In this document: positions 1 to 64,000 of the stretch, piece by piece
Layout of the letters: each line of letters starts with the position of its first letter
How positions within the stretch are numbered: position 1 is the stretch's first letter
Assembly: GCF_000970325.1 (NCBI RefSeq)
Contig: NZ_CP009518.1
Location: forward strand, 1,364,001-1,428,000
DNA: 64,000 nt
Direction of reading: 5' to 3'
Source of the DNA: Methanococcoides methylutens MM1
GTDB lineage: Archaea > Halobacteriota > Methanosarcinia > Methanosarcinales > Methanosarcinaceae
Notes under the pieces: model-generated
What the model was told of the DNA's origin: nothing
Database searches by the model: none
What the model saw: only the letters and a program-made list of their open reading frames with translations
Position numbers and translations under genes: made by a program

Positions 1-1
1 C

Positions 2-2479
2 ATATATGTCCTCCTTGCTGCTTCACTTGTCACATTCATTCTTGAGGAATATGCGGACATGGCAGTTATCCTTGGAGTTGTCCTTGCCAATGCGGTCATA
101 GGTTTCATACAGGAAAGAAATGCTGAAAATGCCCTTGAGTCCCTTGCAAAGATGCTGGTTCCCGAGACCAGTATACTCAGGGATGGAAAGAGAATGATAA
201 TACACAGCAGGGAACTGGTTGCAGGTGACATTGTACTTCTGGAGGCAGGTAACAGGATACCTGCGGACCTGCGACTGATGTACGTGAAGAACCTGCGTAT
301 CGATGAATCCATGCTCACCGGGGAATCAACGGCTGTGGAGAAAATTATAGACTCCATCGAAACAAAAAGCATTCCCATAGCAGAGCAGAAAAATATCGCC
401 TTTGGAGGCACACTTGTCACCCAGGGAAGTGGACTTGGAGTTGTGGTTGCAACTGGTCCTGAAAGTGAGATCGGAAAAATATCCGAACTGATCCGTAAAA
501 CGGAGAATATATCCACACCTCTTGTCAGAACAATAGACCAGCTGGCAAAAACACTTGCCATCGTTATCCTTGGTCTTTCAATATTCACTTTTATCGTCGG
601 TAAGCTCAGGGGTTTTGACAATCTTGATATCTTCTTTGCCTCTGTGAGCCTTGCAGTTGCAGCTATCCCTGAAGGACTGCCTGCCCTCATTACCATCTCA
701 CTGGCATTCGGGATCAAAAGAATGGCATCCCGAAATGCCATAATCCGTACAATGCCTTCTGTGGAAAGCCTTGGCTCGGCCACTGTCATCTGCTCTGATA
801 AGACCGGTACACTTACCAAGAACGAGATGACGGTCAAAAGGATATATACTCTTGAAGGCGAGTTCGATGTGACCGGTGTCGGTTACAACACAGAGGGAGA
901 TTTCGAATTAGAAGGAAAAACGACCGATCCGATGGAACATCCGGCATTAATGAAAACACTCAAGGCCGGAACACTTTGCAATGATGCATACCTGAGGGAA
1001 GAAGGCGGAATCGATGGAGACCCTACCGAAGGAGCACTTCTTGTATCTGCTGCCAAAGCCGGAAAATTCTACATGCAAAGAGTTGATACCATTCCATTTG
1101 AGTCCGAGGAAAGGTACATGGCAACACTTCATCAGGACGAGGACAAGAACAGCTGGATATATGTGAAAGGATCACCGGAAAAGCTGGTAGAACTTTGCAG
1201 CCATCAGTTCAACGGTAAAGAACTTTCGCCTATTGATCCTGAAATGTACCTTGAAGCTGCCGAGAAAATGGCTTCTGAGGGTCTGCGGGTGATCGGAACA
1301 GCCTACAGAAAGCTGGAATGGGGAAAAGATGAGATCACAGAAGAGGATGTAAAGGACCTGATTTTCCTCGGCCTTCAGGGCATGATAGATCCACCAAGGG
1401 AAGAAGTAAAAACATCGATCTTCAAGTGCAACAACGCCGGTATCAGGGTTATAATGATCACTGGAGACCACATCCTTACCGGACACACCATTGCCAGGCA
1501 GCTTGGTATACGAACAAATGGTGCTTTGTCAGGAAGCGATATCCAGAAGATGTCAGATGAGGAGCTTACGGAGACCCTCAAAACGGTCTCTGTCTTTGCA
1601 AGAACATCTCCTGAAGATAAATCCAGAATTGTTGGCCTGCTTAAGCAGCAGGGAGAGGTTGTGGCAGTTACCGGCGACGGGATCAACGATGCACCTGCAC
1701 TTGAGAACGCTGACATTGGCGTTGCCATGGGAAGAACAGGCACCGAAGTTGCAAAGGATGCATCGGATATGGTGCTTGCAGATGACAATTTTGCATCTAT
1801 TGTGAATGCAGTGGAAGAAGGAAGGAATGTCTACAACAAGATACAGAAGGTCATACTCTGGACATTGCCGACTAATGCTGCAGAAGGGCTGGCCGTTCTT
1901 GCAGCCGTGATCCTGGGACTGAAGAACCCACCGTTGATCCCATTACACATCCTATGGATAAATACGATAACGGCATTGGGGCTGGGAGTTCCCATCACAC
2001 TTGAACCCATGGAAAAGAAACTGCTTAACAGGCCACCAAGGCCACCGAAAGAGCCGCTTCTACTGCCGGTAATAAAGCAAAGGATAGTCGCGGTGGCATT
2101 ACTGGTGGTGACCGCCACGTTCCTGCTTTATTTCTTCGAGATGATGCAAAACGGCAGGGATAGCAACACTGCCCAGACGATCGCACTCAATACGATAGTT
2201 TTCTTTGAGATATTCTACCTATTCAGCTGCAAATCAATACATGAGAACGTATTCAGGGATCTTTTATCGAACAAGTTTATGCTGGCCGGTATCGCACTGG
2301 TCCTTTCCCTGCAGGTATTCATCACATATAGTCCTACTATGAATTCGATACTCCGGACAAGTCCTCTTGAAATTATGGACTGGGTGATAATAGCACTTAC
2401 ATCAAGCTCTGTATTCTTCCTGATAGAGCTGGATAAATATATAAAAAATAAAAGGAAAACGGATCAAGTGAGCAATTGA
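2..2479 (+). CDS. P-type cation-transporting ATPase (P2A, calcium-pump-like), 5' end missing
   Basis: The reading frame is open from the first bases of the window, so the N-terminus lies upstream; the internal ATG at 59 is not the true start. About 825 residues remain. Counted from that internal Met, the actuator TGES motif is at 87-90, the ion-site PEGL at 204-207, and the phosphorylated Asp lies in DKTGTLT at 247-253. KGSPEKL and TGDGINDAPAL follow, and the C-terminus carries further membrane segments. PEGLPA followed by DKTGTLTKNEMTV is the P2 signature (Ca2+-type pumps and relatives) rather than the CPC heavy-metal group, so ATP-driven cation export across the membrane is likely. The exact ion cannot be read from sequence. 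The protein ends in TGA at 2477-2479. Confidence 0.93.
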   Translation: MYVLLAASLVTFILEEYADMAVILGVVLANAVIGFIQERNAENALESLAKMLVPETSILRDGKRMIIHSRELVAGDIVLLEAGNRIPADLRLMYVKNLRIDESMLTGESTAVEKIIDSIETKSIPIAEQKNIAFGGTLVTQGSGLGVVVATGPESEIGKISELIRKTENISTPLVRTIDQLAKTLAIVILGLSIFTFIVGKLRGFDNLDIFFASVSLAVAAIPEGLPALITISLAFGIKRMASRNAIIRTMPSVESLGSATVICSDKTGTLTKNEMTVKRIYTLEGEFDVTGVGYNTEGDFELEGKTTDPMEHPALMKTLKAGTLCNDAYLREEGGIDGDPTEGALLVSAAKAGKFYMQRVDTIPFESEERYMATLHQDEDKNSWIYVKGSPEKLVELCSHQFNGKELSPIDPEMYLEAAEKMASEGLRVIGTAYRKLEWGKDEITEEDVKDLIFLGLQGMIDPPREEVKTSIFKCNNAGIRVIMITGDHILTGHTIARQLGIRTNGALSGSDIQKMSDEELTETLKTVSVFARTSPEDKSRIVGLLKQQGEVVAVTGDGINDAPALENADIGVAMGRTGTEVAKDASDMVLADDNFASIVNAVEEGRNVYNKIQKVILWTLPTNAAEGLAVLAAVILGLKNPPLIPLHILWINTITALGLGVPITLEPMEKKLLNRPPRPPKEPLLLPVIKQRIVAVALLVVTATFLLYFFEMMQNGRDSNTAQTIALNTIVFFEIFYLFSCKSIHENVFRDLLSNKFMLAGIALVLSLQVFITYSPTMNSILRTSPLEIMDWVIIALTSSSVFFLIELDKYIKNKRKTDQVSN

Positions 2480-2534
2480 AAAAACAGGATGTTGATCCGT
2501 TGTCTGGCCATTTAAAGATGGAAGAGAGAGGAAG

Positions 2535-2867
2535 TCAATCCTCGTCGCCACAGCAACTACAGGAAACATTTCCTTTGAGAATCTCCCTCCAGTCCCCGAT
2601 GACATCATGTGTCCAGCAGTCATCGGCACCTGCAGCTTCTCTCATTGTCAGGGCAAAGATATACGAGAGTTCCTTTACAGTGGCACCTGCTTCGAGAGCA
2701 CCTTTGAAATGCTTGAGTACACAGGGCTTTGACCTTGCTTTGATGGAAAGGGCAAAACAGATGAACTGATAGGTCTTTTCGTCTATTGTTCTGGTATCGG
2801 CATATAACTTGTCGATCTCATCCAGTTTTTCAGTAAATTCCGGGAAGAATTCTTCTAGCATTCTCAT
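2535..2867 (-). CDS. Carboxymuconolactone decarboxylase (CMD)-fold small protein
   Basis: This is a 110-residue protein of the CMD/AhpD fold. The core helix carries SKPCVLKH (Cys49, His53), where AhpD peroxidases have CxxCxxxH; the first Cys is Ser here, so a complete redox pair is missing. The following GALEAGAT segment is typical of the family. The extreme C-terminus has an unusual CSCCGDED tail that could bind metal or supply the missing thiols. The gene converges on the ATPase gene. It is probably a thiol or peroxide-related accessory protein, but no substrate can be assigned. The start is ATG at 2867; an in-frame ATG two codons later is possible. Confidence 0.75.
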   Translation of the reverse strand: MRMLEEFFPEFTEKLDEIDKLYADTRTIDEKTYQFICFALSIKARSKPCVLKHFKGALEAGATVKELSYIFALTMREAAGADDCWTHDVIGDWREILKGNVSCSCCGDED

Positions 2868-3026
2868 TTTGATCCAATCCTTATTTTTCTGTTATGATAG
2901 AGTACCAATATTCTACCAATAGTCAAAATAAGAATGGACAATATGAGCATTTAATAGCTACGCTTCAAATAATGTTGAAATGCTTTTGTAAAAAAGAGAT
3001 AAAAAGTGAAAAAGAGATATTAAATC

Positions 3027-3158
3027 TTATTTCTTTTTCAGCTTTGCGAGCTTCTTCTTAGCGGCTCCATCACCGGCAGCTGCTTTTTCTTCAAGCTCAG
3101 CAAGTTTCTCTTTCTTCTTTCCGCTTTTCCTTGCCAGATCCTTCTTAGACATTGCCAT
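3027..3158 (-). CDS. Small lysine-rich protein (43 aa), function unknown
   Basis: The ORF runs from ATG at 3158 (a second ATG at 3152 is equally possible) to TAA at 3029-3027 and encodes 43 residues. It is made almost only of Lys, Ala, Leu, Glu and Gly, with SKKDLARKSGKKKEK at the start and KKLAKLKKK at the end; it is strongly basic and should form one or two helices. A clean ORF with such biased composition between flanking A/T-rich spacers suggests a real gene, perhaps a nucleic-acid or ribosome-associated basic peptide. No family was recognised and no strong ribosome binding site is seen. Confidence 0.55.
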   Translation of the reverse strand: MAMSKKDLARKSGKKKEKLAELEEKAAAGDGAAKKKLAKLKKK

Positions 3159-3272
3159 AGGGTGCTTATTTTGAAGTCCAAACTATATAAAATGATGGCA
3201 TTCGATTCTGATATGGATTTTTTTATACTTAGGATCAGAAACTTTAAAGTTTAAGAACAACACACTTAATGT

Positions 3273-4109
3273 ATGGACAGATACCGGATAACATCCATAA
3301 ATCGTCCACTGGACCCGGATTATCCTACCAACCGCCTTATCTTGCTGATATGCCTGATTGTCCTTATCATTTCTTCACTCTTTCATTTTGCTTCTAACAA
3401 AGATGTCATCGCTGCAGCTATATATGGCTTAAAGGCAGGCATATCCGTATTTCTGGTCTGGGCCATCTCTAGAGAGATCGATCCTGACCATGAGATAGCA
3501 GCCTTTGCTCCTGTTTTACTTTCACTCATCCCTGCAATGATCTATGGAATGCAGCCATTGCTTGCCCTGTATTGGCTTCTTCTCATATTACGCATAGTGA
3601 ACAGGTCAACCGGATCAAAAGCAGGGATACTGGACATCATGGCTGCATTACTGATAGGAGCGTATCTCTCCCACGAGATATTCTGGATCTTTGGAATAAT
3701 TACAGCTGCTGCCCTTTTCATTGATAGCAGGTTATCTGCTCCTGAGAAGGTTCATCTGTTCGCAGCGATAATAATGGCAGGAATCACTTTATTTATGATC
3801 CCAAAAGGAAATGAGAATGCAATTAAAGAGTTCTCAATAACAAGAATTCTGGCCCTCATTTCCATGACATTTTTGTTTTTGCTTCCTTTAATCAGCTCGG
3901 AAAAGATCAAAAGCAAAAGTGACCGGACCAGTGAACCTCTTGAAAAAATAAGAGTTAAACTTGCAATGGTAATATTCCTGCTGACTGCAATAACTTTTAC
4001 TTTGATAGATACCGATCACAACGGATCCTGGGCTGTACTGTGGTGTATTGCAACAGGAATAGGGTTATACCGACTTTTTATCAGGAATATATCTAGTGAC
4101 TTCCACTAA
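3273..4109 (+). CDS. Hypothetical polytopic membrane protein
   Basis: The protein has 278 residues and about eight hydrophobic segments: roughly 22-40, 47-65, 75-110, 120-152, 160-175, 190-208, 230-247 and 250-270. A short charged stretch (SEKIKSKSDRTSEPLEK) lies before the last two. No catalytic motif or transporter signature was recognised. It stands alone after the basic small gene with its own upstream A/T-rich region, and the next gene on the same strand (LysE type) starts about 100 bases later. Function unknown. Confidence 0.7.
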   Translation: MDRYRITSINRPLDPDYPTNRLILLICLIVLIISSLFHFASNKDVIAAAIYGLKAGISVFLVWAISREIDPDHEIAAFAPVLLSLIPAMIYGMQPLLALYWLLLILRIVNRSTGSKAGILDIMAALLIGAYLSHEIFWIFGIITAAALFIDSRLSAPEKVHLFAAIIMAGITLFMIPKGNENAIKEFSITRILALISMTFLFLLPLISSEKIKSKSDRTSEPLEKIRVKLAMVIFLLTAITFTLIDTDHNGSWAVLWCIATGIGLYRLFIRNISSDFH

Positions 4110-4207
4110 ATATATCGAGGATTGCAAAACATTTCAAGTTGCAGCGCCATCAAATATTTATACACATGATTTTATAATTGGGATATATAACTGAACCCCT
4201 GATAATT

Positions 4208-4855
4208 ATGATCGAACTTATCAAAGCAATGATCCTGGGATTTACCATCGGCGTTTCTGCTGCACTGATCCCCGGACCCATGATGTTTGCCACAATTGGA
4301 TTGTCTCTTGAAAAAGGATGGCGTAGCGGTCCATTTGTCTTCATTGGACACTCACTGGTAGAGATAGCCCTGATACTCCTGATAATCGGAGGAATATCCT
4401 CCCTGATCGGAAATGATACAATTGCCTACATGTCAATTGTTGGTGGCATTATAATGATACTGTTCGGCCTGGTGATCTTTAAAAGTGCAAAAGACATTTC
4501 CACCATGGACATATCCGGAGCGGCCAGTAAAGCTAAGATCGTAAAGAATCCTATCCTTGCAGGAATTCTGACCTCTGCACTAAACCCAACCTATGTACTC
4601 TGGTGGCTTACAGCAGGAAGTGCCATAATACTTCAGGAATACCTTATAGGAGCTATTGCAATAGTTGCATTTGTGATCGGACACTGGGTCGCAGATCTTG
4701 GTTTCCTTGTTACAGTATCCTCATCAGCAGCAAAAGGTAACGAGTTCATCTCCAGAAGAACCCACAAGAAAGTATTGTACCTATGTGGTAGTCTCATGAT
4801 GATATTTGGTGGCTGGTTCATTTTCAATTACAACAAAATTTCCATGCTGATGTAA
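4208..4855 (+). CDS. LysE/RhtB-family exporter
   Basis: This is a 215-residue membrane protein with the LysE-type N-terminus: a first helix followed by GFTIGVSAALIPGPMMFATI, whose PGP turn is the family hallmark, then about five more helices and LNPTYVLWWLTAGSA, a conserved N-P-x-x-x-W segment. LysE proteins export amino acids or small metabolites. The start was put at ATG 4208 because the only extension (TTG at 4178) adds residues that overlap the promoter-like A/T stretch (TATA-like sequence near 4153-4163). The substrate is unknown. Confidence 0.8.
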   Translation: MIELIKAMILGFTIGVSAALIPGPMMFATIGLSLEKGWRSGPFVFIGHSLVEIALILLIIGGISSLIGNDTIAYMSIVGGIIMILFGLVIFKSAKDISTMDISGAASKAKIVKNPILAGILTSALNPTYVLWWLTAGSAIILQEYLIGAIAIVAFVIGHWVADLGFLVTVSSSAAKGNEFISRRTHKKVLYLCGSLMMIFGGWFIFNYNKISMLM

Positions 4856-4898
4856 TGAAAAAGAAAGTAAAAGAGCACAAAATAATATAAAAAAAAGA

Positions 4899-5759
4899 TC
4901 AGATGAACCTGTCAAGAAGTTCATCCACTTTCTTCGGATCAGCTTTATTACTAACCAAAGGTCCTGACCTCAATACATCAAGATGGTCCTCGAACGTAGG
5001 TTTCTCATTAACGTAAAAGACACCAAGAGGTATCCTTTCTCCCCATTCCAGTGATCTTTCAAAGGCCTTCACCCGATCACCCGGATCATACCCATCACCC
5101 TCTTCTTCCATCCTGTAGACCCTTTCCGAGTACCAGCTGAAAGTGTTGAGCTTGTTAAAGGAAACACATGGCTGGAGCACGTCCACAAGAGAGAAGCCCT
5201 TATGCTGTATGGCCTTCTTGATAAGCTCAGTAAGATGAGAGACATCGCCTGCAAAACCCCTGCTTACAAATGAGCAGTCAAGAGAGATAGCAAGGGACAG
5301 TGGGTTCAGCGGTGTGTTGAATACGCCATGAGTCTGCACCTTTGTTTTCATTCCAGGCTCACTTGTAGGCGAAGCCTGCCCTTTGGTAAGACCATATATC
5401 TGGTTGTCATGAACGATCAATGTGATGTTGGGATTTCTCCTGACATTATGCAGGAAATGATTTCCACCTTCACCGTAGCAATCACCATCACCGGTAACTG
5501 CAAGCACCGTCAGTTCATGGTTGGCGACCTTGGCACCTATTGCAGGAGGCAGGGACCTTCCATGAAGCCCATTGAACAGATTGCATTTCAGGTAATGTGG
5601 CAATTTGCTTGATTGTCCGATACCTGATGTGAGCAATACCTCATCAGGAGATCTTCCAAGTTCTGCAAGAGCACGCTTCAAAGCCTTTAGAATCATGAAA
5701 TTCCCGCAACCGGGACACCATTCCGTCTCAAATTCACCGTAATCATCCACACTGACCAT
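4899..5759 (-). CDS. korB: 2-oxoacid:ferredoxin oxidoreductase, beta (TPP-binding) subunit
   Basis: The 286-residue protein opens with WCPGCGNF (Cys15/Cys18), and Cys in LQPCVSFN probably completes a [4Fe-4S] site. VTGDGDCYGEGGNHFLHN followed by DNQIYGLTKG is the thiamine diphosphate/Mg2+ motif of the beta subunits. It oxidatively decarboxylates a 2-oxoacid to the acyl-CoA and passes electrons to ferredoxin. The subunit layout (separate beta, fused gamma-alpha) fits the KorAB type, so 2-oxoglutarate is the likeliest substrate, but another 2-oxoacid is possible. It is cotranscribed behind the alpha subunit with one base between stop and start. A complete GGAGGTGATC ribosome binding site lies 4 bases before the ATG, inside the alpha gene's end. 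Confidence 0.9.
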   Translation of the reverse strand: MVSVDDYGEFETEWCPGCGNFMILKALKRALAELGRSPDEVLLTSGIGQSSKLPHYLKCNLFNGLHGRSLPPAIGAKVANHELTVLAVTGDGDCYGEGGNHFLHNVRRNPNITLIVHDNQIYGLTKGQASPTSEPGMKTKVQTHGVFNTPLNPLSLAISLDCSFVSRGFAGDVSHLTELIKKAIQHKGFSLVDVLQPCVSFNKLNTFSWYSERVYRMEEEGDGYDPGDRVKAFERSLEWGERIPLGVFYVNEKPTFEDHLDVLRSGPLVSNKADPKKVDELLDRFI

Positions 5760-5760
5760 A

Positions 5761-7497
5761 TCAGATCACCTCCTTTTCCCTCAGCTCACGAATGATGGAT
5801 TCCGGACTGTATGGTTTCCCATCCGACCTCAGGACCTTTTCCGCAATCTTTACTCCGGTCTCACATTCAAGCAGTTTTGCGAACTGTCCTGTTGCATTGT
5901 TCTCCACGCAGACGATCTTCTCTGAATTTCCAAGAACGTCACTTATGGACTCTACAGGCAGAGGGAAAACATGGGTGAAGTGCAAGTGGTTCACCGAATG
6001 TCCTTCATTTATGAGAGTGTTCACGACCTCCACGAGAGGTCCATAGGTGGAACCCCAGCCAACAAGTGTTATCTGAGCATCTTTGGGACCGTACAGGCGT
6101 GGAGGTTCAATTTCCTCTCTCAGGAGCTCAAGTTTCTTCATCCTCTTTTCGTTCATCAGGATGCGGTTCTCAATGGTCTGGTCGATGTGACCGAATTCAT
6201 TGTGCTCATCACTGTCAACTGCCACCAATGATCCTGCCTGGCCGGGAATAGCACGCGGCGATATGCCTGTTTGGGTTATCTCATAGCGTTTATACTCACC
6301 TTTTTCGGCCAGCTCCTCGTCAGACATTAGATGCCTTTCGATGGTAACCTTTGATGGAACGAATCTCTCACAGGTGAAAAGGGAATCTGCAAGATACTGA
6401 TCACTCATGACGAAGACCGGGATCTGGTATTTGTCAGCGATGTTGAACGCTTCAGCTGTCAGGTAGAAGCAGTCATCAGGTGTTCCCGGAGCCAGCACGC
6501 ATCTAGGGAACTCACCCTGTGCTGCGGTCAGCACGAACTGAAGGTCACCCTGCTCGGTCATGGTAGGAAGACCGGTAGCCGGCCCGGGCCGCTGGGACAG
6601 GAATATTACGGCAGGCGTCTCGGTGATACCGGCAAGTCCCAGAGCCTCGGCCATAAGGGAAAAACCGCCACCAGAGGTCGTTGTCATTGCCCTCGCACCG
6701 GCAAAGGAGGCGCCGAGGACCATATTCAAGGCAGCGATCTCATCCTCCGCCTGCTCGACGACAACGTTGAAATCATCAGCATTTGCAGCCACATAGGTCA
6801 TGACACCGGTAGATGGTGTCATGGGATATGCTGCCAGGAACTGTACGCCTGCAGCCAGTGCTCCCAGACCAACAGCATCGTTACCTGCAATGAGCATCCT
6901 TCCATCATCTTCTGAGGGTTCACTTACAGTGAACTTACAGCCTGAAGGATAGTTGTCCCTGGCATAATCATAACCTGCTCGTGCTGCCTTTATGTTGTTA
7001 TCGATGATCTCCTCGCCTTTCTTTTTGAAAGCTTCTGTCAGCACTTTTGCAAGGTAATCGAACTCAAAGCACATCAGGCCAAGGGCAGCACCACTTGCGA
7101 CAGAATTGGAATAGATCTTGTTCCCGCAGACATCCTTTGCGATCTTCAGCATAGGGACATGGAAAAAGAGACCATTGTTAGTATCAGTGTTGTTATTGAT
7201 CTTGATGACATCATTGTCAAATATGATGACACCATCAGTCATCTCTTCTATTTGCTCTTCAATGGATTCTTCATCAAGAGCTATCAGGATGTCCACTTTC
7301 TCAGTCATTGCCCTTATCGGTTCATCGCTCACACGTACCTGGAACGTATTATGGCCACCTCTGACCCTTGAAAGGTAGAACTGTGTGGCAAAGACGTTGA
7401 AACCGCTTTTCTTGAAGGTCTTTGCAAGTGCAACTCCTATGGTCTGAAGACCCTGACCTGCGGCTCCGCCTACTTTTATTACAAGATCCGTACTCAT
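5761..7497 (-). CDS. korA: 2-oxoacid:ferredoxin oxidoreductase, fused gamma-alpha subunit
   Basis: The protein has 578 residues. Residues ~1-190 are the gamma (CoA-binding) domain, with KVGGAAGQGLQTIG near the start and YLSRVRGGHN. Residues ~200-578 are the alpha pyrimidine-binding domain, with GNDAVGLGALAAG, YPMTPSTGVMTY and TTTSGGGFSLMAEALGLAG. The fusion is typical of two-subunit KorAB enzymes. The start ATG at 7497 follows GGGGA at a normal distance. The nearby aconitase suggests a role around 2-oxoglutarate: Methanosarcinaceae make it through citrate, aconitate and isocitrate. No ferredoxin-like delta subunit gene is adjacent. Confidence 0.9.
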   Translation of the reverse strand: MSTDLVIKVGGAAGQGLQTIGVALAKTFKKSGFNVFATQFYLSRVRGGHNTFQVRVSDEPIRAMTEKVDILIALDEESIEEQIEEMTDGVIIFDNDVIKINNNTDTNNGLFFHVPMLKIAKDVCGNKIYSNSVASGAALGLMCFEFDYLAKVLTEAFKKKGEEIIDNNIKAARAGYDYARDNYPSGCKFTVSEPSEDDGRMLIAGNDAVGLGALAAGVQFLAAYPMTPSTGVMTYVAANADDFNVVVEQAEDEIAALNMVLGASFAGARAMTTTSGGGFSLMAEALGLAGITETPAVIFLSQRPGPATGLPTMTEQGDLQFVLTAAQGEFPRCVLAPGTPDDCFYLTAEAFNIADKYQIPVFVMSDQYLADSLFTCERFVPSKVTIERHLMSDEELAEKGEYKRYEITQTGISPRAIPGQAGSLVAVDSDEHNEFGHIDQTIENRILMNEKRMKKLELLREEIEPPRLYGPKDAQITLVGWGSTYGPLVEVVNTLINEGHSVNHLHFTHVFPLPVESISDVLGNSEKIVCVENNATGQFAKLLECETGVKIAEKVLRSDGKPYSPESIIRELREKEVI

Positions 7498-7576
7498 TTT
7501 GTTTCCCCTGTTATAGTGATCTGATCAAAAAAGACCAGATCAATAGCGATCAAATAGAATAAGATCCGATTGGACC

Positions 7577-7948
7577 TTACTCTGCGTTCTCATCGATTTC
7601 CCATAAACCAAAAGTGTTCTCCTCAGTATCCATGCAAACTGCAAGATAACCATAGCCTGGCACAGGCATCTTTGTCTGAAGCACCATGCCACCGAGTTCC
7701 TTCACGCGGTCGCAATATTCGTCCACCGAGATTACCTCAACAAAATTGGTTATCCTCTGTTCAGGACTTCCCCGAAGACCCATCCCTCCTGCTACACCTG
7801 GATTGCCTTCAAGGTCTGTGGTCTCGATGGAGTAATACTCAAATGGTCCCTCAACTTTCTCTATCTTCCAGTCAAACAGTTCTGTATAGAATTTCCTTGC
7901 CCGCTCAAGGTCATCAGCCGGCAGGTCAAAATGTGCAATAGCTGGCAT
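7577..7948 (-). CDS. VOC-superfamily (glyoxalase/bleomycin-resistance fold) protein
   Basis: This 123-residue protein has the full length of a single VOC module: HFDLPADDLERARKFYTELFDW at the N-terminus and, at the C-terminus, GYGYLAVCMDTEENTFGLWE, with the acidic residue of the usual metal site. VOC proteins bind divalent metals and act on small electrophiles or methylmalonyl-CoA, or bind ligands without catalysis; the sequence does not decide. It is on the same strand as the KorAB genes, 79 bases upstream of the alpha-subunit start, and may be cotranscribed with them. Confidence 0.85.
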   Translation of the reverse strand: MPAIAHFDLPADDLERARKFYTELFDWKIEKVEGPFEYYSIETTDLEGNPGVAGGMGLRGSPEQRITNFVEVISVDEYCDRVKELGGMVLQTKMPVPGYGYLAVCMDTEENTFGLWEIDENAE

Positions 7949-8183
7949 ACAATTATCACTCCCAAATCAAGTATGAATTTGAACTGATTTAAGTTTTTGG
8001 TGGAGAATGAGCTATAGAACTAAGTCAATTAAATCAGCTCACAAATTTTGCCATACTGATTTGATGAGCTATGAGAAATAAGGATTTACAAAAAAGACAG
8101 AAAATGGGCATTATATGCCCATTGTTAATGCGGTTTGAAATTACGCATTTAAGAAGTGTTCACTGATGGTTCTACAATTCGTA

Positions 8184-10715
8184 TTACTGGTATTCTTCCA
8201 TCTCATCGAACTGAAGATATTTGTAGATCTCATCCTGTTTAGGCTCGATCTTCTCTTTGTAAGCTTCCATGTACTCCTCAACAGTCGGCATCCTGCCAAG
8301 ATTGGTGACCACAGCTCCAAGCTCTGCTGAGCCAAGGTAGACCTGAGCTCCGTCACCCACACGGTTGTCAAAGTTACGGGTGCTGGTGGAGAACACTGTG
8401 GATTCATCCGGCACACGGGCCTGGTTACCCATGCACAGTGAACAACCTGCGATCTCGATACGGGCACCGACCTGGCTGTAAATGGAGAATACGGATTCTT
8501 CCTTGAGCTGTGCCTGATCCATTTTTGTAGGTGGGCAAATCCATGTACGGACATCAGGGTTGAACTTCTGGTCGCTCCAGATAGCTGCAGCAGCACGGAA
8601 GTGTCCGATGTTTGTCATGCATGAACCGATAAAGACGTCCTGGATCTCTGTTCCTGCAACCTCGGAAAGCAGTTTGACATCATCAGGGTCGTTCGGGCAT
8701 GCAAGGATCGGCTCCTTGATGTCTGCAAGGTCGATCTCTATGACAGCTGCGTACTCTGCATTTGGATCAGCCTTGAGCAGTTTAGGATCTGCCAGCCACT
8801 CCTCGACAGCTTCGATGCGCTTCTGGATGGTCTCTGCATCGCTGTATCCGTCCTTGATCATCTTCTTCATCAGTGCAAGGTTGGAGCGCAAGAAAGTGGA
8901 TACTGATTCCTCACTGAGCTGGATACAACCGGCTGCGGCTGAGCGCTCTGCAGCGGAATCGGTAAGCTCGAATGCCTGTTCGGCTGTGAGGTCAGGAAGT
9001 CCTTCTATTTCGAGGATGCGACCGTTAAAAATGTTGATCTTGTTCTTCTTTGGCACGGTCATCAGGCCCTGCTTGATAGCATAGTATGGGATAGCATTGA
9101 CCACATCGCGCAGTGTGATGCCCGGGTTAAGCTTTCCACTGAAACGTACCAGAACGGATTCCGGCATATCCAGAGGCATGAAACCAAGAGCACCTGCAAA
9201 AGCCACCAGTCCGGAACCTGCCGGGAAGGATATGCCAATTGGGAACCGGGTATGAGAGTCGCCACCGGTACCTACTGTGTCAGGGACAAGCAGGCGGTTA
9301 AGCCAGCTGTGGATAACACCGTCTCCGGGTTTCAGGGAGACACCGGCACGATCGGAAACGAAATTAGGGAGTGATTTGTGCATCTTCACGTCTGCAGGCT
9401 TGGGATAAGCTGCAGTGTGACAGAATGACTGCATGAACATTGGAGCCTGGAACTTAAGACAGGCAAGCTCTGTGAGTTCGTCAGCGGTCATTGGTCCGGT
9501 AGTATCCTGGGAACCTACTGTGGTCATTGTTGACTCACAGGCGGTGCCCGGGAGAATTCCATCCACGCCACATGCACGGCCAACGATCTTCTGTGCAAGG
9601 GAATAGCCCTGTCCGGGTTCAGGTACAGGATTATCTGGCTTTGTGAATATGTCTGTTTCAGGCAGTCCAAGTGCCTCACGGGCCTTGGTGGTCAAAGAGC
9701 GACCGATGATTAAAGGAATACGACCTCCGGCACGGTATTCGTCTGCAATGGTGTTGGGTTTGAGGTCAAAAGTGGAGAGGACATTGCCATCCTTGTCTGT
9801 TACCTCACCTTTTACGGTGTTGATGGTGATGAGGTCATTTTTGTTGATCTTGCTGATGTCCATTTGCAGAGGCAGTGCACCTGAGTCCTCAGCTGTGTTA
9901 AAGAAGATAGGAGCTATGGCAGTACCAATGATCACGCAGCCACGGCGCTTGTTAGGGACGTATGGAATGTCCTGACCGATGTGCCAGAGAACACTGTTGC
10001 AGGCGGATTTACGGGAGGAACCGGTTCCCACCACATCAGCCACAAAGGCAACGTCGTGTCCTTCCTCGCGCCATTGTGCCATTTCCTCAATACCACCAGG
10101 GAAGCGGGTATTGCCCATTTCCAATGCATGAAGTGGTATGTCCGGGCGGCTCCATGCAGCACTTGCAGGGGAGAAATCGTCAGTGTTGATCTCGCCATCG
10201 ACCTTGAACACCTTTACAGTGATGGTCTCAGGGATTCCTGCTCTGCTTGTGAACCATTCTGCGTTGGCCCAGCTCTCAAGGACCTTCTTTGCAGCTTCGT
10301 TTGTCTTTGACAGTTCCACGACATCGTCAAAGGCCTCGTAGACAAGGGTTATACCTGAAAGCGCATCTACAGCAGAATCTGCCACTTCAGCATCTTTGAG
10401 GGCTTCAATAAGGTATTCGACATTGTAACCGCCGATCATGGTCCCGAGGATCCTGATGGCTTCTTTCTTGTCTATAAGCGGAGAAGAAGCATCTCCTGAG
10501 AGTATCTTACCAAGGAAATCGGCCTTGACCTTTGCAGCCGGATCCACACCTGGAGAGATCCTTTCAGTGAACAGGTTGAGCAGGAACTCTTCCTGATCTG
10601 CAGGAGGATTTTGTAACAATTCACAAAGTTCAGAGGTCTGTACCGGATTCAGAGGAAGTGCAGGAATACCCTGAGCGTTCCTCTCTTCTTCGTGTTTTAG
10701 ATAAGCTTCGATCAT
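8184..10715 (-). CDS. acnB: Aconitate hydratase B (2-methylisocitrate dehydratase type)
   Basis: The 843 residues are close to the length of bacterial AcnB (about 865). Order: an N-terminal helical HEAT-like domain (~1-160), the swivel domain (~165-380, with TDDFSPASAAWSRPD), then the catalytic domains. The [4Fe-4S] ligands are Cys699 (CMTNIGHF) and Cys758/Cys761 (CSLCMGNQ). DTTGPMTADEL and GTGGDSHTRFP are active-site loops. It isomerises citrate to isocitrate in the partial oxidative TCA route that supplies 2-oxoglutarate. GGAGG lies 7 bases before the ATG, a strong start. The AcnB type is mainly bacterial, which suggests old acquisition in this lineage. Confidence 0.95.
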   Translation of the reverse strand: MIEAYLKHEEERNAQGIPALPLNPVQTSELCELLQNPPADQEEFLLNLFTERISPGVDPAAKVKADFLGKILSGDASSPLIDKKEAIRILGTMIGGYNVEYLIEALKDAEVADSAVDALSGITLVYEAFDDVVELSKTNEAAKKVLESWANAEWFTSRAGIPETITVKVFKVDGEINTDDFSPASAAWSRPDIPLHALEMGNTRFPGGIEEMAQWREEGHDVAFVADVVGTGSSRKSACNSVLWHIGQDIPYVPNKRRGCVIIGTAIAPIFFNTAEDSGALPLQMDISKINKNDLITINTVKGEVTDKDGNVLSTFDLKPNTIADEYRAGGRIPLIIGRSLTTKAREALGLPETDIFTKPDNPVPEPGQGYSLAQKIVGRACGVDGILPGTACESTMTTVGSQDTTGPMTADELTELACLKFQAPMFMQSFCHTAAYPKPADVKMHKSLPNFVSDRAGVSLKPGDGVIHSWLNRLLVPDTVGTGGDSHTRFPIGISFPAGSGLVAFAGALGFMPLDMPESVLVRFSGKLNPGITLRDVVNAIPYYAIKQGLMTVPKKNKINIFNGRILEIEGLPDLTAEQAFELTDSAAERSAAAGCIQLSEESVSTFLRSNLALMKKMIKDGYSDAETIQKRIEAVEEWLADPKLLKADPNAEYAAVIEIDLADIKEPILACPNDPDDVKLLSEVAGTEIQDVFIGSCMTNIGHFRAAAAIWSDQKFNPDVRTWICPPTKMDQAQLKEESVFSIYSQVGARIEIAGCSLCMGNQARVPDESTVFSTSTRNFDNRVGDGAQVYLGSAELGAVVTNLGRMPTVEEYMEAYKEKIEPKQDEIYKYLQFDEMEEYQ

Positions 10716-10922
10716 CTTTTATCCTCCATTGGAAATTGCGTTTCCGCCGCATTGGCAACTGTAAGCTTTTTCCTGTGTGGTTTCTCTAAAAAAGCATTTC
10801 ATTGCCTGTAAATATGATGCTGATAATCCGTGTTTGCTATATATGACATTAACGGAGAAACGAATGAATATAATTAGTTAATGGAGCGAGCTGAAGGCGA
10901 GAGTATCAGCTAAAAACAAAAT

Positions 10923-12134
10923 TCAATCGTCCAGTCCTTTCCTGCCAAAAACATAGTTGGCAACTCTCAGAGCATCACGATCACCTGTGGCCTTGTCCAC
11001 AGAATCACTAAGCTTCACCACAGGTATATCATCGATCTTGTGAAGCTTGATCACCATATTGAGCGGAGGACTGTAGCTGAAGAAATCCGAATTATTCGTC
11101 AGGCTTGTTCCGATACCGAAACTGCAATTGATCCTGTCTTCGCAATACTCGTTCAACCTGACAGCATCTTTGACATGAAGCGAATCACTGAACACAAGTG
11201 ACTTCTTCATGGGGTCGATTCCCAGCTTTTTGTAATGCTCAATAACCTCATCTGCGAACTTGAATGGATCACCGCTATCATGGCGGACACCGTCATAGAT
11301 CTTGGCAAGCTCAAGACCAAAGTTCCTGAAGAAGGGCTTTGATCCGAATGTGTCGCTCAGTGCAATTCCAAGGTCACCTTTGTAGACCTTCACCCAGTTC
11401 TCGAAGGCGAACAGGTTTGCATTCCGAAGTCCAACAAGTGCGGAATTTCCCATGATCCATTCGTGACCGATAGTTCCTATGGGACGGACACCGTACTTTT
11501 TGGCAAGATAGACATTGCTTGTGCCTGCAAATGAATCAAGCCTGTGCAGGACGTCAACGACCTTATCGTGCAATTTGAATCCCCTGCGGCGCCGGGTTCC
11601 GAATTCTGAGAAGATGCAATCGTTCGAGTTCAGTTCTTCACCCACCTCACTCATCAGACTCCCATACTCGTTCATCAGGGTTGTCTCAGGGTCATCACCA
11701 TTGGATGCGAACCTGTTCAGCCAGTCCTTTTCCACGATGGTGAAATAGAGTTCCGAGATGGTCGCCATGAGGACGATCTCCCATAGGATGGAACTGTGCC
11801 AGGGCCCTTCTACCCACAGGTCAAGATCGCCATCATCGGTAAGGGAAAGGCTCACTTCTGAAGGATCGAAACGGAAGTTCTTGAGATACTCAAGATAGGA
11901 TGGTTTGAAAAAAGGGCAATTCTCCTTAAGCCAGAGGTATTCCTCATCGGTCAGCGCCAGTCCGACAATGTCCTCATCAATGGTCCTGCGCAGTTCTGCC
12001 ACGAACTCGGAATTGAACCGCTGGTCTCCCCTGTTTATGAAATGATACTCAGCACGAGCATCAGGGAAGAGTTCCAGCACAGCCATCTGCATTGTGAACT
12101 TGTAAAGGTCATTGTCCAGTATCGATCGGATCAC
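10923..12134 (-). CDS. pncB: Nicotinate phosphoribosyltransferase
   Basis: The 403-residue protein begins [14 protein letters not shown], the classic PncB opening. FGTRRRRGF lies at 178-186, TIGHEWIMG at 221-229 and RHDSGDP at 284-290, giving the catalytic His and phosphoribosyl-pyrophosphate site of the type II family. It makes nicotinate mononucleotide from nicotinate, PRPP and ATP in NAD salvage. It is divergent from the DMT permease gene, with promoter-like A/T sequence between them. No other NAD gene is adjacent, although the Sir2 gene at 52,292 consumes NAD. Confidence 0.93.
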
Positions 12135-12200
12135 ATGAGGTCTTCCTTTTTAGGCACTGACTATAGCATTGCCTTATATGAATGTACATATCGAAACCAA

Positions 12201-12212
12201 TATATAAAAATA
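12201..12212 (+). promoter_or_regulatory. TATA box of the DMT permease gene
   Basis: TATATAAAAATA lies about 55 bases before the ATG at 12263 in the divergent pncB/DMT spacer. It matches the archaeal TATA consensus and predicts a short leader of about 30 bases. Confidence 0.5.
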
Positions 12213-12262
12213 CAGGCTCTCAAATGCAATCAGGATATTGAAAGCTTACAAAAAGTGGTAAA

Positions 12263-13156
12263 ATGGAAGATCGTACAAAAGGAATTCTCTACATGCTGAC
12301 GGTTGTTGCCATCTGGGGATTCTCCTTCGTTGCAACAAAGGTGCTGCTGAATTATCTTGATCCTGCAACCATCGGATTTACCCGCTTCTTCATTGCTACC
12401 GTTCTACTATTTGCGATCTGCAGGAAAAGGGAAAAATACGCACTTGATGAAGTAAAGTACGTTGCAATTGCTGGTTTCCTGGGAATCACCTGCTACTACA
12501 TGTTCGAGAACGTAGCACTTACATTCACAACTGCCACCAACTCTTCCCTCATCGGCGCAACAGTTCCGGTATTCTTCCTGTTTACCATAGATGCCCTCAG
12601 GAGGAAATTTTCAAAAACAACAAAGTATATTGGTGCCTTCATCGCGTTTGTCGGGGTAGGGTTATTGATACTAAACGGAACTTTCAACCTTAACCTGAAT
12701 CCGCTGGGAGATTTCCTGATGTTCGGATCGGTCTTTTCCTGGATATTCTACACCCTGATCATCGACCGTCTGGGTTCAAGGAATATGCTTATTGTATCCC
12801 GAGATCTTACATTGTCAGGTACGATCTTTCTCCTTCCATTTGCACTTTACGAAGCACAGGATCTCAGGATAGATATATTCTCTCAAAATGACCTCCTGGT
12901 AGTTGTTGCTGCTCTCATTTACCTGGGGTTATTCTGCTCAGCACTGGGCTTCCTGTTCTGGAACAAGGCAATACATCTCGCAGGCTCCAGTACCACTACC
13001 AATGGAATCTACCTTCTCCCGCTTGTAACAATTATAGGAGACAGCATAATAATCGGGAATGTGCCGAACATCTATGTTATGATCGGGACAATGCTTGTCC
13101 TTGCTGGTGTTTACCTTTCCGAACGTAACGGAAATGGTCGTATGAAAGATCAATGA
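12263..13156 (+). CDS. DMT-superfamily (EamA) transporter
   Basis: This 297-residue protein has ten predicted membrane helices arranged as two EamA repeats. The first begins AIWGFSFVATKVLLNYLDP and the second begins near FGSVFSWIFYTLIIDRLG, each with the characteristic small-residue helices; the last helix is followed by a short basic tail. The family exports or imports metabolites such as amino acids or nucleotides, and no specificity can be inferred. It is a single gene with its own promoter in the divergent spacer. Confidence 0.88.
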   Translation: MEDRTKGILYMLTVVAIWGFSFVATKVLLNYLDPATIGFTRFFIATVLLFAICRKREKYALDEVKYVAIAGFLGITCYYMFENVALTFTTATNSSLIGATVPVFFLFTIDALRRKFSKTTKYIGAFIAFVGVGLLILNGTFNLNLNPLGDFLMFGSVFSWIFYTLIIDRLGSRNMLIVSRDLTLSGTIFLLPFALYEAQDLRIDIFSQNDLLVVVAALIYLGLFCSALGFLFWNKAIHLAGSSTTTNGIYLLPLVTIIGDSIIIGNVPNIYVMIGTMLVLAGVYLSERNGNGRMKDQ

Positions 13157-13197
13157 CAGTATCTGTCTCCCTTCATGTTGATAAGTAAGTTTTCAAA

Positions 13198-13443
13198 TCA
13201 TGAAAGGTCGCACCGGATGGCTTCTTCCCCGGTCTCAGCATCGCGATATGTTTTTCGCCGCTTTGTGTACCTGTTCCGGTATCCACAGATAATGAAGATG
13301 CAGTCTATCTTTGTGAAATGTTCACACTTCATGCATTCCAACAATTCGATGTCCCGGTTGAGCTAGGGGCAGTTCTCGATCCATCCTTCAAGAACCGGAA
13401 ATTTGTTTTTATGTTCTATTGTATCACCACATAATATGGGGTG
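13198..13443 (-). pseudogene. Cys-containing small protein remnant with in-frame amber codon
   Basis: Read on the minus strand, a frame bounded by TAA (13446-13444) and TGA (13200-13198) runs 81 codons with one internal TAG at 13365-13363. Both sides look protein-like: before it comes HKNKFPVLEGWIENCP, after it LNRDIELLECMKCEHF and a basic end with EEAIRCDLS. There is no ATG, GTG or TTG before the TAG, so the upstream half has no usable start; the only ATG (13332) would give 44 residues. It is most simply a decaying gene. TAG could also be read as pyrrolysine in this group. The homologue is not recognised. Confidence 0.35.
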
Positions 13444-13590
13444 TTAAAGACCAATATATATTTTGTCCAGCCAACAAAAGTAAAATATCGACCCCCCCCC
13501 CACATATTATATAAATATAAGACATAAAGTTATATATTTTATAAGTTGAAATAGTTATGTTGGAAAAGAAATGGGAAATAGTTGATCAAA
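13444..13590. other. A/T-rich intergenic spacer with C10 tract and TATA-like boxes
   Basis: The stretch holds a run of ten C at 13492-13501 flanked by A/T-rich sequence, and two TATA-like stretches (ATTATATAAATATAAG around 13507-13522, TTATATATTTTATAAG around 13530-13545) that could drive the small Cys-rich gene at 13591. Another A/T box near 13455-13463 could serve the remnant on the minus strand. Confidence 0.4.
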
Positions 13591-13601
13591 ATGGTCGATA
13601 A
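13557..13601 (+). other. Possible 14-codon leader ORF overlapping the Cys-rich gene
   Basis: ATG at 13557 opens a 14-residue frame ending in TAA at 13599-13601, overlapping the first 11 bases of the Cys-rich ORF in another frame. Position just after the TATA-like boxes makes it a candidate leader or coupling peptide, but chance is a fair alternative. Confidence 0.2.
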
Positions 13602-13740
13602 AAAAATCTGCACCTGTTTGAATTGTGGAAATTGTTTTTGTGAAAGGGACCCTGAACTATTATTAAAGGAAGGGTGCCAAAATTGCATTTGTAAAGAAGT
13701 TGGACCTAGCTTTAGTCTTTTAGGTATGAAAAAATGCTAA
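13591..13740 (+). CDS. Cysteine-rich 49-aa putative metal-binding protein
   Basis: ATG at 13591 to TAA at 13740 gives 49 residues with nine Cys at positions 7, 9, 12, 15, 17, 29, 32, 34 and 49. The first cluster is CxCxxCxxCxC and the second CxxCxC, separated by a charged helix-like DPELLLKEG. The symmetry suggests two metal sites or one Zn/Cu cluster, metallothionein-like. TGATC three bases before the ATG is a partial match to the GGTGATC ribosome binding site. No homologue was recognised. Confidence 0.55.
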   Translation: MVDKKICTCLNCGNCFCERDPELLLKEGCQNCICKEVGPSFSLLGMKKC

Positions 13741-13845
13741 TCTGTTCGTGAATTTAATTTAGATAGTAAACAGATTTGCATAAATAAAAAGGAACTGAGA
13801 AACAAACCAATGTTCCTCAGTATTTAGCGATAAGTCTCTCGCAAT

Positions 13846-15153
13846 TTACTCATACCTCAAAGCATCCACCGGATTCAGCTTCGATGCATTCTTTGCAGGC
13901 ATCAGGCCAGCCACCATGCCAACTCCGATCGAAACGATGGTTGCCATCGCTGTTGCCTTCAGGCTCAGTGTGAATGCAAATGGTATCTTCAGCTGCATGG
14001 AGATCAGGAACACGATGAACTGAACGATGGCCGTTCCCAGCAGGATACCAAGCAGACCGCCTACAAGACCTATTAAGGCAGCATTGCACAGGAATATCAT
14101 GAGGATGTCCTCATTTCTGGCACCTATCGCTTTCATTATACCGATCTCCTTTGTTTTCTCAAGCACTGAGGTGAACATTGTGTTGGCAATGCCAACTGAG
14201 CCTACCAGCAGGGAGATCCCTGCAATGAATGCCAGGAATGCAGTCAGAGCGGTGATCAGCTTATTGGTACCTTCCATGATCTCCTTTTGTGAGGAGATAT
14301 AGAAGTCCTTTGTATCCTCATCGACACGTCTTGATAACTTCAGTTTATTTTCCATGTCATCAAGCACAGCATTCACATCGGATCCTTCGTAAAGCATCAC
14401 TTCAATGGAATCATAGACACCTTCCTCTTTTGCAAATGCATCATCCTCGGCCTGAAGATCATATACATCGTCGCATGACATGTACACACTACTGCCGAAC
14501 ATACTGCTTATGCCCCCAAGAAGTCCGTCACCTTTTGCAAGGATGCCGACAACCCTGTATGACCTTTCATTCAGGACGATCATCTGGTTAAGCCTTATCT
14601 TCTTATCCTTGAAAGCCTCGTTCGAAAGTGAATCAGAGATCACCACGACATTCCTGTCACCGGGTTTTAGCATCCGCCCCTCGGCGATCTTCTCCGTGGT
14701 CATCTTCTCCCATACCTTCGGGTCCACACCGCTTATCCATACGGATGTTTCCTCGCCACTCATGTCCAGTAATGCACTGCTTTCCACTTTTACATTGATG
14801 TACTCGACCTCAGGGATGCGTTCAAGGGTCTGAACATCCTTTTTTGTTAGCTTTGCCTGTGCATCCATGTCAGGGTCTTCAAGGTACTCATTATACTCCT
14901 GCCCCTCAACAGGTTCAGCACCTACTTCTTCTTCATCGATGACCTGAAAGGGAGTAGAAGCGACGATGGTGATAGTATCACCTCCGAATCCTTCCAACGT
15001 CTTGGTAACCTGGTCCTGGAAGAACTCGCCTGTGGTCACCACGGTCATGACAGAGGCTATGCCTATGATAACTCCAATGATCGTAAGCCAGCTTCTCAGC
15101 TTGTTACCCTTGACCATGTTCAATGATATCTTTAATATCTTCGCCGGTTTCAT
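13846..15153 (-). CDS. MacB/FtsX-type ABC transporter permease
   Basis: The 435-residue protein has one N-terminal membrane helix (WLTIIGVIIGIASVMTVVTT), a large extracytoplasmic MacB periplasmic-core domain (~50-290) and three C-terminal helices (FtsX domain, ~300-435) with EKTKEIGIMKAIGAR, which contacts the ATPase. The start was set at ATG 15153, with AGGGTG seven bases upstream, rather than GTG 15162. It is the last gene of a three-gene operon with the CARDB-like exported protein and the ATPase. MacB-like exporters move lipopeptides, lipids or small molecules; the cargo is unknown. Confidence 0.9.
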   Translation of the reverse strand: MKPAKILKISLNMVKGNKLRSWLTIIGVIIGIASVMTVVTTGEFFQDQVTKTLEGFGGDTITIVASTPFQVIDEEEVGAEPVEGQEYNEYLEDPDMDAQAKLTKKDVQTLERIPEVEYINVKVESSALLDMSGEETSVWISGVDPKVWEKMTTEKIAEGRMLKPGDRNVVVISDSLSNEAFKDKKIRLNQMIVLNERSYRVVGILAKGDGLLGGISSMFGSSVYMSCDDVYDLQAEDDAFAKEEGVYDSIEVMLYEGSDVNAVLDDMENKLKLSRRVDEDTKDFYISSQKEIMEGTNKLITALTAFLAFIAGISLLVGSVGIANTMFTSVLEKTKEIGIMKAIGARNEDILMIFLCNAALIGLVGGLLGILLGTAIVQFIVFLISMQLKIPFAFTLSLKATAMATIVSIGVGMVAGLMPAKNASKLNPVDALRYE

Positions 15154-15180
15154 TATGAACACCCTAAAAAAAAAGAAGCA

Positions 15181-16431
15181 TCAGAGCTTTTTCTTCTTAT
15201 AGAACACAAAGCCTGCAACACAAGCGACTGCAAAAGCAAGGACCACCCAGCTCTTTGATCCGCTACTCTTGGCTGATTCCTGTATTAACACCGGCTTTGA
15301 TGCAAGTACTGACAACTCCTTGTCCTGAACTTCCCTTTCACCGTCACTTGAGGTATATGCGATCTGGAATTTCAGTGGAAGGAACTCACCGTAAGTGTCA
15401 GGTGTGATCCCAAAATCTGCTATTGTGTAGTCACCTTTCTGAAGACTGCCAAGAACTACAGAATTTGAGCCGCCATTCACATTCCAGCCTTCCTGATCAG
15501 GGATTGAGATCGTTACAGAACTTGCCTTGTTGTTACCGATGTTTGAAACCGAGAAAGAATAATCCCCTCTCTGAGTCTGTTCGACAAAGACGATATCAAA
15601 GTCAGTTGTACCTCCGATGTAGATACCCGCTTTACTCTCAATGGTCTTACGTTTCTGGTTCTCCAGCGTTCCGGCCTGCGTGATGGTCTGCAGTTCCTCC
15701 ACATCATCATAAACAAGTGTCATATCCAGCTTGTATAGTCCGGGTTTTGTGTTGACGTTCGTCAATACCTGATACTCCACTGTGGCATTCTCACCAATAT
15801 CGATGAAATTGATGTACTTCACATTGCTTGAACCAACAGGAAGTATAAGATCACTTGTGCTTTCCCAGGAGAACATGGCATTCTTCAGAGGAGAGTTTCC
15901 CACGTTCTTTATCACAAAGGAGAGATTGGTCTTTTTCCCAGGAACCAGTTTTTCAAGGCTGATGGATTCGATCTCGGCATTGGATTCACTATCAATATCT
16001 ATCATGACCTCCTGCTTCAGAGAAGCATGATCCCTGTTGCCCTGCTCATAGACCAGTACTTCAAGGGGATATTGCCCTGCATTGACATTGTTGTCAACCA
16101 GAAGTTCGAACTTCACAACCTTGCTGTTCTCATCTTCATAGCGTTTTCCAAGCTTTCCGATGTTCTCGATTATCGGCTGTCCTGAAACTTTGCTGAAAGG
16201 ATATTTAGGTACAAGCTCAACAACAACATTATCGGTTGTACTTGACCTGGTATTCTGGACGGAAAACCTGATCTCGAGAATATCACCGGGTTTTACCGGA
16301 TCAGGGTTCTGGTTCAGGAGATCGACGATCAATCCCCTGTCTGAATTGGTCAGTGCCATTGCAGTTTGTCCGAATGCTATTGAAATGAAGAGAAATAATA
16401 CTATAATACTTGAAAGCTTTTTAGAATTCAT
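15181..16431 (-). CDS. Exported, membrane-anchored CARDB/NEW3-like protein (COG1361 type)
   Basis: This 416-residue protein has a signal peptide (LSSIIVLFLFISIAFGQTAMA), three or four Ig-like beta domains of CARDB/NEW3 type (for example PVKPGDILEIRFSVQN, LVPGKKTNLSFVIKNVGNSPL and YSFSVSNIGNNKASSV) and a single C-terminal helix with a KKKKL stop-transfer. ATG at 16431 was chosen over GTG 16440 because GTGATC ends three bases before it. It lies between the ATPase and permease of the same operon, 27 bases before the permease start, so it is probably the extracytoplasmic partner of the exporter. Confidence 0.85.
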   Translation of the reverse strand: MNSKKLSSIIVLFLFISIAFGQTAMALTNSDRGLIVDLLNQNPDPVKPGDILEIRFSVQNTRSSTTDNVVVELVPKYPFSKVSGQPIIENIGKLGKRYEDENSKVVKFELLVDNNVNAGQYPLEVLVYEQGNRDHASLKQEVMIDIDSESNAEIESISLEKLVPGKKTNLSFVIKNVGNSPLKNAMFSWESTSDLILPVGSSNVKYINFIDIGENATVEYQVLTNVNTKPGLYKLDMTLVYDDVEELQTITQAGTLENQKRKTIESKAGIYIGGTTDFDIVFVEQTQRGDYSFSVSNIGNNKASSVTISIPDQEGWNVNGGSNSVVLGSLQKGDYTIADFGITPDTYGEFLPLKFQIAYTSSDGEREVQDKELSVLASKPVLIQESAKSSGSKSWVVLAFAVACVAGFVFYKKKKL

Positions 16432-16445
16432 ATCGATCACTTTGT

Positions 16446-17186
16446 TTAGATATTGTGATAATCAAAAGTTGTCTGTGAACCATCCACGGAAAAATTATCA
16501 TTGGGTTCATCGCGAACTATCTGACCGTCCTTCAGAACGATGTGTCTTTCAGCATACTGTGCGAGGTTCATATCATGGGTTACCATGACCACGGTCTTTC
16601 CTTTTTCTTTCCAGAGCCTTTGAAGAATGTTCATGACCTCACGCCCGGTCTTACTGTCCAGTGCACCGGTTGGTTCGTCTGCGAGAATCAGTTCCGGATC
16701 ACATGCCAGAGATCGGGCTATGGAGACACGTTGCTGCTGGCCACCCGAAAGCTGGTTGGGCCTGTTGTTCAGCTTGTCTGACAGGCCGACCATATCAAGG
16801 GCTTCCTTTGCCCTTTCCATGGCAACATCATCTTCAACTTCCTGGACCTCAAGGGGAAGGAGAACGTTCTCAAGAGCTGTCATTCCGGGGATCAGGTTAT
16901 ACTGCTGAAAAACGAATCCAATTGTCTTACCCCTGAGTGTGGAAAGGTCTGATTCGGTCATTTCTGAGATGTTCCTTGATTTCAGGAAGATCTCACCATC
17001 GGAGGGAACATCAAGACAGCCTACGAGGTTCATCATTGTAGACTTTCCACTTCCTGACGGACCTATGATGGCTGCAAACTCTCCACGATCTATGGAAACG
17101 CTCACGTTCTGGAGGGCATTTACCTGCACCTCTCCCATCTGGTAGGTTTTCCAGACGTCCCTGAAAGCGATCAGTGGTTCTGACAT
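16446..17186 (-). CDS. MacB/LolD-type ABC transporter ATPase
   Basis: The 246-residue protein has Walker [11 protein letters not shown]-loop [13 protein letters not shown], signature [19 protein letters not shown] and Walker [14 protein letters not shown], then the H-loop VTHD. It powers the FtsX-type permease of the same operon. The longer frame back to 17258 was rejected: it begins in promoter sequence, and the family starts at [15 protein letters not shown]. No strong ribosome binding site precedes this ATG, and a TATA box (17209-17218) predicts a very short or absent leader. Confidence 0.93.
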
Positions 17187-17208
17187 AGGTCGTTGTAAAT
17201 ACTGACAT

Positions 17209-17218
17209 CTATAAAAAC
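17209..17218 (-). promoter_or_regulatory. TATA box of the MacB-like ABC operon
   Basis: On the minus strand GTTTTTATAG lies about 25-32 bases before the ATG at 17186, as expected for a nearly leaderless archaeal transcript. It is back to back with the promoter of the divergent gene at 17300. Confidence 0.5.
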
Positions 17219-17269
17219 GAGAAGTAGTTAAGAAAGATAGTTGAAAAACATAGTTCAACTACATTTTTC

Positions 17270-17278
17270 TTATATATC
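17270..17278 (+). promoter_or_regulatory. TATA box of the membrane protein gene at 17300
   Basis: TTATATATC lies about 22-30 bases before the ATG at 17300, which indicates a leaderless or very short-leader transcript. Confidence 0.5.
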
Positions 17279-17299
17279 AGCTACTACATAGGACCGGCC

Positions 17300-18076
17300 A
17301 TGGCAATTGATGCTATTGATGCAATACTTACACCGAAGATACTGGAGATGGCAACAGAAATGACATCCATGTATACTCTAACGGATGTAGTACCTGACCT
17401 TATTGCATATCCAATCATGGCAATTCTTGCATTGATGATCTACCTCGACATTGCCAAGCTTTATTCGATCAGCCAGTATGAAGGACTGAAACATTTCAAG
17501 AACGCTTTCTTTTTGTTTGGGGTTGGTAACCTTGCTCTCCTGACGCTAATATTATCAATGGCAATTGCAAAGTTCTCACTGGAAGCAGGAATATTGTTCT
17601 TCATAGTGATCGGGATACCTGCATTGTTTCTGGCAGGCATCTCTTTCTGGGTAGCAAAGGGTGAACTTCTTTACACCATAACCTGGAGGCTTTTTGACAA
17701 TATCTCCTCAAAAAAAAGGTACAAAATGCTGTTTTTCGGCTTTTTGATGACCTTCGTACTAATCGATGCCATAGCATACGGAGTGATCTCTGAGTCATAC
17801 GGTTTCATAAGTACAATTCTGTACAAAGGAATTATATTTATACTGATACTCCTGTTAATTAGAACTAATATAAGGTCTTCCGGAAGGATAGGGGCGATAA
17901 CCCATCCTTACTACCTCGGGCTCATTATATTATTTACACTTAACTTCCTGGGGACGTTCGGTGATCTTATATCGGAAGACACAACTGCAGGAATTATTAT
18001 AAACGGACTGACGATCATAGCCTATTTTATTATTCTTAAGGGAATTCGAAAATGGACTCGCATTCTAACAATATGA
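17300..18076 (+). CDS. Seven-helix membrane protein, unknown function
   Basis: The 258-residue protein has about seven hydrophobic segments (roughly 34-50, 65-88, 95-115, 138-160, 168-185, 200-218 and 228-245). No binding motif or enzyme signature was recognised. Its end overlaps the start of the winged-helix gene by 25 bases, so the two are cotranslated. The pairing of a membrane protein with a small winged-helix regulator suggests membrane sensing coupled to transcription, as inference only. Confidence 0.7.
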   Translation: MAIDAIDAILTPKILEMATEMTSMYTLTDVVPDLIAYPIMAILALMIYLDIAKLYSISQYEGLKHFKNAFFLFGVGNLALLTLILSMAIAKFSLEAGILFFIVIGIPALFLAGISFWVAKGELLYTITWRLFDNISSKKRYKMLFFGFLMTFVLIDAIAYGVISESYGFISTILYKGIIFILILLLIRTNIRSSGRIGAITHPYYLGLIILFTLNFLGTFGDLISEDTTAGIIINGLTIIAYFIILKGIRKWTRILTI

Positions 18077-18354
18077 AGCCATTCCAGAAAAGAAGTCGTC
18101 TGGAGATCATAAGGGATATACTCAAGGTCATACGCGAATCCAATAATACCATTAGCCCAACAAAACTTCAGAGGTTATCTAACCTTTCCTTCCAGATGTT
18201 CGAAGAATATATAGGAGATCTTGAAGAAAAGGGACTTATCGTAGCCATCCCATACAAGGAAAAACGAAAGATATATTCACTTACCGATAAGGGAAGGAAC
18301 TTCCTGGACAAATACGAGGATTTCGTTGCATTTCTTGCGGACTTTGGCCTTTAA
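18052..18354 (+). CDS. Winged-helix transcriptional regulator (HTH_45-like)
   Basis: The protein has 100 residues. RSRLEIIRDILKVIRES, TKLQRLSNLSFQMFEEYIGDLEEKGLI and KRKIYSLTDKGRNFLDKY form the helix-turn-helix and wing of the archaeal HTH_45/COG3432 family, which usually bind DNA as dimers. ATG 18052 has AAGGGA eight bases upstream; ATG 18073 overlaps the upstream TGA as ATGA and is an alternative start that would translate by coupling. The target is probably its own operon. Confidence 0.8.
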   Translation: MDSHSNNMKPFQKRSRLEIIRDILKVIRESNNTISPTKLQRLSNLSFQMFEEYIGDLEEKGLIVAIPYKEKRKIYSLTDKGRNFLDKYEDFVAFLADFGL

Positions 18355-18403
18355 CAACGGTAGCTTTTTTGTTTGAAGAGAACAATGTAACTCTGGGGGT
18401 TAC

Positions 18404-19081
18404 ATGACAAAACCAAAGGTAATAATGCATAATTCCATTACACTTGATGGCTCATTCAGGGACATCGAGGTCGATATGGAACTCCATTATGGAACAGCTT
18501 CAAGCTTTGGAGAAGACATTCACCTGGTCGGAGCAAACACTGCAAAGATTGGGATCGAAATGTTCGGCGGTCTTCCACCGGAAGAGGATGATGACCTTAG
18601 AAAACAGGAAAGGGATGAAGCGAACCCGATATGGGCAATCGTTGACTCAAAAGGTATCCTTAAAGGGTCATTGCATGTGTTCCGGAGATTCGAGATGTGT
18701 CGTGATGTTGTAGTGCTTGTATCAGCATCAACACCAAAGGATTATCTGGAATACCTTAAAGATAGGGATTACGACTTCATCGTAACAGGTGAAAAACACG
18801 CTGATCTTAAAGAAGCGCTTGAACTGCTGGCTGACAGGTATGAGGCCGAAACAGTTATGGTCGATAGTGGAAGCAGCCTTAACGGAGCCTTACTCGAACA
18901 GGGACTTATGGATGAGATAAGCCTGATATTGCTGCCCCTTTTAACAGGAGGAGAGACTGAAAGCCTGTTCGCGAATATCGGGAAGATGAAGCACATCGAA
19001 CTGGAACTGCTCAAATGTGAGAAACTGGAAAAAGGATATTTGTGGCTTGTCTATGGAGTTAAGCGTTCTTCTAATAAATGA
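18404..19081 (+). CDS. RibD C-terminal / dihydrofolate-reductase-like reductase
   Basis: The 225-residue protein has the RibD_C fold: MHNSITLDGSFRD at the N-terminus, GANTAKIGIEMFGG (nicotinamide-cofactor loop), and DSGSSLNGALLEQGLMDEISLILLP at the C-terminus, where the G-x-x-L/N-x-x-L-L helix and D-E-I are conserved. In archaea members reduce the 2,5-diamino-ribosylaminopyrimidinone phosphate of riboflavin biosynthesis (ArfC/RIB7-like), but several relatives have other substrates, so the pathway is not certain. GGGGGT lies close before the ATG. Confidence 0.78.
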   Translation: MTKPKVIMHNSITLDGSFRDIEVDMELHYGTASSFGEDIHLVGANTAKIGIEMFGGLPPEEDDDLRKQERDEANPIWAIVDSKGILKGSLHVFRRFEMCRDVVVLVSASTPKDYLEYLKDRDYDFIVTGEKHADLKEALELLADRYEAETVMVDSGSSLNGALLEQGLMDEISLILLPLLTGGETESLFANIGKMKHIELELLKCEKLEKGYLWLVYGVKRSSNK

Positions 19082-19122
19082 TAATGCAATTGAATTGAAC
19101 AAAATAGTGATGGAGATTAAGA

Positions 19123-19419
19123 ATGAAATTTTTAGACGATAATTTACCGGAAGCATCAAAAGCATTTGGAGACATGCGTTCAGCAGTGTTCAGGACAAAC
19201 TCTCTCGACGTGAAGGTGAAAGAACTCATAGCAGTATCATCTGCTGTCCTTATGAGATGTGAGAAATGTGTGAAGATCCACTCTGAAAGAGCAAAAGAGA
19301 ATGGAGCAACAGAAGAAGAGATCGCAGAAGCTATAGCTGTAGCCATGTTTATTGCAGCAGGATCACAGTTACACTGGACAGATGCTTATGAAAGCATCTT
19401 TGAAGGATCAGATGAATAA
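19123..19419 (+). CDS. AhpD-like carboxymuconolactone decarboxylase family protein
   Basis: The 98-residue protein has the full redox motif RCEKCVKIHSERA (Cys46, Cys49, His53) of AhpD-type peroxidases, followed by GATEEEIAEAIAVAMFIAAG of the CMD fold. It probably reduces peroxides or disulfides in the cytoplasm. GGAG 10 bases before the ATG supports the start. It lies 41 bases after the RibD-like gene and may be in the same operon. Unlike the CMD protein at 2535, both catalytic Cys are present. Confidence 0.85.
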   Translation: MKFLDDNLPEASKAFGDMRSAVFRTNSLDVKVKELIAVSSAVLMRCEKCVKIHSERAKENGATEEEIAEAIAVAMFIAAGSQLHWTDAYESIFEGSDE

Positions 19420-19472
19420 GTGAATATATAAAGATAGTCAAGAAAATCTTATTGATGGAAAACTTTATTTGT

Positions 19473-19521
19473 ATTAGAGCTATTCTCCATGTTATCATAA
19501 AAGATTGTGAATAGCTCTAAT
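19473..19521. repeat. 13-bp perfect inverted repeat (stem-loop) downstream of the AhpD-like gene
   Basis: ATTAGAGCTATTC at 19473-19485 is repeated inverted at 19509-19521 (GAATAGCTCTAAT), with a 23-base loop. It lies about 55 bases after the stop of the AhpD-like gene and well before the TPR gene. It could be a terminator or the end of a small RNA; no oligo-T run follows it. Confidence 0.5.
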
Positions 19522-19670
19522 TAAAGTAAGACCTAAAAATCAAAAATTTGCTGAAAAATAGAGGGTGGGACTTACATATTAAAGCAAAACTTGATAGTAT
19601 AAAAACGAGATCTCTTTTCTGGATGCAGAAATGAGCTTATTTTCAATTGAAATCTTTAATGGGTTAAAAT

Positions 19671-22600
19671 ATGGTGGTAAAAAGATCCATTCTAAGTCTG
19701 TTAATTGTCATCTTTCTTATCTCAGGATTTAGCCTTCAGGCCCAAAGCCTGAACTTTGAAGCCAGAGAACTGAATGAAGAAGGAATCGCATTCACAATTA
19801 ACGGAAGTTATGGCCAGGCATTAGAAAAATACGATATAGCACTTGACATCGATCCTGATTACGTTGAAGCTTTTGACAATAAAGCATCAGCATATTACCT
19901 TCTTGGGGAGTACGATAAAGCGATAGAACAGTATGACCTGATACTTGAGATTCAGCCTGATGATGTAATGACAATTACTAAAAAAGGAATGGCATTCTCG
20001 AAAAAAGGTGACTACGAATCTGCTATTTCGATGTATGATCAGGCACTTGTGTCCATTGAAAAGTACCTTACCAAAACCAGCGGATCAAATACTTCCAGCA
20101 ACACAGATCCTGAAATAGCGTTGTCCGAGGAAAAGGAAGAGATAACCGAAGAAGAAACGATCGTACTTTATCACAAGGCACAGGCCATGGACAGCATTGG
20201 CAGACATGATGAAGCAATGAAGATCTATGGGAGTTTCCTTGAACTACAGATGAAACGATCATCATACTATTATGAAGAAGCCACAACAGCTGTAGAGAAA
20301 GGTAAAGCTTCCAAAGCTGTCACCCTTTATGATGAAGCACTAAAGATCGATCCCGACAACACTACCATATGGTACCACAAAGGCCAGGCATACGAAAGCT
20401 TTGGAGAACATGAAAATGCGATCGAAGCATACGAAACAGTGATCAAATTCGATCCGAACAACATCGATGCATGGTGGAGCAAGGCACAGGCACATGAGAT
20501 CCTTGGTGAGAACGGACAAACAATAGAAGCTTACAAAAAAGTTACTGATCTTGACCCTTACAATATCGATGCATGGTTCAGACTTGGTGAAGCATTCAGA
20601 TCGGCTGAAAAATATCAGGAAGCTTTGACAAGTTATGGCCAGGTTATCAAGCTTGACCCGGACAATGCTAAAGCATGGCAAAAGAAGGGAATGGTTCTTG
20701 ATCTTATTGGAAGATATGATGAAGCCCTCATTAGCTATGATAAAGCCCTTGGTATCGATCCTGACACCATTGAAAAGATCTACCTGCAGAACCCTGCTAT
20801 ATCACAATTAAACACAAACTTGCAGAACCCGGCAATCTCAGGATTGAACACAAGCAATGAAGAGAATTGCTATGACCCAACTCCCGATTTCAACATGGAA
20901 TCCACAAAGATATGGTTTGATAAAGGATCCATATACCTGAAACAGGGACAATATGAAAATGCTGTAGAGAGTTTTGATAAAGCACTCGAACTTGAAACAA
21001 ATCATCCATCAGTCTGGTATAACAAAGCAGTTGCTCTTGATGAATTGGGGAGGAAAAGTGAAGCTGTGGAAAGTTACACTGCTGCCCTGAAAAAAGACCC
21101 CTCTTGTTCACAGGCATGGTATCAGAAAGGTTTTGACCTTGATGCCCTTAGCAGGTATAACGAAGCTGTTTCTTGCTACAGGAAAGCGGTCGAGATCGAA
21201 CCGGAGTTCACCCTCGCATGGTATGCATTTGCACTTGAGCTTGACCATCTCGGAAAATATGATGACGCGATCAACGCATATAATATGGTAATCGAACAGA
21301 AACCCGACTTTGTTGATTCATATTACAGGAAAGGGAGGATACTGACAAAACTTGGCCAGTATCAGGAAGCTCACGATGTTTATCAAACAGCTCTGACATA
21401 CGAACCCGCAAACCAGGCTGTAAACACCCAGATGCAGGTAACTCTCAGCAAAATGGAAAGACTCAACATTTCCTCAAGTGTTCCGGTTGTCAGCAGTTCA
21501 CTTGCAGGACCAAGTCTTTTTGATATGTTCCAGGTCATAGACATGGACAATGAGTACTACGCTCAAATTGATGCCAATGATATTTCATCTGATGATGTCG
21601 ATCTCATAGGTGTTGAGCCTCATGCAGACGATGCATGGTTCGCACAGGGAAATGCTCTCCTGAACTCAGGTGAATATGCTGCTGCCTTAAGCTCTTACAA
21701 TAAAGCTATCCTTATAAACCCTGGTTCCAGTGAAATGTGGTTTATGAAGGCAAGGACCCTGGATATGCAGGGAAGACAAATAGAAGCTATAGAAAGCTAC
21801 AGGAAAGCAGTTGAACTAGATACTGATTATCGTGATGCATGGTTCTATCTTGGACAGGACTACAGTAACATTGGAGACCACTACCACGCAGTTGAATGCT
21901 ATGACAATGCCCTCGACATCAACCCCAAAGACACAGAATCATTGTTTATGAGAGGACTTTCTTATGACAAACTAGGGAACTATGAAAGTTCACTGGCGTC
22001 ATATGATAAGCTTCTGGAACTTGAACCTGACAACATCGAAGGCTGGCAATATCGCGGAGATACAACATACAAGCTCGGTGACTATGAATCGGCGATCATG
22101 TCCTACGACAAGGTCCTGGAAGCTGAACCAAACAACATCGATGTCCTGTTTGCAAAAGCCCTGGCACTTAATAAGGCAAACAGAACAGAAGATGCCATTG
22201 CATCCTATGACCATATATTCTCTACTGAGACCGAGGACCCATCTGTCCTTTACCATCTGGCAGAAGAATATGAGAACATGGAACTTTACGGAAGAGCTAT
22301 AAATTGTTATGATGCCATACTTGCAAATGATCCGAACAACACTAAAGCTCTTAATATGAAGGGGTTCACACTCTATATGAGTGGAAATTACAATGGTGCT
22401 ATGTACCATTATGATATGGTCCTTGAGATCGAGCCTAACAATGCCGCTGCATGGTACAATAAGGGAACTGCAGCTTACCTTACAAGCAGTTACGTTGCAT
22501 CATCAGATTACTATTCAAGAGCAGTCGAACTGCACCCAAACAGCATAACAGCATGGTATAATATGGGATATATTGCCAACATCCTTGGAGATGTGGAGGA

Positions 22601-22880
22601 TGCCATTGGATACTATGAAAGAGCATTGCAGATCAATCCGATGTCAAAATCCGTACTCTACAACAAGAGATTTGCACACTACAGGATTGGGGAGGCTGTA
22701 TCGGGTGAAACTGAGATGAAAAAGCTTGAGGGCATTGACCCGGGATTTGAAGAAGCACTGGATGACAGGGGAACAAAGTTCTTCCTGCCTCAGGAATATG
22801 ATCCCACTATCAGCTACAGCTTACCTGACAGATGGTATGATGACAGTGAAAGCAATATTATAAAAACCGTATCAGAATGA
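19671..22880 (+). CDS. Large exported tetratricopeptide (TPR) repeat protein
   Basis: The 1069 residues begin with a signal peptide (RSILSLLIVIFLISGFSLQAQS). The rest is at least twenty TPR repeats of ~34 residues, visible from the recurring W-x-x-K/L-G, E-A-I/A-x-S-Y-x-K-A-L and D-P-x-N cores. Two low-complexity breaks interrupt them: ~365-395, where LQNPAISQLNTN and LQNPAISGLNTS form a near-duplicate, and ~600-640. No second domain was seen. It probably acts outside the membrane as a protein-interaction scaffold. It stands alone, with ~250 bases upstream. Confidence 0.88.
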   Translation: MVVKRSILSLLIVIFLISGFSLQAQSLNFEARELNEEGIAFTINGSYGQALEKYDIALDIDPDYVEAFDNKASAYYLLGEYDKAIEQYDLILEIQPDDVMTITKKGMAFSKKGDYESAISMYDQALVSIEKYLTKTSGSNTSSNTDPEIALSEEKEEITEEETIVLYHKAQAMDSIGRHDEAMKIYGSFLELQMKRSSYYYEEATTAVEKGKASKAVTLYDEALKIDPDNTTIWYHKGQAYESFGEHENAIEAYETVIKFDPNNIDAWWSKAQAHEILGENGQTIEAYKKVTDLDPYNIDAWFRLGEAFRSAEKYQEALTSYGQVIKLDPDNAKAWQKKGMVLDLIGRYDEALISYDKALGIDPDTIEKIYLQNPAISQLNTNLQNPAISGLNTSNEENCYDPTPDFNMESTKIWFDKGSIYLKQGQYENAVESFDKALELETNHPSVWYNKAVALDELGRKSEAVESYTAALKKDPSCSQAWYQKGFDLDALSRYNEAVSCYRKAVEIEPEFTLAWYAFALELDHLGKYDDAINAYNMVIEQKPDFVDSYYRKGRILTKLGQYQEAHDVYQTALTYEPANQAVNTQMQVTLSKMERLNISSSVPVVSSSLAGPSLFDMFQVIDMDNEYYAQIDANDISSDDVDLIGVEPHADDAWFAQGNALLNSGEYAAALSSYNKAILINPGSSEMWFMKARTLDMQGRQIEAIESYRKAVELDTDYRDAWFYLGQDYSNIGDHYHAVECYDNALDINPKDTESLFMRGLSYDKLGNYESSLASYDKLLELEPDNIEGWQYRGDTTYKLGDYESAIMSYDKVLEAEPNNIDVLFAKALALNKANRTEDAIASYDHIFSTETEDPSVLYHLAEEYENMELYGRAINCYDAILANDPNNTKALNMKGFTLYMSGNYNGAMYHYDMVLEIEPNNAAAWYNKGTAAYLTSSYVASSDYYSRAVELHPNSITAWYNMGYIANILGDVEDAIGYYERALQINPMSKSVLYNKRFAHYRIGEAVSGETEMKKLEGIDPGFEEALDDRGTKFFLPQEYDPTISYSLPDRWYDDSESNIIKTVSE

Positions 22881-22894
22881 CGGGAAATAAAGGC

Positions 22895-23296
22895 TTATTC
22901 CTTTTTCTTAAAGAAGAGCCAGTCGTTCTCGTACTTACCAAAGTTCGTCTTCACAAGGACGAACTTTCCCTTCATTTTTTCACCTGAAAGGCTGAAAACG
23001 ATCTTCTTTTCTTTGACACTCTCTGGCTCAAATGTGCCCCGGTCCCATATCTCCACCTTGCCGGCACCATAGCTGCCTTCAGGTATCGTCCCTTCGAAAT
23101 CAGCGTAATCGAGGTCATGATCATCGACCTGAATGGCAAGCCTTTTGATACCTTCTACAGTAGGTGGTTCCTTTGGTATCGCCCAGCTTTTGAGGACGCC
23201 GTCCATTTCCAGGCGCAGGTCATAGTGAAGGTTCTTCGCATGATGCTTCTGTATCACAAAGATCAAAGCGTCCTTCTCTTTGTCCTTATCAGTCAT
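22895..23296 (-). CDS. Stand-alone LigD-type DNA 3'-phosphoesterase
   Basis: This 133-residue protein matches the phosphoesterase domain of bacterial LigD: QKHHAKNLHYDLRLEMDG with the catalytic His and Arg, SWAIPKEPP, IPEGSYGAGKVEIWDRG and NDWLFFKKK at the C-terminus. These enzymes trim 3' ribonucleotides and 3' phosphates during DNA end repair. Archaeal homologues are free-standing, as here; no LigD ligase or Ku gene lies nearby. ATG 23296 was used because the preceding codon is TTG (23299). Confidence 0.9.
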   Translation of the reverse strand: MTDKDKEKDALIFVIQKHHAKNLHYDLRLEMDGVLKSWAIPKEPPTVEGIKRLAIQVDDHDLDYADFEGTIPEGSYGAGKVEIWDRGTFEPESVKEKKIVFSLSGEKMKGKFVLVKTNFGKYENDWLFFKKKE

Positions 23297-23446
23297 CAAT
23301 AATAAAGAGAGAGCTTGGACTTAATAAAAGTTTCACTTCAGAATGTTCTGTCGAAAGGATATGTTGAAAGAAAAAAGAAGAGCATATTTTGAACAGATAC
23401 TTCCGTTCAAATATGCCAGTAATTACCAGAACCTGAGTTTTGTTGC

Positions 23447-24709
23447 TTAATTGAAGTCCCCGAGCCCTTCAAGGTCGAGTGTCACAAAGTGATCTTCAAT
23501 GGTCTCTGCCCTTCTTATTCGGACAAAACTGCCGTCCTCCCTCAACAGGAGCTCAGCAGAGCGAAGCTTTCCATTGTAGTTGAATCCCATTGCATGACCG
23601 TGGGCACCGGTGTCGTGAATTGCAAGAATGTCACCTCTTTCTACCTCAGGAAGCATCCTGTCAATGGCGAACTTGTCGTTGTTCTCACAAAGGGAACCTG
23701 TTACATCATACTTGGTTGTTGCAGGCTGATCCTCTTTGCCAAGAACGGTTATGTGGTGGTATGCACCATAGAGACCGGGTCTCATGAGGTTTGCCATACA
23801 TGCATCGGTTCCGACGTAATCTTTGTAGATGTGCTTGAGGTGTCTTACTTCTGTGACAAGGTATCCGTAAGGACCTGTGATGGTTCGGCCACACTCGAGG
23901 TAGATCTTCAGCGGGTCAAGACCGTTCGCCTTGATCATTGCATCGTACTGCTCTTTGACACCCTTTGCAATGACATCGTATGGGACAGGTTCGTCCTCAG
24001 GTTTATAAGGGATACCGATACCGCCACCGAGGTTCACGAAATCGAAGCGGATGTCAAGCTCCTTTGAGATCTCGACAATTGTCTCGAAAAGCAACTTTGC
24101 GGTCTCGACGAAGTATTCCGGATCAAGTTCGTTGGATGCCACCATTGTGTGCAGTCCGAAGCGCTTGACACCTTTCTCTTTGAGCATCCTGTATCCTTCA
24201 AAGAGCTGTTCCTTTGTGAATCCGTACTTTGCATCTTCCGGATTTCCGATGAAAACGTTTCCTCCTTTCAATGGACCAGGGTTGAACCTGAAACAGACGA
24301 GTTCAGGAAGTCCTGCGGTCTCTTCAAGGAACTCGATGTGACTGATGTCATCAAGGTTGATGATGGCACCAAGCTCTTTTGCCTTTACGAACTCTTCTGC
24401 CGGAGTGTCGTTGGAACTGAACATTATGTTCTCGCCAACGATACCTGACTTCTCGGAAAGGATCAGTTCTGGCAGTGAGCTGCAGTCTGCACCGAAGCCT
24501 TCGTTCTTCAATACCTTGAGGATGTATGGGTTTGGCAATGCCTTGACAGCAAAGAACTCCTGGAATCCTTCGAGAATGCTGAAAGCATCCTTGAGCTTCC
24601 TTGCATTTTCTCTTATTGCCTTCTCATCGTAAACGTGGAAAGGGGTTGGGTACTGTTCTTTTATCTCCAGTATCTGTTCCTTTGTGAACGGAAGTGTCTT
24701 TAAGACCAT
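23447..24709 (-). CDS. lysA: Diaminopimelate decarboxylase
   Basis: The 420-residue protein is a fold-III PLP enzyme: the Schiff-base Lys is in FFAVKALPNP (Lys56), the Gly-rich phosphate loop is GGGIGIPY, ECGR follows, and the second catalytic Cys is in GSLCENNDKF. It decarboxylates meso-diaminopimelate to lysine in the cytoplasm. AAGGAG lies 10-12 bases before the ATG. It is a single gene here, with no other lysine genes beside it. Divergence from canonical LysA leaves a small chance that it acts on a related substrate. Confidence 0.85.
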   Translation of the reverse strand: MVLKTLPFTKEQILEIKEQYPTPFHVYDEKAIRENARKLKDAFSILEGFQEFFAVKALPNPYILKVLKNEGFGADCSSLPELILSEKSGIVGENIMFSSNDTPAEEFVKAKELGAIINLDDISHIEFLEETAGLPELVCFRFNPGPLKGGNVFIGNPEDAKYGFTKEQLFEGYRMLKEKGVKRFGLHTMVASNELDPEYFVETAKLLFETIVEISKELDIRFDFVNLGGGIGIPYKPEDEPVPYDVIAKGVKEQYDAMIKANGLDPLKIYLECGRTITGPYGYLVTEVRHLKHIYKDYVGTDACMANLMRPGLYGAYHHITVLGKEDQPATTKYDVTGSLCENNDKFAIDRMLPEVERGDILAIHDTGAHGHAMGFNYNGKLRSAELLLREDGSFVRIRRAETIEDHFVTLDLEGLGDFN

Positions 24710-24951
24710 TTTTTGATATTCTCCTTAAATGGGGGTTTGGTGTATTCTACTTACTTTAAGTTTAATACTATTTTGGGTGATCAAATGATTTGGTTAATAC
24801 ATACACCGTTTTTGTATCTATTTTGTATTCTATTTCGTAAAATCTGATACAATAAAAGGTGTAACCCACATATTGATAAATTGACAAAAATGAGAAAATA
24901 GGGGGTTTATGATATTGAGTAAGAATGTAGAAGTGATGAGTATTTGTGTCG

Positions 24952-26877
24952 TCACTCCTTATCAGCCACTTGATCCGTTGGAATTGCAAATGTGAACGTA
25001 CTGCCTTCGCCTAATTCACTCTCCACCCAGACCTCGCCACCGTGCATTTCAACAAATTTCCTGACAAGTGCAAGGCCAAGTCCGGTGCCTCCGTACCCTC
25101 TGGTACTTGAAGCATCCACCTGATAGAAAGGATTGAACAGTTTATCCAGATTCTCTGGCGAAATCCCGACCCCTGTGTCCTTTACGAATATATGTAAGGA
25201 CTCATCAGATACTTTGCCACCAACTACCACTGATCCTCCCTGATCTGTGAACTTAATGGCATTGTTCACGAGGTGGTAAAGGATCTGCTTGAATTTTATC
25301 ACGTCTGCTTTGATGGTAGGTGCTGCAATATCGACATTGTATGTCATGTCAATATCCTTCTCTGATACGATTGGTATCATCAATGCCTCAATTTCATCGA
25401 TGGCATCGGCTGCGGAGAAATCATTACTATGAAGTTCCATCGTCCCTACCTCTGTGTTCGAGAAATCAAGAAGGTCAGTGATCAGCTCCAAGAGGTGATT
25501 TGCATTTTTAAGCACACTGGACGTGTATTTCTTCTGATCTTCATTCAAAGCACCGTAATGTTCACTGTCAAGTATATCCGAAAAACCGATGATCAAAGTA
25601 AGAGGGGTTCTTAATTCATGGCTCATATTTGAGATGAAATCTGCCTTGGTACGATCTGCATTTTCAGCTTCGATCTTTGCATGCAACAGAGCATCCATTG
25701 CTTTTTCATTTTCCTTTGTAAGCTTGCCCATGTTATCCAGTATCTGATTCAGACCAACAGGGATCTTCTTAAAATCGATCTGTACGTTGGTATCGGCCCT
25801 TGTATCAAAATTTCCGGTTAATGCATTATCGGATATCAATCTAAAATCATCCAGCATCTTTTTGATGGTCTGATCTGTTGAGCGACCAACCATATAGGCA
25901 ACTCCACCCACAAGAACGATCGAGAACAGGGACATGAATAACAGCCTGTTTCTCAGGACCGTTACCCCTGCAAGCATCTCATCTTTGGGTGCACAGAGAA
26001 CAAAACTATAGGTTCCTCCATTAATTGGCTCGTAGAACATCACAACTTCCCTGCCGTTGTCAGGGTCTATTGTTTCAATGTACCCTCTTTTTCCATCTCT
26101 GATGTCGGTTGCCATCTCAGAGATCTCGGCAACTCCAAAGTCATCTAGCTTCTTTGTCCCGATCCATTCCTTGTGCTCCGGATGGGACAACAGTATACCG
26201 CTATTACTTGTAACAAAAGTATAACCGCTTTCAAAAGCAGTAACATTAGACATGATCTCATCAAAATATTCGAGCGATACATCAACCCCGCTAATTCCAA
26301 CGAACTCACCATTTCTCATAATAGGAGAAACATAGCTAACCACCAGTATCCCACGATAGAAGTAGGGCTCTATGACCACGGTTTGTTGGAGTTCCTTTGG
26401 AAGCTGGTAATATTCTGATGTCTCATAATCTTCAAGAGGCTCAACACTGATCGGACCATTTATCGTGTTCCAGAATGGTAGAAACCTTCCTGTCCCGTCA
26501 TGTCCTTCAGTTCCTATGAAATCAGCATCCCTGCCATCAAAAGCATTGGGTTCATACCCAAGATAAACTCCAATCAGTTGAGGATTCTCTAAAAGTATGC
26601 CCTTTAGCATATCATTCACCTCATTCCTGTCAGCTGAATCGTAATTGCTCATTGCTGTCGAGATCGTGGTAGCAATAGCCTGATTTTTTCTTGCATTTCC
26701 ATCGAAATAATTTGCATAATTCTTGGTCATTTCTATGGACTGCTGATATGCCATTTCCTCCTCTTGACCTGTTACAGTAGAAATACTAACTATTGAGGAT
26801 ACAGATAGAATCAGGAAAGCACCCAGGATGACAGAAACAAGGATTTTATTCTTCAAAGAAATATTATTTGATTCCAT
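24952..26877 (-). CDS. Cache-domain sensor histidine kinase
   Basis: The protein has 641 residues. A first membrane helix (~12-34), a double-Cache extracellular sensor (~60-300), a second helix (~315-335) and a linker/coiled coil (~340-420) lead to HisKA (NMSHELRTPLT, phospho-His) and HATPase_c ([31 protein letters not shown]). It is a membrane receptor kinase for a small extracellular ligand. No response regulator gene is beside it; it is an orphan kinase, as is common in methanogens. Confidence 0.92.
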   Translation of the reverse strand: MESNNISLKNKILVSVILGAFLILSVSSIVSISTVTGQEEEMAYQQSIEMTKNYANYFDGNARKNQAIATTISTAMSNYDSADRNEVNDMLKGILLENPQLIGVYLGYEPNAFDGRDADFIGTEGHDGTGRFLPFWNTINGPISVEPLEDYETSEYYQLPKELQQTVVIEPYFYRGILVVSYVSPIMRNGEFVGISGVDVSLEYFDEIMSNVTAFESGYTFVTSNSGILLSHPEHKEWIGTKKLDDFGVAEISEMATDIRDGKRGYIETIDPDNGREVVMFYEPINGGTYSFVLCAPKDEMLAGVTVLRNRLLFMSLFSIVLVGGVAYMVGRSTDQTIKKMLDDFRLISDNALTGNFDTRADTNVQIDFKKIPVGLNQILDNMGKLTKENEKAMDALLHAKIEAENADRTKADFISNMSHELRTPLTLIIGFSDILDSEHYGALNEDQKKYTSSVLKNANHLLELITDLLDFSNTEVGTMELHSNDFSAADAIDEIEALMIPIVSEKDIDMTYNVDIAAPTIKADVIKFKQILYHLVNNAIKFTDQGGSVVVGGKVSDESLHIFVKDTGVGISPENLDKLFNPFYQVDASSTRGYGGTGLGLALVRKFVEMHGGEVWVESELGEGSTFTFAIPTDQVADKE

Positions 26878-27169
26878 TTCAAAAACTCATCGGATTGTAT
26901 CGTTAGGGGTGTTTGACTGGTGCTGGACGAATATTTTTAAACCTTATATATTTGTTGGTTAAATGTAATTATTAATACATAATTATTGCCGATATGTGAA
27001 AATAAAGAGGAGCTGAACTACAGTTTTTGACATTTTAAGCCATATAAAAATAATTAGGGTAATTTTATACAACCCAAAAAATTCCGGAAATGACGTTCCT
27101 TCAAAAATCAAAACAGCAAACTATAACACCCCTCAAATCTTTAACTTACCATACAACATTTTCTAAATC

Positions 27170-30100
27170 ATGTTATCAAAGGGGTACTCAATCTTGCCAT
27201 CCACCAAACTCAATTCAAACCAGCAAAAAGCAGTCACATACACCGAAGGCCCGCTCCTCATCCTGGCCGGCCCGGGCTCAGGAAAGACATTCACCATCAC
27301 AGAAAAAGTGGTAGACCTCACCGAAAACGGCCTCTCCCCGGAAAAGATACTGGCACTGACCTTCTCCGAAAAGGCAGCCGGGGAGATGCAGGAGAGGATA
27401 GAGAGCAAGATCGGTGTCGGTAGCGGAATCACAGTTTCCACGTTCCACTCATTCTGCAATGACCTGATACGCAAGTTCTCCCTTAACCTCGGCATAAACC
27501 AGAATGCTAAGCTGATCTCAAAGGAACACTCCCACGTCTGGGGAATCAAGAACATAGATTCGTTCGGTTTTCAGAACCTTGCCATCCCATCAAAGCCCTA
27601 CGACCTAATTACCAGCCTGCTGGAAGGAGTATCACAGCTGAAGGACCATCTCGTCTCACCGGAAGAGCTGGCCAAATATGCAGGCAGGAAGCTGGAAGAT
27701 GCCAGCATCGAGGAAGGCAAGAGGGATGTCCTGCTGAAGATGAGCGACCTTGCAAGGTTCTACGAGCATTACCAGCAGTACAAGAGTGACAACGGGTTCC
27801 TGGACTATGACGACATGATCTCCATGGCCTGCAATCTCCTTGAGACGAACGATGTTGTGAGAAACATGGTGAAGGCCAGATATGACTACGTTCTCGTGGA
27901 CGAGTTCCAGGACACAAATTTTGCACAGCTTTTCCTTGTTCACCTGATAGCAGATGGCAACAACCTGACCTGTGTGGCTGACGATGACCAGTGCATCTAT
28001 CGCTTCAGGGGAGCATACCTTGCCAACATCGAGCAATTGCAGGAGTACTACCACACCCTTGAGAAGATCCCGCTTGAGAAGAACTACAGGTCAAGCTCAC
28101 AGATCGTGCAGTTGTCCCAGCAGCTTATTGCGAACAATCCTCAGAGGCAGGAGAAGAACCTCACGGCCCACAATGGCGAGAAGAGCGAGGTGAAGGTTGT
28201 CAAGGCGCCTGATGATGTTAGCGAGGCAGAGTGGGTCGCTGAAGAGATCACTGACATGATCAATGAAGGTGTCCGGCCCGGGGAGATCTTCATTCTTACA
28301 CGAAAAAGGGCTGACGGGAAGAAGTTCAGTGAATCACTGAAGCAGAGGATGGTGCCGGTGGAATTCGTGGGCAGCCTCCAGCTGAACCGTTTCCCGGTGG
28401 TCAGGGAAGCAATGGCATACCTCCGTGTGGTGGCCGATCCGTTCAACAACGGGATCGCCTTTGCAAAGATACTCTCAAGGGAAGGTGTGAGCGAGCACAA
28501 CCTGCAGAAGATCAACCTTCAGGCATTGAAGATCAGCAGGGATGACCGCGATACAGGCGACGGGATATATTCCGTGCTGCTCTACCACCTTGACGAGCTT
28601 GACATCAGCCAGAAGGACCTGATACGATCCATCGTGTCCCGGCTCAATGAGCTGATAGAATACAAGAAGAGCAACCTGCCATCGGATACTGTGAAGCACC
28701 TGCTGTCCGAGAAGACCGACTTCTACAGGACACAGCTGCAGGAGGACACGCAGGCGTCCAGAAGGAACATTTCCATACTGAACTCCCTTGTGACCACTGT
28801 GGAAGACCTGGAGCTTGTGGATGGCGGCAGTGAACTGGAGACCGTGGTGGAGGACCTGGAGCTGGTCTTCGGCCTGGACCTGGACGAGGGAGTATCCAGC
28901 GATGAGGATACGGTAAAGGTGATGACGATCCACCAGTCCAAGGGCAAGGAAGCGAAGGTGGTGTTCGTCTGCGACATGGCAACCAGACACCTTCCTCTGA
29001 ACTACAGGAGAAAGGCCTTCACCGTGCCAAAGGAGCTGTCAAAGGGCCGCCAGAGGGATGTGGACGAGAAGGTGCTGCACCTTGAGGAGGAGAGAAGGCT
29101 GGCCTATGTTGCCATGACAAGGGCAAAGGAAGAGCTTTACCTGGTGTTCCCTGAGAAGTACGAAGGCAACAAACGCAAGGTCTCCCCCAGCGAGTTCCTC
29201 ACACAGCTTGAGTACACCTCAAATCCGCTGGTCGGGTATATCGAGGCAGAGCAGTTCGAAAGGAAGAGCGAGGTGGAGGATGTCTCACCCCTGATGAAGA
29301 AAAAGGACGAGTACCTCCGGATGCTCGGCATGTATTCAAAGCAGGGCCAGTTAAAGCAGGCCCTGGAGTCCCTTGTGGTCCTCGCCCAGCTCAGGGAGAT
29401 CGAGGCCGAAGGCAACCTGACAGCTTTTGATGCAAAGGATTTCCTGCAGGTCAACCCAAAGCAGCCACAGGAGTTGGAGGACCTGATCGACAACAACATC
29501 CCGCCTCTTGTGGACCCGAACATGAGATTCTCCGCTTCCAAGATCAAAACATACCAGGACTGCCCGCTGAAGTTCAAGTACGGGACAGTCCTCAACATCC
29601 CCACTCCGCAGAAGGCCTATTTCCAGGTCGGTACGGACGTCCACTCCGTCTACGAACAACTGTCCCAAATGGACATGAAGGGAGAATCCATTGACATCAC
29701 CACAGCCAACCAGCTGCTGGATGACATCTGGGACCCCGCAGCCTACCCTTCCAGGACCCAGGAACAACAGGAACACGGCAAGATGAAGCAGATGCTGGAC
29801 TTCTGGTTCCGCTTTGAAGCCGACAATCCCAACGAGACCGTCGCAGTGGAAGAATTCTTCGACCTCGACCTGAACGGTGCCCATTTCGGAGGGGTCATCG
29901 ATCGTGTAGACCGGACACCGGAAGGCGAATACATCGTCATCGACTACAAGACCGGCAAAACCACCCTCCCAAAGAGCAAGCTGAAGGACGATGTCCAGCT
30001 GGCCCTCTATTGCCTGGCCGTGAAGGAGATGTACGGGAAAATGCCTGTCCAAGCCGGATTGCTTTATGTCAACCCCGATGTCCAGGAGCTTCGCATGATG

Positions 30101-30250
30101 GATGTAGATGAGGAGAGGATCGGGATTGTGGTGGATAGCATCAATGCTGTTGTGGAGAGGGTCTTGAAGGATGACTTTGAGGTTGACGGGGAGCCGAATT
30201 GTTATTTCTGTGATTTTAAGGGGATCTGTGAGTGGGGGGAGGGGGAGTGA
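27170..30250 (+). CDS. UvrD/PcrA-like helicase fused to an iron-staple PD-(D/E)XK nuclease domain
   Basis: The protein has 1026 residues. The helicase core carries Walker A GPGSGKT, LALTFSEKAAGEM, DEFQDTN (motif II), DDDQCIYRFRGA (III) and VAMTRAKEELYLVF (VI). The C-terminal ~240 residues are a RecB/AddB-like nuclease with DRVDRTPEGEYIVIDYKTGK. The four Cys of an Fe-S staple are CPLKFKY and Cys1011, Cys1014 and Cys1020 (CYFCDFKGIC). It probably unwinds and degrades DNA ends in repair or recombination. The gene is clearly more G/C-rich than the island that follows. ATG 27170 was used; TTG 27194 after AAGGGGT is a possible alternative start. Confidence 0.9.
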   Translation: MLSKGYSILPSTKLNSNQQKAVTYTEGPLLILAGPGSGKTFTITEKVVDLTENGLSPEKILALTFSEKAAGEMQERIESKIGVGSGITVSTFHSFCNDLIRKFSLNLGINQNAKLISKEHSHVWGIKNIDSFGFQNLAIPSKPYDLITSLLEGVSQLKDHLVSPEELAKYAGRKLEDASIEEGKRDVLLKMSDLARFYEHYQQYKSDNGFLDYDDMISMACNLLETNDVVRNMVKARYDYVLVDEFQDTNFAQLFLVHLIADGNNLTCVADDDQCIYRFRGAYLANIEQLQEYYHTLEKIPLEKNYRSSSQIVQLSQQLIANNPQRQEKNLTAHNGEKSEVKVVKAPDDVSEAEWVAEEITDMINEGVRPGEIFILTRKRADGKKFSESLKQRMVPVEFVGSLQLNRFPVVREAMAYLRVVADPFNNGIAFAKILSREGVSEHNLQKINLQALKISRDDRDTGDGIYSVLLYHLDELDISQKDLIRSIVSRLNELIEYKKSNLPSDTVKHLLSEKTDFYRTQLQEDTQASRRNISILNSLVTTVEDLELVDGGSELETVVEDLELVFGLDLDEGVSSDEDTVKVMTIHQSKGKEAKVVFVCDMATRHLPLNYRRKAFTVPKELSKGRQRDVDEKVLHLEEERRLAYVAMTRAKEELYLVFPEKYEGNKRKVSPSEFLTQLEYTSNPLVGYIEAEQFERKSEVEDVSPLMKKKDEYLRMLGMYSKQGQLKQALESLVVLAQLREIEAEGNLTAFDAKDFLQVNPKQPQELEDLIDNNIPPLVDPNMRFSASKIKTYQDCPLKFKYGTVLNIPTPQKAYFQVGTDVHSVYEQLSQMDMKGESIDITTANQLLDDIWDPAAYPSRTQEQQEHGKMKQMLDFWFRFEADNPNETVAVEEFFDLDLNGAHFGGVIDRVDRTPEGEYIVIDYKTGKTTLPKSKLKDDVQLALYCLAVKEMYGKMPVQAGLLYVNPDVQELRMMDVDEERIGIVVDSINAVVERVLKDDFEVDGEPNCYFCDFKGICEWGEGE

Positions 30251-30289
30251 GTAGACAAAATCATATCACCCACATCATTTCAAAGAATA

Positions 30290-30299
30290 TTTATAATAC
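30290..30299 (+). promoter_or_regulatory. TATA box of the unknown gene at 30331
   Basis: TTTATAAT within AATATTTATAATAC lies about 33-40 bases before the ATG at 30331, giving a short leader. Confidence 0.4.
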
Positions 30300-30330
30300 T
30301 ATTGTAATTATTTATGTTTGGTGTTAAAAC

Positions 30331-31146
30331 ATGTCATATGAACTTGAAGAAAAATGCTACATTTGTGGAAGAACCAAGAATGAAATCATGGAATTGAGTC
30401 CTCATAACATGTTTCTGAAAACAGTCGAAAACAAGATGGAACACTATAGCACCAGGTTAACTGATTTTAATACAAGATTTATTAATGAACTTGAATCTTA
30501 TATTGGAAACAACAAGGAAAGTCCTTTTTTAGATTTTACCGTTGAATCAGTAGAAAATGACTATAACACATTTTCACAAAAGATTCCTTATCTTGAAGAA
30601 ATATTGACTTTTAAAGCATCAAAATCTCAGAACCTTTCCGAGATCATGGAGACTCTAGTTTATCTCAAAAATGTACTTGAAAAAATTCAAAAAGATCCAA
30701 CAAATGCGGGTCAATATCTAGGAAAGAGTTCATTTAACAAAAAATCAGAGCCTAAAATTGAGTATTATTTTAGGAATTTAATGCCTCCTGAACCTTCAAG
30801 ATATGAGAGGAGATTTCCAATTAGGGGATCAATAAAGGACTCAGATGAACTTAAAATAATTAGTGAATTGACCTATAATGTTGAATTGTGTAAGTCTACA
30901 ATAGACAATTTGAAAGAATCTGTTCAATTTGGTGTAGACAATGGGAATATAGATTTATTCACTTCATGTCCATTAGATATTTCAGAACTATTCCCCGGCT
31001 ATGATAATGATATAATTGAAGATTACAAGTACAATAATAGAACCGATGATTACTCAACGGATGGTCTTACTATCGATTTACCAGTTTGTCTCATTTGCTC
31101 ATCGATGCTGAAGAAATACATTAAAAAGTATGAAACATATTATTGA
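30331..31146 (+). CDS. Unknown protein with N- and C-terminal CxxC knuckles
   Basis: The 271-residue, A/T-rich gene begins the defence island. The N-terminus has CYICGRTKNEI and the C-terminus has CLICSSMLKK, so a split treble-clef or HNH-like zinc site built from both ends is possible. The middle is helical and charged. The sequence shows no membrane segment or catalytic motif I can name. It lies alone, with its own TATA box, between the helicase and the TspO-like gene. Function unknown. Confidence 0.65.
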   Translation: MSYELEEKCYICGRTKNEIMELSPHNMFLKTVENKMEHYSTRLTDFNTRFINELESYIGNNKESPFLDFTVESVENDYNTFSQKIPYLEEILTFKASKSQNLSEIMETLVYLKNVLEKIQKDPTNAGQYLGKSSFNKKSEPKIEYYFRNLMPPEPSRYERRFPIRGSIKDSDELKIISELTYNVELCKSTIDNLKESVQFGVDNGNIDLFTSCPLDISELFPGYDNDIIEDYKYNNRTDDYSTDGLTIDLPVCLICSSMLKKYIKKYETYY

Positions 31147-31400
31147 TATGTAATGTCAAAGTTATTTTGACTTTTTTCTTTTTTGATCTATTAATTGCGT
31201 TATAAATGTGCCACAACTCGGAAAATTGGATTCTAATTAATCCGTAAAAAATTACAAATTTTCAATTTTTCAACTTTCATCACCTTGAAAAACAGAAATT
31301 CCAGCAAAACAAGTTGTGACTTTTGTAAAAGGTTATTTAAAGAAATATTAACAGATTAAACTAATATTCAGATTCGCATTGAAGGGGGGTCAAATCGATC

Positions 31401-32204
31401 ATGAACACCGACCAAAGAAAACAAACAATCAAGATCATCACAGCAGTAACGTTCCTGATAATGATCACCGTCAACGCACTGGCCAACATCCTCCCCATCA
31501 ATGACATCACCACCGGCCAGCTCTCAGACTCCTATCCCAATCTTTTTGCCCCTGCAGGAGCGACCTTTTCGATCTGGGGAATCATATATCTGTTACTGGG
31601 AGGGTACATCCTCTACCAGCTCGGCATTTTTCAGGGAAACACAACCACCGACAGGACCGAGCTCATCTATAAGATCGGAATCCTGTTCTCTGTATCTTCC
31701 ATTGCCAATGCATCCTGGATCTTCGCATGGCACTATCAAATAATCCCATTATCCATGCTGCTGATGATCGTGATCCTCATTTGCCTGATCCTGATAAACC
31801 AGCTGACAAGCAGGGAACAGTTTTCTGAAAGCGAATATTTCTTTATCAGGCTTCCATTTAGCGTTTACTTCGGATGGATCACAGTAGCAACCATTGCCAA
31901 TGCCACTGTACTCCTTGTCAGCCTGGGCTGGAAAGACTTCATTTTGAGTGACGTTTCCTGGACTGTGATAGTAATTGCTTTAGGACTTGTTATCGGCCTT
32001 GCAACCATGCTGAAGAACAGGGATGTTGCCTACGGACTTGTTATTGTCTGGGCTTATTCAGGAATATTGCTAAAGCACATTTCGACTGAAGGATTTGGGG
32101 GGCAGTATCCTGTGATTATCAATACGACGATTGGGTGTATTGGGTTGTTGCTTTTTGGTGTGGTTTATTTGTTGATTTCAAAAAGGAAAATGATGGGTGA
32201 TTGA
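31401..32204 (+). CDS. TspO/MBR-like membrane protein (intact copy A)
   Basis: The 267-residue protein has about eight membrane helices and resembles tryptophan-rich sensory proteins of the TspO/MBR group (FSIWGIIYLLLGGY and SSIANASWIFAWHY motifs near the first helices). Assignment to TspO is by resemblance and is moderate. ATG 31401 was used; GGGGGGT lies 10 bases upstream. From about 31649 to its end and ~25 bases beyond, it is nearly identical to the truncated copy at 34084-34664, and its last ~140 bases recur again near 42024. Confidence 0.6.
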   Translation: MNTDQRKQTIKIITAVTFLIMITVNALANILPINDITTGQLSDSYPNLFAPAGATFSIWGIIYLLLGGYILYQLGIFQGNTTTDRTELIYKIGILFSVSSIANASWIFAWHYQIIPLSMLLMIVILICLILINQLTSREQFSESEYFFIRLPFSVYFGWITVATIANATVLLVSLGWKDFILSDVSWTVIVIALGLVIGLATMLKNRDVAYGLVIVWAYSGILLKHISTEGFGGQYPVIINTTIGCIGLLLFGVVYLLISKRKMMGD

Positions 32205-32241
32205 AGAAAGGTGGGTTGGAGAGGGGTTAAAATATATTGAA

Positions 32242-32409
32242 TTACCTTGGACCAATACCAACTGCCATCATTATCATATAACTTCCTATTAGAATTAGTA
32301 TAGCCCCAGCACCACCCGCATACTTAAACTCTCTTTGAGACAACGCAAATCCCAATTCAAATATTGCATCTTTTTGGTTCTCTTTAACATCGAGTGAGTG
32401 AAACTCAGT
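32242..32409 (-). other. Possible small membrane peptide or gene remnant
   Basis: On the minus strand a frame runs 55 codons from a stop at 32412-32410 to TAA at 32244-32242. Its second half is strongly hydrophobic (KYAGGAGAILILIGSYMIMM), consistent with a single membrane helix. No ATG or GTG opens it before the helix, so it is either a truncated gene or chance. Its 5' part is one arm of the 17-bp inverted repeat. Confidence 0.25.
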
Positions 32410-32435
32410 TTACCCACACGATGTTAAAGAGAACC
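32376..32435. repeat. Perfect 17-bp inverted repeat
   Basis: GGTTCTCTTTAACATCG at 32376-32392 is repeated inverted at 32419-32435, with a 26-base spacer. It lies between the convergent TspO-like and AlbA genes. Length and perfect identity make chance unlikely; it may be a bidirectional terminator, an insertion scar or an element end. Confidence 0.7.
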
Positions 32436-32442
32436 ATGTTTT

Positions 32443-33870
32443 TCAATCCCCGATTTGCGAGTAATATTTTTGTTTTGGACTGCTTGGCTTGTCCGGAATT
32501 GTCATGTGAAGAGTGCCAGATTCAATTAGAGGTTTCAATATTTTTGATCGGAAATGTTCCCTATCTTTTAATTGTAAAAATTCCATTATTTCACTTGTTG
32601 TTCTAGGTTTTTCACAAAAGTCGATGATCAATTCCTGTTTTTCAGCCTGCTGGGTAGCCTGCTGGGTAGCCTGCTGGGTAGCCTGCTGGGTAGCTTGAGG
32701 AGTAACAGGAATAATCGTTTTGAAAATATCTCCTTCGATAAATTGTGTATCGTTACCTCCAGAATAAATTCTGGTATATTTATGGAGATTACGAACTCCA
32801 GAACCCAGTTCTTCCGCTCTACCGATCTCCTTGAAAAAGCGGGCAATTACCGGATTTTTAGGATAAGGGGTGAAGTTGGAAGGATTTATCAGTCCATGTC
32901 CGTGAGGACGGTTTCCGTTTTCGGTTATGACCTGGTCCTGTTCAATTATGAACTTTGCAGGGTAATTATTCAGGAATTCCCTGTGGATGAGTATGTTTGC
33001 AGCGACTTCCCTGAAAATGTTATCACGCAGGCTGATCCTCTGATCTTTTTCGAGATAAAACGGATCCGGCAAGTGCTTGGCAACAAAAGCCATCAGACGA
33101 TCGTAGCTCTCTATCAGGTTAGTGCGGATGTCATCCCGGTCATCATAACGATCAAGATTTACTCTTCGAAGGATTGCATCAGTTCGATATTGAGGAAGGA
33201 TGCTCTGGATCACTTCATCTTTTCCAAACAACAGGACTGCTGCCAGTGTGTAACCTTCTTTCCCGCTCTGGTAATCCCTCTGATACAAACGTGCACTTTT
33301 CAGAAGCTCTTCGCCAGTCATGACGCTCCATGGGTGATTTGGGTTTTCTGCACGGACCATCTTTCTTACCCTTTGGAAGAGATCACTTCTGAGATCTTCC
33401 AGCCTTACGTAAGGATAAATCCGATTTTCAGAGAATGAGCTCTGTTTTCGGATGTACAAATGAGCCACAGCATCAGACTGATTGGTTATATTCATATCCC
33501 CGTCTTCGTTCCTGTCAAATATCTTCCCATTACAGGAATGAACCTGAGAGCTCTCAGGAATATTCAGGTAAAGAACGATCTTCCCGTTGATCTCAAGCGT
33601 TTCCGGCAAAATATAGAGAGGAGGATTGATCTTCTGCGGATTGTTCAATGCGGTTACGAGGTCCTTTTTGATCTGTGGCAATGCATCAACGTCTATTCCC
33701 GTAATTGTCCCGTCATCCCGGACTCCAAGAACAATATGCCCACCATTTCGGTTTAAGAATGAACAAATGCTGTCATACACATCCTTGTTCAACTTACTCC
33801 TGGATTCTTTAAATTCCACAGTAAGCCCTTCACCATCCCTGATGATGCTTTTCAATTGCTCCGAGATCAT
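32443..33870 (-). CDS. AlbA_2/Schlafen-type ATP-binding protein with HATPase_c_4 and winged-helix tail
   Basis: The 475-residue protein has an N-terminal AlbA_2 (divergent AAA-4) domain, with VEFKESRSKLNKDVYDSICSFLNRNGGHIVLGVRDDG, and a central C-terminal RecG-like HATPase_c_4 region (REVAANILIHREF, then ELGSGVRNLHKY). A linker of four ATQQ repeats joins it to a winged-helix end. Such proteins are DNA-binding regulators or defence-associated ATPases. ATG 33870 was chosen because GAGG lies six bases upstream; ATG 33876 has its ribosome binding site too close. Confidence 0.85.
   Translation of the reverse strand: MISEQLKSIIRDGEGLTVEFKESRSKLNKDVYDSICSFLNRNGGHIVLGVRDDGTITGIDVDALPQIKKDLVTALNNPQKINPPLYILPETLEINGKIVLYLNIPESSQVHSCNGKIFDRNEDGDMNITNQSDAVAHLYIRKQSSFSENRIYPYVRLEDLRSDLFQRVRKMVRAENPNHPWSVMTGEELLKSARLYQRDYQSGKEGYTLAAVLLFGKDEVIQSILPQYRTDAILRRVNLDRYDDRDDIRTNLIESYDRLMAFVAKHLPDPFYLEKDQRISLRDNIFREVAANILIHREFLNNYPAKFIIEQDQVITENGNRPHGHGLINPSNFTPYPKNPVIARFFKEIGRAEELGSGVRNLHKYTRIYSGGNDTQFIEGDIFKTIIPVTPQATQQATQQATQQATQQAEKQELIIDFCEKPRTTSEIMEFLQLKDREHFRSKILKPLIESGTLHMTIPDKPSSPKQKYYSQIGD
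32645..32692. repeat. Four perfect tandem copies of a 12-bp unit inside the AlbA gene
   Basis: GCCTGCTGGGTA is repeated four times without a mismatch. It is in frame and encodes the ATQQ repeats of the linker, so copy number can change by multiples of 12 without frameshift. Confidence 0.9.
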
Positions 33871-34083
33871 GATCATCCTCTTTTTATTATTACTTGCTTT
33901 CCCATCCGAATTATCTTACTCAATAACTCAGCTGGAACTTTAAGGGATTATATTTTGAAAGTATGGATATTGTGTGTTCTTAGATATTATTAACGTTTTT
34001 CTTGTCCTGACCTCAACAGCAAAACAGATGTAGCAAAAACAAATCACAAACTCAAACACCCCTTAAATCTTTAATTCCCCATA

Positions 34084-34664
34084 CGACAGGACCGAGCTCA
34101 TCTATAAGATCGGAATCCTGTCCTCTGTTTCTTCCATTGCCAATGCATCCTGGATCTTCGCATGGCACTATGAAATAATCCCATTATCCATGTTGCTGAT
34201 GATCGTTATCCTCATTTGCCTGATCCTTATAAATCAGCTGACAAGCAGGGAACAGTTTTCTGGAAACGAATCTTTCTTTATCAGGCTTCCATTTAGCGTT
34301 TACTTCGGATGGATCACAGTAGCAACCATTGCGAATGCCACTATACTTCTTGTCAGCCTGGGCTGGAAAGACTTCATTTTGAGTGACACTTCCTGGACTG
34401 TTATAGTAATTGCTTTAGGACTTTTTATCGGCCTTGCAACCATGCTGAAGAACAGGGATGTTGCCTACGGACTCGTTATTGTCTGGGCTTATTCAGGAAT
34501 ATTGCTGAAGCATACTTCGACTGAAGGATTTGGGGGGCAGTATCCTGTGATAATCAATACGACGATTGGGTGTATTGTGTTGTTGCTTCTTGGTGTGGTT
34601 TATTTGTTGATTTCAAAAAGGAAGAGGATGGGGTATTGAGTGAAGTTGGGTGGGAGAGGTATTC
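34084..34664 (+). pseudogene. 5'-truncated TspO-like copy B
   Basis: From CGACAGGACCGAGC at 34084 the sequence is nearly identical to 31649 onwards, missing the first ~83 codons. It stays open to TGA at 34639 and the similarity continues ~25 bases past it. The first ATG inside (34190) would start a protein in the middle of a membrane helix, so a functional product is unlikely. Upstream (34046-34083) lies CACCCCTTAAATCTTTAA, similar to the sequence before the UvrD-like gene (near 27130-27150), perhaps a shared promoter type. Confidence 0.85.
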
Positions 34665-34836
34665 AGTAAATCACAAAGTAGAACTGATCTGGAGACACCT
34701 GACCAACTGGCATCTATTACCTAACCTGAACCACTGATAAAATATAGTTGAAACTGATAAAAAATAAAATATATTTTTAACAATAGGCTATTAAAGGAAA
34801 TAGGCTTTCTACACAGCCATATTATACTAATTAAAT

Positions 34837-37800
34837 TTAAGCAAAGCTTTCATCATTGGTTTTTTCTATAAACGCTGATATTTTCTGCATATGCACAGGT
34901 GTATAATACATGTGTTTCATCTGCCCTGCAACCACTACGTCAACTATATAATAATCACCCATTCTCTCTTCAACTTCTTCAGGAGCAACTTCATAGTTCA
35001 GGACTTTTTCAGCTATTTCTAAAATATTAGTCAAATCTCTTTGGGGATGATGTTTCATCAAAGCGTGGCAATTAGGACATAAACAAATAACATTAAACTC
35101 CATATTTGCCCAATCATGAGTGTTTTTTGCCTCAACCAACCTAAAAATTTCAAAATATGGTTGCTTATTAGAACCTAAATTTAATTTTGTATTACAAAGC
35201 TGACAATTTCCATTGTATTGTTCAAGCAAAAAATATTTTGGGTCAATTGAATCGATTATTTTACTAGTTTTTATAATCTCCTTTTTTTGTTGAATTTTAG
35301 TTTTATTAAAACGATCAGAAAGTTTTCCCCCATAATTTTCACGAACGGAATCTTCCTCATCTGGAGATATACTAGACCAACCTAATTTTTCATCATCTTC
35401 GACAGATGACTCCAGTCCTTTAGTAAGCGATTTTTCAAATTTATTTCTAATTTCAGAGGCTGATGATTTCTTCGAATTATCTTTGATTTCATCCATTGAC
35501 CTTATGAATTCTATAACTTTCTTTCTTTCACCATCAGTAAATTTTCGTGATTGTATTTCTGAAATGATTTCTCCAATTTCTGGATATTTCTCTTTCAAAT
35601 ACTGCTCCGCTTGTTGTTCAAATCCGCTTTTAAAATTAAGTTTTTCTGCAAGAGCTTTTGCGTCTGAACTTTCTGTTTCGAATTCTTTTGGTAAATCAGA
35701 GAGCATCAATTCAGATGTATTGTGGAATTTATGATCTTTGTCTGGAACCCAGGAATTTTCAATTAACAAGTCCCCAGATTTAGAGTATTTTTCTGATTTT
35801 GTAGAATTAGAATACTCTTTACGAGTTGAAGTTTCAACAATTCCAGAGATGTTTTTATAATTTTTCTTTAAAAGATTCCATAAAATAATCGCTTTCTCGA
35901 CAGTAATGCTGTTCAACGCAAATTGTAAACCTTCAATTTCAAAATCTGGATCAAAGCCATCTAAACCTCTTTTATGCCATCCATGTACATTGCAAATTGT
36001 TACATACCCATTCCAGCTAGAACTTCGACATTTATTATCTATTTTAGATATGCACCCCAACTTATAATAAAAAGTTATGTCAATGTCAAGATCAGAATAT
36101 AGATCATCTAAAATCCAGATATCTGGATTTCCTTCAAAGAAGATATCAATATCCTTGTTACCTGTAAATAATTCACCAAGATAAATTTCAGAAGGTTTTC
36201 GAAATGAAATATCTCCAGTACAGATATTTCTTGCATATAATATTGGAGTTAATTTTAATGCATCTAACAATTCTTCTGTTCTTTCTGAATCTGCTGGTGA
36301 CATTATCGTACTTGAAATCCACTCTATATGCTGTAGATGCTCTTTTTCATTAATTGATGAAATCGAATTGCAGCTATATAAAGGTAGTATTATATCAAAC
36401 ACTCCCGCCACTTTGTCAGGTTTCAACAAACCTAAATTTTCTAAAAATTCCTTTGCTTTTGAATCATTAGCAATTTCATCTTTGATTGTAGGGAAACGTT
36501 GTCTGAATTCAGAGGGAAAGTAAGCATTTGGTTTACCATTATTATCAAAAGGGGTCACATGTGCATCATTATCTAATCTAATAATATTCTTAAAAAGAAG
36601 GGGTCCTTGAGAATAATAGCTCTTTTTCCAGAGTGCTTTTTGATCTAGAAGAAAAGCATAGAATTTTTTGATCCAATCATCAGACTGTTTTTCAATAAAT
36701 TTTACAGAAAAATCCCTTGAAAATTTGTCAGGATCAATTTCAGGAATTGAAAGTTCATCTACCAAATAAGTTTTAAGTAGGGGAGTCTTATCTTTTGTTA
36801 TACTTCCATCAAGCCATTGAAGATTCTCATGACGCAACAAAATGCTAAGCTGGGTTGAAGATAACAGTTCTCTTAATGATTGTGTACTTGCTAATACTGA
36901 CTTTGCTGCAGTTATATATCCCCCGCTATATGAAGGAAGGAATGCTTCTTCACCAAGTAATTTTTCTTTTACTTTTTGAAATACAGGTAAAAACGTAGAA
37001 TCATCTTCGAATGTTTCGGCATCTAAAGGAAGAGTTTGCAAAAATGATAAGTCAAGCAAATCCATTTCTTTAACTTTACTTAAACTTTCAGCAGTAAGAA
37101 TAGCAATTTCCTTAATTAACAATTTATTCCAGTCGTTTTTGTAGATATTATCTCTAGAAGTCGTTGTTTGAAAGTCTCCCTGAATAAGAAAATTAAGATC
37201 TGTTTTTTTCTCAGTGGGGAAAAAAACTACCAAATTAGTGTCATTAGCTGGAACAATATGTTCTTTTTTTGACTTTTTATTAGTTTGAACTAAATATGCA
37301 ATTTGTACAGTTGATTTTTTTCTATCTTCAATAGAAATTGTTTTGCTAAATTTGAGCCATTTTTCTCTACTTTCTATATTTATGTTTGATTCAGAATATA
37401 GACTGATCCATGAAAACAAAGATTCATCATTTGATTTTTTGTAATATTTTCCATCTAATCCATCAACTTTCCAAGTAATTTCATCTATGTTTTTTAGAAA
37501 TAAGAGTGTTCTTAAACCCAAATTAGTTAATTTAGACTTTATCTCCAAATATGACTCATTAGAATCAATAGTATCATTGTTAAAAGGTATGATAAAAAGA
37601 GTTTGATCACTTTTCACATCATATCTTTGGTCTATTAAATGTGGGTGAACATAATTATTAATGCAGAAACAGTAATCTCCACTGTACACTTCTGGAGATT
37701 TTGTGTATGCATAAACAGATTTAAAACCAATACCAAACTTTCCGATTTGAGATATATCTTGCCTTTTAGTTCCTCTAGCTAGTCTACAAATTCCTTTAAT

Positions 37801-38061
37801 ATCTTCTTCATCAAATGGTATTCCATTATGACGAACCTCTAATCGATTAGGATATAATTCAAAATGAACCGATTTGGGATGTTTAGATTCTTTTTTCCCT
37901 AACCTCTCATAAGCATCTTCGGCATTCTGGAGAAGTTCATAAATGAAATGGGTTTTTTCACTATAGAGCTCTGTCAGCAATGTAGGTCCATATTCATTAA
38001 CAGCCGTACCATAAAGTCCAATATTTTCGTCCCTTATAAGATCATAAATGGTATCGTTCAT
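34837..38061 (-). CDS. GHKL (sacsin-like) ATPase fused to a C-terminal HNH endonuclease
   Basis: The 1074-residue protein starts with a GHKL ATPase domain (~1-200): LLQNAEDAYERLGK is the N-box, and QIGKFGIGFKSVYAYT the G2 box. The G1 box reads HNGIPF, a degenerate form of DxGxG. A long, mostly unassigned middle (~300-930) has no motif I can name. The C-terminus (~953-1000) is an HNH nuclease: CQLC...CPNCH with the VEAKNTHDWANMEFN active segment. The start ATG overlaps the helicase stop by 4 bases (ATGA), so the two genes are translationally coupled. Sacsin-type GHKL domains with nuclease ends occur in defence islands. The gene is A/T-rich. Confidence 0.85.
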   Translation of the reverse strand: MNDTIYDLIRDENIGLYGTAVNEYGPTLLTELYSEKTHFIYELLQNAEDAYERLGKKESKHPKSVHFELYPNRLEVRHNGIPFDEEDIKGICRLARGTKRQDISQIGKFGIGFKSVYAYTKSPEVYSGDYCFCINNYVHPHLIDQRYDVKSDQTLFIIPFNNDTIDSNESYLEIKSKLTNLGLRTLLFLKNIDEITWKVDGLDGKYYKKSNDESLFSWISLYSESNINIESREKWLKFSKTISIEDRKKSTVQIAYLVQTNKKSKKEHIVPANDTNLVVFFPTEKKTDLNFLIQGDFQTTTSRDNIYKNDWNKLLIKEIAILTAESLSKVKEMDLLDLSFLQTLPLDAETFEDDSTFLPVFQKVKEKLLGEEAFLPSYSGGYITAAKSVLASTQSLRELLSSTQLSILLRHENLQWLDGSITKDKTPLLKTYLVDELSIPEIDPDKFSRDFSVKFIEKQSDDWIKKFYAFLLDQKALWKKSYYSQGPLLFKNIIRLDNDAHVTPFDNNGKPNAYFPSEFRQRFPTIKDEIANDSKAKEFLENLGLLKPDKVAGVFDIILPLYSCNSISSINEKEHLQHIEWISSTIMSPADSERTEELLDALKLTPILYARNICTGDISFRKPSEIYLGELFTGNKDIDIFFEGNPDIWILDDLYSDLDIDITFYYKLGCISKIDNKCRSSSWNGYVTICNVHGWHKRGLDGFDPDFEIEGLQFALNSITVEKAIILWNLLKKNYKNISGIVETSTRKEYSNSTKSEKYSKSGDLLIENSWVPDKDHKFHNTSELMLSDLPKEFETESSDAKALAEKLNFKSGFEQQAEQYLKEKYPEIGEIISEIQSRKFTDGERKKVIEFIRSMDEIKDNSKKSSASEIRNKFEKSLTKGLESSVEDDEKLGWSSISPDEEDSVRENYGGKLSDRFNKTKIQQKKEIIKTSKIIDSIDPKYFLLEQYNGNCQLCNTKLNLGSNKQPYFEIFRLVEAKNTHDWANMEFNVICLCPNCHALMKHHPQRDLTNILEIAEKVLNYEVAPEEVEERMGDYYIVDVVVAGQMKHMYYTPVHMQKISAFIEKTNDESFA

Positions 38062-41000
38062 AATTGCTCCCCAACTTTAATGTGGACAATCGCTTCTAAA
38101 TTATAATCAAGTGATAATTCCTGACGATGCTGAAGTTCTTTGATTTTGCCCATATGTTTTGCTTTTTTACTATCAATTCTCCCTTTCATTAGACGCATAA
38201 ATCTTTCATCTGGTTTTTCCCCCTCAGCACTTTGTTTTTCAATATGTCTTTGTAAACTATTTTGTAGTTTTTCGACTTGTTTCTCACAGGATTCTGTCAA
38301 AGCGGTTATTCTACTATCAATTTTAAAGCGGTTTTCTTCCGAAGCGACACGACGTTTTTCTTCCAGAATTTCATCGAGATAATCTCTTGCGACTTCCAAT
38401 AACTCATAAACATCAATGTATTCTGATTCAATTGTTGGATTTTCAATTGAGTCATAAGCTAACAAGCGAGGGATTTTTTCAAATGAAGTTTCATAAACAG
38501 TTTTTGTATTGATATTCACTGGCAATCCTAAAAATTCAATCTCAGTTCTTAAGCCCTCCATACGTACTTCAAATAAAAATACAACATATTCTCCATTGAG
38601 AATATATGATTCAGATGGATTAATACTGAATCTAAATATCTTATATAATGCCTTTTCTTTTTCTAGTTGATGTGTCAAAAATCTTGACCAATATCCAGTA
38701 GGTGAAAGAAATATGTGATCTAGGCAAGTTTCTGCAAGCTGACCATCAAAAACAACTTTCACAGAACTTTTGGTATCAAACAATGCTTTAAGTTCATTGA
38801 AAGTCCCTTCGTTCCCTGGTTTTCTTGAAAATGTTTCTAGTTGGGTAATGATAGTAGGAGATAATTTTATAATGGCTCTACTTTCATCAAGTTTATCAAA
38901 ATTGCAATTCTCATGCATCAAAAGATAAGTTCGTGTTAAATCCATCGCATCGGATGGGCTGACGAAATCTCCTTTAGATATACTATTTATTGGTTTGACA
39001 AGATAATCGTCACCTAATAATTCAGTTCTATATTTTTCAAATTGTTCATATTCTGCTTTTGCTGCCTCAATTGCTTCCTGCAGACGTTGAGACATTTCAT
39101 CTTTTTGTTCATCAGAAAGGTTTCCAGAGATTATTGCCGTTTGAATATCAGCAATTTCTTTACCCATTATAGGTTCAAATGCGCCGATGCCTTCTTCCAC
39201 TAGATTGATTCGACGATAGAGACGATCATATATCTCTTCATCAACTGAATTTTTAATGAACATGTTTCCAACAATTATCTTATCGGCATTCTGTCCAAAT
39301 CGATCAATTCTCCCAATCCTCTGCTCTATCCTCATCGGATTATATGGAAGGTCGTAGTTGAAAATTGCATGACAGTACTGGAAATCGAGTCCTTCACCAC
39401 CGACTTCACTGGAAAGAAGAATATCATATTTCCCTTTTTCAAATGAATCCATCGTCTGAGACCTGTCAATGTCTTCTTTATTTTTCGCCACCTGCGAAAT
39501 TTTTCCATGAATAATTCCAACACTATACCCATCCTTTTCAAGACTTCTTTTCAGATGTTCCAGTGTCTCGACAAAAAATGAAAAAACTATAACTTGAGGA
39601 GTCTCAGGATTTAGAATTATCTTATCTAGCATCTTCTTAAACTGAGAATATTTGCTGTCAATATGGCAAATTTCCTCCAGTTCATCTAATAGCATTTGAA
39701 AATTCACTTTGAGGGACGGAGACAATATGGTTTTGTTAATTTCTGAATCATCTTCATATTCATTAATCTCGGATAAACTGGGTATATCAAAAACTCTATT
39801 ATCTCTTATTGAAGCTTCAAGGTAGTTTTTCATGGCTGGAATGCAGCTACTTATCATCCTGCGGTATGTATTTGTAATAAACCCGAGAATTTGTGGATCC
39901 CTTCCCATGGACAAATAATAATTCTGTATTACTTCTAATGCATGATCTTGAAACCTCAGTTCTTTATCCGAGAGGGTGACTGGTAATTCTAGCACTTCTC
40001 TATGAACCTGATGCTCTAACGCCTCTCTTTTACGAGTTCGTGTAAATGAATAACTGAGTGGGTTTAATGACACTAATAATCTGTCATACCTTACCAACTC
40101 TTCAGGAGAAAGAATCTCTTCCTTATTTAGCCTCTGAATAAAGTCAACAATCTCTTCGTGTTGCGATATTATTTTACCCAAAGGATCGCTTGCAAGCTCC
40201 ACAAATTGAAAAACGATCTCAGATCTCTTTTCAACTGTGTTTTGAGATAATAAACGTCTTATTCGATTTATTATAACAACCGGTCTGTATAAAGCTTCAA
40301 ATGTTGCCCGATCTGGAAAAGCAACTTTGTTAAGAATATGCATTTGATTGTACAAATCATCGCTACTGAGATTCAAAGGTGTAGCTGAAAGCATGAGCAT
40401 CATTTCAGCCATATCACTCAACGCGCTTCCCAATTTATTGCTGTCGGTATCAGGATTTCTCATATGATGTGCTTCATCGATTACAACTAAATCAAATGTT
40501 GCCGCTTCTCTCCTCGAATCCAATTCGTTTAAGAGATCGAGATATTCTTTTCTCCTGAATAGTTGTAAACCAACTATAGAAAAAGCATATTTTCTTGGAA
40601 AAATACCATCTTGTATGGCACTGTTCAAGACATAGCTAAGTTTTTTACCATCGAGTACTTCGAAGTCTAAAAAGAAACGCTCTTTCATCTCCCGTGCCCA
40701 TTTTTGGGTAAGGGAATTCGGGCAGACTATTAATATAGGTGTACTATGTGTCAATCTTTCTCTTGCAAGCATTTCAGTTACAATGATTCCCGTTTCAATG
40801 GTTTTGCCTACTCCAACCTCATCGGCTATGAAAAGTCTTTCATCAGAGTTAGGAGATATAAACTTTAACAAAGGCTTGAATTGATACGGATTAAAAATCG
40901 TTTTACTACCCAGATAACTGTAAAGATTACTTTCAAGTGGTTTGGAGAGCCGAAACCATGTTTGAAATATTTTATATTGAGAACTGTCTCCTAATTCATC

Positions 41001-41711
41001 TTGATAAAAATTCTCAAGAATGTCATCTTCTGGGTCTGAATACAGCTCTAGATACTTTTCAGCGAATGTACGTGTTTTCCCATCTACCGTCACCTGGTAA
41101 GAGAAATCTCTCGAACCTTTAATTACTTTATTAATAGTTCCAATTTTTCTTGTACTGGTCACTATTACATTGTTTCCTGCCTCAAAAATGGGTTGTTTGG
41201 ACATCGAATCCACCTCGATAAATTGATCTGTTTTCTGGGATTTTACCCATAAGCCTTCAAAGTTTGAAATTAATTTTATAGCCTCAGGATCATTTACTCT
41301 GTGAACAACAGACGAGGCAAATTCAATATTTTTGAAGAAACCAGATGCTGTGACATTAACAGAGCCAATAACAGCTTTAACTTCATTATCTGTACGAAAA
41401 ATATAATTTTTACTATGAAAAAATTCTTCACTTGAATAAATACGTGCTTCTACGCCAGGAAGTTCCAAAATTTGATTCAATATCTCAAATCGTTTCTCAG
41501 GAGTTGGAGCGAATCTATCACTCAATAATATTTTGATGTTTATATCGTGGTTCACTATTGAGTTTGCCAGAGTATGAGATAATCTCTTAAGAAAATCTAC
41601 CCCATAAGATCCAAAGTAAGCTGAAGAGATAGCACATTCAATCGCCCCTCTTGCAATCGCTAAAATTTCATCTTCCCAATCAGCTGAGATATACTTGAAA
41701 TTTTTAATCAT
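38058..41711 (-). CDS. PLD-domain SNF2-type helicase
   Basis: The protein has 1217 residues. Residues ~1-160 are a phospholipase-D-type domain with His99, Lys101, Asp108 and GSVN at 116-119: one complete HxK(x)D(x)GSxN half-site, as in single-motif PLD nucleases. The helicase follows: Walker A DEVGVGKT at 297-304, DEAH at 412-415, then RecA2 motifs with SSEVGGEGLDFQ and RIEQRIGRIDRFGQ. The C-terminal ~300 residues are a coiled-coil tail. It is the first gene of an operon with the GHKL-HNH gene. A PLD-linked helicase fits DNA cutting coupled to translocation. Confidence 0.9.
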   Translation of the reverse strand: MIKNFKYISADWEDEILAIARGAIECAISSAYFGSYGVDFLKRLSHTLANSIVNHDINIKILLSDRFAPTPEKRFEILNQILELPGVEARIYSSEEFFHSKNYIFRTDNEVKAVIGSVNVTASGFFKNIEFASSVVHRVNDPEAIKLISNFEGLWVKSQKTDQFIEVDSMSKQPIFEAGNNVIVTSTRKIGTINKVIKGSRDFSYQVTVDGKTRTFAEKYLELYSDPEDDILENFYQDELGDSSQYKIFQTWFRLSKPLESNLYSYLGSKTIFNPYQFKPLLKFISPNSDERLFIADEVGVGKTIETGIIVTEMLARERLTHSTPILIVCPNSLTQKWAREMKERFFLDFEVLDGKKLSYVLNSAIQDGIFPRKYAFSIVGLQLFRRKEYLDLLNELDSRREAATFDLVVIDEAHHMRNPDTDSNKLGSALSDMAEMMLMLSATPLNLSSDDLYNQMHILNKVAFPDRATFEALYRPVVIINRIRRLLSQNTVEKRSEIVFQFVELASDPLGKIISQHEEIVDFIQRLNKEEILSPEELVRYDRLLVSLNPLSYSFTRTRKREALEHQVHREVLELPVTLSDKELRFQDHALEVIQNYYLSMGRDPQILGFITNTYRRMISSCIPAMKNYLEASIRDNRVFDIPSLSEINEYEDDSEINKTILSPSLKVNFQMLLDELEEICHIDSKYSQFKKMLDKIILNPETPQVIVFSFFVETLEHLKRSLEKDGYSVGIIHGKISQVAKNKEDIDRSQTMDSFEKGKYDILLSSEVGGEGLDFQYCHAIFNYDLPYNPMRIEQRIGRIDRFGQNADKIIVGNMFIKNSVDEEIYDRLYRRINLVEEGIGAFEPIMGKEIADIQTAIISGNLSDEQKDEMSQRLQEAIEAAKAEYEQFEKYRTELLGDDYLVKPINSISKGDFVSPSDAMDLTRTYLLMHENCNFDKLDESRAIIKLSPTIITQLETFSRKPGNEGTFNELKALFDTKSSVKVVFDGQLAETCLDHIFLSPTGYWSRFLTHQLEKEKALYKIFRFSINPSESYILNGEYVVFLFEVRMEGLRTEIEFLGLPVNINTKTVYETSFEKIPRLLAYDSIENPTIESEYIDVYELLEVARDYLDEILEEKRRVASEENRFKIDSRITALTESCEKQVEKLQNSLQRHIEKQSAEGEKPDERFMRLMKGRIDSKKAKHMGKIKELQHRQELSLDYNLEAIVHIKVGEQL

Positions 41712-42017
41712 ATGAAGATTCCAGCAAGTTTATACAACAATTTGAAATTATTTGATTATATATAATATTTTATTGAGAGATTTGCATTATCAAATAAAAT
41801 CCAACGATTAAAAAGCCTCTTTTCTAGACTAAACTAATCAGTGAAAATTTTAATAATAAAGACACCTGTTTATGTTTGAACTACAAATAAAAATTTATAC
41901 CCTATTTTGTCTAAAAAGTATTTAAAATTTATGACATAGTTATCTTTGAATTCATATGGGCAATTCAGTTATCAGCCATCAGAAATTACACCATCACTTT
42001 CGAATTATTATGGAATT
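41712..42017. other. A/T-rich spacer upstream of the helicase operon
   Basis: No ORF of credible length was found. The minus strand should hold the promoter of the helicase/GHKL operon; several A/T boxes (for example near 41760-41775) are possible TATA elements, none decisive. Confidence 0.4.
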
Positions 42018-42163
42018 GCAACATTTGGGTATCAGTATCCTGCAATTATTAATACAACGATTGGGTGTATTGGGTTGTTGCTTCTTGGTTAGGCTTATCT
42101 GTTGATTTCAAAAAGGAAGAGGATGGGGCATTGAGTGAAGTTGGGCGGGGGCGGGATTCAAGA
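42018..42163 (+). pseudogene. TspO-like 3'-end remnant (copy C)
   Basis: From about 42024 the sequence matches the last ~140 bases of the TspO-like gene, including CAGTATCCTG, ACGATTGGGTGTATTGGGTTGTTGCTTCTTGG and the tail GATGGGGCATTGAGTGAAG. It differs from copies A and B by an in-frame TAG (GGTTAGGCT) in the last helix, so it is dead. The end abuts the mcrC stop. Confidence 0.85.
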
Positions 42164-42164
42164 T

Positions 42165-43196
42165 TCATGCTATTATTTCTAACAAATCATTCTTGATGTA
42201 ATGCCAATCCTGATTGAGATTTATTGACATTATCCTGATCCTGTGATTTTCGTAATTGTAACAAAAACTAAAGTTACTCTCAACAGCTGGATATAATAAA
42301 ATTCCTTCACACGATTTGGTGATTTCCGACTCTGATTCTTGATTTTTCAGGTAGGAGAACAACTGATATAGGTTATTTGAATTTATTTTTTCTTGCGAAA
42401 ATCTGGTCTTAAGAGCTTCTTTATAGTATTTGGTATCAATTATTATTTTTCTTGAAGCCGATTGCAATGAAATATCAGTAATCATTATTGGCAACATTGA
42501 TAAATCATTTTCATTTTCAGATGTTAATTTCCAGTTTATCTCTTCGATTTTTACATTGAATTCTGATTGTTCAATTTTATAGAAATTTCTAACAAATGAC
42601 TCAAACAATCTTGCCATTGCCTTTTCTTCTCGCAAGAAATCTTTAAATTTGTAGTCTCCTGATGATTCATCAATAAACAAATTCTCATTGATAATCTGAC
42701 ACACTTTCAGTGAAAAATCATAATTGTAATTGTTTCTATGTAATCTGATTTGTTTAAAATGAGAATTCCTAATTTTAATTTCTGAAATTGGAGGGAGTTT
42801 AATTAGAAGTCTATGTAATTCATCTTTTAGTTCTCCATCGAGGTGATTTATCCTCAGAAGATTAGAAATTGTTGTTTTCAAAATCTGGTTATGTAAAATA
42901 TCATAATCAAATTCGTCATATACACAAACTGTTTTACTTGAATGAAGAGTATTTCTTTTAACAGAAGCAGAAAGATCTAATTTTCCTTTTATTCCATTTA
43001 CAACGTATTCATTTTCAACGTAATAACGATCTAAACCCTGTTTTAATAATCTTGATGTACTATTAATTAGGATTTTAGCAAATAGATCGATAAGCTCGGT
43101 GCTACTGATTGCTCTAACATCGACAATATCGCTTTCATCAAGCTTATTCCAAGCATAACATAAAAGATAATAAAGATTTTCAATTGGAATTGGCAT
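42165..43196 (-). CDS. mcrC: McrC-like component of the McrBC restriction system
   Basis: The 343-residue protein starts PIPIENLYYLLCYAW, as McrC proteins do. Its C-terminal half is a PD-(D/E)XK nuclease with IIDTKYYKEAL carrying the catalytic Asp and Lys; the first Asp is in the TDISL strand before it. McrC is the nuclease partner of McrB and cuts DNA with modified bases. The gene starts 8 bases after the mcrB stop in the same operon. Confidence 0.9.
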   Translation of the reverse strand: MPIPIENLYYLLCYAWNKLDESDIVDVRAISSTELIDLFAKILINSTSRLLKQGLDRYYVENEYVVNGIKGKLDLSASVKRNTLHSSKTVCVYDEFDYDILHNQILKTTISNLLRINHLDGELKDELHRLLIKLPPISEIKIRNSHFKQIRLHRNNYNYDFSLKVCQIINENLFIDESSGDYKFKDFLREEKAMARLFESFVRNFYKIEQSEFNVKIEEINWKLTSENENDLSMLPIMITDISLQSASRKIIIDTKYYKEALKTRFSQEKINSNNLYQLFSYLKNQESESEITKSCEGILLYPAVESNFSFCYNYENHRIRIMSINLNQDWHYIKNDLLEIIA

Positions 43197-43204
43197 GTCT
43201 CTGA

Positions 43205-45763
43205 TCAGTCTAATAAACGATTTATCGCAGCTTGAGACTTTTCTATATCATCAAACCAGTATTCTTCTAAAAGAGGCTGAATTTCGTAATTTACGATATC
43301 TTCAAACCATTCATTTTCAGATTTGTCTTTCTTATTGTTGCAGAAAAAGCTGTGGCCTATCTGGAAACCTTCTCCAAGATTCTTATCGGACTTTATTTTT
43401 CCATTCAAAGAGTTGATCTTTGAAATCATATTGTCTACAAAACCTTTTGAAAAACTTTGTGAGATAAGCAAATCAATAAATTTCTGATTAAACTTTGGTC
43501 CTAATGGAATAAACCTGAACCTTCTTCTCAAAGCATAATCAACGATAGCGAGCGAACGATCAGCAGTGTTCATCGTACCGATCAAATAAAGATTTTCAGG
43601 AACAAAAAACGCTGCATCGTCTTTTTCAGAATAAGTTAAATGCACCTTATACTTACCCCGCTTGTCGGTTTCTATCAACATCATCAATTCTCCGAAAATC
43701 TTGCTAAGATTTCCTCTGTTGATTTCATCAATGATGAAGAAATACTTGTTATCAGGATCATTCTCTGCTTTTTTGCAAAAATTGTAAAAAATACCGTTCT
43801 TTACTTTAAAGGTATTTCCTGATGGCCGAATACCCTGAATAAAGTCTTCATATGAATACGATTGGTGGAACTGAACCATTTCAATTTTTGTATCATCGGT
43901 ACTCTTCATAATTTCATAAGCAATTTTTTTGGCGACAAAGGTTTTGCCTACACCTGGAGGACCCTGCAATACAACGTTCTTCTTAATTTCAAGTGCATCT
44001 AATATAGTCTTAAGTTCAGAATCTTCAATAAAAGGTTTCTCAGGATCTGTAGAAAATGAATATTCTTTGATATCGATTATTTCTTTTTCTAATTCGTTAT
44101 TGATATTCCTTTCATCTATAAGATCCCTAATAATATCAAATTCTTCAGCTGTCAAGCTGAATAAGCTTCCTTGATTATTTTTAATAACTTCACAGTCTTC
44201 TAGCCCTTTTGTTTCCTTTAGATCATCCCAGGTAATGGTATCTGTGACTAATTCCTTTATTTCAAAACTGATTATTTCGTCTTCGTTCTCATCGTTATGT
44301 AGCCCCTCCACAATTTCAAATATTCCTTTGATTTGCTTAACAGGCGTACTTTCATAACCAATTACAAGATCTCCCGGTGCCACCTCTTCGAAATATTTGT
44401 ACACCCTTCTTTTGTTGCCTTTGCTATTATGGGATGTATAGGACTGGATATCCCCTAACTCATAGCTGTCAATTTTCCAGATTTTTGGATTTGCATTTAA
44501 CCACCAATAATTTTGAGTCCCATAATCACTTGGCAATACTTTTGTGGGAGGGAGAGTCTCTTTTCCAGCTTCTAATTCATCAAATATTTTTCTATAAGAA
44601 GCATCGGCATCGATATATTTTTCTTTAATTCTTTCCCATTTAAGAGTTGGCGAAAATGTATCTGCTCTAAAAATAGTTTTCTCAAAATCGATTTGTCGAT
44701 TTATGAGCCATTTTACTTTCCTAATATGTTTATATTCAGTTCTTTCATCATCAAAAACATATTCTCCTTCTATTACTCCAATTCCCAAACATTTTTTTCT
44801 GCCTTTGTTAGCAACAATTATATCACCAATACTTGCATCACGAAAACTTTCAATATTCCAGATCTGATTGGAAATGGAAGAATTCTCAACATTCAAAGTT
44901 TCAGCAAGTTCCTCAGTTGTATATTTATTGAGATCTCCTAGCCCATCCCAGCCTATTGCAATTATGCCTTCTTTATAAAACTCATCCCAACGGCTAGCAT
45001 TTTCACCAGGCGCAAATTTCCAATAATCAATAAGTAAATTGTTTTTATTTGCAGCCTCTTCTTTTGAGGATTCCAGTTGTTCAATAACCTCTTCGATAGT
45101 ATTAAACTCATCAACTGTATTGGAAGCTTTATCATTTATATCCGAGCCAGGAGCGATTCCAGCTTCCATAATTTGGTCATGGATACGTAAAAATAATTGG
45201 TAGGATTTGCGATGAGACACCCTTTTTTTAGGAAACAAAGCAATCCAGGAAGAGGAAGCACCGTAATTTTGTGCCCCTTCGAATCCAACAATGTGCTTTT
45301 TGTAGAATTCTAATTTCAGCGTATTCATTAGCTCTTCTGCGATGTTTTCAAGAGCATTATCGGATTCTTCTTCATCTGCTGATCGATAAAAGAATGGGAA
45401 AAGAATACTGAAATATTTCGCCCAGTTCACGAAAGGGCTTTTCTTTTTTTCAGGATAACGAATCAATCCGTTTAATATTGATTCATCATATTTCGAAAAG
45501 TAATCTGTATCTTTTGCAATTATTTTCTCTTTAATAAATTCGATTAATTCAGTTGTTACTGTATTCTTATATTTTATATTGTTCAATATTTCAAGACGCA
45601 AAAGATTTACTGGCTGGAATCTGTCACGCGTATAGTGATTAATAAGTTGATCTACAATTTCAGAGTCAAGGTCATTTAATTGTTCGAAAAGATAACTTTC
45701 ACTTTCTTCTAGCTTTTTTAACCTTTTAGCATGTCCCTGAATAATATCAATCGATTCTTGCAT
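43205..45763 (-). CDS. mcrB: McrB-like GTPase with two PUA/EVE-type modified-base readers
   Basis: The protein has 852 residues. The first ~240 residues are helical with no clear assignment. Two modified-base-reading modules follow: ~245-390 (YWKFAPGENASRWDEF and later GDIIVANKG), and ~420-500 (NYWWLNANPKIWKI, GDLVIGYESTP), of EVE/PUA type. The AAA+ GTPase starts about 590: Walker A GPPGVGKT (~601), Walker B FFIIDEINRG (~675), and MNTADRS (~731), the McrB GTP signature. ATG 45763 was chosen because GGGTG lies five bases upstream. Confidence 0.92.
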   Translation of the reverse strand: MQESIDIIQGHAKRLKKLEESESYLFEQLNDLDSEIVDQLINHYTRDRFQPVNLLRLEILNNIKYKNTVTTELIEFIKEKIIAKDTDYFSKYDESILNGLIRYPEKKKSPFVNWAKYFSILFPFFYRSADEEESDNALENIAEELMNTLKLEFYKKHIVGFEGAQNYGASSSWIALFPKKRVSHRKSYQLFLRIHDQIMEAGIAPGSDINDKASNTVDEFNTIEEVIEQLESSKEEAANKNNLLIDYWKFAPGENASRWDEFYKEGIIAIGWDGLGDLNKYTTEELAETLNVENSSISNQIWNIESFRDASIGDIIVANKGRKKCLGIGVIEGEYVFDDERTEYKHIRKVKWLINRQIDFEKTIFRADTFSPTLKWERIKEKYIDADASYRKIFDELEAGKETLPPTKVLPSDYGTQNYWWLNANPKIWKIDSYELGDIQSYTSHNSKGNKRRVYKYFEEVAPGDLVIGYESTPVKQIKGIFEIVEGLHNDENEDEIISFEIKELVTDTITWDDLKETKGLEDCEVIKNNQGSLFSLTAEEFDIIRDLIDERNINNELEKEIIDIKEYSFSTDPEKPFIEDSELKTILDALEIKKNVVLQGPPGVGKTFVAKKIAYEIMKSTDDTKIEMVQFHQSYSYEDFIQGIRPSGNTFKVKNGIFYNFCKKAENDPDNKYFFIIDEINRGNLSKIFGELMMLIETDKRGKYKVHLTYSEKDDAAFFVPENLYLIGTMNTADRSLAIVDYALRRRFRFIPLGPKFNQKFIDLLISQSFSKGFVDNMISKINSLNGKIKSDKNLGEGFQIGHSFFCNNKKDKSENEWFEDIVNYEIQPLLEEYWFDDIEKSQAAINRLLD

Positions 45764-45923
45764 TTTCGCACCCACTCTGAAAATTGATCATACAGTAATT
45801 ACCACTATTAATATCGTTATTGTAAGAATATATTTAAGATTAAGATTGGCAGCCAAGATTAAGCAAATCGTTCTTTGTTTTGATTTATTCAATCAAAATA
45901 TACACTCATTGAACATATGATAG

Positions 45924-45942
45924 ATATTCTCAATGAGAATAT
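45924..45942. repeat. 8-bp perfect palindromic stem (ATATTCTC - AAT - GAGAATAT)
   Basis: The sequence lies in the divergent spacer between mcrB and the cas1 remnant, about 160 bases upstream of the mcrB start. It may be a regulator's operator; no binding data exist. Confidence 0.3.
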
Positions 45943-45968
45943 ATATTTTCCTATTTTTGATCACTTAA

Positions 45969-46420
45969 AATTCATTGATCTTGAATATGTGCTCAAATAG
46001 CATAGACAAGAAGGACTCCATTAGGACAGAGAATTATTCAATGAAGCTCAGGCCCAGTGGGGCTAAGAAACTGACTGAAGAAATCAGTTGGTGGTTCAAT
46101 AAAAGAGTTAGATATCAAAACAAAATCCAATGTGGAGCTATGTTATTCTCCTGAAAGCTAGAGAATTAGCTTATTATTTGACTGGTAAACGAAAAGAAAT
46201 CGACTTTTTGGAACCACAATATACGACAAAACGACAGGATTCAAGCGACATGCGACAGAAGATCCTCAGTATATCGTATTCTGATTGGAAAAAGCTAGGT
46301 TTTTCAAAAGGAACATTACATTATATGAAGAAAAATGCCGAAGCTGATAAGCATTTTATGCTTAATGCACATGTAAGAGAACGCTTGAATCAATGGGAAA
46401 AACTTGTCGCAAACGGTTAA
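45969..46420 (+). pseudogene. cas1: cas1 3'-end remnant with one frameshift
   Basis: Joined across one shift near 46131-46134, the two frames give ~150 residues like the C-terminus of CRISPR-associated Cas1. The first frame, open from 45969, ends ...RYQNKIQC; the second (ATG 46130) goes on WSYVILLKARELAYYLTGKR, then LGFSKGTLHYMKKNA and the end. One lost base (TGT-TGG to TGT-GG) explains the break. The first ~200 residues, and the catalytic part, are missing. Upstream is a stop and no cas gene. It marks a lost CRISPR-Cas locus. Confidence 0.75.
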
Positions 46421-46528
46421 TTATGTGTTGTTTTTTGTCGTTTTATCGTTTTTGTGTCGTTTTTCTATGTAAATTAAGCGACAATTTCAGACGACAAAAA
46501 CGACAGATTAAGCGACATTAAAACGACA
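46224..46528. repeat. Dense cluster of CGACA pentamers (12 in ~305 bases)
   Basis: CGACA on the plus strand starts at 46224, 46232, 46246, 46253, 46479, 46492, 46501, 46513 and 46524. Its reverse, TGTCG, starts at 46405, 46436 and 46455. A block at 46223-46257 in the cas1 end, ACGACAAAACGACA..., recurs at 46491-46528. Chance would give less than one in this length. No spacers of CRISPR type lie between them. Confidence 0.6.
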
Positions 46529-46794
46529 AAACAACAGATTCGGGGACAAGAGACACATTCTCAGGAAACAAATGAGACAAGTTTAAATATTGAATAGTAG
46601 CTTGGACAAGTACAAGATGTATAAATTCAAAATGTGTATTATTCGAACCATTTGGATAAAAATATTTATGCTAATTCTTATTCAGAAATAAAAGAGAGTC
46701 TTAGATTTTTTAAAGTTGTAATGAACCGTTTGTCTTATGTCAACAAGTAATCAGGTTCAAACTTAAATATCTAGGGAACAATAAGTGGAGCAGA
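46421..46794. other. Spacer between cas1 remnant and methyltransferase operon
   Basis: There is no ORF worth reporting in this 374-base stretch. It holds most of the CGACA cluster (up to 46528), then A/T-rich DNA with a TATA-like CTTAAATAT at 46762-46770, about 30 bases before the D12 methyltransferase ATG. Confidence 0.5.
46762..46770 (+). promoter_or_regulatory. TATA box of the methyltransferase operon
   Basis: CTTAAATAT lies about 25-33 bases before the ATG at 46795, giving a nearly leaderless transcript; a GGAG lies 4 bases before the ATG. Confidence 0.5.
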
Positions 46795-48069
46795 ATGAAT
46801 CATTTTAGCCAAGCGTTTGAAGGAAAACAACACATGAACATGAATTCTCCCCTACCTATGCAGTATTTAGGTTCAAAAACTAGAATATCTAACTGGGTAG
46901 TAAGCAATATAAAAGATAGTTTTCCATCATCTACAACATTAATTGATTTATTTGGCGGTTCTGGAAGTATATCATTTTCAGCTTTAAAATATGATTATAC
47001 ATTATATATTAATGATGTACAGCCATATTCATATATAATTTTAAAATCAATATTTTCAGAAAGCAGAGATGGTTTAAAAGAATTAGCAAATGATATTTTG
47101 AAACTGAAAGATGAAAAATATCTATTAAGAAACTCTCGAAGTGATGCGAGAAACTTATTGGAAAAAGAAACGATTTTATTCAATAAGCATCAAGATAAAT
47201 CATTAGATTGGGTAGAGTATAAAGAATTCTGTGAAACAACCCCACTATTGTCTGGCAATAAAGAAGAAATAATGAAATTAAGAAAAGACAACGATTGGAA
47301 CCTTTTTTTTAAATATTATGCCAACACATATTTTGGAATAAAACAATGTTTAGTCTTGGACAAACTAAGAGAGTATGCAGAAGGGCTAAGTCCTAATTTA
47401 AGATGTCATCTTATAGCATCAACTATTTCGGTGATGACTTTTGCAGTGTCAAGTACTACTCATTTAGCTCAGTTTCTAAAACCAACGTCAAAAAAGCGGG
47501 TAGACAATCTTATCAATAAAAGAGATATTGATATTATAGACAAAGTATCAGATAGGCTTAAACAACTATCTAAGTCACCGCTTCCAAAATATACTTCAAC
47601 TATCCTGAATCTTGATTTTAAAGATGCACTTTGCAATATAGATCTAAATAAGAACTCAATTGTTTATGTAGATCCTCCATATTTCAAAGAACACTATTCA
47701 AGATATTACCATGTCCTTGATACTTTCTACTTATATGATTATCCCCATCTAACCATCAATCCAAGGATTAATAAAGTTACAATAGGTAGATATCGTGAAG
47801 ACCGTTTTGTAAGTGAATTTGGATTAAAAAGTAAGGTTAAAAAAGCTTTTGAAAATTTATTTGACTTATGCTATGAATGTAAAGCTAACATTGTATTAAG
47901 TTATGCAGATACATCTTTACTAAAAAAGGAAATAATTCTTGAAATTGCAGAAAATTCTGGGTACAGGGGCCATGTTAAACAAAAAAAGTTAATGCATACT
48001 GGGCAAGGACAGCCTAGAAACAAAAAAGTAATAGAATACCTCTATTTTTTTGAACCAAATGGGGATTGA
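46795..48069 (+). CDS. D12-class DNA N6-adenine methyltransferase
   Basis: The 424-residue protein has the Dam/D12 order: MQYLGSKTRI near residue 22 (SAM-related motif X), LIDLFGGSGSISF at ~49 (motif I), then the target-recognition segment and VYVDPPYF near residue 300 (motif IV). It methylates adenine N6 in a defined sequence. Length is greater than Dam, with an extended recognition region. GGAG lies 4 bases before the ATG. The next gene overlaps its end by 11 bases. Confidence 0.88.
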   Translation: MNHFSQAFEGKQHMNMNSPLPMQYLGSKTRISNWVVSNIKDSFPSSTTLIDLFGGSGSISFSALKYDYTLYINDVQPYSYIILKSIFSESRDGLKELANDILKLKDEKYLLRNSRSDARNLLEKETILFNKHQDKSLDWVEYKEFCETTPLLSGNKEEIMKLRKDNDWNLFFKYYANTYFGIKQCLVLDKLREYAEGLSPNLRCHLIASTISVMTFAVSSTTHLAQFLKPTSKKRVDNLINKRDIDIIDKVSDRLKQLSKSPLPKYTSTILNLDFKDALCNIDLNKNSIVYVDPPYFKEHYSRYYHVLDTFYLYDYPHLTINPRINKVTIGRYREDRFVSEFGLKSKVKKAFENLFDLCYECKANIVLSYADTSLLKKEIILEIAENSGYRGHVKQKKLMHTGQGQPRNKKVIEYLYFFEPNGD

Positions 48070-49702
48070 GTTGGACCGGATTATTAAGCTAAAAAAAGAG
48101 TTAGAAAAGGGTGTACCTGAGCATGATACTCCTGTAGGTCTGATTCACCCATATTGGGCAAGAAAACCTATGAATATTGTAAGTAAAATTATAGAATGTT
48201 TAGCGGAGCCAGACGACTTAATATTAGATCCTTTTATGGGCTCAGGTACGACTATTTTTTCTGCGATATCTAACAAAAAATCAATAATAGGGACTGATAT
48301 AAATCCACTTTCAGTTTTTCTAGTAAAGACACTTTTAGATATATCAAAAGAATCTGAAGAGATATTAAAATCCGCAAGGGATTTTGTGGATGAGTTTGAA
48401 AGTAATGTTCTTCCATGGTATAAATTAGCAAATGACGATACGTACATAGAAAGAGAGAGATTTCAAGTTAATGGGAATTTTGAAAATGGGAATTTTTCAT
48501 TGAATTTAGCCGAAATTGTTACGAAGAAGAAAGTTGGCAATAAATGGAAAGGCAGGAAAGCTCTTACATCATTTGATAGAATTAATTATGTCGACATTCC
48601 TAAACGATATATGTCCCATCCAATAAATTTTGAAAGCATAGAATTATTAGCAAATTCAAGAATTGCAATACCACGTGGAGCAAAACTCTCACATTTTTAT
48701 TCTTATAGAAATATGGCCGCAATAAATTTTGCTCTAAATTTAATAAATAAATCTAAAGCACCCCTTTATGCAAAAGACATATATTTGCTTCTCTTATCAT
48801 CCTCACTTCCATTATTGAGATTTTCAGACAAGAAAGCTTCATCACAGTGGCCGTACTGGCGCCCTAAAAAAATGCTTACTTCTAGAAATCCTGTAATAGT
48901 ATTTGAGAAGAGATTACAAGCCTTAGATAATGTTGCAAAATGGTGGGATGATAATAATGTTGATTTCAAAATCTCAAATATGAAAAACATTACAAAATCT
49001 AACCGACACAATCCTACAGTATGTGTAGAGTGCGCGGCTATACAAGAATTAAAAAATATTATCCCTAGCGACACAAAAGTTGATCTTATTATAACTGATC
49101 CCCCATATTCTGACCAAGTACCTTATCTTGAATATTCGGCGCTATGGATAGAAATATTAAATCTTAAACTGCCTGTTGATGCTTATATGCATGAAATTGT
49201 TAAAACTAATGCAGAAAAACGTATTGTTGATTCAGCCAGCTACTTGAAAAGATTATCAGAGGCCTTAGAGATTTGCTGTAATCTTGTAAAAATAAATGGC
49301 TTAATAGTGTGGTTTTATCAAGACCATGAATTGAAAAATTGGGCTTGTATCAATGATGTTGCAAAAAATAATAATGTTGAAGTTGTTGAAATAATTCCAA
49401 TACCAAAACAACGAAGATCAATGAAAACAGTTACCACTCCTGGCAAAACATTGGATGGAGATTTGATTTGCATATTCCAGAAAAAAGCAACACTGGATGC
49501 TAAAAAAGAAATTAGTTTTGAAACAATTATTGATAATCTTACAAATCAAATAAATTTAATAAATGAACAGTCTTTTTTCGATAAATATTCGCGTTTAATC
49601 GAATATTCTCTTAAGGAGAATTATATATCTATATTATCACAAAGATTTAAAACTGTTGATGACGTCTTGACCTTTATAATTGAGAATTCCGATAATTGTT
49701 GA
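48059..49702 (+). CDS. DNA methyltransferase of HPYWARKP / DPPYSD type
   Basis: The 547-residue protein has GLIHPYWARKPMNIV at the N-terminus (like the HxWWARRP opening of DUF1156/COG1743 methylases), ILDPFMGSGTTIF (motif I) and IITDPPYSDQVPYLEYS (motif IV). It is probably an amino-methyltransferase (N6-adenine or N4-cytosine); which base cannot be told. No nuclease domain is seen. ATG 48059 was used, since 48050 is TTG. It overlaps both the gene before (11 bases) and, within a few bases, the gene after. Confidence 0.85.
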   Translation: MGIELDRIIKLKKELEKGVPEHDTPVGLIHPYWARKPMNIVSKIIECLAEPDDLILDPFMGSGTTIFSAISNKKSIIGTDINPLSVFLVKTLLDISKESEEILKSARDFVDEFESNVLPWYKLANDDTYIERERFQVNGNFENGNFSLNLAEIVTKKKVGNKWKGRKALTSFDRINYVDIPKRYMSHPINFESIELLANSRIAIPRGAKLSHFYSYRNMAAINFALNLINKSKAPLYAKDIYLLLLSSSLPLLRFSDKKASSQWPYWRPKKMLTSRNPVIVFEKRLQALDNVAKWWDDNNVDFKISNMKNITKSNRHNPTVCVECAAIQELKNIIPSDTKVDLIITDPPYSDQVPYLEYSALWIEILNLKLPVDAYMHEIVKTNAEKRIVDSASYLKRLSEALEICCNLVKINGLIVWFYQDHELKNWACINDVAKNNNVEVVEIIPIPKQRRSMKTVTTPGKTLDGDLICIFQKKATLDAKKEISFETIIDNLTNQINLINEQSFFDKYSRLIEYSLKENYISILSQRFKTVDDVLTFIIENSDNC

Positions 49703-49713
49703 AGGTAATAGAT

Positions 49714-52068
49714 ATGTATTGGCTTCTGAAAAAAGACGAACAAGAAATCATTCGAGAAAATGTAGATAAACTCGTTCAGAGGCTATCTCAAATTAGTGGT
49801 AATGTACAAGTCGACCAGTTATTTCCATATGTTGGAAGAAAGGATCGACGAAAAGCTGTAGCAATAATTGATGAATTAACAGATGAAGAAGACACAATTG
49901 TTGATTCTTTTGTAGGTTCTGGTATTTTTATTTACGGTGCTTCAGAATTGGGGAGAAATTGTTTGGGAAATGAATGGGAACCCTACGCATACCGTATGGC
50001 AAATGCTCCTTGGAGGTTACCTCCAATCGAAGCTATAAAAAAAGCCATTGATCAATTACTCAAGCTGATTAAAATAGATTTTGATTTTTTGTATCGCACT
50101 GTTTGCCCTTGTGGCCATATACACGTTTTAGATAGCCTGTTTTTCGATAGAAATCCTCTAAAATATAACCAGATATCAGCACACAAACGCTTAGGAAATG
50201 ATGGTGAGAATATAACATATAGGAAGCAATACAGATGCCCTATTTGTAGGCGGACTGAAAAACATTTTGATGCTTCAGATGCGGCTCACATGGAAACAAT
50301 ATCAAAAATGAATGTTCCAGCAAAATACTTGAAAATATTTGGCTCACCACTTATTGAAAATTCAAGAATTAATTTATCATCTGAATATACTCAATATGGA
50401 AATTTGTTTCCACATCGTTCCAAAATCGCGTTATCTTTGCTTTGGGATGGAATTTCTCAATTAGAATGTGAAGAGAATGTTAAATTGTTTTTGGAAGACG
50501 CATTTCTTTCAATACTTCCCCAAGCTAAATACAGAGATTATAGAGGCAAAAGTCAAGACTTACATGTGCCTCCTATAAAATTAAGGGAAGTAAATATCTT
50601 ATATCGATTTTTGAGGCAAACTCAAAAACGCTACAGAGGACTTAGCAATTACAAATTTTCTTCAAATAATAATGTTTCACCTATTCATTGTTCAGATTAC
50701 AGAGATTTTATGTCGGAATTGGATTCATCTAGTGTCGATTTGGTTTTAACGGATCCTCCATGGACAGATGGTAATGCATACTTTGAAAAAGCTCAGTTGT
50801 ATCATCCTTGGCTCAATTATAGTTTATTAGAAGACGATATCAGACTCAAAAAAGAATGTGTTGTAACCGATGCTCCTTCTAGAAGAGAAGAACACAACAT
50901 GGAAAATTGGCAAAAAGATATTGCTGAATTTTTCAATGAAGCAGGCAGAATTCTAAAAGATTTAAAATATTTAGCTTTATTCTTTAGACCTATTCCTGCT
51001 AGACACTGGCTTGAAAATTTAAATTCATTGAAATTACTTGCTAGAAAGGCTGGATTTGAACCCCTTTTAAGCATAGACGTTTCTAGTCCTGATCCTTCAA
51101 TGCGATTACAACAAAGTGCTTCTTATTTAATTTCAGAAGACATTGTATTTCTGTTCGTAAAACTACCGGATGAGCTAAAACGCTATTATTACAATGATTT
51201 TGACATAGATCAACTCGTATTTCAGGTTGGTGAGCAAATACAAGAAGACGTCCACGGTCCGTTCACCTATAAAAATTGGAGAGCATGTCTCTCTGACTGT
51301 TTTATAAAAAAAGGAATTTCTGAGATGAATTCTCCAAAAATGGAAGGTAAAATAAGTGAATTATTTAGTAGATATCACGATGAAATTACTCCTGGTTTAT
51401 ATTTGCCAAAAGCTCTAACTCCCTTTTCTGGACAATTATTTGATACTCCAGCTATTGAAAGAATGTTTACATACGTTCCTACAGTAATTTCAGAACTAAC
51501 TGAAGGTGGCAATACATTTTCTTATGAAAGATTTCTTTTAAAGCTATCTGAATATGTCGAAAATGGTACTAAAGCTCTCATCCATGAAATTCAACAAATT
51601 GATATGAAAGGACTAATTGAAGTTTATGCCGAGCCCATTGAAGGTGGAGGTAAATTTAGAAGAAGAGAGTTACCCAAATTACCAAACGGTTTGAGGAATA
51701 TTTTAGAAATGGATCCTTATGATTTTGAAGCGTTTGTTGGTCAAATATTAGATGCACAGGGTTTTAGCTCAATAGCGCTAGTTGGTAGGGCTGGAGATCG
51801 GGGTGTAGATCTAGTGGCAACTGATCCTGAAGGCCACTCAACTATTGTGCAATGTAAACGATACATTGAAAACAATGTGTCTAGCATTCCAGTCCAAAGA
51901 TTACATAGTTATGCTCTCACTAGAGGAGCGCAAAGACAAATATTGATAACAACCTCTGATTTTACATTACAAGCTAAACAAGAAGCAGAACTTACAAAAA
52001 CTGAATTAATAAACGGAAAAGAACTAGAAACATTGATTGCTACCTATCTTCCTGATTACTTCAATTAA
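49714..52068 (+). CDS. DNA methyltransferase fused to an Mrr-type nuclease
   Basis: The protein has 784 residues. The N-terminal half is a methyltransferase: VDSFVGSGIFIYGASE (motif I) and LVLTDPPWTDGNAY (motif IV, DPPW), with a zinc-ribbon-like CPCG...CPIC between them. The C-terminal ~115 residues are a Mrr_cat nuclease: FEAFVGQIL, GRAGDRGVDLVAT and IVQCKRY, with the catalytic Asp and QxK. The one polypeptide thus both modifies and may cut DNA. ATG 49714 was taken, with AAGGT seven bases upstream; TTG 49696 overlaps the previous gene. It is the last gene of the operon. Confidence 0.88.
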   Translation: MYWLLKKDEQEIIRENVDKLVQRLSQISGNVQVDQLFPYVGRKDRRKAVAIIDELTDEEDTIVDSFVGSGIFIYGASELGRNCLGNEWEPYAYRMANAPWRLPPIEAIKKAIDQLLKLIKIDFDFLYRTVCPCGHIHVLDSLFFDRNPLKYNQISAHKRLGNDGENITYRKQYRCPICRRTEKHFDASDAAHMETISKMNVPAKYLKIFGSPLIENSRINLSSEYTQYGNLFPHRSKIALSLLWDGISQLECEENVKLFLEDAFLSILPQAKYRDYRGKSQDLHVPPIKLREVNILYRFLRQTQKRYRGLSNYKFSSNNNVSPIHCSDYRDFMSELDSSSVDLVLTDPPWTDGNAYFEKAQLYHPWLNYSLLEDDIRLKKECVVTDAPSRREEHNMENWQKDIAEFFNEAGRILKDLKYLALFFRPIPARHWLENLNSLKLLARKAGFEPLLSIDVSSPDPSMRLQQSASYLISEDIVFLFVKLPDELKRYYYNDFDIDQLVFQVGEQIQEDVHGPFTYKNWRACLSDCFIKKGISEMNSPKMEGKISELFSRYHDEITPGLYLPKALTPFSGQLFDTPAIERMFTYVPTVISELTEGGNTFSYERFLLKLSEYVENGTKALIHEIQQIDMKGLIEVYAEPIEGGGKFRRRELPKLPNGLRNILEMDPYDFEAFVGQILDAQGFSSIALVGRAGDRGVDLVATDPEGHSTIVQCKRYIENNVSSIPVQRLHSYALTRGAQRQILITTSDFTLQAKQEAELTKTELINGKELETLIATYLPDYFN

Positions 52069-52258
52069 TAAGTGATTTGTATGTTAATTAGATATAATCT
52101 ACTTATATTAAAAAATAATTATTTTTATGGTTAGTGAATAAACATGAGTAAATGTTTTTATAATTCCTAACTATCTAAAATTCTGAGTATCTATTTCTCA
52201 GGATACCTATTACCCAACATAAATATGCAGGAAGAGTAATTCAAACCCCCCACCTCCC

Positions 52259-52268
52259 CTTATAAATA
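52259..52268 (+). promoter_or_regulatory. TATA box of the Sir2 gene
   Basis: CTTATAAATA follows CCCC and lies about 25-33 bases before the ATG at 52292, so the transcript should be leaderless. The preceding ~180 bases hold no ORF and end the A/T-rich island. Confidence 0.55.
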
Positions 52269-52291
52269 CCATAACCACCCCACCTTAACTC

Positions 52292-53041
52292 ATGCAAGAA
52301 CTCCTCACCCTCCTGCAAAACTCAAAATACTGCGTCATCCTCACCGGCGCAGGGATATCCACGCTTTCAGGCATACCGGACTTCCGGGGGAAAGACGGGA
52401 TCTATAACAAGTTCGATGCGGACCTTATCTTTTCAATAGACTACTTCAACGAGGATCCTTCGTATTTTTATACGCATTCCAGGGAACTGATATATGATCT
52501 TGAGAGGAAGGAGCCGAACATCATTCACAAGGCACTGGCAGAGCTTGAGAGGAGGGGGATCGTTAAGGCGGTGATCACGCAGAACATCGATATGTTGCAC
52601 CAGAGAGCGGGGTCTGAGAACGTTATTGAGGTTCACGGGTCTCCGGCGAGGCATACGTGTCTTGCATGCGGGAAAAAGTATTCCTTTGAGGAGGTTGTGG
52701 GGCTTCTTGAGAAGGAAGAGGTTCCCATGTGCAATGAGTGCGGGGGGCTGATCAAGCCGGATGTTGTGTTCTATGGGGAGATGCTTGAGCATGATGTGAT
52801 CGAGAAGGCCATTGAGGAGAGTTCCCGGGCAGACCTTATCATTGTGCTGGGATCAACGCTGGTGGTTCAGCCGGCGGCTACGCTTCCGTTGTATACCCTT
52901 GATCACGGCGGAGAGCTTGTTATTGTTAACAACATGCCGACTCCACTCGATGATTATGCCAGGAGCAGGTATGACGACCTTGTGGAGGTATTCAACTATC
53001 TGAATGAGGAAATGGGTCTTAATATTTCAGAACATATATAA
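52292..53041 (+). CDS. cobB: Sir2-family NAD-dependent protein deacylase
   Basis: The 249-residue protein has GAGISTLSGIPDFRG at ~19-33 (NAD-binding), QNIDMLHQRAG and EVHGS with the catalytic His, a zinc site (CLACGKKY and CNECGGLI), and LIIVLGSTLVVQPAA. It removes acyl groups from lysines with NAD use, for example from chromatin protein Alba or metabolic enzymes in archaea. It has its own TATA box and no ribosome binding site. The base composition rises sharply in GC here against the island. Confidence 0.93.
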   Translation: MQELLTLLQNSKYCVILTGAGISTLSGIPDFRGKDGIYNKFDADLIFSIDYFNEDPSYFYTHSRELIYDLERKEPNIIHKALAELERRGIVKAVITQNIDMLHQRAGSENVIEVHGSPARHTCLACGKKYSFEEVVGLLEKEEVPMCNECGGLIKPDVVFYGEMLEHDVIEKAIEESSRADLIIVLGSTLVVQPAATLPLYTLDHGGELVIVNNMPTPLDDYARSRYDDLVEVFNYLNEEMGLNISEHI

Positions 53042-53093
53042 ATGAATAAAGCTTAAGGAACTCAAGAAATATATAAACTGAAAAACGGGGACT

Positions 53094-54506
53094 ATGAAAC
53101 TGATACCGGACCACATCACAGAAGCTGAACCACAGGCACACGGGCAGTTGATACTATCCTTTGCCTTCATGTTCCTGTTCCTGCTGTTCCCCTTCGTAAG
53201 CTGGGAGGTCCTTATCGCACTGTTCTTCGGCCTGCTTATAGCACTCAGGTACCTTGAGAACAGGCCTCACATGTTGCGGGGTTTTGAGCCCATGCTGAAG
53301 ATACGATCGCCACAGTATCTGGTGGTATCCATCTTCATCCTGCTTCTGGTAAGTTTCGTACTGAACTTCTTCTCTGCCACCTATCCGCTCTTCGTGATAG
53401 GGCAGACGGTCAGCATAGCCACCATGGGGCTGGGAGTTGCCACCATCGTCCGCTGTCACATGAAATCGAAGTATATTCACCTTACCAACAACGAGTATCC
53501 TTCCAAGAAGTTCCAGCAAGATCCCAACAGCCTGAACCTCATTCCATCAAGCATCTCAATGCTTGTCACAGGCATTATCGTCGCATCACTTGCTGGTGCC
53601 TGGATCGTCTACTGGCAGGACTCCGGCATATCCTACAACCTTGTGTTCTTCGTGGCCGTGATCGGTTCAATAACAGCTGCGCTTTTCGAATCCATACCAT
53701 CGAAGATAGATGAGAACATCTCCATCCCGCTCGGCGCCGGAATGGCAATGTGGCTCTTCGTCTGCTTCGGATATTCCATACCTGCACAGCAGATCATATT
53801 CGCCCTTGGGTTCGCACTGCTTCTGGGCTACCTTGCCTACTATGCAAAGATCGCGGACATATCCGCAACCCTGAGTGCCACCCTCATCGGAGTCCTCATC
53901 ATCGCTTTCAGCAACATCTACTGGTTCGTCCTGCTCCTGACCTTCTTCATCCTCGGAGGTGCATTCACCAGGTACAAGTACAAGCTCAAGGAATCCATGG
54001 GGATCGCAGAAGGAAAAGGCGGTGTCAGGACCTACGAGAACGTATTCAGTAACAGCACAGCCGCGCTCATTCTGGCAATAGCATACGGGATCTACCCTCA
54101 ATACGGCGAGCTGATCATCTTCGCATATCTTGGTACCGTAGCAACCGCTGCAGGAGACACCCTTGCCAGCGAGATCGGAACGACATCCAACCAGAAGCCA
54201 AGGATGATAACAACCCTCAGGCCTGTAAAGACTGGTGTGGACGGCGGAGTTACCCTGCTGGGTGAGCTCTCCTGCATAGGCGGATCTGCAGTCATCGCAG
54301 TTCTTGCAGTGGCCTTCGGAATGGTGGACAACATCACTGCAGCCCTGGTCATAACCATCGCAGGAGGATTCCTGGGAACAAATATTGACAGCCTTCTGGG
54401 TGCCACCCTCCAGAGCAGGGGAGTACTGACCAACAGCGGTGTCAACTTCGTGGCCACCTTCGCAGGTGCTGTTGTATCCGCAGGACTTTACCTGCTGTTC
54501 TTCTGA
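53094..54506 (+). CDS. DUF92-family membrane protein
   Basis: The 470-residue protein has about ten helices. The C-terminal half holds the DUF92 (TIGR00297) signatures: GTVATAAGDTLASEIG, followed by VKTGVDGGVTLLGELS and NIDSLLGATLQ. Members in eukaryotes and cyanobacteria belong to phytyl-phosphate kinase (VTE6/VTE5-related) work, so an isoprenoid-phosphate kinase role is conceivable, but archaeal members are not characterised. CGGGG and a TATA box (near 53069-53080) lie before the ATG. Confidence 0.85.
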   Translation: MKLIPDHITEAEPQAHGQLILSFAFMFLFLLFPFVSWEVLIALFFGLLIALRYLENRPHMLRGFEPMLKIRSPQYLVVSIFILLLVSFVLNFFSATYPLFVIGQTVSIATMGLGVATIVRCHMKSKYIHLTNNEYPSKKFQQDPNSLNLIPSSISMLVTGIIVASLAGAWIVYWQDSGISYNLVFFVAVIGSITAALFESIPSKIDENISIPLGAGMAMWLFVCFGYSIPAQQIIFALGFALLLGYLAYYAKIADISATLSATLIGVLIIAFSNIYWFVLLLTFFILGGAFTRYKYKLKESMGIAEGKGGVRTYENVFSNSTAALILAIAYGIYPQYGELIIFAYLGTVATAAGDTLASEIGTTSNQKPRMITTLRPVKTGVDGGVTLLGELSCIGGSAVIAVLAVAFGMVDNITAALVITIAGGFLGTNIDSLLGATLQSRGVLTNSGVNFVATFAGAVVSAGLYLLFF

Positions 54507-54546
54507 TCCTGCAAAACTATATTATCTTCCAAAACAATTTGTTATT

Positions 54547-54942
54547 ATGAAAGTCAAAGGCATTGCACGTGAAACGCTGGAATTCATCCTGGGTGTCAGC
54601 AAGGCCTCGGCCCCCAATGAATTTGCAGGCCTGCTTCAGGCAGAAGAAGGTGTGATCACCGAGGTCCTCATTCTTCCCGGAACCGAGTCCAGTGACCAGA
54701 ACGCGGTCATCAAACTGTTCATGATGCCGAATGTCTCATCCGTGGGATCGATACACAGCCACCCGGGGCCCATCATAACACCTTCAAAGGCAGACCTCCG
54801 GCTTTTCGGTAAGACCGGAAGTTATCATATCATTGTAGGGGCTCCTTATGATGAGAACAGCTGGCAGTGTTACAATGCTGACGGGGAGCCTATAGACCTG
54901 CCGGTACTTGATATTGAACTGGATGAGCCGGAGATCATCTGA
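54547..54942 (+). CDS. JAMM/MPN+ domain metalloprotease (archaeal RPN11/CSN5-like)
   Basis: The 131-residue protein has the complete JAMM motif: Glu25, then HSHPGPIITPSKAD with His70, His72 and Asp83 as zinc ligands. Such archaeal proteins (JAMM/MPN+) cleave SAMP- or Urm1-like ubiquitin-fold conjugates. Frames that begin earlier (from 54439) run through the DUF92 end and were rejected. The ATG follows the DUF92 stop by 40 bases, and the two are probably cotranscribed. Confidence 0.88.
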   Translation: MKVKGIARETLEFILGVSKASAPNEFAGLLQAEEGVITEVLILPGTESSDQNAVIKLFMMPNVSSVGSIHSHPGPIITPSKADLRLFGKTGSYHIIVGAPYDENSWQCYNADGEPIDLPVLDIELDEPEII

Positions 54943-55011
54943 TCTTTTTTCGTATACCGGATATAGGAATAGAAGATAGAAATATCAAATGAGTAAGTAT
55001 AAGCTCTGAAC

Positions 55012-55212
55012 TTACTCTTCCTGCATCTTTTTGTGGATGAACCCGCCGAGCCAGAAGCCCACCATTCCAATTGCAAAAGCGGCCGGTACAAGGATAAGCA
55101 TCTTGAAACCAAGAGGCATCATAAGAGGGAAGCCCACTGCTACGAAAGCAAGAACAAAAAAGATGTAGCCTGCATACTGTGCCTGTCTTCTGGAGATATT
55201 GCTCTGTGACAT
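55012..55212 (-). CDS. Small two-helix membrane protein
   Basis: The 66-residue protein has two hydrophobic segments (~12-30 and 38-55) and a charged end (IHKKMQEE). ATG 55212 was used because GTGA lies about six bases before it; GTG 55221 is an alternative. No family recognised. Confidence 0.65.
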   Translation of the reverse strand: MSQSNISRRQAQYAGYIFFVLAFVAVGFPLMMPLGFKMLILVPAAFAIGMVGFWLGGFIHKKMQEE

Positions 55213-55343
55213 GATGGTCACTTTGTAATATCTGATAGTATTTAAAGGAAACAGATGGAATCAGAAAACATAAGCTCGTGATAGTTCTTAAAAGAAGTCC
55301 TTAGTCTTTCGTGATGATCTGGAGTAAAAGTGAAAAAAGAAGC

Positions 55344-57347
55344 TCAGAACGTTTTGACGTTGTCCCCGGCAGGCAGCGTGAAAGTGAATCTGCTTCCCTT
55401 CCCTACCTCACTTTCAACCCGGACCTCGCCACCATGCATCTCAACAAAGTTCTTCACAAGGGCAAGGCCAAGACCTGTGCCACCGTGTACTCTTGATGAT
55501 GATGAGTCCACCTGACTGAAAGGATTGAACAGTTTTCCCATGTCCTTTTGTGAGATACCCATACCGGTATCCTCCACGAAGACAGATATCAGCTCGTTGG
55601 ACCTGTCCACGCCGATGGTCACAGACCCACCCTTATCCGTGAACTTGATAGCATTGCTCACAAGATTATAGAGGATCTGCTTGAACTTTAATGCATCCGC
55701 CACAATAAGGGGATGCTCAATATCGATATTACATTTCAACTCGATGTCCCTCTTTTGTGCAAGAGGCATCATTGTGGCCCTGATACCATTGATCGCATCA
55801 GTAACAACGAATTCCTCCGGGAACAATTGCATCTTCCCGGCTTCGATCTTTGAAAGGTCAAGAAGATCATTGATGATGCCCAGAAGGTGTTTGCCATTAA
55901 CAATGACATTGGAAAGGTACTTTTTCTGAATATTGTTCAAAGAACCAAAGTTCTCACCATAAAGCACATCCGAGAAACCGATGATGGAATTGAGAGGCGT
56001 TCTCAGCTCATGGTTCATGTTTGCAATGAACTCGGTCTTTGCAATATTGGCATCCTCTGCAGCAAGCTTAGCGCTCATCAGGGCATCTTCAGCATTTCTG
56101 CATTCAAAGGCTGCCCCGATTATCTGGGACAGCAAAGAAAGGATGTTGATATCCTCATCTTCCCATTCACCGGTCTTTACCACATTGTCCATACCAAGGA
56201 AACCTGTAAGTTCACTGTTCATGTAGAAAGGCAGGACTATCAGTGATCTTATACCCTGCATCTCAAGGATGGACTTTTCTGCAGATGCTTCCTCAGGCAT
56301 CATAGAGACATCTTTGATATGGATCGATTCCCCATTATGCAGTTTGCTCATCCACCATGGAAACAGCTCCAGTGGCATCTCCTGAAGTTTGTCCTTTTGC
56401 GGAGAAACACCATCCGGGCAGTACTCATGACTATTGCTCATGCTTTTACCGTCACTGCTGAACCTGAAAATGTAACTCCTGCTGCACCCACATAGTTCAC
56501 AGATATTCTCAAGAGCAAGATCAATGGTCCTATCGATATCTTTGGGACCTATGAACATAGAAGCAATTGATGCAATGGTCTTTTCAATTTCGAGCTTTCG
56601 CTTGATGTGTAAATTTGCTTTTTTGAGCTCAGAGACATCTACAAATGAGGACATCATGCATACAGGCTCATCGTGCTCATCGAAAACAATGTTTGCAGAT
56701 AGCGTTACTAAAAAGTTAGACCCATCTTTCCGTTTAGCCTCCAGATCTCCGACCCAGCTTCCTTCGGAGAGCAACGCACTCTTTACGTCCTCTGCTTTTC
56801 CTTCATCCTGCCATAATTTGAAGGAAGAGATTCCAAGGACCTCTTTTTCATCATCATAACCCCACAGCTCAAGGAAAGAAGGATTTACATAGGTAAGATT
56901 GGCATCAAGATCAGCAAGTGCCATGGCATTGATCGATGAGTCGATGGCCTCTCCTTTTACGAAAAGCTCTTCCTCTGCCTTTTTTCGGTTTGAGATATCA
57001 ATAAAGCTCTCTATAAGGCACAAACGACCATTCATCTCAACCTTTTTAACAGTTTTAAGTATAGGTACAGGCCCACTATCCTTATTTAAAAGCAAACATT
57101 CCGATCTGTCCATAACCTTGTCAGGATGGGAAACAGGACAATATCCGGCTTCAGCCGGGCAGATGAACTTATGGCAGACATTTCCAATAATAGCATCTTT
57201 TGGCAGACCGATCATGCTGGCCGCTGTTTCATTAATATCAACTATTACGTGATCCTCGTTGTCAATGACCACAACGCCTGATATGATTGAATCCAGAACA
57301 GTATCAATACAATTTGTTTTTTCCTGTGACGTCCGCCTCTCTCCCAT
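55344..57347 (-). CDS. PAS-PAS-GAF sensor histidine kinase
   Basis: The protein has 667 residues and no membrane helix, so it is cytoplasmic. PAS1 (~15-125) has the Cys-rich [17 protein letters not shown] segment, PAS2 (~130-250) follows, then GAF (~270-410), HisKA ([11 protein letters not shown]) and HATPase_c ([31 protein letters not shown]). The PAS1 Cys cluster may bind iron, heme or act as a redox switch. It is similar in its kinase part to the one at 24952, and likewise has no adjacent regulator. Confidence 0.9.
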
Positions 57348-57715
57348 ATAATCAAATGTATCAATATTATAAACCTGTTAGGATATGGTATTAACTGTTA
57401 TAAACTTTTAGATTGGATGTAAAAATAATGATAACCCCCGGAAGCCGATATGTAGTTACGTTTATGATAGAATAACTACATAAACAGCTTATAGATTTCT
57501 TTAAAAGTAGATAGAGAGCCTGCTACTTGATGTCATGGTCCCTGACAGACCCATATCGAAATAGCTATGTACTTTCAGATATGCTTTATTTGTAACTTGT
57601 AGCACAAATAATGAAATTTCAATAGACATTGGGAGCAATATCAGGCTTTGTGAACAAACTTATTTGGAAGACAACTTTAATTCAAAACAAGATCTGTAGC
57701 AAGAAGGTGTAATAT
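57348..57715. other. Divergent spacer between histidine kinase and thioredoxin operon
   Basis: This 368-base region holds no credible ORF or RNA gene. It should contain both promoters. The repeated ATAACTACATA/AGTTACG stretches near 57450-57485 are the only structure noticed, and are too weak to call. Confidence 0.4.
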
Positions 57716-58123
57716 ATGGGATTGGGAGATATTATCAGCAACCTGTTCGGAAAAGGAAATGAAACCAGAACCAGTGAACCTGTAGTCGAAGAACTGGGTA
57801 CGAACCTCTACGAGATCAACACAGCAGCATTTGAAAGTGAAGTTGTCAGCTCCGGAATGCCTGTTGTGGTGGACTGTTTCACAAAAACATGCCCCCCATG
57901 CAAAAAAATGGCACCAATATTTGAAAAGGTAGCTGCAGAATACGACGGGAAGATCAAGTTCGTGAAAGTGAACCTGAAGAACTCACCGGAAATAGGAAAG
58001 CAGTTCAAGATAATTGGTGTGCCAACACTTTTATTCTTCAGGGGTGGGGAAATGATCACAAACGTGGTTGGATTTGCAGAAGAAGAGAAACTGAAAGAGA
58101 AACTTGAAACCCTTTTGGAATAA
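57716..58123 (+). CDS. trxA: Thioredoxin (CPPC active site)
   Basis: The 135-residue protein has a ~30-residue N-terminal extension and then a thioredoxin fold with VVDCFTKTCPPCKKM (Cys59, Cys62) and GVPTLLFFRGGE with the cis-Pro. It reduces protein disulfides. The CPPC site differs from the usual CGPC and lowers or alters redox potential. It begins an operon that continues with FtrB and formylmethanofuran dehydrogenase genes, so that enzyme may be a regulatory target. Confidence 0.9.
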   Translation: MGLGDIISNLFGKGNETRTSEPVVEELGTNLYEINTAAFESEVVSSGMPVVVDCFTKTCPPCKKMAPIFEKVAAEYDGKIKFVKVNLKNSPEIGKQFKIIGVPTLLFFRGGEMITNVVGFAEEEKLKEKLETLLE

Positions 58124-58155
58124 CGGATTAGAAGTCCCGATTCAGAGTGAGAATA

Positions 58156-58464
58156 ATGAGTGAGAAAAAGACAACAAAAGAAGATGTACATGCATGGACA
58201 TCAAAGTATGCAGATAAAGCAGGATACATGCTTAACCCTGATGAAGAGATGAGGGACCTTGTACTGGAAGGAATAGCAAAGAACAAGGACACTCACGGAA
58301 AGAACTATTGTCCCTGCAGGATAGTGACAGGCGACGAAATTGAGGACAAAAAGATAGTATGTCCCTGCATATATCACAAGGAAGAGATCGAATCTGACGG
58401 ATCCTGCCATTGTGACCTTTTCTTCAGAAAGGAAGATCAGGAAGAAGACGAAAAGGAAGATTAA
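58156..58464 (+). CDS. ftrB: Ferredoxin:thioredoxin reductase catalytic (beta) subunit
   Basis: The 102-residue protein has the six-Cys pattern CPC (52-54), CPC (69-71), CHC (84-86), giving the [4Fe-4S] cluster next to a redox disulfide. It passes electrons from reduced ferredoxin to thioredoxin. The alpha subunit is absent, as in other archaea. ATG 58156 was used (GTG 58147 is an alternative); the gene starts 32 bases after trx, whose product it should reduce. Confidence 0.9.
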   Translation: MSEKKTTKEDVHAWTSKYADKAGYMLNPDEEMRDLVLEGIAKNKDTHGKNYCPCRIVTGDEIEDKKIVCPCIYHKEEIESDGSCHCDLFFRKEDQEEDEKED

Positions 58465-58519
58465 ATCCACATCTTCCCTGATATTTTATTGATATTAGAC
58501 TATTTGATCAGGTGAACCT

Positions 58520-58978
58520 ATGACAAATGCACTGGAGATATACCAGCTTCTCCCGAAGACCAACTGCAAGGAATGTGGAAAGGCCTCATGCATGGCCTTT
58601 GCAGCTGCCCTCCTTTCAAGAGAGGTTACGGTCGATGACTGTCCGCCCCTTAAAGAGGACAAATTTAAGGAAAACTACGAGAAGCTCTCGGGAATGATCA
58701 AACCTGCAGGCGAGGCCTCGGAATCCGGCATGATCGTACACGAGGATAAATGCATCGGATGCGGGAACTGTGTTGTCGCCTGTCCGGTAAATGTTGCCGA
58801 AGACCCCCATGGTGCCGGCTCAGGAAAAGCACCCACCAGTGAGAATGTCATCCTTCGGGTGGAAGATGGTGTCGTACGCCTCTCCAATGTAAACCAGTGC
58901 CGCCGCTTTGGCAAGAACAAGATAATGTGCAACGGCTGCATCGTAACATGCCCGACAAAAGCAATAGAGTTCGTCTGA
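58520..58978 (+). CDS. 4Fe-4S protein of the formylmethanofuran dehydrogenase cluster
   Basis: The 152-residue protein has an N-terminal four-Cys Fe-S domain (Cys16, Cys19, Cys24, Cys41), a ferredoxin-type CIGCGNCVVACP near residue 76 and a CNGCIVTCPTKAIE end, so it may hold three clusters or two with one split. It lies 18 bases before FwdB and should deliver electrons to that enzyme, in the position of the FwdG/FmdF electron-transfer proteins; precise subunit name uncertain. Confidence 0.8.
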   Translation: MTNALEIYQLLPKTNCKECGKASCMAFAAALLSREVTVDDCPPLKEDKFKENYEKLSGMIKPAGEASESGMIVHEDKCIGCGNCVVACPVNVAEDPHGAGSGKAPTSENVILRVEDGVVRLSNVNQCRRFGKNKIMCNGCIVTCPTKAIEFV

Positions 58979-58996
58979 AACTACGTGGTGAGATAA

Positions 58997-60241
58997 GTGG
59001 AACAGGAATATTACGTTTGCACAGGTTGTGCACTTCTTTGTGATGATATCGAAATAGAGGTCGCCGATGGCAAGATCTCCAGGGTCAACAATGCCTGCCT
59101 CAAAGGTGTGGCCCGCCTTAAGGAATGTGAAAAACCTGCCGAGTGCAGGGTAGACGGCAACAACGTCAGCATGGATGAGGCCATAAAGGAAGCAGCAGGC
59201 ATACTCAAAAATGCCGACAACCCGCTGATCTTCGGCATGGGCAATTCCACAAGCGGAGCCCAGAAAAAGGCCATAGGGATCGCAAAAAAGCTCAACGCAT
59301 ACATCGATGACACCTCCTCTTTCTGCCAGGGCCCTGTCATTGAAGCCATACTCGGGAACAGGATCAAGACCTGCACACTGGAAGAAGTGAAGGACTATGG
59401 TGATGTTACAGTCTACTGGGGCGCTGATCCATCCAACTCACACCCAAGACATCTTTCAAAATACACATACTTCCCCCGCGGAAAAGAGAGACAGCGCGGC
59501 TGGGAAGAGGACAGGACCGCCATCTGCATCGATGTCAGGAAATCCGACACTGCCATCATCTGCGCAGACAAGTTCTACCAGATCCCTCCACAAGCAGACG
59601 AGGAACTAATCGATGCCCTCATCGCTGCATTGTCTGGAAAGGTCCCGAAGGTCTCCTTCGGAATGGGACCAAAGAAGATACTTGAGCTTGCTAACCTTCT
59701 GAAGAAAGCGAAGTTCGGTACCATCTGTGTTGGCCTTGGACTGATCTACTCCCTCCCGGATGTCGAGCCTCTTGTCAGATTAATGGAAAAGCTCAACGAG
59801 GTCTCAAACTTCCACCTCATACCAATGGTCGGCCAGTTCAACATGCGCGGATTTGACCACAACCTGCATGAGGAGACCGGATACATCAACCGCGCAAAGT
59901 TCGGGGAAAACGGTGTAGAACATGGTCCGCAGTGCTCAGTGGTAGAACTGCTGAGAACGAAGAGTGTGGATGCAGCCCTTGTTATCGGCTCTGACCCCAT
60001 GTCAAGCCTGCCCGGAAGTATTGCAAAAGAACTCTCCGGCATCCCTGTGATCACAATAGACCCGTGTGTGACCATGACATCCGCAAAAGCAAAGGTATCC
60101 ATAGCATCTGCAACAACCGGTTCTGACTCCGGAGGCACTGCCATAAGGATGGACGGTGTTGAAGTTGACATAAAACCGATGATAAACACGAACAACCTGA
60201 GTGATGAAGAGATACTCAGCCGCATCATGGAGGCACTATAA
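58997..60241 (+). CDS. fwdB: Formylmethanofuran dehydrogenase subunit B
   Basis: The 414-residue protein is the pterin-metal (W or Mo) catalytic subunit. The Fe-S ligands are near the N-terminus (Cys8, Cys11, Cys15, Cys34) and SFCQGPV has the metal-binding Cys110, in place of selenocysteine in some relatives. It reduces CO2 with methanofuran to formylmethanofuran, or oxidises it in methyl disproportionation. The start is GTG 58997, supported by GGTGA six bases before. It overlaps FwdD by one base (TAATG). Confidence 0.95.
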   Translation: MEQEYYVCTGCALLCDDIEIEVADGKISRVNNACLKGVARLKECEKPAECRVDGNNVSMDEAIKEAAGILKNADNPLIFGMGNSTSGAQKKAIGIAKKLNAYIDDTSSFCQGPVIEAILGNRIKTCTLEEVKDYGDVTVYWGADPSNSHPRHLSKYTYFPRGKERQRGWEEDRTAICIDVRKSDTAIICADKFYQIPPQADEELIDALIAALSGKVPKVSFGMGPKKILELANLLKKAKFGTICVGLGLIYSLPDVEPLVRLMEKLNEVSNFHLIPMVGQFNMRGFDHNLHEETGYINRAKFGENGVEHGPQCSVVELLRTKSVDAALVIGSDPMSSLPGSIAKELSGIPVITIDPCVTMTSAKAKVSIASATTGSDSGGTAIRMDGVEVDIKPMINTNNLSDEEILSRIMEAL

Positions 60242-60639
60242 TGGGATTTGGTCAGTTTCTAGCAGCCCCTGAATATGATATAAAGATCGTAACCCACAGG
60301 GATATTTTCCAGAACACCGCCCTGGAATCCTCAAGAGGCGGAGAGGAATACATCAACCGTTCAGCGATCATAAAACTGGACGGGAACGACATCAATAAGA
60401 TGGGACTTAAGGCCAAAGGCAGGGCTGTCCTTAAGAACAGCTCCGGCAGGGTCGTTGTTACCGTCGAGCAATCAGAGTATGAGGAATCCCACGAAGGCAT
60501 TGGTTACATGACCAACAGCCCGTGGTCCAACGCACTTGTATCCGCTGATACCAACGGCACAGGAGTGCCTAAGTTTAAGATGATAACTGCAACCGTTTCT
60601 GACGCAAAGGATGAGAAGGTTACCAGTTTTGATATCTGA
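60241..60639 (+). CDS. fwdD: Formylmethanofuran dehydrogenase subunit D
   Basis: The 132-residue protein is the molybdopterin-dinucleotide binding C-terminal module made as a separate subunit (aspartate-decarboxylase-like barrel). RSAIIKLDGNDINKMGLK and GRAVLKNSSGRVVV are family motifs, and EGIGYMTNSPWSNAL the loop near the pterin. It assembles with FwdB. FwdA and FwdC are not in this window and must be elsewhere. Confidence 0.93.
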   Translation: MGFGQFLAAPEYDIKIVTHRDIFQNTALESSRGGEEYINRSAIIKLDGNDINKMGLKAKGRAVLKNSSGRVVVTVEQSEYEESHEGIGYMTNSPWSNALVSADTNGTGVPKFKMITATVSDAKDEKVTSFDI

Positions 60640-60652
60640 GAAGGAATTTCAG

Positions 60653-60693
60653 AGATGTGAGAACTGATATCTCACATCTGATTCCACTTTTTT
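60653..60693 (+). terminator. Hairpin terminator of the trx-ftrB-fwd operon
   Basis: AGATGTGAGA at 60653-60662 is followed after seven bases by its exact reverse complement (60670-60679) and then by a T6 run (60688-60693). The hairpin begins 13 bases after the fwdD stop. Confidence 0.75.
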
Positions 60694-60738
60694 GACGCTG
60701 ATCGTCAGTAATTAAAAAATATAATTTGCCAAAAAAGA

Positions 60739-61587
60739 TCAGACAAGATCTTTAGGTTGCTTTTTCTCAGGAAGTACAGGCAGTGCCATGGTATTCACCA
60801 GTATCGGGCTTTCCACTTCCTTGGCACGTTCAAGCAACAGTTCCTTTCCTTTCTGCGTAAGTGCAAACAAAGGCACTGCAGTTCCCACCTGTGCCAGTGG
60901 CTTGATCTCATCCCTTATGCTCTTTGAGGCACAGGAAGTGATTATATCAAGATACCTGATGATCTCCAGGGCATCCTCCCTGCTAAGACCCGTGGTATGA
61001 GCACCGATCATCATCAGTTCAAGGTCATGCTCTTTCTCGATCTCACGAAGGGTCCTCGCAGTATCTGGGTCCACAGCAGTGACAGCGATCCTCTTGAAAC
61101 CCAGGTCGCTGGCCTTCAGGACACCGGCCACAGGGTCAATAGCTGCAGTTGAAGGATCGAGGACTATTCCACCCCTCTCCTCGATACCATTGATTATCTC
61201 ATCAATAGGTTCGGTCTCCACCAGACCTGAGATCCTTGCACCCATCCCCTGAACCAGGGAAGGATTGTTTGTGATCACAGTGCCTGCACCATCACAAACA
61301 GTCACTGTGGTATCCAGCATATCACGGTTCAGGCCGGTCATCATTACCTCGGAAGCGCCAAAGCCCACGAAGACATCCATCTCAAGTTTACGGTTCGGAG
61401 TGAAAAGGCCGAAATCCTTTATGCGGAATTCCATGTTCTCCTTCACAGCCTCACGGGTTATCTCCTTAATACCTCTTGCTTTTTCAAAAAGCGGGCACCA
61501 GTTAAGCTGTGGTTCACCAACCTCTACAACCTTTCCGCCCTCGACTACAACTCTTGTCTTTCCAAGGATCTCCATAACATGTGGCAT
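60739..61587 (-). CDS. Methanogenesis marker protein 8 (DUF2099)
   Basis: The 282-residue protein matches DUF2099/TIGR03275: an N-terminal HVMEILGKTRVVVEGG, WCPLFEKARGI, CDGAGTVITNNPSLVQGMGARISG and VDPDTARTLREIEKE. It is found in methanogens, with unknown biochemical role. The gene is convergent to the fwd operon. The match is by family memory. Confidence 0.85.
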   Translation of the reverse strand: MPHVMEILGKTRVVVEGGKVVEVGEPQLNWCPLFEKARGIKEITREAVKENMEFRIKDFGLFTPNRKLEMDVFVGFGASEVMMTGLNRDMLDTTVTVCDGAGTVITNNPSLVQGMGARISGLVETEPIDEIINGIEERGGIVLDPSTAAIDPVAGVLKASDLGFKRIAVTAVDPDTARTLREIEKEHDLELMMIGAHTTGLSREDALEIIRYLDIITSCASKSIRDEIKPLAQVGTAVPLFALTQKGKELLLERAKEVESPILVNTMALPVLPEKKQPKDLV

Positions 61588-61673
61588 GATATAACCTCTG
61601 AAACCTTACGAAATATTCTGAAATAAAAATGAAATAAGAAATAATATGAACTTTTTGGAAAATAAAGAAGGGA

Positions 61674-62975
61674 TCAGATAGCTTCCCTTCTGTCAAAGAC
61701 CCTCTTTGCCTTGCCTGTGCTTCTCGGGATGGTTCCCTTTTCCACAAGATCGACATTGGCCCTGATGTTCAGGACGCTCTTTAGATCGCCCTCAACTACC
61801 CTCTTTACTGCTGCAAGATCACCGATCTCACCGGTGAAAGCATCCTCATCGAGCTCGACCCTTACAGTGATCTCATCCAGCTTCTTCTTGTTCCTGTCAA
61901 GATAGATCTCGAACTGGTCAGTGATCTTTTCGATCCTCACAAGGACGTCCTCGATCTGGGACGGGAACACATTGATACCCCTTACAATAAGCATGTCATC
62001 TGCTCTTCCGAGGATCCTTGAGATACGGTCACTTGTACGACCACATGGACACTCGCTTGCCAGGCGCCTGGCGATATCACCGGTACGGTACCTGAGAACA
62101 GGAAGCGCTTCCTTTGTCAGTGAAGTAAGAACGATCTCTCCTTTTTCACCTTCTGCGACCTCTTCACCGTTCTCGTCAAGGATCTCTACTATATAGTGAT
62201 CGCTCCAGATGTGAAGGCCGTCCTGCTCCTGGCATTCAAAAGCAATACCCGGACCCATCATCTCGGAAAGTCCGTAGGAATCGTAAGCCTTTATCTGGAA
62301 AGCATCCTCAAGCTCTTTCCTTGTACTGGAAGACCATGGTTCTGCACCAAAGCAGCCTACACGTAATGATAATTTATCTGCAACGCCCATTTCCCTGACA
62401 GTCTCTGCAAGGTAAAGGCCATAAGAAGGAGTACAGTGGATAGCAGTGACACCAAAGTCCTGCATCATCTCGATCTGGCGAACAGTATTTCCGGTTCCGC
62501 TTGGGACTGCCATGGCACCGAGCCTTTCAATACCATAATGGAAACCAAGACCACCTGTAAAAAGACCGTAGTTGACGGCATTCTGGAAAACATCGCTTGC
62601 ATCCAGGCCGATCATTGTGAAGTTGCGGGCCATCATGTCTGCCCAGGTCTCGATATCTTTTGCAGTGTATCCGACAACGGTAGGTTTACCGCTTGTACCG
62701 GAAGATGCATGGATACGGACGATCTCATCCTTCGGGACAGCAAAAAGGCCGAAAGGATAGTTGTCACGAAGATCTGTTTTTCGGGTCATAGGCAATTTCT
62801 TGATGTCATCAAGGGTCTTGACGTCATCAGGGGTTATGCCAAGAGCATCGAACTTCTCCCTGTAGAAAGGAACATTTTCATAGACTGCAGCAGCCGTTTT
62901 CTTTAAACGCTTCAATTGCAGTTCCTGAAGTTCATCGTGCTTCATTGTTTCAAATTTTGGCTGCCAGTATTTCAT
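61674..62975 (-). CDS. paaK: Phenylacetate-CoA ligase (AMP-forming)
   Basis: The 433-residue protein has the PaaK start, the AMP-binding P-loop [27 protein letters not shown] and the lid region with YRTGDIARRL and GRADDMLIVRG. It activates aryl acids to CoA thioesters. In methanogens this can feed aromatic amino-acid synthesis from exogenous aryl acids by reversal of indolepyruvate oxidoreductase; that oxidoreductase is not adjacent. Upstream is a divergent promoter region with the UbiA-like gene. Confidence 0.92.
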   Translation of the reverse strand: MKYWQPKFETMKHDELQELQLKRLKKTAAAVYENVPFYREKFDALGITPDDVKTLDDIKKLPMTRKTDLRDNYPFGLFAVPKDEIVRIHASSGTSGKPTVVGYTAKDIETWADMMARNFTMIGLDASDVFQNAVNYGLFTGGLGFHYGIERLGAMAVPSGTGNTVRQIEMMQDFGVTAIHCTPSYGLYLAETVREMGVADKLSLRVGCFGAEPWSSSTRKELEDAFQIKAYDSYGLSEMMGPGIAFECQEQDGLHIWSDHYIVEILDENGEEVAEGEKGEIVLTSLTKEALPVLRYRTGDIARRLASECPCGRTSDRISRILGRADDMLIVRGINVFPSQIEDVLVRIEKITDQFEIYLDRNKKKLDEITVRVELDEDAFTGEIGDLAAVKRVVEGDLKSVLNIRANVDLVEKGTIPRSTGKAKRVFDRREAI

Positions 62976-63207
62976 GAGATGATCACCTTTTCAGCTCTGA
63001 TTGGATTCAATCTTTAAATTATTTCCTATTAACCAGTCAGTGAAAATTCAAATTGGAAATATCTCATTTTTTATGTTCCACAAAAAGACATTGTGAGATT
63101 ATATAAAAAATCATACATCCATGAAATATATTTTTGTTGACATAAAACTTATCTTATGTTCATATATTGCTGCTTTGTGAACAGAAATTGTTTTTTGAGG
63201 GGAAAAC

Positions 63208-64000
63208 ATGAACGAAGCATGTAATATAACTGAAAATGGCAGAATATGTAGAGAAACGTTAGACACAATTAAGGAGCTATGGGCTGATTTCATATATGGA
63301 GGACATATTTTCGCATTTGGTGCGATCTGTGTTGCATTTATGTGTTCGATCCTTTTTGAGATCCCCATAACATGGGATTTTCTGGTCATAATCTACCTGA
63401 CTTTCTACATAATCTATCTTTATGACTACTTCAATGGAACAGAAGATGATGAGAAAACAAATTCAACCCGTGCAAACTATTTCCGGCAAAATGATTCAAA
63501 GACAATAACCCGAATATTATACGGATCCATCGTATCCATTGCTTCCATTTATGTGCTCTACAGTGACATTCCGAACATGCTCATCGGATTCGCTATCCTC
63601 TTTCTCGGAGTGACATATCAGGCATATTTCAAGGGCCTGACAAAAAAGATAACGGCATTCAAAAATATTTTTGTATCAATGGTATGGGCCATACTTGTGT
63701 ATGTTATGTTCATATATTACTCATATCCGATCACAACAGAAGCCCTGATCATCTCCGCATTTATATTCCTGAGAATGACCGGGATACAGATCCTTTTTGA
63801 TATCAGGGACATCGAAGGTGACCAGAAGAAAGGCCTCCGCACATTCCCTGCGATCTACGGATACAGGAAAGGTCTTATGACACTGATCGCCATCAATTTC
63901 ATTACTTCTATACTGCTTGTCTACGGAGCATATATCGAAGCCATACCATACACAGCATTGATGATAGTACCGGTGATCTTCTACGCCCAGAACTATCTTG
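63208..64000 (+). CDS. UbiA-family prenyltransferase, 3' end missing
   Basis: The first 264 codons are present; the gene runs off the window. About seven helices are visible. The first Asp-rich site is degenerate (YLYDYFNGTEDDE), and the second is DIRDIEGDQKKGLRTFP, classic for the family. GAGGGG lies 7 bases before the ATG. It transfers prenyl groups to quinone-, heme- or lipid-type acceptors; the acceptor cannot be told. The N-terminus is longer than usual. Confidence 0.85.
   Translation, partial: MNEACNITENGRICRETLDTIKELWADFIYGGHIFAFGAICVAFMCSILFEIPITWDFLVIIYLTFYIIYLYDYFNGTEDDEKTNSTRANYFRQNDSKTITRILYGSIVSIASIYVLYSDIPNMLIGFAILFLGVTYQAYFKGLTKKITAFKNIFVSMVWAILVYVMFIYYSYPITTEALIISAFIFLRMTGIQILFDIRDIEGDQKKGLRTFPAIYGYRKGLMTLIAINFITSILLVYGAYIEAIPYTALMIVPVIFYAQNYL

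Follow-up and report, generated by a model that had tools for sequence, protein, structure and literature searches.

The window analysed in the present work is a stretch of 64,000 nucleotides from Methanococcoides methylutens MM1 (contig NZ_CP009518.1, positions 1,364,001 to 1,428,000 of the forward strand; all coordinates given below are positions within it), whose genome (G000) consists of a single contig of 2.39 Mb. Two genes that each have a DNA match in 10 of the 11 genus genomes bound the region of interest. The left anchor is a UvrD/Rep-type helicase with a Cas4-like C-terminal region (27170–30250, + strand), which matches the NCBIfam PcrA/Rep/Cas4-like models below their curated cut-offs, and the right anchor is a sirtuin-type deacetylase (52292–53041, + strand), which matches the NCBIfam deacylase model above its cut-off. 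The GC content falls from ~45–50% in the flanks to 31–36% over roughly 35–51 kb. Judged from gene content and from comparison with related genomes, the region from helicase to sirtuin is a variable defence locus, and a membrane gene, among the few sequences conserved within it, acts as a homology anchor.

Our analyses have identified three copies of the 3′ end of this membrane gene, all of them direct repeats that match one another far beyond chance (self-BLAST of the whole window), as the first-pass annotation of this DNA had reported; no further copy has been found in a search of the genome. Copy A (31248–32235, + strand) comprises the intact gene, an ORF of 267 codons at 31401–32204, together with its upstream region and a 31-bp spacer past the stop codon, and it is colinear with the sister species G001 and G005 (91.4% identity). 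Copy B (34084–34665, + strand) is truncated at its 5′ end, its first base falling in codon 83, and it extends to 26 bp past the stop codon. Copy C (42018–42160, + strand) retains only the last ~110 coding bases and contains an in-frame TAG; these states of the three copies are as first described. Copies A and B are 94.3% identical over 576 bp without gaps (31649–32224 and 34084–34659), copies A and C 85.7% identical (32093–32204 and 42023–42134), in keeping with the predicted gradient of identity, and copies B and C 87.0% identical (34528–34665 and 42023–42160; E 4e-38).

The cargo of the locus is distributed around these copies. Between the helicase and copy A lies an ORF of 271 aa (ORF X; 30331–31146, + strand) with no family match. 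Between copies A and B, where it had been placed originally, is an AlbA/Schlafen-type ATP-binding gene (32443–33876, − strand; Pfam SLFN_AlbA_2 and Fic-like_C) with relatives of 86–90% aa identity in G006, G002, and G010. Just past its 3′ end is a near-perfect palindrome of 62 bp (32375–32436; dG −38.3 kcal/mol, z −9.8), which is possibly a terminator; its interpretation as a repeated mobile end has no support, the palindrome being present in a single copy in the genome. On the other side of AlbA, a short stretch of the preceding gene survives (33877–33935, − strand), apparently the final codons of a type I restriction-modification (R-M) specificity gene. In G006 its nucleotide match continues into the 3′ end of the ORF that precedes AlbA; on our own reading, we take this ORF to be HsdS. 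On the same reading, the AlbA-type gene of G006 (L161 8005–15371) is located between HsdM-like and HsdS-like genes in a type I restriction operon.

Between copies B and C, again in agreement with the earlier placement, are a GHKL/sacsin-type ATPase (34837–38061, − strand; Pfam SACS; PADLOC TmtA, 1e-74), with relatives of 61–66% aa identity in G023, and a PLD-SNF2 helicase (38058–41711, − strand; Pfam SNF2/Helicase_C/PLDc_2; PADLOC DrmD, 1.5e-117). The latter protein does not place the locus among DISARM systems: it scores 318 bits with the NCBIfam DISARM_DrmD model, below the cut-off of 610, and no drmA, drmB, or drmC gene is present beside it among the 10 cargo proteins scanned, the SNF2 protein itself also being a weaker match to a DrmA model. 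An SNF2–GHKL pair of 77% nucleotide identity is found directly beside the helicase in a genome of another genus (G023; L160 10057–20000), in the opposite orientation relative to the helicase. To the right of copy C follow McrC (42165–43196, − strand; Pfam McrBC; NCBIfam McrC above cut-off) and an McrB-type AAA protein with an EVE domain (43205–45775, − strand; Pfam AAA_5 and EVE). The first-pass annotation had McrC beginning at the edge of copy C; this has to be reversed, as McrC ends there, its stop codon (42165–42167) abutting the copy, and the membrane gene and McrC stand tail to tail. In G009, a McrBC block of 87.8% nucleotide identity lies on the opposite side of the helicase (L207 8271–12102), its match to the window ending with the stop codon of McrC. 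The remaining cargo consists of a gene-end remnant (46130–46420, + strand), without a Pfam assignment, which presumably resembles the Cas1 C-terminus and has related fragments in G009 and G010, and three genes for DNA methyltransferases, of which the last also encodes an Mrr nuclease domain (46795–52068, + strand; Pfam MethyltransfD12, N6_N4_Mtase, and Mrr_cat; PADLOC MTase_II). The relatives of the Cas1-like remnant are fused to the tail of the membrane gene in G009 (L021 10142–10369) and located near the helicase in G010 (L166 5528–5623).

The membrane gene itself has no match in Pfam or NCBIfam, and we refer to it as TspO-like after a relative on a plasmid that bears the annotation "tryptophan-rich sensory protein." Its nearest named relatives are on Methanosarcinaceae and Methanolobus contigs. 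TspO-like genes of 56–58% identity occur on 11 IMG/VR contigs (L226–L236), and distant relatives in 39 plasmid records are all under 60% identity; none of these is likely to have been a recent donor. Among 60 genomes searched, 13 matched the gene, of which one (G020) was left out as its match is a stretch of 36 bases. Extra copies of the tail are present in 2 of the 12 gene-bearing genomes, viz. two in G000 and one in G008, and these are the only genomes with more than one match. In seven further genomes (G009 from the same genus and six from other genera), no direct repeats touching the membrane gene were found in the 20–40 kb inspected in each. Duplication is therefore not a general property of the gene, and its candidacy as a general integration target was rejected.

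The helicase and the sirtuin are neighbours in six genus genomes, but the distance between them varies from 22 kb in G000 to ~17 kb in G005, ~7 kb in G001, ~4.9 kb in G008, ~4.4 kb in G007, and 938 bp in G004. The last of these lacks the membrane gene, which shows the gene to be optional in the locus. The cargo differs from species to species: NERD and DUF4357/GIY-YIG-like genes in G007, NERD-UvrD and TPR genes in G001 (TPR being our reading of the ORF), SNF2, DNA methylase, HEAT/CHAT, and NERD-UvrD genes in G005 (the methylase likewise from our ORF reading), and DUF6884 and others in G008. Beyond these species, G030 has an McrBC-like pair after the helicase and G002 a further sacsin-type gene, and the helicase neighbourhood may be a defence address for the whole family; in 21 further family genomes and in G004, this neighbourhood was examined for relatives of the proteins of the window only.

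The origin of copy C is indicated by G001 and G005, in which a single intact membrane gene is joined directly to the sequence that forms the right flank of copy C in the window, namely the end of McrC, of which the last 36 codons remain in G001 and ~45 in G005. In both species, the match to window positions 31248–32235 and the match to 42023–~42280 form one contiguous stretch and overlap by ~142 bp, and this overlap is the part that is present twice in the window. Copy C is therefore the displaced native tail of the gene, colinear with the gene/McrC junction of G001 (91%) and G005 (86%), and the DNA from 32.2 to 42.0 kb is an insertion that splits an older junction. These comparisons show that in an older chromosome the gene was joined tail to tail to McrC, and that later DNA split the junction, leaving the intact copy A on its left and copy C on its right. 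The empty site with one intact gene that the first-pass annotation had called for thus exists for the A–C interval, but none has been found for the A–B interval that holds AlbA, and no genome shows the membrane gene directly followed by the GHKL operon.

Copy C is not a uniform descendant of one allele. Its coding part is closest to G001, with 3 differences and the TAG codon in 96 bases, and it is a mosaic of the G001 allele and the B allele (maximum chi-square permutation p 0.0029, 18 informative sites): the first nine informative sites follow G001, and the later sites mostly follow B. The coding ends of A and B are of another type than the G001-type first part of C. In the spacer past the stop codon, A is nearer to G001 and G005 (26/32 and 27/33), and B and C are alike (26/32), a pattern from which it follows that there were more crossovers than the simplest two-step scheme requires.

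Copy B has a different history. The 63 bp to its left (34026–34088, + strand) match the region just upstream of the UvrD-type helicase that stands left of copy A, with 84% identity to G007 (E 5e-13), 84% to G008 (7e-11), and 82% to its own genome (1e-8) in local BLAST; within the window, the corresponding block is 27104–27158 (+ strand), which is 82% identical to 34034–34088, the orthologous blocks of G007 and G008 being those with 84% identity. A dispersed repeat is ruled out as the source of these 63 bp, since their sole significant match in a search of 11 genus genomes was the helicase upstream region of G007; this search missed the weaker copies upstream of the helicase in G000 and G008 that local BLAST detected. 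The order at copy B is the chromosomal order, viz. helicase upstream region followed by membrane gene; the whole stretch from the start of the helicase through codon 82 is absent, and the sequences at the junction have only a few bases in common. The presence of helicase upstream sequence before B therefore marks B as what deletion has left of a larger, second version of the locus, and the comparisons show it to be a colinear remnant of a second helicase-to-membrane-gene segment with an internal deletion. The earlier proposal that each insertion carries just a duplicate of the 3′ end does not hold for a copy with such a flank.

Over 510 bases, copy B differs from A with a dS of 0.107 and a dN/dS of 0.29, and A differs from the membrane gene of G008 with a dS of 0.118 and a dN/dS of 0.24; of the 24 changes between A and B, 12 are synonymous, where ~6 would be expected without selection by simple arithmetic from the site counts. 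The low dN/dS and the dS similar to that between A and G008 imply that B was functional while it diverged, and that it has moved about as far from A as the gene of a sister species. For most of its separate history it thus remained functional, whether in another lineage or within a full second copy. A tree of A, B, and the orthologs from sister species is an unresolved star, and an attempt to name the donor of B from it yielded none.

A mirror arrangement is found in G008, where a 59-bp tail fragment is fused to the stop codon of the helicase and is followed by ~0.9 kb of cargo and then by the intact gene; this fragment is nearer to the tail of A (83%) than to that of its own genome (75.5%). 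Other scars are present as well, and the McrC ends in G001 and G005, together with the Cas1-like and HsdS-like remnants, indicate that the locus has been shaped by frequent deletion.

The explanation that we favour, with a probability of roughly 60%, is that homologous recombination of an additive kind in its conserved anchor genes enlarges this variable defence locus, and that deletions then prune the spare copies. Incoming DNA with the locus version of a sister species would have recombined once within the anchor, in a Campbell-type or one-sided event, and the resident version would not have been replaced. With a single recombination in place of a replacement, each event would add cargo and double part of the anchor. 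A single crossover between the resident anchor and the incoming locus would leave an intact hybrid to the left and displace the native tail to the right, which is the arrangement of A and C, and could likewise produce tandem copies of the locus, as the helicase upstream piece before B implies. Later deletions of a microhomology type would have cut the spare copies down to fragments, giving B and the fragment in G008, and selection would have kept one intact membrane gene. The crossover itself is inferred, as is the form of the donor, whether circular or linear with homology on one side. The blocks of antiviral genes were thus most likely added by ordinary recombination at the membrane gene and not by a dedicated mobile element. 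A more elaborate version, to which we give somewhat less than an even chance, is that defence islands in these archaea can grow by a recombinase-free ratchet, in which a foreign locus is added whole by a single anchor crossover, the tandem versions are stripped of their spare anchors, both sets of cargo are kept, and the tail fragments count the additions.

Two other explanations also start from duplication. Each defence block may have inserted alone, duplicating a long stretch of its target without any donor copy of the anchor; the A–C interval has this form, the empty allele containing the ~140-bp segment once and the insert being flanked by two copies, and the cargo is of the restriction type for which such a pattern is described, in the parts of the literature available to us, for R-M systems (PMC3031569, PMC1643837). 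We nevertheless consider this unlikely. Copies made in this way should start identical, yet the first part of C is of the G001 type and the ends of A and B are of the other, and a duplication within the membrane gene cannot supply the helicase upstream sequence before B. The copies are allele-like, have diverged in the manner of sequences under purifying selection, in the case of C are mosaic, and are not simple target duplications. An ancient tandem duplication of the helicase-to-membrane-gene segment in this lineage, with deletions and independent insertions of cargo thereafter, would account for the colinearity of B with the chromosomal order, and the A–B divergence is compatible with the age of the split between G000 and G008, as is the star-shaped tree. 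It is nonetheless less probable again, as by itself it leaves unexplained copy C, whose McrC junction is common to G001 and G005, and the cargo in each gap between copies, and the second copy in G008 is only 59 bp long and located at a different position.

Gene 3′ ends are classic att sites, and the cargo abuts the end of the membrane gene in all five locus-bearing species (5/5), so that site-specific integration there by an integrase-bearing element that has since been lost has to be considered. The repeats in question, of 576, ~140, and ~59 bp with differing starts, are unlike a constant short att core. The earlier observation that no integrase is seen has been borne out: no recombinase is present among the proteins scanned or listed in the cargo of G000, G001, G005, G007, and G008 (serine recombinases were looked for through the cargo family scans only), the only match to the tyrosine recombinase family PF00589 in the genome is at ~0.51 Mb, ~0.85 Mb from the window at 1.36–1.43 Mb, and there is no tRNA within the window. 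The range of repeat lengths and the lack of a recombinase in these searches make site-specific integration very improbable. The lowest probability is assigned to the absence of any special process, in which a selected gene lies in a region prone to deletions and insertions, and junctions pile up at its stop codon because deeper ones destroy the gene. The other gene-end remnants nearby (the McrC ends in G001 and G005, the Cas1-like pieces in G000, G009, and G010, and the apparent HsdS end) are consistent with such a process, which explains the positions of the junctions, but not why there is a second and a third copy, why C is mosaic, or why helicase upstream sequence precedes B. We regard it as a component of additive recombination with pruning rather than as a full alternative.

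The partial anchor copies at this locus bear on the question of how defence genes build up at a single chromosomal address with no mobile element to help. They form a readable record: two sister species preserve the empty site, the native tail has been displaced, and a second locus copy has left a remnant after deletion. If the additive model is true, past stacking events elsewhere could be detected simply by counting the anchor fragments of other islands; if the ratchet is true, the remaining direct repeats could let a single cargo block be amplified or lost later on.

Our literature searches returned no description of this locus, and those for methanogen islands or for truncated copies at defence hotspots gave no relevant result. 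Integrase-dependent islands are characterized by a linked site-specific recombinase and a constant short att core at both ends, neither of which was found at the present locus. Defence hotspots between core genes are known from Pseudomonas aeruginosa (PMC10250203) and Escherichia coli (PMC10121019), and, as presented in the accessible portions of these accounts, they resemble the present locus in having diverse defence systems at one chromosomal address with conserved genes as bounds. The locus described here differs from them in that the membrane gene is itself accessory, being missing in G004, and in that its scars show successive events.

Closer comparisons are provided by two systems. Insertion with long target duplication has been described for R-M genes in Helicobacter (PMC3031569 and PMC1643837, citing Nobusato et al., 2000), and, as far as the consulted sections describe it, the present case is like it in having restriction-type genes, without a transposase or integrase, between direct copies of a long target, and a relative with the one-copy allele. 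The flanking copies here do not duplicate one and the same target: they are allelic mosaics, C being partly of the G001 type and partly B-like, and B brings with it sequence from upstream of a second anchor gene. Moreover, one gene has two extra copies of unequal length stacked at it, and a mirror case is present in a sister species. In Halorubrum, the swapping of cassettes between fixed core genes has been proposed to occur by homologous recombination in conserved flanks (PMC11078007, in the portions consulted), and these homeocassettes are similar to the present locus in being archaeal and in carrying different cargo between the same conserved genes, as is the case in G000, G001, G005, G007, and G008 (the interval in G004 being 938 bp). 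They are described there as mutually exclusive, with at least half of their genes homologous, which is replacement; the cargo of G000 is stacked, has little gene content in common with that of the other species, and comes with a partly duplicated anchor, which is addition. Hence, the present case combines features of long target duplication and of homeocassettes, and departs from each of them in one defining feature.

Follow-up and report, generated by a model that had tools for sequence, protein, structure and literature searches.

Organization of the locus

The window, a 64,000-nucleotide stretch of the 2.39-Mb single-contig genome of Methanococcoides methylutens MM1, contains a block of ~17 kb (34837-52068) that is rich in candidate defence genes. 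The host family (Methanosarcinaceae) also includes Methanomethylovorans hollandica. A preliminary description had listed a helicase, an ATPase, three methylases and Mrr, HNH and PLD parts around McrBC, and every one of these is encoded by a long intact ORF whose assignment agrees with searches against Pfam, PADLOC and NCBIfam profiles. The GHKL-helicase pair and the McrBC pair lie on the minus strand, while the methyltransferase trio, with overlapping gene ends, lies on the plus strand. Each island gene has a G+C content of 29-35%, compared to 43-53% in the flanking UvrD-like (53%), TspO-like, SLFN/AlbA_2 and Sir2-like (50%) genes. Scans of the window for tRNAs and Rfam families found nothing. 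The features are as follows:

31401-32204, plus strand: TspO-like membrane protein gene on one side of the hotspot (named by eye, without a Pfam hit)
34084-34665, plus strand: further TspO-like copy, truncated, bordering module 1 on its low-coordinate side
34837-38061, minus strand: module 1, GHKL ATPase of the sacsin type with a McrA-like HNH zinc finger at its C-terminus (profiles)
38058-41711, minus strand: module 1, helicase with PLD and DrmD/RapA-like SNF2 domains (profiles)
42023-42161, plus strand: scar in the gap separating McrC from the helicase, a 138-nt duplicate of the TspO-like 3' end
42165-43196, minus strand: module 2, McrC nuclease subunit (NCBIfam equivalog)
43205-45775, minus strand: module 2, McrB GTPase (AAA_5 profile) carrying one EVE domain plus another EVE-like region
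45996-46421, plus strand: scar in the gap separating the trio from McrB, a piece from the 3' end of solo-type cas1
46795-48069, plus strand: module 3, D12-class (Dam-like) adenine methyltransferase (MethyltransfD12)
48050-49702, plus strand: module 3, alpha-type N4/N6 methyltransferase (N6_N4_Mtase)
49696-52068, plus strand: module 3, fusion of a methyltransferase with an Mrr_cat nuclease domain (N6_N4_Mtase and Mrr_cat)
52292-53041, plus strand: Sir2-like gene on the opposite side of the hotspot (named by eye)

The helicase-GHKL pair

The GHKL protein of module 1 matches the SACS/GHKL Pfam model (7.8e-18) and the PADLOC TmtA profile (1.1e-74), the latter being a partial match (residues 27-789 against 32-808 of 1302) to a profile without a curated cut-off. 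Its C-terminus matches EcoKMcrA (7e-10) and TagI and keeps the CxxC...CPNC frame, but the segment with the conserved histidine, VHHVIP/GAHIRP in EcoKMcrA/TagI, reads FRLVEA in the window. Since this segment differs here and is not conserved in the GHKL family, the HNH domain is, judging from the sequence, probably a zinc finger without nuclease activity. The neighboring helicase combines PLDc_2, SNF2 and Helicase_C domains and scores best with DrmD in PADLOC (1.5e-117, 391.8 bits). Its PLD domain extends the N-terminus by ~156 residues and has no counterpart in any of the helicase relatives fetched. The HNH and PLD parts of the preliminary description are both present, the former without the conserved histidine segment and the latter as an extension of the helicase.

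A search of 392 genomes of the phylum with the helicase (E <= 1e-40) returned nine other loci in eight genomes, and in all nine a GHKL/sacsin gene directly adjoins the helicase; two of these calls have Pfam SACS scores just under the curated cut-off, and those at L015 and L024 were made by similarity to the window protein. Neither the methyltransferase operon nor this McrBC is found in any of the nine loci within the ~10 kb inspected on each side. The M. hollandica plasmid pMETHO01 carries the pair (80% and 63% identity), where DNA homology to the window covers only 34849-41243. Helicases on bacterial plasmids have a GHKL partner in some cases (Rhizobium, L066) and a different neighbor in others. 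On the alphaproteobacterial plasmids of Aminobacter (L065, 11125-12894) and Sphingobium (L069, 11111-12874), for example, an unannotated protein of 587-589 aa, which gave no Pfam hit, replaces GHKL beside a DrmD-like helicase. Two distantly related archaeal genomes show the same order of a metallophosphoesterase, an AAA_27 (YhaN/Rad50-like) ATPase, a DrmD-like helicase and GHKL (L017, 8371-16128; L021, 4375-15263), with the first two proteins being homologous between them (41% and 30% identity, respectively), and this four-gene order is possibly an extended form of module 1.

We infer that module 1 is a two-gene candidate antiviral system. The SNF2/RapA-like translocase would scan DNA and the sacsin-type GHKL ATPase would serve as an ATP-gated clamp or switch, while in this genome the PLD domain added to the helicase could provide the nuclease. 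As for the other two modules, such biochemical activities are predicted from domain content, and the antiviral effect and the order of acquisition of the modules are likewise predictions from sequence. The AlphaFold model of the GHKL protein has a mean pLDDT of 50, which is too low for fold comparison. No description of a GHKL-DrmD pair was found in the literature searched, the coverage of which was incomplete.

McrBC

McrC exceeds the cut-off of its NCBIfam equivalog (346 bits vs 338), and McrB contains an AAA_5 domain (4.2e-26) with the sequence MNTAD, so that both the McrC equivalog and the McrB-type AAA domain with NxxD expected of a type IV McrBC system are present. The McrB equivalog PRK11331 aligns to the AAA part only (338.8 vs 637). 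In such a system, recognition of modified bases would fall to the EVE-like domains of McrB and cleavage to McrC. Orthologues of both subunits (73-78% identity) occur in two other genomes of the family, both without either of the operons that flank McrBC here. Inspected by eye, one genome has BREX-like neighbors and the other has rubrerythrin-like and transporter-like ones. The DNA similarity runs from 42165, the stop codon of McrC, to ~45814, just upstream of the McrB start. Because the similarity stops at the ends of McrBC and the neighbors of the orthologues differ, McrBC behaves as a two-gene unit.

The three methyltransferases and Mrr

The motifs of module 3 are intact in the window (DPPY, DPPY and DPPW in the trio, D...QCK in Mrr), and the fusion protein matches Mrr_cat (5.5e-27) and, weakly, mREase_IV. 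The methyltransferase-Mrr gene is found in one of 392 genomes of the phylum. Relatives came from a faecal contig (L025) and from a scan of 84,980 species genomes, performed with two peptide patterns only, which led to Lachnospiraceae and other Clostridia. The trio recurs in six Clostridia-type contigs, five of them complete and one (L032) ending at a contig edge. In all five complete loci the D12 and first alpha-type methyltransferases form one fused protein of 964-975 aa, whose gene converges on that of methyltransferase-Mrr. All six loci have an HTH gene ahead of methyltransferase-Mrr, and four of the six encode a 333-aa protein containing two ExK segments. Neither the helicase pair nor McrBC occurs in any of these six loci, which are closely related to each other and do not count as independent. 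A helicase search of five trio genomes (E <= 1e-10) found no homologue in four and, in the fifth, a distant one on a different contig. No relatives of the trio proteins were found in viral contigs. A match of the methyltransferase-Mrr gene on a haloarchaeal plasmid proved to be a distant methyltransferase within a BREX locus rather than a trio. The AlphaFold model of the methyltransferase-Mrr protein (mean pLDDT 41) is too low in confidence for fold comparison.

Methyltransferase and nuclease are thus joined in one unit that is conserved from an archaeon to Clostridia, as in type II-like systems. Module 3 is best read as a restriction-modification system, in which the D12 and first alpha-type methyltransferases would shield host DNA at those sites that the methyltransferase-Mrr fusion would recognise and, if unmodified, cleave. 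Mrr-type nucleases are frequently modification-dependent. This, together with the weak mREase_IV match, speaks for a different reading, in which the fusion cuts foreign-methylated DNA and the methyltransferases are readers or have some other role. In the bacterial homologues, motif IV of the fused enzyme reads DFPY, pointing to a reader role in those proteins, but the window protein has an ordinary DPPW, and the controller-like HTH gene and the 333-aa protein with two ExK segments in the bacterial loci suit classical restriction-modification better, so that a modification-dependent fusion appears rather unlikely. No description of the three-methyltransferase and Mrr set was found in the literature searched, which was incompletely covered.

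A second alternative to an autonomous restriction-modification module would join the trio to McrBC. LlaJI combines methyltransferases with McrBC-like subunits (PMC1459862), and by this precedent the methyltransferases would protect and a McrBC of altered specificity would cut unmodified DNA in a LlaJI-like restriction-modification system, with the helicase pair being separate. Distant relatives of the methyltransferase at 48050-49702 indeed adjoin genes for a McrB-like ATPase and DUF2357 on plasmids of Thiospirochaeta and Kurthia. However, two genomes have the orthologous McrBC but no methyltransferases of this kind, six loci have the trio, with its own Mrr nuclease, but no McrBC, the EVE domains of McrB are typical for readers of modified bases, and the cas1 fragment separates McrB from the trio. 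The constant linkage of McrBC and methyltransferases that a LlaJI-like system implies is therefore not seen, and we regard this joint system as distinctly improbable. The two plasmid loci (L026, 4784-11252; L027, 5317-10836) themselves show a LlaJI-like arrangement of DUF2357 and McrB-like ATPase genes with alpha-type and 5mC methyltransferases, the alpha-type enzyme of Kurthia (L027) being split over two ORFs.

Gene remnants and a probable defence hotspot

Both inner borders of the modules contain remnants of genes. Part of the gap between helicase and McrC is filled by the 138-nt copy of the TspO-like 3' end, and part of that between McrB and the trio by the final ~427 nt of a solo-type cas1 gene. 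The TspO-like gene is in addition partly duplicated at 34084-34665 (94% over 576 nt). For the short copy, the nearest gene is that of one genome of the genus (89%); for the long copy, it is that of a different one (95%). This difference, although drawn from short sequences, suggests that the copies were imported on different occasions. GCGACA, a motif seen around the cas1 remnant, does not exceed its expected frequency across the window. Pieces of ~100-200 nt from the 3' end of solo-type cas1 are scattered in genomes of the genus and family (L078-L082), many of them lacking the remainder of the gene. An AlbA_2/Schlafen-domain gene (32443-33876) that sits amid the TspO-like duplication may represent further hotspot cargo, and contains a 12-nt tandem repeat (32644-32703) encoding repeated TQQA.

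In four genomes of the genus, distances of 2.6, 3.0, 3.3 and 10.5 kb separate the TspO-like from the Sir2-like gene. The cargo in between is unrelated and includes NERD and SNF2 genes as well as genes that resemble type III restriction-modification. In one further genome of the genus the Sir2-like gene lies ~0.9 kb from the UvrD-like gene, free of cargo. The locus is best read as a defence hotspot between the UvrD-like/TspO-like pair and the Sir2-like gene.

Stacked modules or one composite system

It is very probable that the island consists of at least three independent modules that were separately acquired and stacked in one hotspot, because each set is found on its own elsewhere, the two inner borders contain gene remnants, and the hotspot holds other cargo or none elsewhere in the genus. 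The separate occurrence is consistent with the exact limits of the modules and with the gene remnants between them. Of the two possibilities raised in the preliminary description, stacked independent modules are thus borne out by the separate occurrence of each set, whereas a single multi-part modification-dependent immunity locus finds no support, the modules being apart in all loci examined. The linkage of the two operons, proposed there as a check, is absent in both directions, with the trio in 0 of 9 other archaeal helicase-GHKL loci and the helicase pair in 0 of 6 trio loci.

A composite is plausible in principle, since McrBC systems are reported often beside DISARM-like systems and methyltransferases (PMC11090510), LlaJI is a joint system, and BREX-related systems contain HKD-Snf2 helicases and DUF499 (PMC12839542), but the tests made here do not support it. 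In a composite related to DISARM or BREX, the methyltransferases would mark self and the remaining parts would attack unmarked DNA. The enclosure of all parts in a single AT-rich block, the reported company of McrBC (PMC11090510) and the resemblance of the helicase to DrmD would fit such a system. Against this, the helicase pair, McrBC and the trio are each found apart, which breaks the composite in the sampled loci; the two operons are oppositely oriented, and gene remnants occupy both inner borders. A single composite system is therefore very unlikely indeed. A rare linkage of helicase and trio may exist elsewhere, and the bound on it is loose, since few loci were counted and the bacterial ones with the trio are closely interrelated. 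As McrBC is reported to lie often near DISARM-like genes and methyltransferases (PMC11090510), the adjacency of the stacked modules could still have a functional meaning, including cooperation in this one host.

The tempting composite thereby gives way to three modules with clean borders, each of which can be cloned and assayed by itself, in a hotspot whose borders retain the scars of successive insertions. Two under-described units stand out, the helicase-GHKL pair and the three-methyltransferase/Mrr set. Tentatively, and with the balance slightly against it, the DrmD-like helicase and the sacsin-type GHKL may form an uncharacterised two-gene antiviral system of archaea and bacteria, distinct from DISARM and Tiamat and with a four-gene form, while the three-methyltransferase/Mrr set may be a restriction-modification arrangement, common to an archaeon and gut Clostridia, for which no description was found.

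Comparison with known systems

The DISARM core comprises drmA (helicase), drmB (DUF1998) and drmC (PLD) (PMC9142583). The island helicase is nearest to DrmD models (PADLOC 391.8 bits) and, like DrmC, has a PLD domain. However, it scores only 318 bits with the DrmD equivalog NF038317 (cut-off 610), and its partner is a GHKL ATPase. Profile searches found no island protein that is primarily DrmA or DrmB, the helicase scoring higher with DrmD than with DrmA, and no DUF1998.

The island resembles Hma/type-2 BR (PMC12839542) in the domain architecture of its helicase, where PLDc_2 and SNF2 recall the HKD(PLD)-Swi2/Snf2 fusion, and in its nearby methyltransferases, although these form a separate module. 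With the PLD-helicase equivalog NF042964, however, the helicase reaches only 191.6 bits, far below the cut-off of 1100. Such systems are expected to have a DUF499 ATPase and a DUF1156 methyltransferase; neither DUF499 nor DUF3780 was found in the island, and the DUF1156 model gave 27 bits (cut-off 1000). The early doubt about Hma, based on the ATPase being GHKL and not DUF499, was well placed, as no island protein matched the DUF499 ATPase.

The GHKL protein matches TmtA profiles of Tiamat, but the match is partial and the protein is constantly paired with a helicase and carries a C-terminal McrA-like finger. Type IV McrBC is resembled by the above-cut-off McrC and by the McrB AAA domain with MNTAD, the difference being the EVE and second EVE-like regions ahead of the AAA domain. 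As in LlaJI-like systems, the methyltransferases adjoin McrBC, and one has a distant relative in such plasmid loci; by contrast, the island modules part in relatives, the methyltransferases are of the N6/N4 type rather than 5mC, and the trio has its own nuclease.

Follow-up and report, generated by a model that had tools for sequence, protein, structure and literature searches.

The association of a GHKL ATPase with an SFII helicase and a nuclease has been a known theme since Iyer et al. 2008 (PMC2292703). In the MORC and paraMORC operons described there, a GHKL ATPase gene lies beside an SFII helicase, one class of which is SWI2/SNF2. The nucleases of these mobile, restriction-like operons include HKD/PLD and HNH enzymes. 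RapA-like SNF2 architecture is found in BrxHII and the BREX-related PLD–SNF2 helicases (PMC12839542), and the type-2 BR systems of the same work carry an effector of HKD plus Swi2/Snf2 composition. In the GHKL Shedu protein VcSduA, the GHKL domain is proposed to gate the nuclease, and both are needed for defence (PMC12137116). Finally, in type II and III CoCoNuT systems the motor system is conserved while its effectors, HEPN, PLD or Vsr, replace one another (PMC11090510).

Here we describe a gene pair that resembles each of these in part. It lies in a 64-kb stretch (1,364,001-1,428,000; hereafter the window) of the 2.39-Mb, single-contig genome of Methanococcoides methylutens MM1. Both genes are on the minus strand. 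P1 (38058..41711), a PLD–SNF2 protein of 1217 aa, was delineated by its open reading frame and by Pfam, PADLOC and NCBIfam matches; P2 (34837..38061), a sacsin/Hsp90-type GHKL protein of 1074 aa with an HNH-like tail, by its reading frame, Pfam and Foldseek. The two frames share four bases, an ATGA stop/start overlap (38058..38061, minus strand) indicative of translational coupling. Both frames and the overlap, read from 38061 to 38058, had been reported correctly in an earlier note on this DNA.

P1 starts with a one-half PLD nuclease domain, an optional head (residues 1-165; 41217..41711, minus strand). Pfam PLDc_2 matches it above the gathering cut-off over residues 45-155 (E 7e-8); RE_NgoFVII matches more weakly (E 2e-5). 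By inspection, the HxK ... GSxN signature of PLD/HKD nucleases falls inside the domain as H99-K101...G116-S-V-N119 (41355..41417, minus strand), and H99, K101, G116, S117 and N119 sit exactly where the earlier note had placed them. The Asp108 that it also listed is present, but in a non-canonical spacing (HxK-x6-D-x7-GSxN), and the Bacteroidales homologue does not preserve it; the Glu behind GSxN (E130) is conserved. Ahead of the motor lies a stretch (residues 172-235; 41007..41198, minus strand) that is conserved among relatives and at which their conserved helicase part begins. Going by the architecture of RapA and BrxHII, it may be Tudor/SH3-like. The SNF2 translocase core (39132..40904, minus strand) displays a Walker A motif from residue 297, DEAH and QRIGRIDR. 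It is recognized by Pfam SNF2-rel_dom (2e-20) and Helicase_C (2e-22), and the solved structure nearest to P1 is RapA (E 1e-29).

P2 matches the Pfam sacsin family, SACS (E 8e-18), and its sole NCBIfam match is the domain model 'sacsin N-terminal ATP-binding-like'. The SACS match, invariant residues and Foldseek together delimit an Hsp90-like ATPase and middle domain at residues 28-340 (37042..37980, minus strand), marked by E42, N46, D49, H78, GxxGIGF and R303. With the full P2 model, the top Foldseek matches are Hsp90/TRAP1 (E 7e-13), across the N-terminal and middle domains. Residues E42, N46, D49, G107, G110, G112 and R303 are invariant. In sequence register, without superposition, E42, N46, D49 and the glycines correspond to Glu33, Asn37, Asp40 and the glycine motif of Hsp90, and R303 may be the equivalent of an arginine reported in the middle domain of sacsin (PMC9880540). 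The position of Hsp90 Asp79 is taken by His78 in P2 and by Asn in sacsin (PMC9880540).

The two genes recur side by side. The closest pair lies on a plasmid of Methanomethylovorans hollandica, of the same family (80% and 66% identity); plasmids of Rhizobium and Ensifer carry it at about 25% identity, without PLD. We used the GHKL alignment to scan genomes of bacteria and archaea and kept the best 80 of 383 relatives, so that the fractions given here are not prevalences. Of the 77 non-edge loci examined in a first set, 31 have an SNF2 gene adjoining that for the GHKL protein. Loci with an SNF2 neighbour on the same strand, as detected with phmmer, number about 30 and come from Chloroflexota, Nitrospirota, Desulfobacterota, Cyanobacteria, Actinomycetes, Bacteroidales and others. 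RapA/DrmD-like SNF2 and GHKL pairs occupy more than 30 loci, in about 12 bacterial phyla and several archaeal families. Six further archaeal pairs come from genomes of the same phylum (loci L120, L121, L164, L165, L166 and L167) and, with that of M. hollandica, bear out the adjacency in other archaea on which the earlier note had made its proposal depend. Four-base overlaps are seen again in L031, L052, L054, L080 and L164. The distance matrices of the two partners correlate (Mantel r 0.57, 0/5000 permutations, n 28). As judged from sequence, the two genes genuinely form a conserved unit, and the recurring two-gene unit without a known label that had been surmised is present in many unrelated genomes.

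Its occurrence is patchy: a close pair is found in 2 of 186 genomes of the order and in none of the 10 congeners searched. Neighbouring genes elsewhere include those of type I R-M, Mad, Azaca and DISARM-like systems; not every pair locus sits among defence genes. Viral contigs hold two distant GHKL relatives and phages one, none of them seen to carry the pair. No constant third gene emerged. L029, L030, L044 and L084 alone have an extra gene between SNF2 and GHKL, for a protein of about 210 aa and unknown family, and the two copies tested gave no Pfam match. A small gene upstream of the Rhizobium and Ensifer pairs was likewise set aside as a component; the Rhizobium copy has no Pfam match.

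The N-terminal head of the helicase is exchangeable. Among 29 helicases, 2 have a PLD head, 11 a HEPN head and 16 no recognised head, the last number including L101, which begins at a contig edge. The PLD bearers are P1 itself and the Bacteroidales protein of L026, 54% identical to each other. HEPN heads are of the Swt1 type, with the motif RNRW(A/V)H in every member inspected; three further HEPN helicases in archaea, left out of the helicase tree, bring the HEPN relatives to 14. The closest relative, the M. hollandica helicase, lacks PLD: its start corresponds to residue 171 of P1. We looked for a decayed PLD upstream of it and discarded the idea, as the region scores no better against the window's PLD than shuffled sequence. 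In the helicase tree, PLD belongs to a clade with headless archaeal forms and HEPN to a separate bacterial clade. These two main clades lie far apart, and a common mechanism is therefore an assumption. Moreover, the effector is not always visible, since a recognisable nuclease head is missing from several relatives, some of which have no intact HNH either. The PLD–SNF2 fusion highlighted by the earlier note is thus real at this locus, but its PLD is a replaceable part, with HEPN or nothing in its place elsewhere, and not the conserved one. Since the head is optional, we take SNF2 and GHKL, and not PLD and HNH, as the defining pair.

The C-terminus of P2 (residues 940-1070; 34852..35244, minus strand) is, from Foldseek and alignments, an HNH-like treble-clef domain in which the catalytic His is replaced: the H-N-H positions read R974, N990 and H999. 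An AlphaFold2 model of the last 197 residues has a mean pLDDT of 79. Its top Foldseek matches are all HNH proteins (TagI, Cap5, Cas9 HNH, PtuB), at weak E-values of 0.02-1 (best 0.018), so that the call of a ββα-metal fold, as in HNH nucleases, rests on consistency across matches. The label 'GHKL-HNH protein' therefore stands for the GHKL domain (SACS) and for the fold of the tail, but not for the catalytic His. Arg is also found at the R974 position in M. hollandica (L020) and L026; other SNF2-paired relatives have Tyr, Glu, Ala or further residues. The tails of L120 and L121 keep an intact His-Asn-His, those of L092, L096 and L098 keep the His with Asp instead of Asn, and the zinc ligands are gone in L052, L054 and L101. 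All five His-keeping relatives are headless, and the His occurs in none of the aligned PLD or HEPN bearers. The pattern, behind which stand few independent lineages, is suggestive of one nuclease per system.

The tail accompanies the SNF2 partner. It is present in 29 of 29 complete SNF2-paired GHKL proteins and in 2 of 45 unpaired ones (Fisher p 1e-18, uncorrected for kinship), and one of these two adjoins another pair. After correction for kinship, 4 of 6 independent contrasts agree and none opposes (p 0.125), the contrasts being too few for significance. Unpaired GHKL relatives end instead in a DUF3883/NOV_C tail with a conserved GFD...EVK; Pfam finds no NOV_C match in P2 or in the set of 29 relatives. 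A related haloarchaeal-type GHKL protein of 1561 aa (L168, 3884-8569) has an intact HNH_2 and no SNF2 partner in the 16-kb stretch examined.

At its locus the pair occupies a 7.4-kb cassette of its own. Three direct repeats (31649-32224, 34084-34659 and 42023-42160), 81-94% identical, are copies from the 3' part of the membrane-protein gene at 31401-32204. Copy 2 (34084..34659, plus strand; 576 bp) is 94% identical to copy 1, and copy 3 (42023..42160, plus strand) is a 138-bp fragment of the 3' end of the gene. Between copies 2 and 3 lie exactly P2 and P1 (34666..42022). A second cassette, between copies 1 and 2, holds a Schlafen gene alone (32443-33876), encoding an AlbA_2 protein with a Fic-like C-terminal domain. 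The surroundings form a hypervariable defence hotspot (32235-52230), from the membrane-protein gene to the Sir2 gene. In four congeners the Sir2 gene (at 52292 in the window) follows the same membrane-protein gene within 3-10 kb; the intervening genes differ among them, and two retain a short stretch from the end of the mcrC of the window. One hotspot congener (L134) has an SNF2-type helicase operon between the two flanking genes. Because the repeats bracket exactly P2 and P1 and the congeners hold different genes there, the simplest account is arrival of the pair as a cassette of its own. The repeats differ about as much as species do, which suggests that import was stepwise, through recombination at the membrane-protein gene.

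Other genes of the hotspot were considered as partners and rejected. At 42165-45775, mcrC adjoins a gene whose McrB-type product has an EVE domain and, in addition, a PDC-S02-like N-terminal domain; these McrBC genes share the strand of the pair, yet 453 bp and a repeat copy lie between. Further on (46795-52068) come a Dam-like methylase and two proteins resembling N6/N4 methylases, of which the latter carries a fused Mrr nuclease domain. They are on the opposite strand and not constant in relatives. Rfam has no match within 30000-54000. DUF1998 is indeed absent from the island, as the earlier note had it: the genome's only MZB/DUF1998-type match, in a frame of 948 aa, is at a distance of about 240 kb.

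How does the pair compare with described systems? No PADLOC or NCBIfam model covers it. For Hma, which the earlier note had named as an example of a known system to compare, HmaA is a weaker SNF2 match to P1 (7e-38), and neither P2 nor its neighbours match HmaB or HmaC among the PADLOC matches listed; what PADLOC does return are partial matches, DrmD for P1 and TmtA for P2. As in MORC and paraMORC operons, a GHKL ATPase adjoins an SFII helicase with a nuclease. Unlike in those operons, P2 is a sacsin/Hsp90-type ATPase, the nuclease forms an exchangeable head at the helicase N-terminus, and there is no constant methylase, Vsr or separate nuclease gene. P1 resembles the type-2 BR effector, but BREX-related PLD–SNF2 helicases accompany an N6-methylase and other BREX-related components, with no mention of GHKL/Hsp90 (PMC12839542). 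VcSduA differs as a single protein with a DUF4263 nuclease and without a helicase, and CoCoNuT by its unrelated core of McrBC-family GTPase and another helicase. No account of a GHKL–SNF2 pair of the sacsin type came up in the open full-text library that we searched, which takes in few subscription papers. The pair is very likely an unnamed defence module.

We propose, with a probability of about 0.6, that P1 and P2 act as one NTP-driven antiviral module, in which an ATP-gated motor unleashes a swappable nuclease. Once invader nucleic acid is engaged, the Hsp90-like P2 dimer, acting with P1's SNF2 translocase, would close on ATP. The moving motor and the closing clamp would gather or release the head at the helicase N-terminus, here a half-site PLD needing dimerisation and in relatives a HEPN RNase, and the released head would cut nucleic acid. 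The HNH-like tail would mainly be a zinc-supported structural or coupling domain tied to the SNF2 partner and would have lost its catalytic role here. As the unit has no methylase, self-protection would probably come from a trigger that responds solely to an infection signal (abortive, or dependent on structure or modification) and not from DNA marking. Of this picture, the domains, their pairing, the exchange of heads, the missing HNH His and the limits of the cassette are read from sequence; association of the two proteins, gating, target and the defensive role itself are inferred. In the wider version, which we consider somewhat better than an even bet, the pair would represent a widespread two-gene immune system: Hsp90-like ATPase and RapA-like SNF2 motor as constant sensor, PLD or HEPN head as replaceable killing enzyme, and the ATPase's HNH demoted to coupling.

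Direct DNA restriction is conceivable but unlikely. Here the motor would translocate on foreign DNA and the PLD head cut it, like an ATP-dependent type I/III subunit, with specificity from DNA features or island methylases. Fusions of PLD to an SF2 helicase serve for restriction in several described systems (PMC10853773; PMC12839542), P1's PLD resembles RE_NgoFVII, and methylase genes lie 5-10 kb away; however, the cassette contains none, none constantly adjoins relatives, and pure DNA cutting leaves unexplained that the commonest head is HEPN, known examples of which mostly cut RNA (PMC3710099). The two active nucleases, PLD and HNH, envisaged by the earlier note draw on the HNH-like fold of the tail and on archaeal L120 and L121, which retain H-N-H. 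We regard them as highly improbable, because Arg974 stands for the general-base His, in both nearest relatives too, and that His is absent from nearly all SNF2-paired relatives; the position varies in the family, and in three members even the zinc ligands have disappeared.

Each protein might instead work as its named family, P2 as TmtA of Tiamat and P1 as DrmD of DISARM. The PADLOC scores speak for this: TmtA (PDLC03972) matches P2 at E 1e-74 and DrmD matches P1 at E 1e-117 (residues 188-1185). Yet the TmtA match involves only the N-terminal part of TmtA and covers residues 27-789, that is, the shared sacsin-type ATPase and the region following it, and stops there; the listed TmtA models are 1063-1782 aa long, and where unpaired relatives have their DUF3883/NOV_C tail P2 has the HNH-like one, besides a conserved SNF2 neighbour. 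Against NCBIfam DrmD, P1 reaches 318 bits, about half the cut-off of 610, with the PLD/HEPN head outside the match; DrmA, DrmB (the DUF1998 protein) and DrmMI do not adjoin it, DrmA and DrmB being absent among the tested neighbours. A Tiamat or DISARM variant is accordingly a poor candidate. Still less probable is a housekeeping or stress role, as a RapA-like transcription recycler with an Hsp90-like chaperone: it would suit the RapA match and the Hsp90 fold, but not the patchy occurrence, the hypervariable hotspot, the nuclease heads or the plasmid carriage.

Should the pair be the NTP-driven antiviral module proposed above, genes now annotated 'helicase-related protein' and 'sacsin-like/hypothetical' would become one definable archaeal and bacterial defence family, which PADLOC and NCBIfam models currently miss. 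It would offer a clean test of Hsp90-type ATPase control over a DNA motor and of why DNA-type (PLD) and RNA-type (HEPN) nucleases interchange on a single sensor. Sacsin-type ATPases of prokaryotes are also relevant to how sacsin, a human disease protein, originated. Among the unpaired relatives, L067 (5128-16070) and similar loci hold another unnamed-looking set, in which a DUF3883-tailed GHKL protein has a UvrD–PD-(D/E)XK protein on one side and genes of type III R-M-like character on the other.
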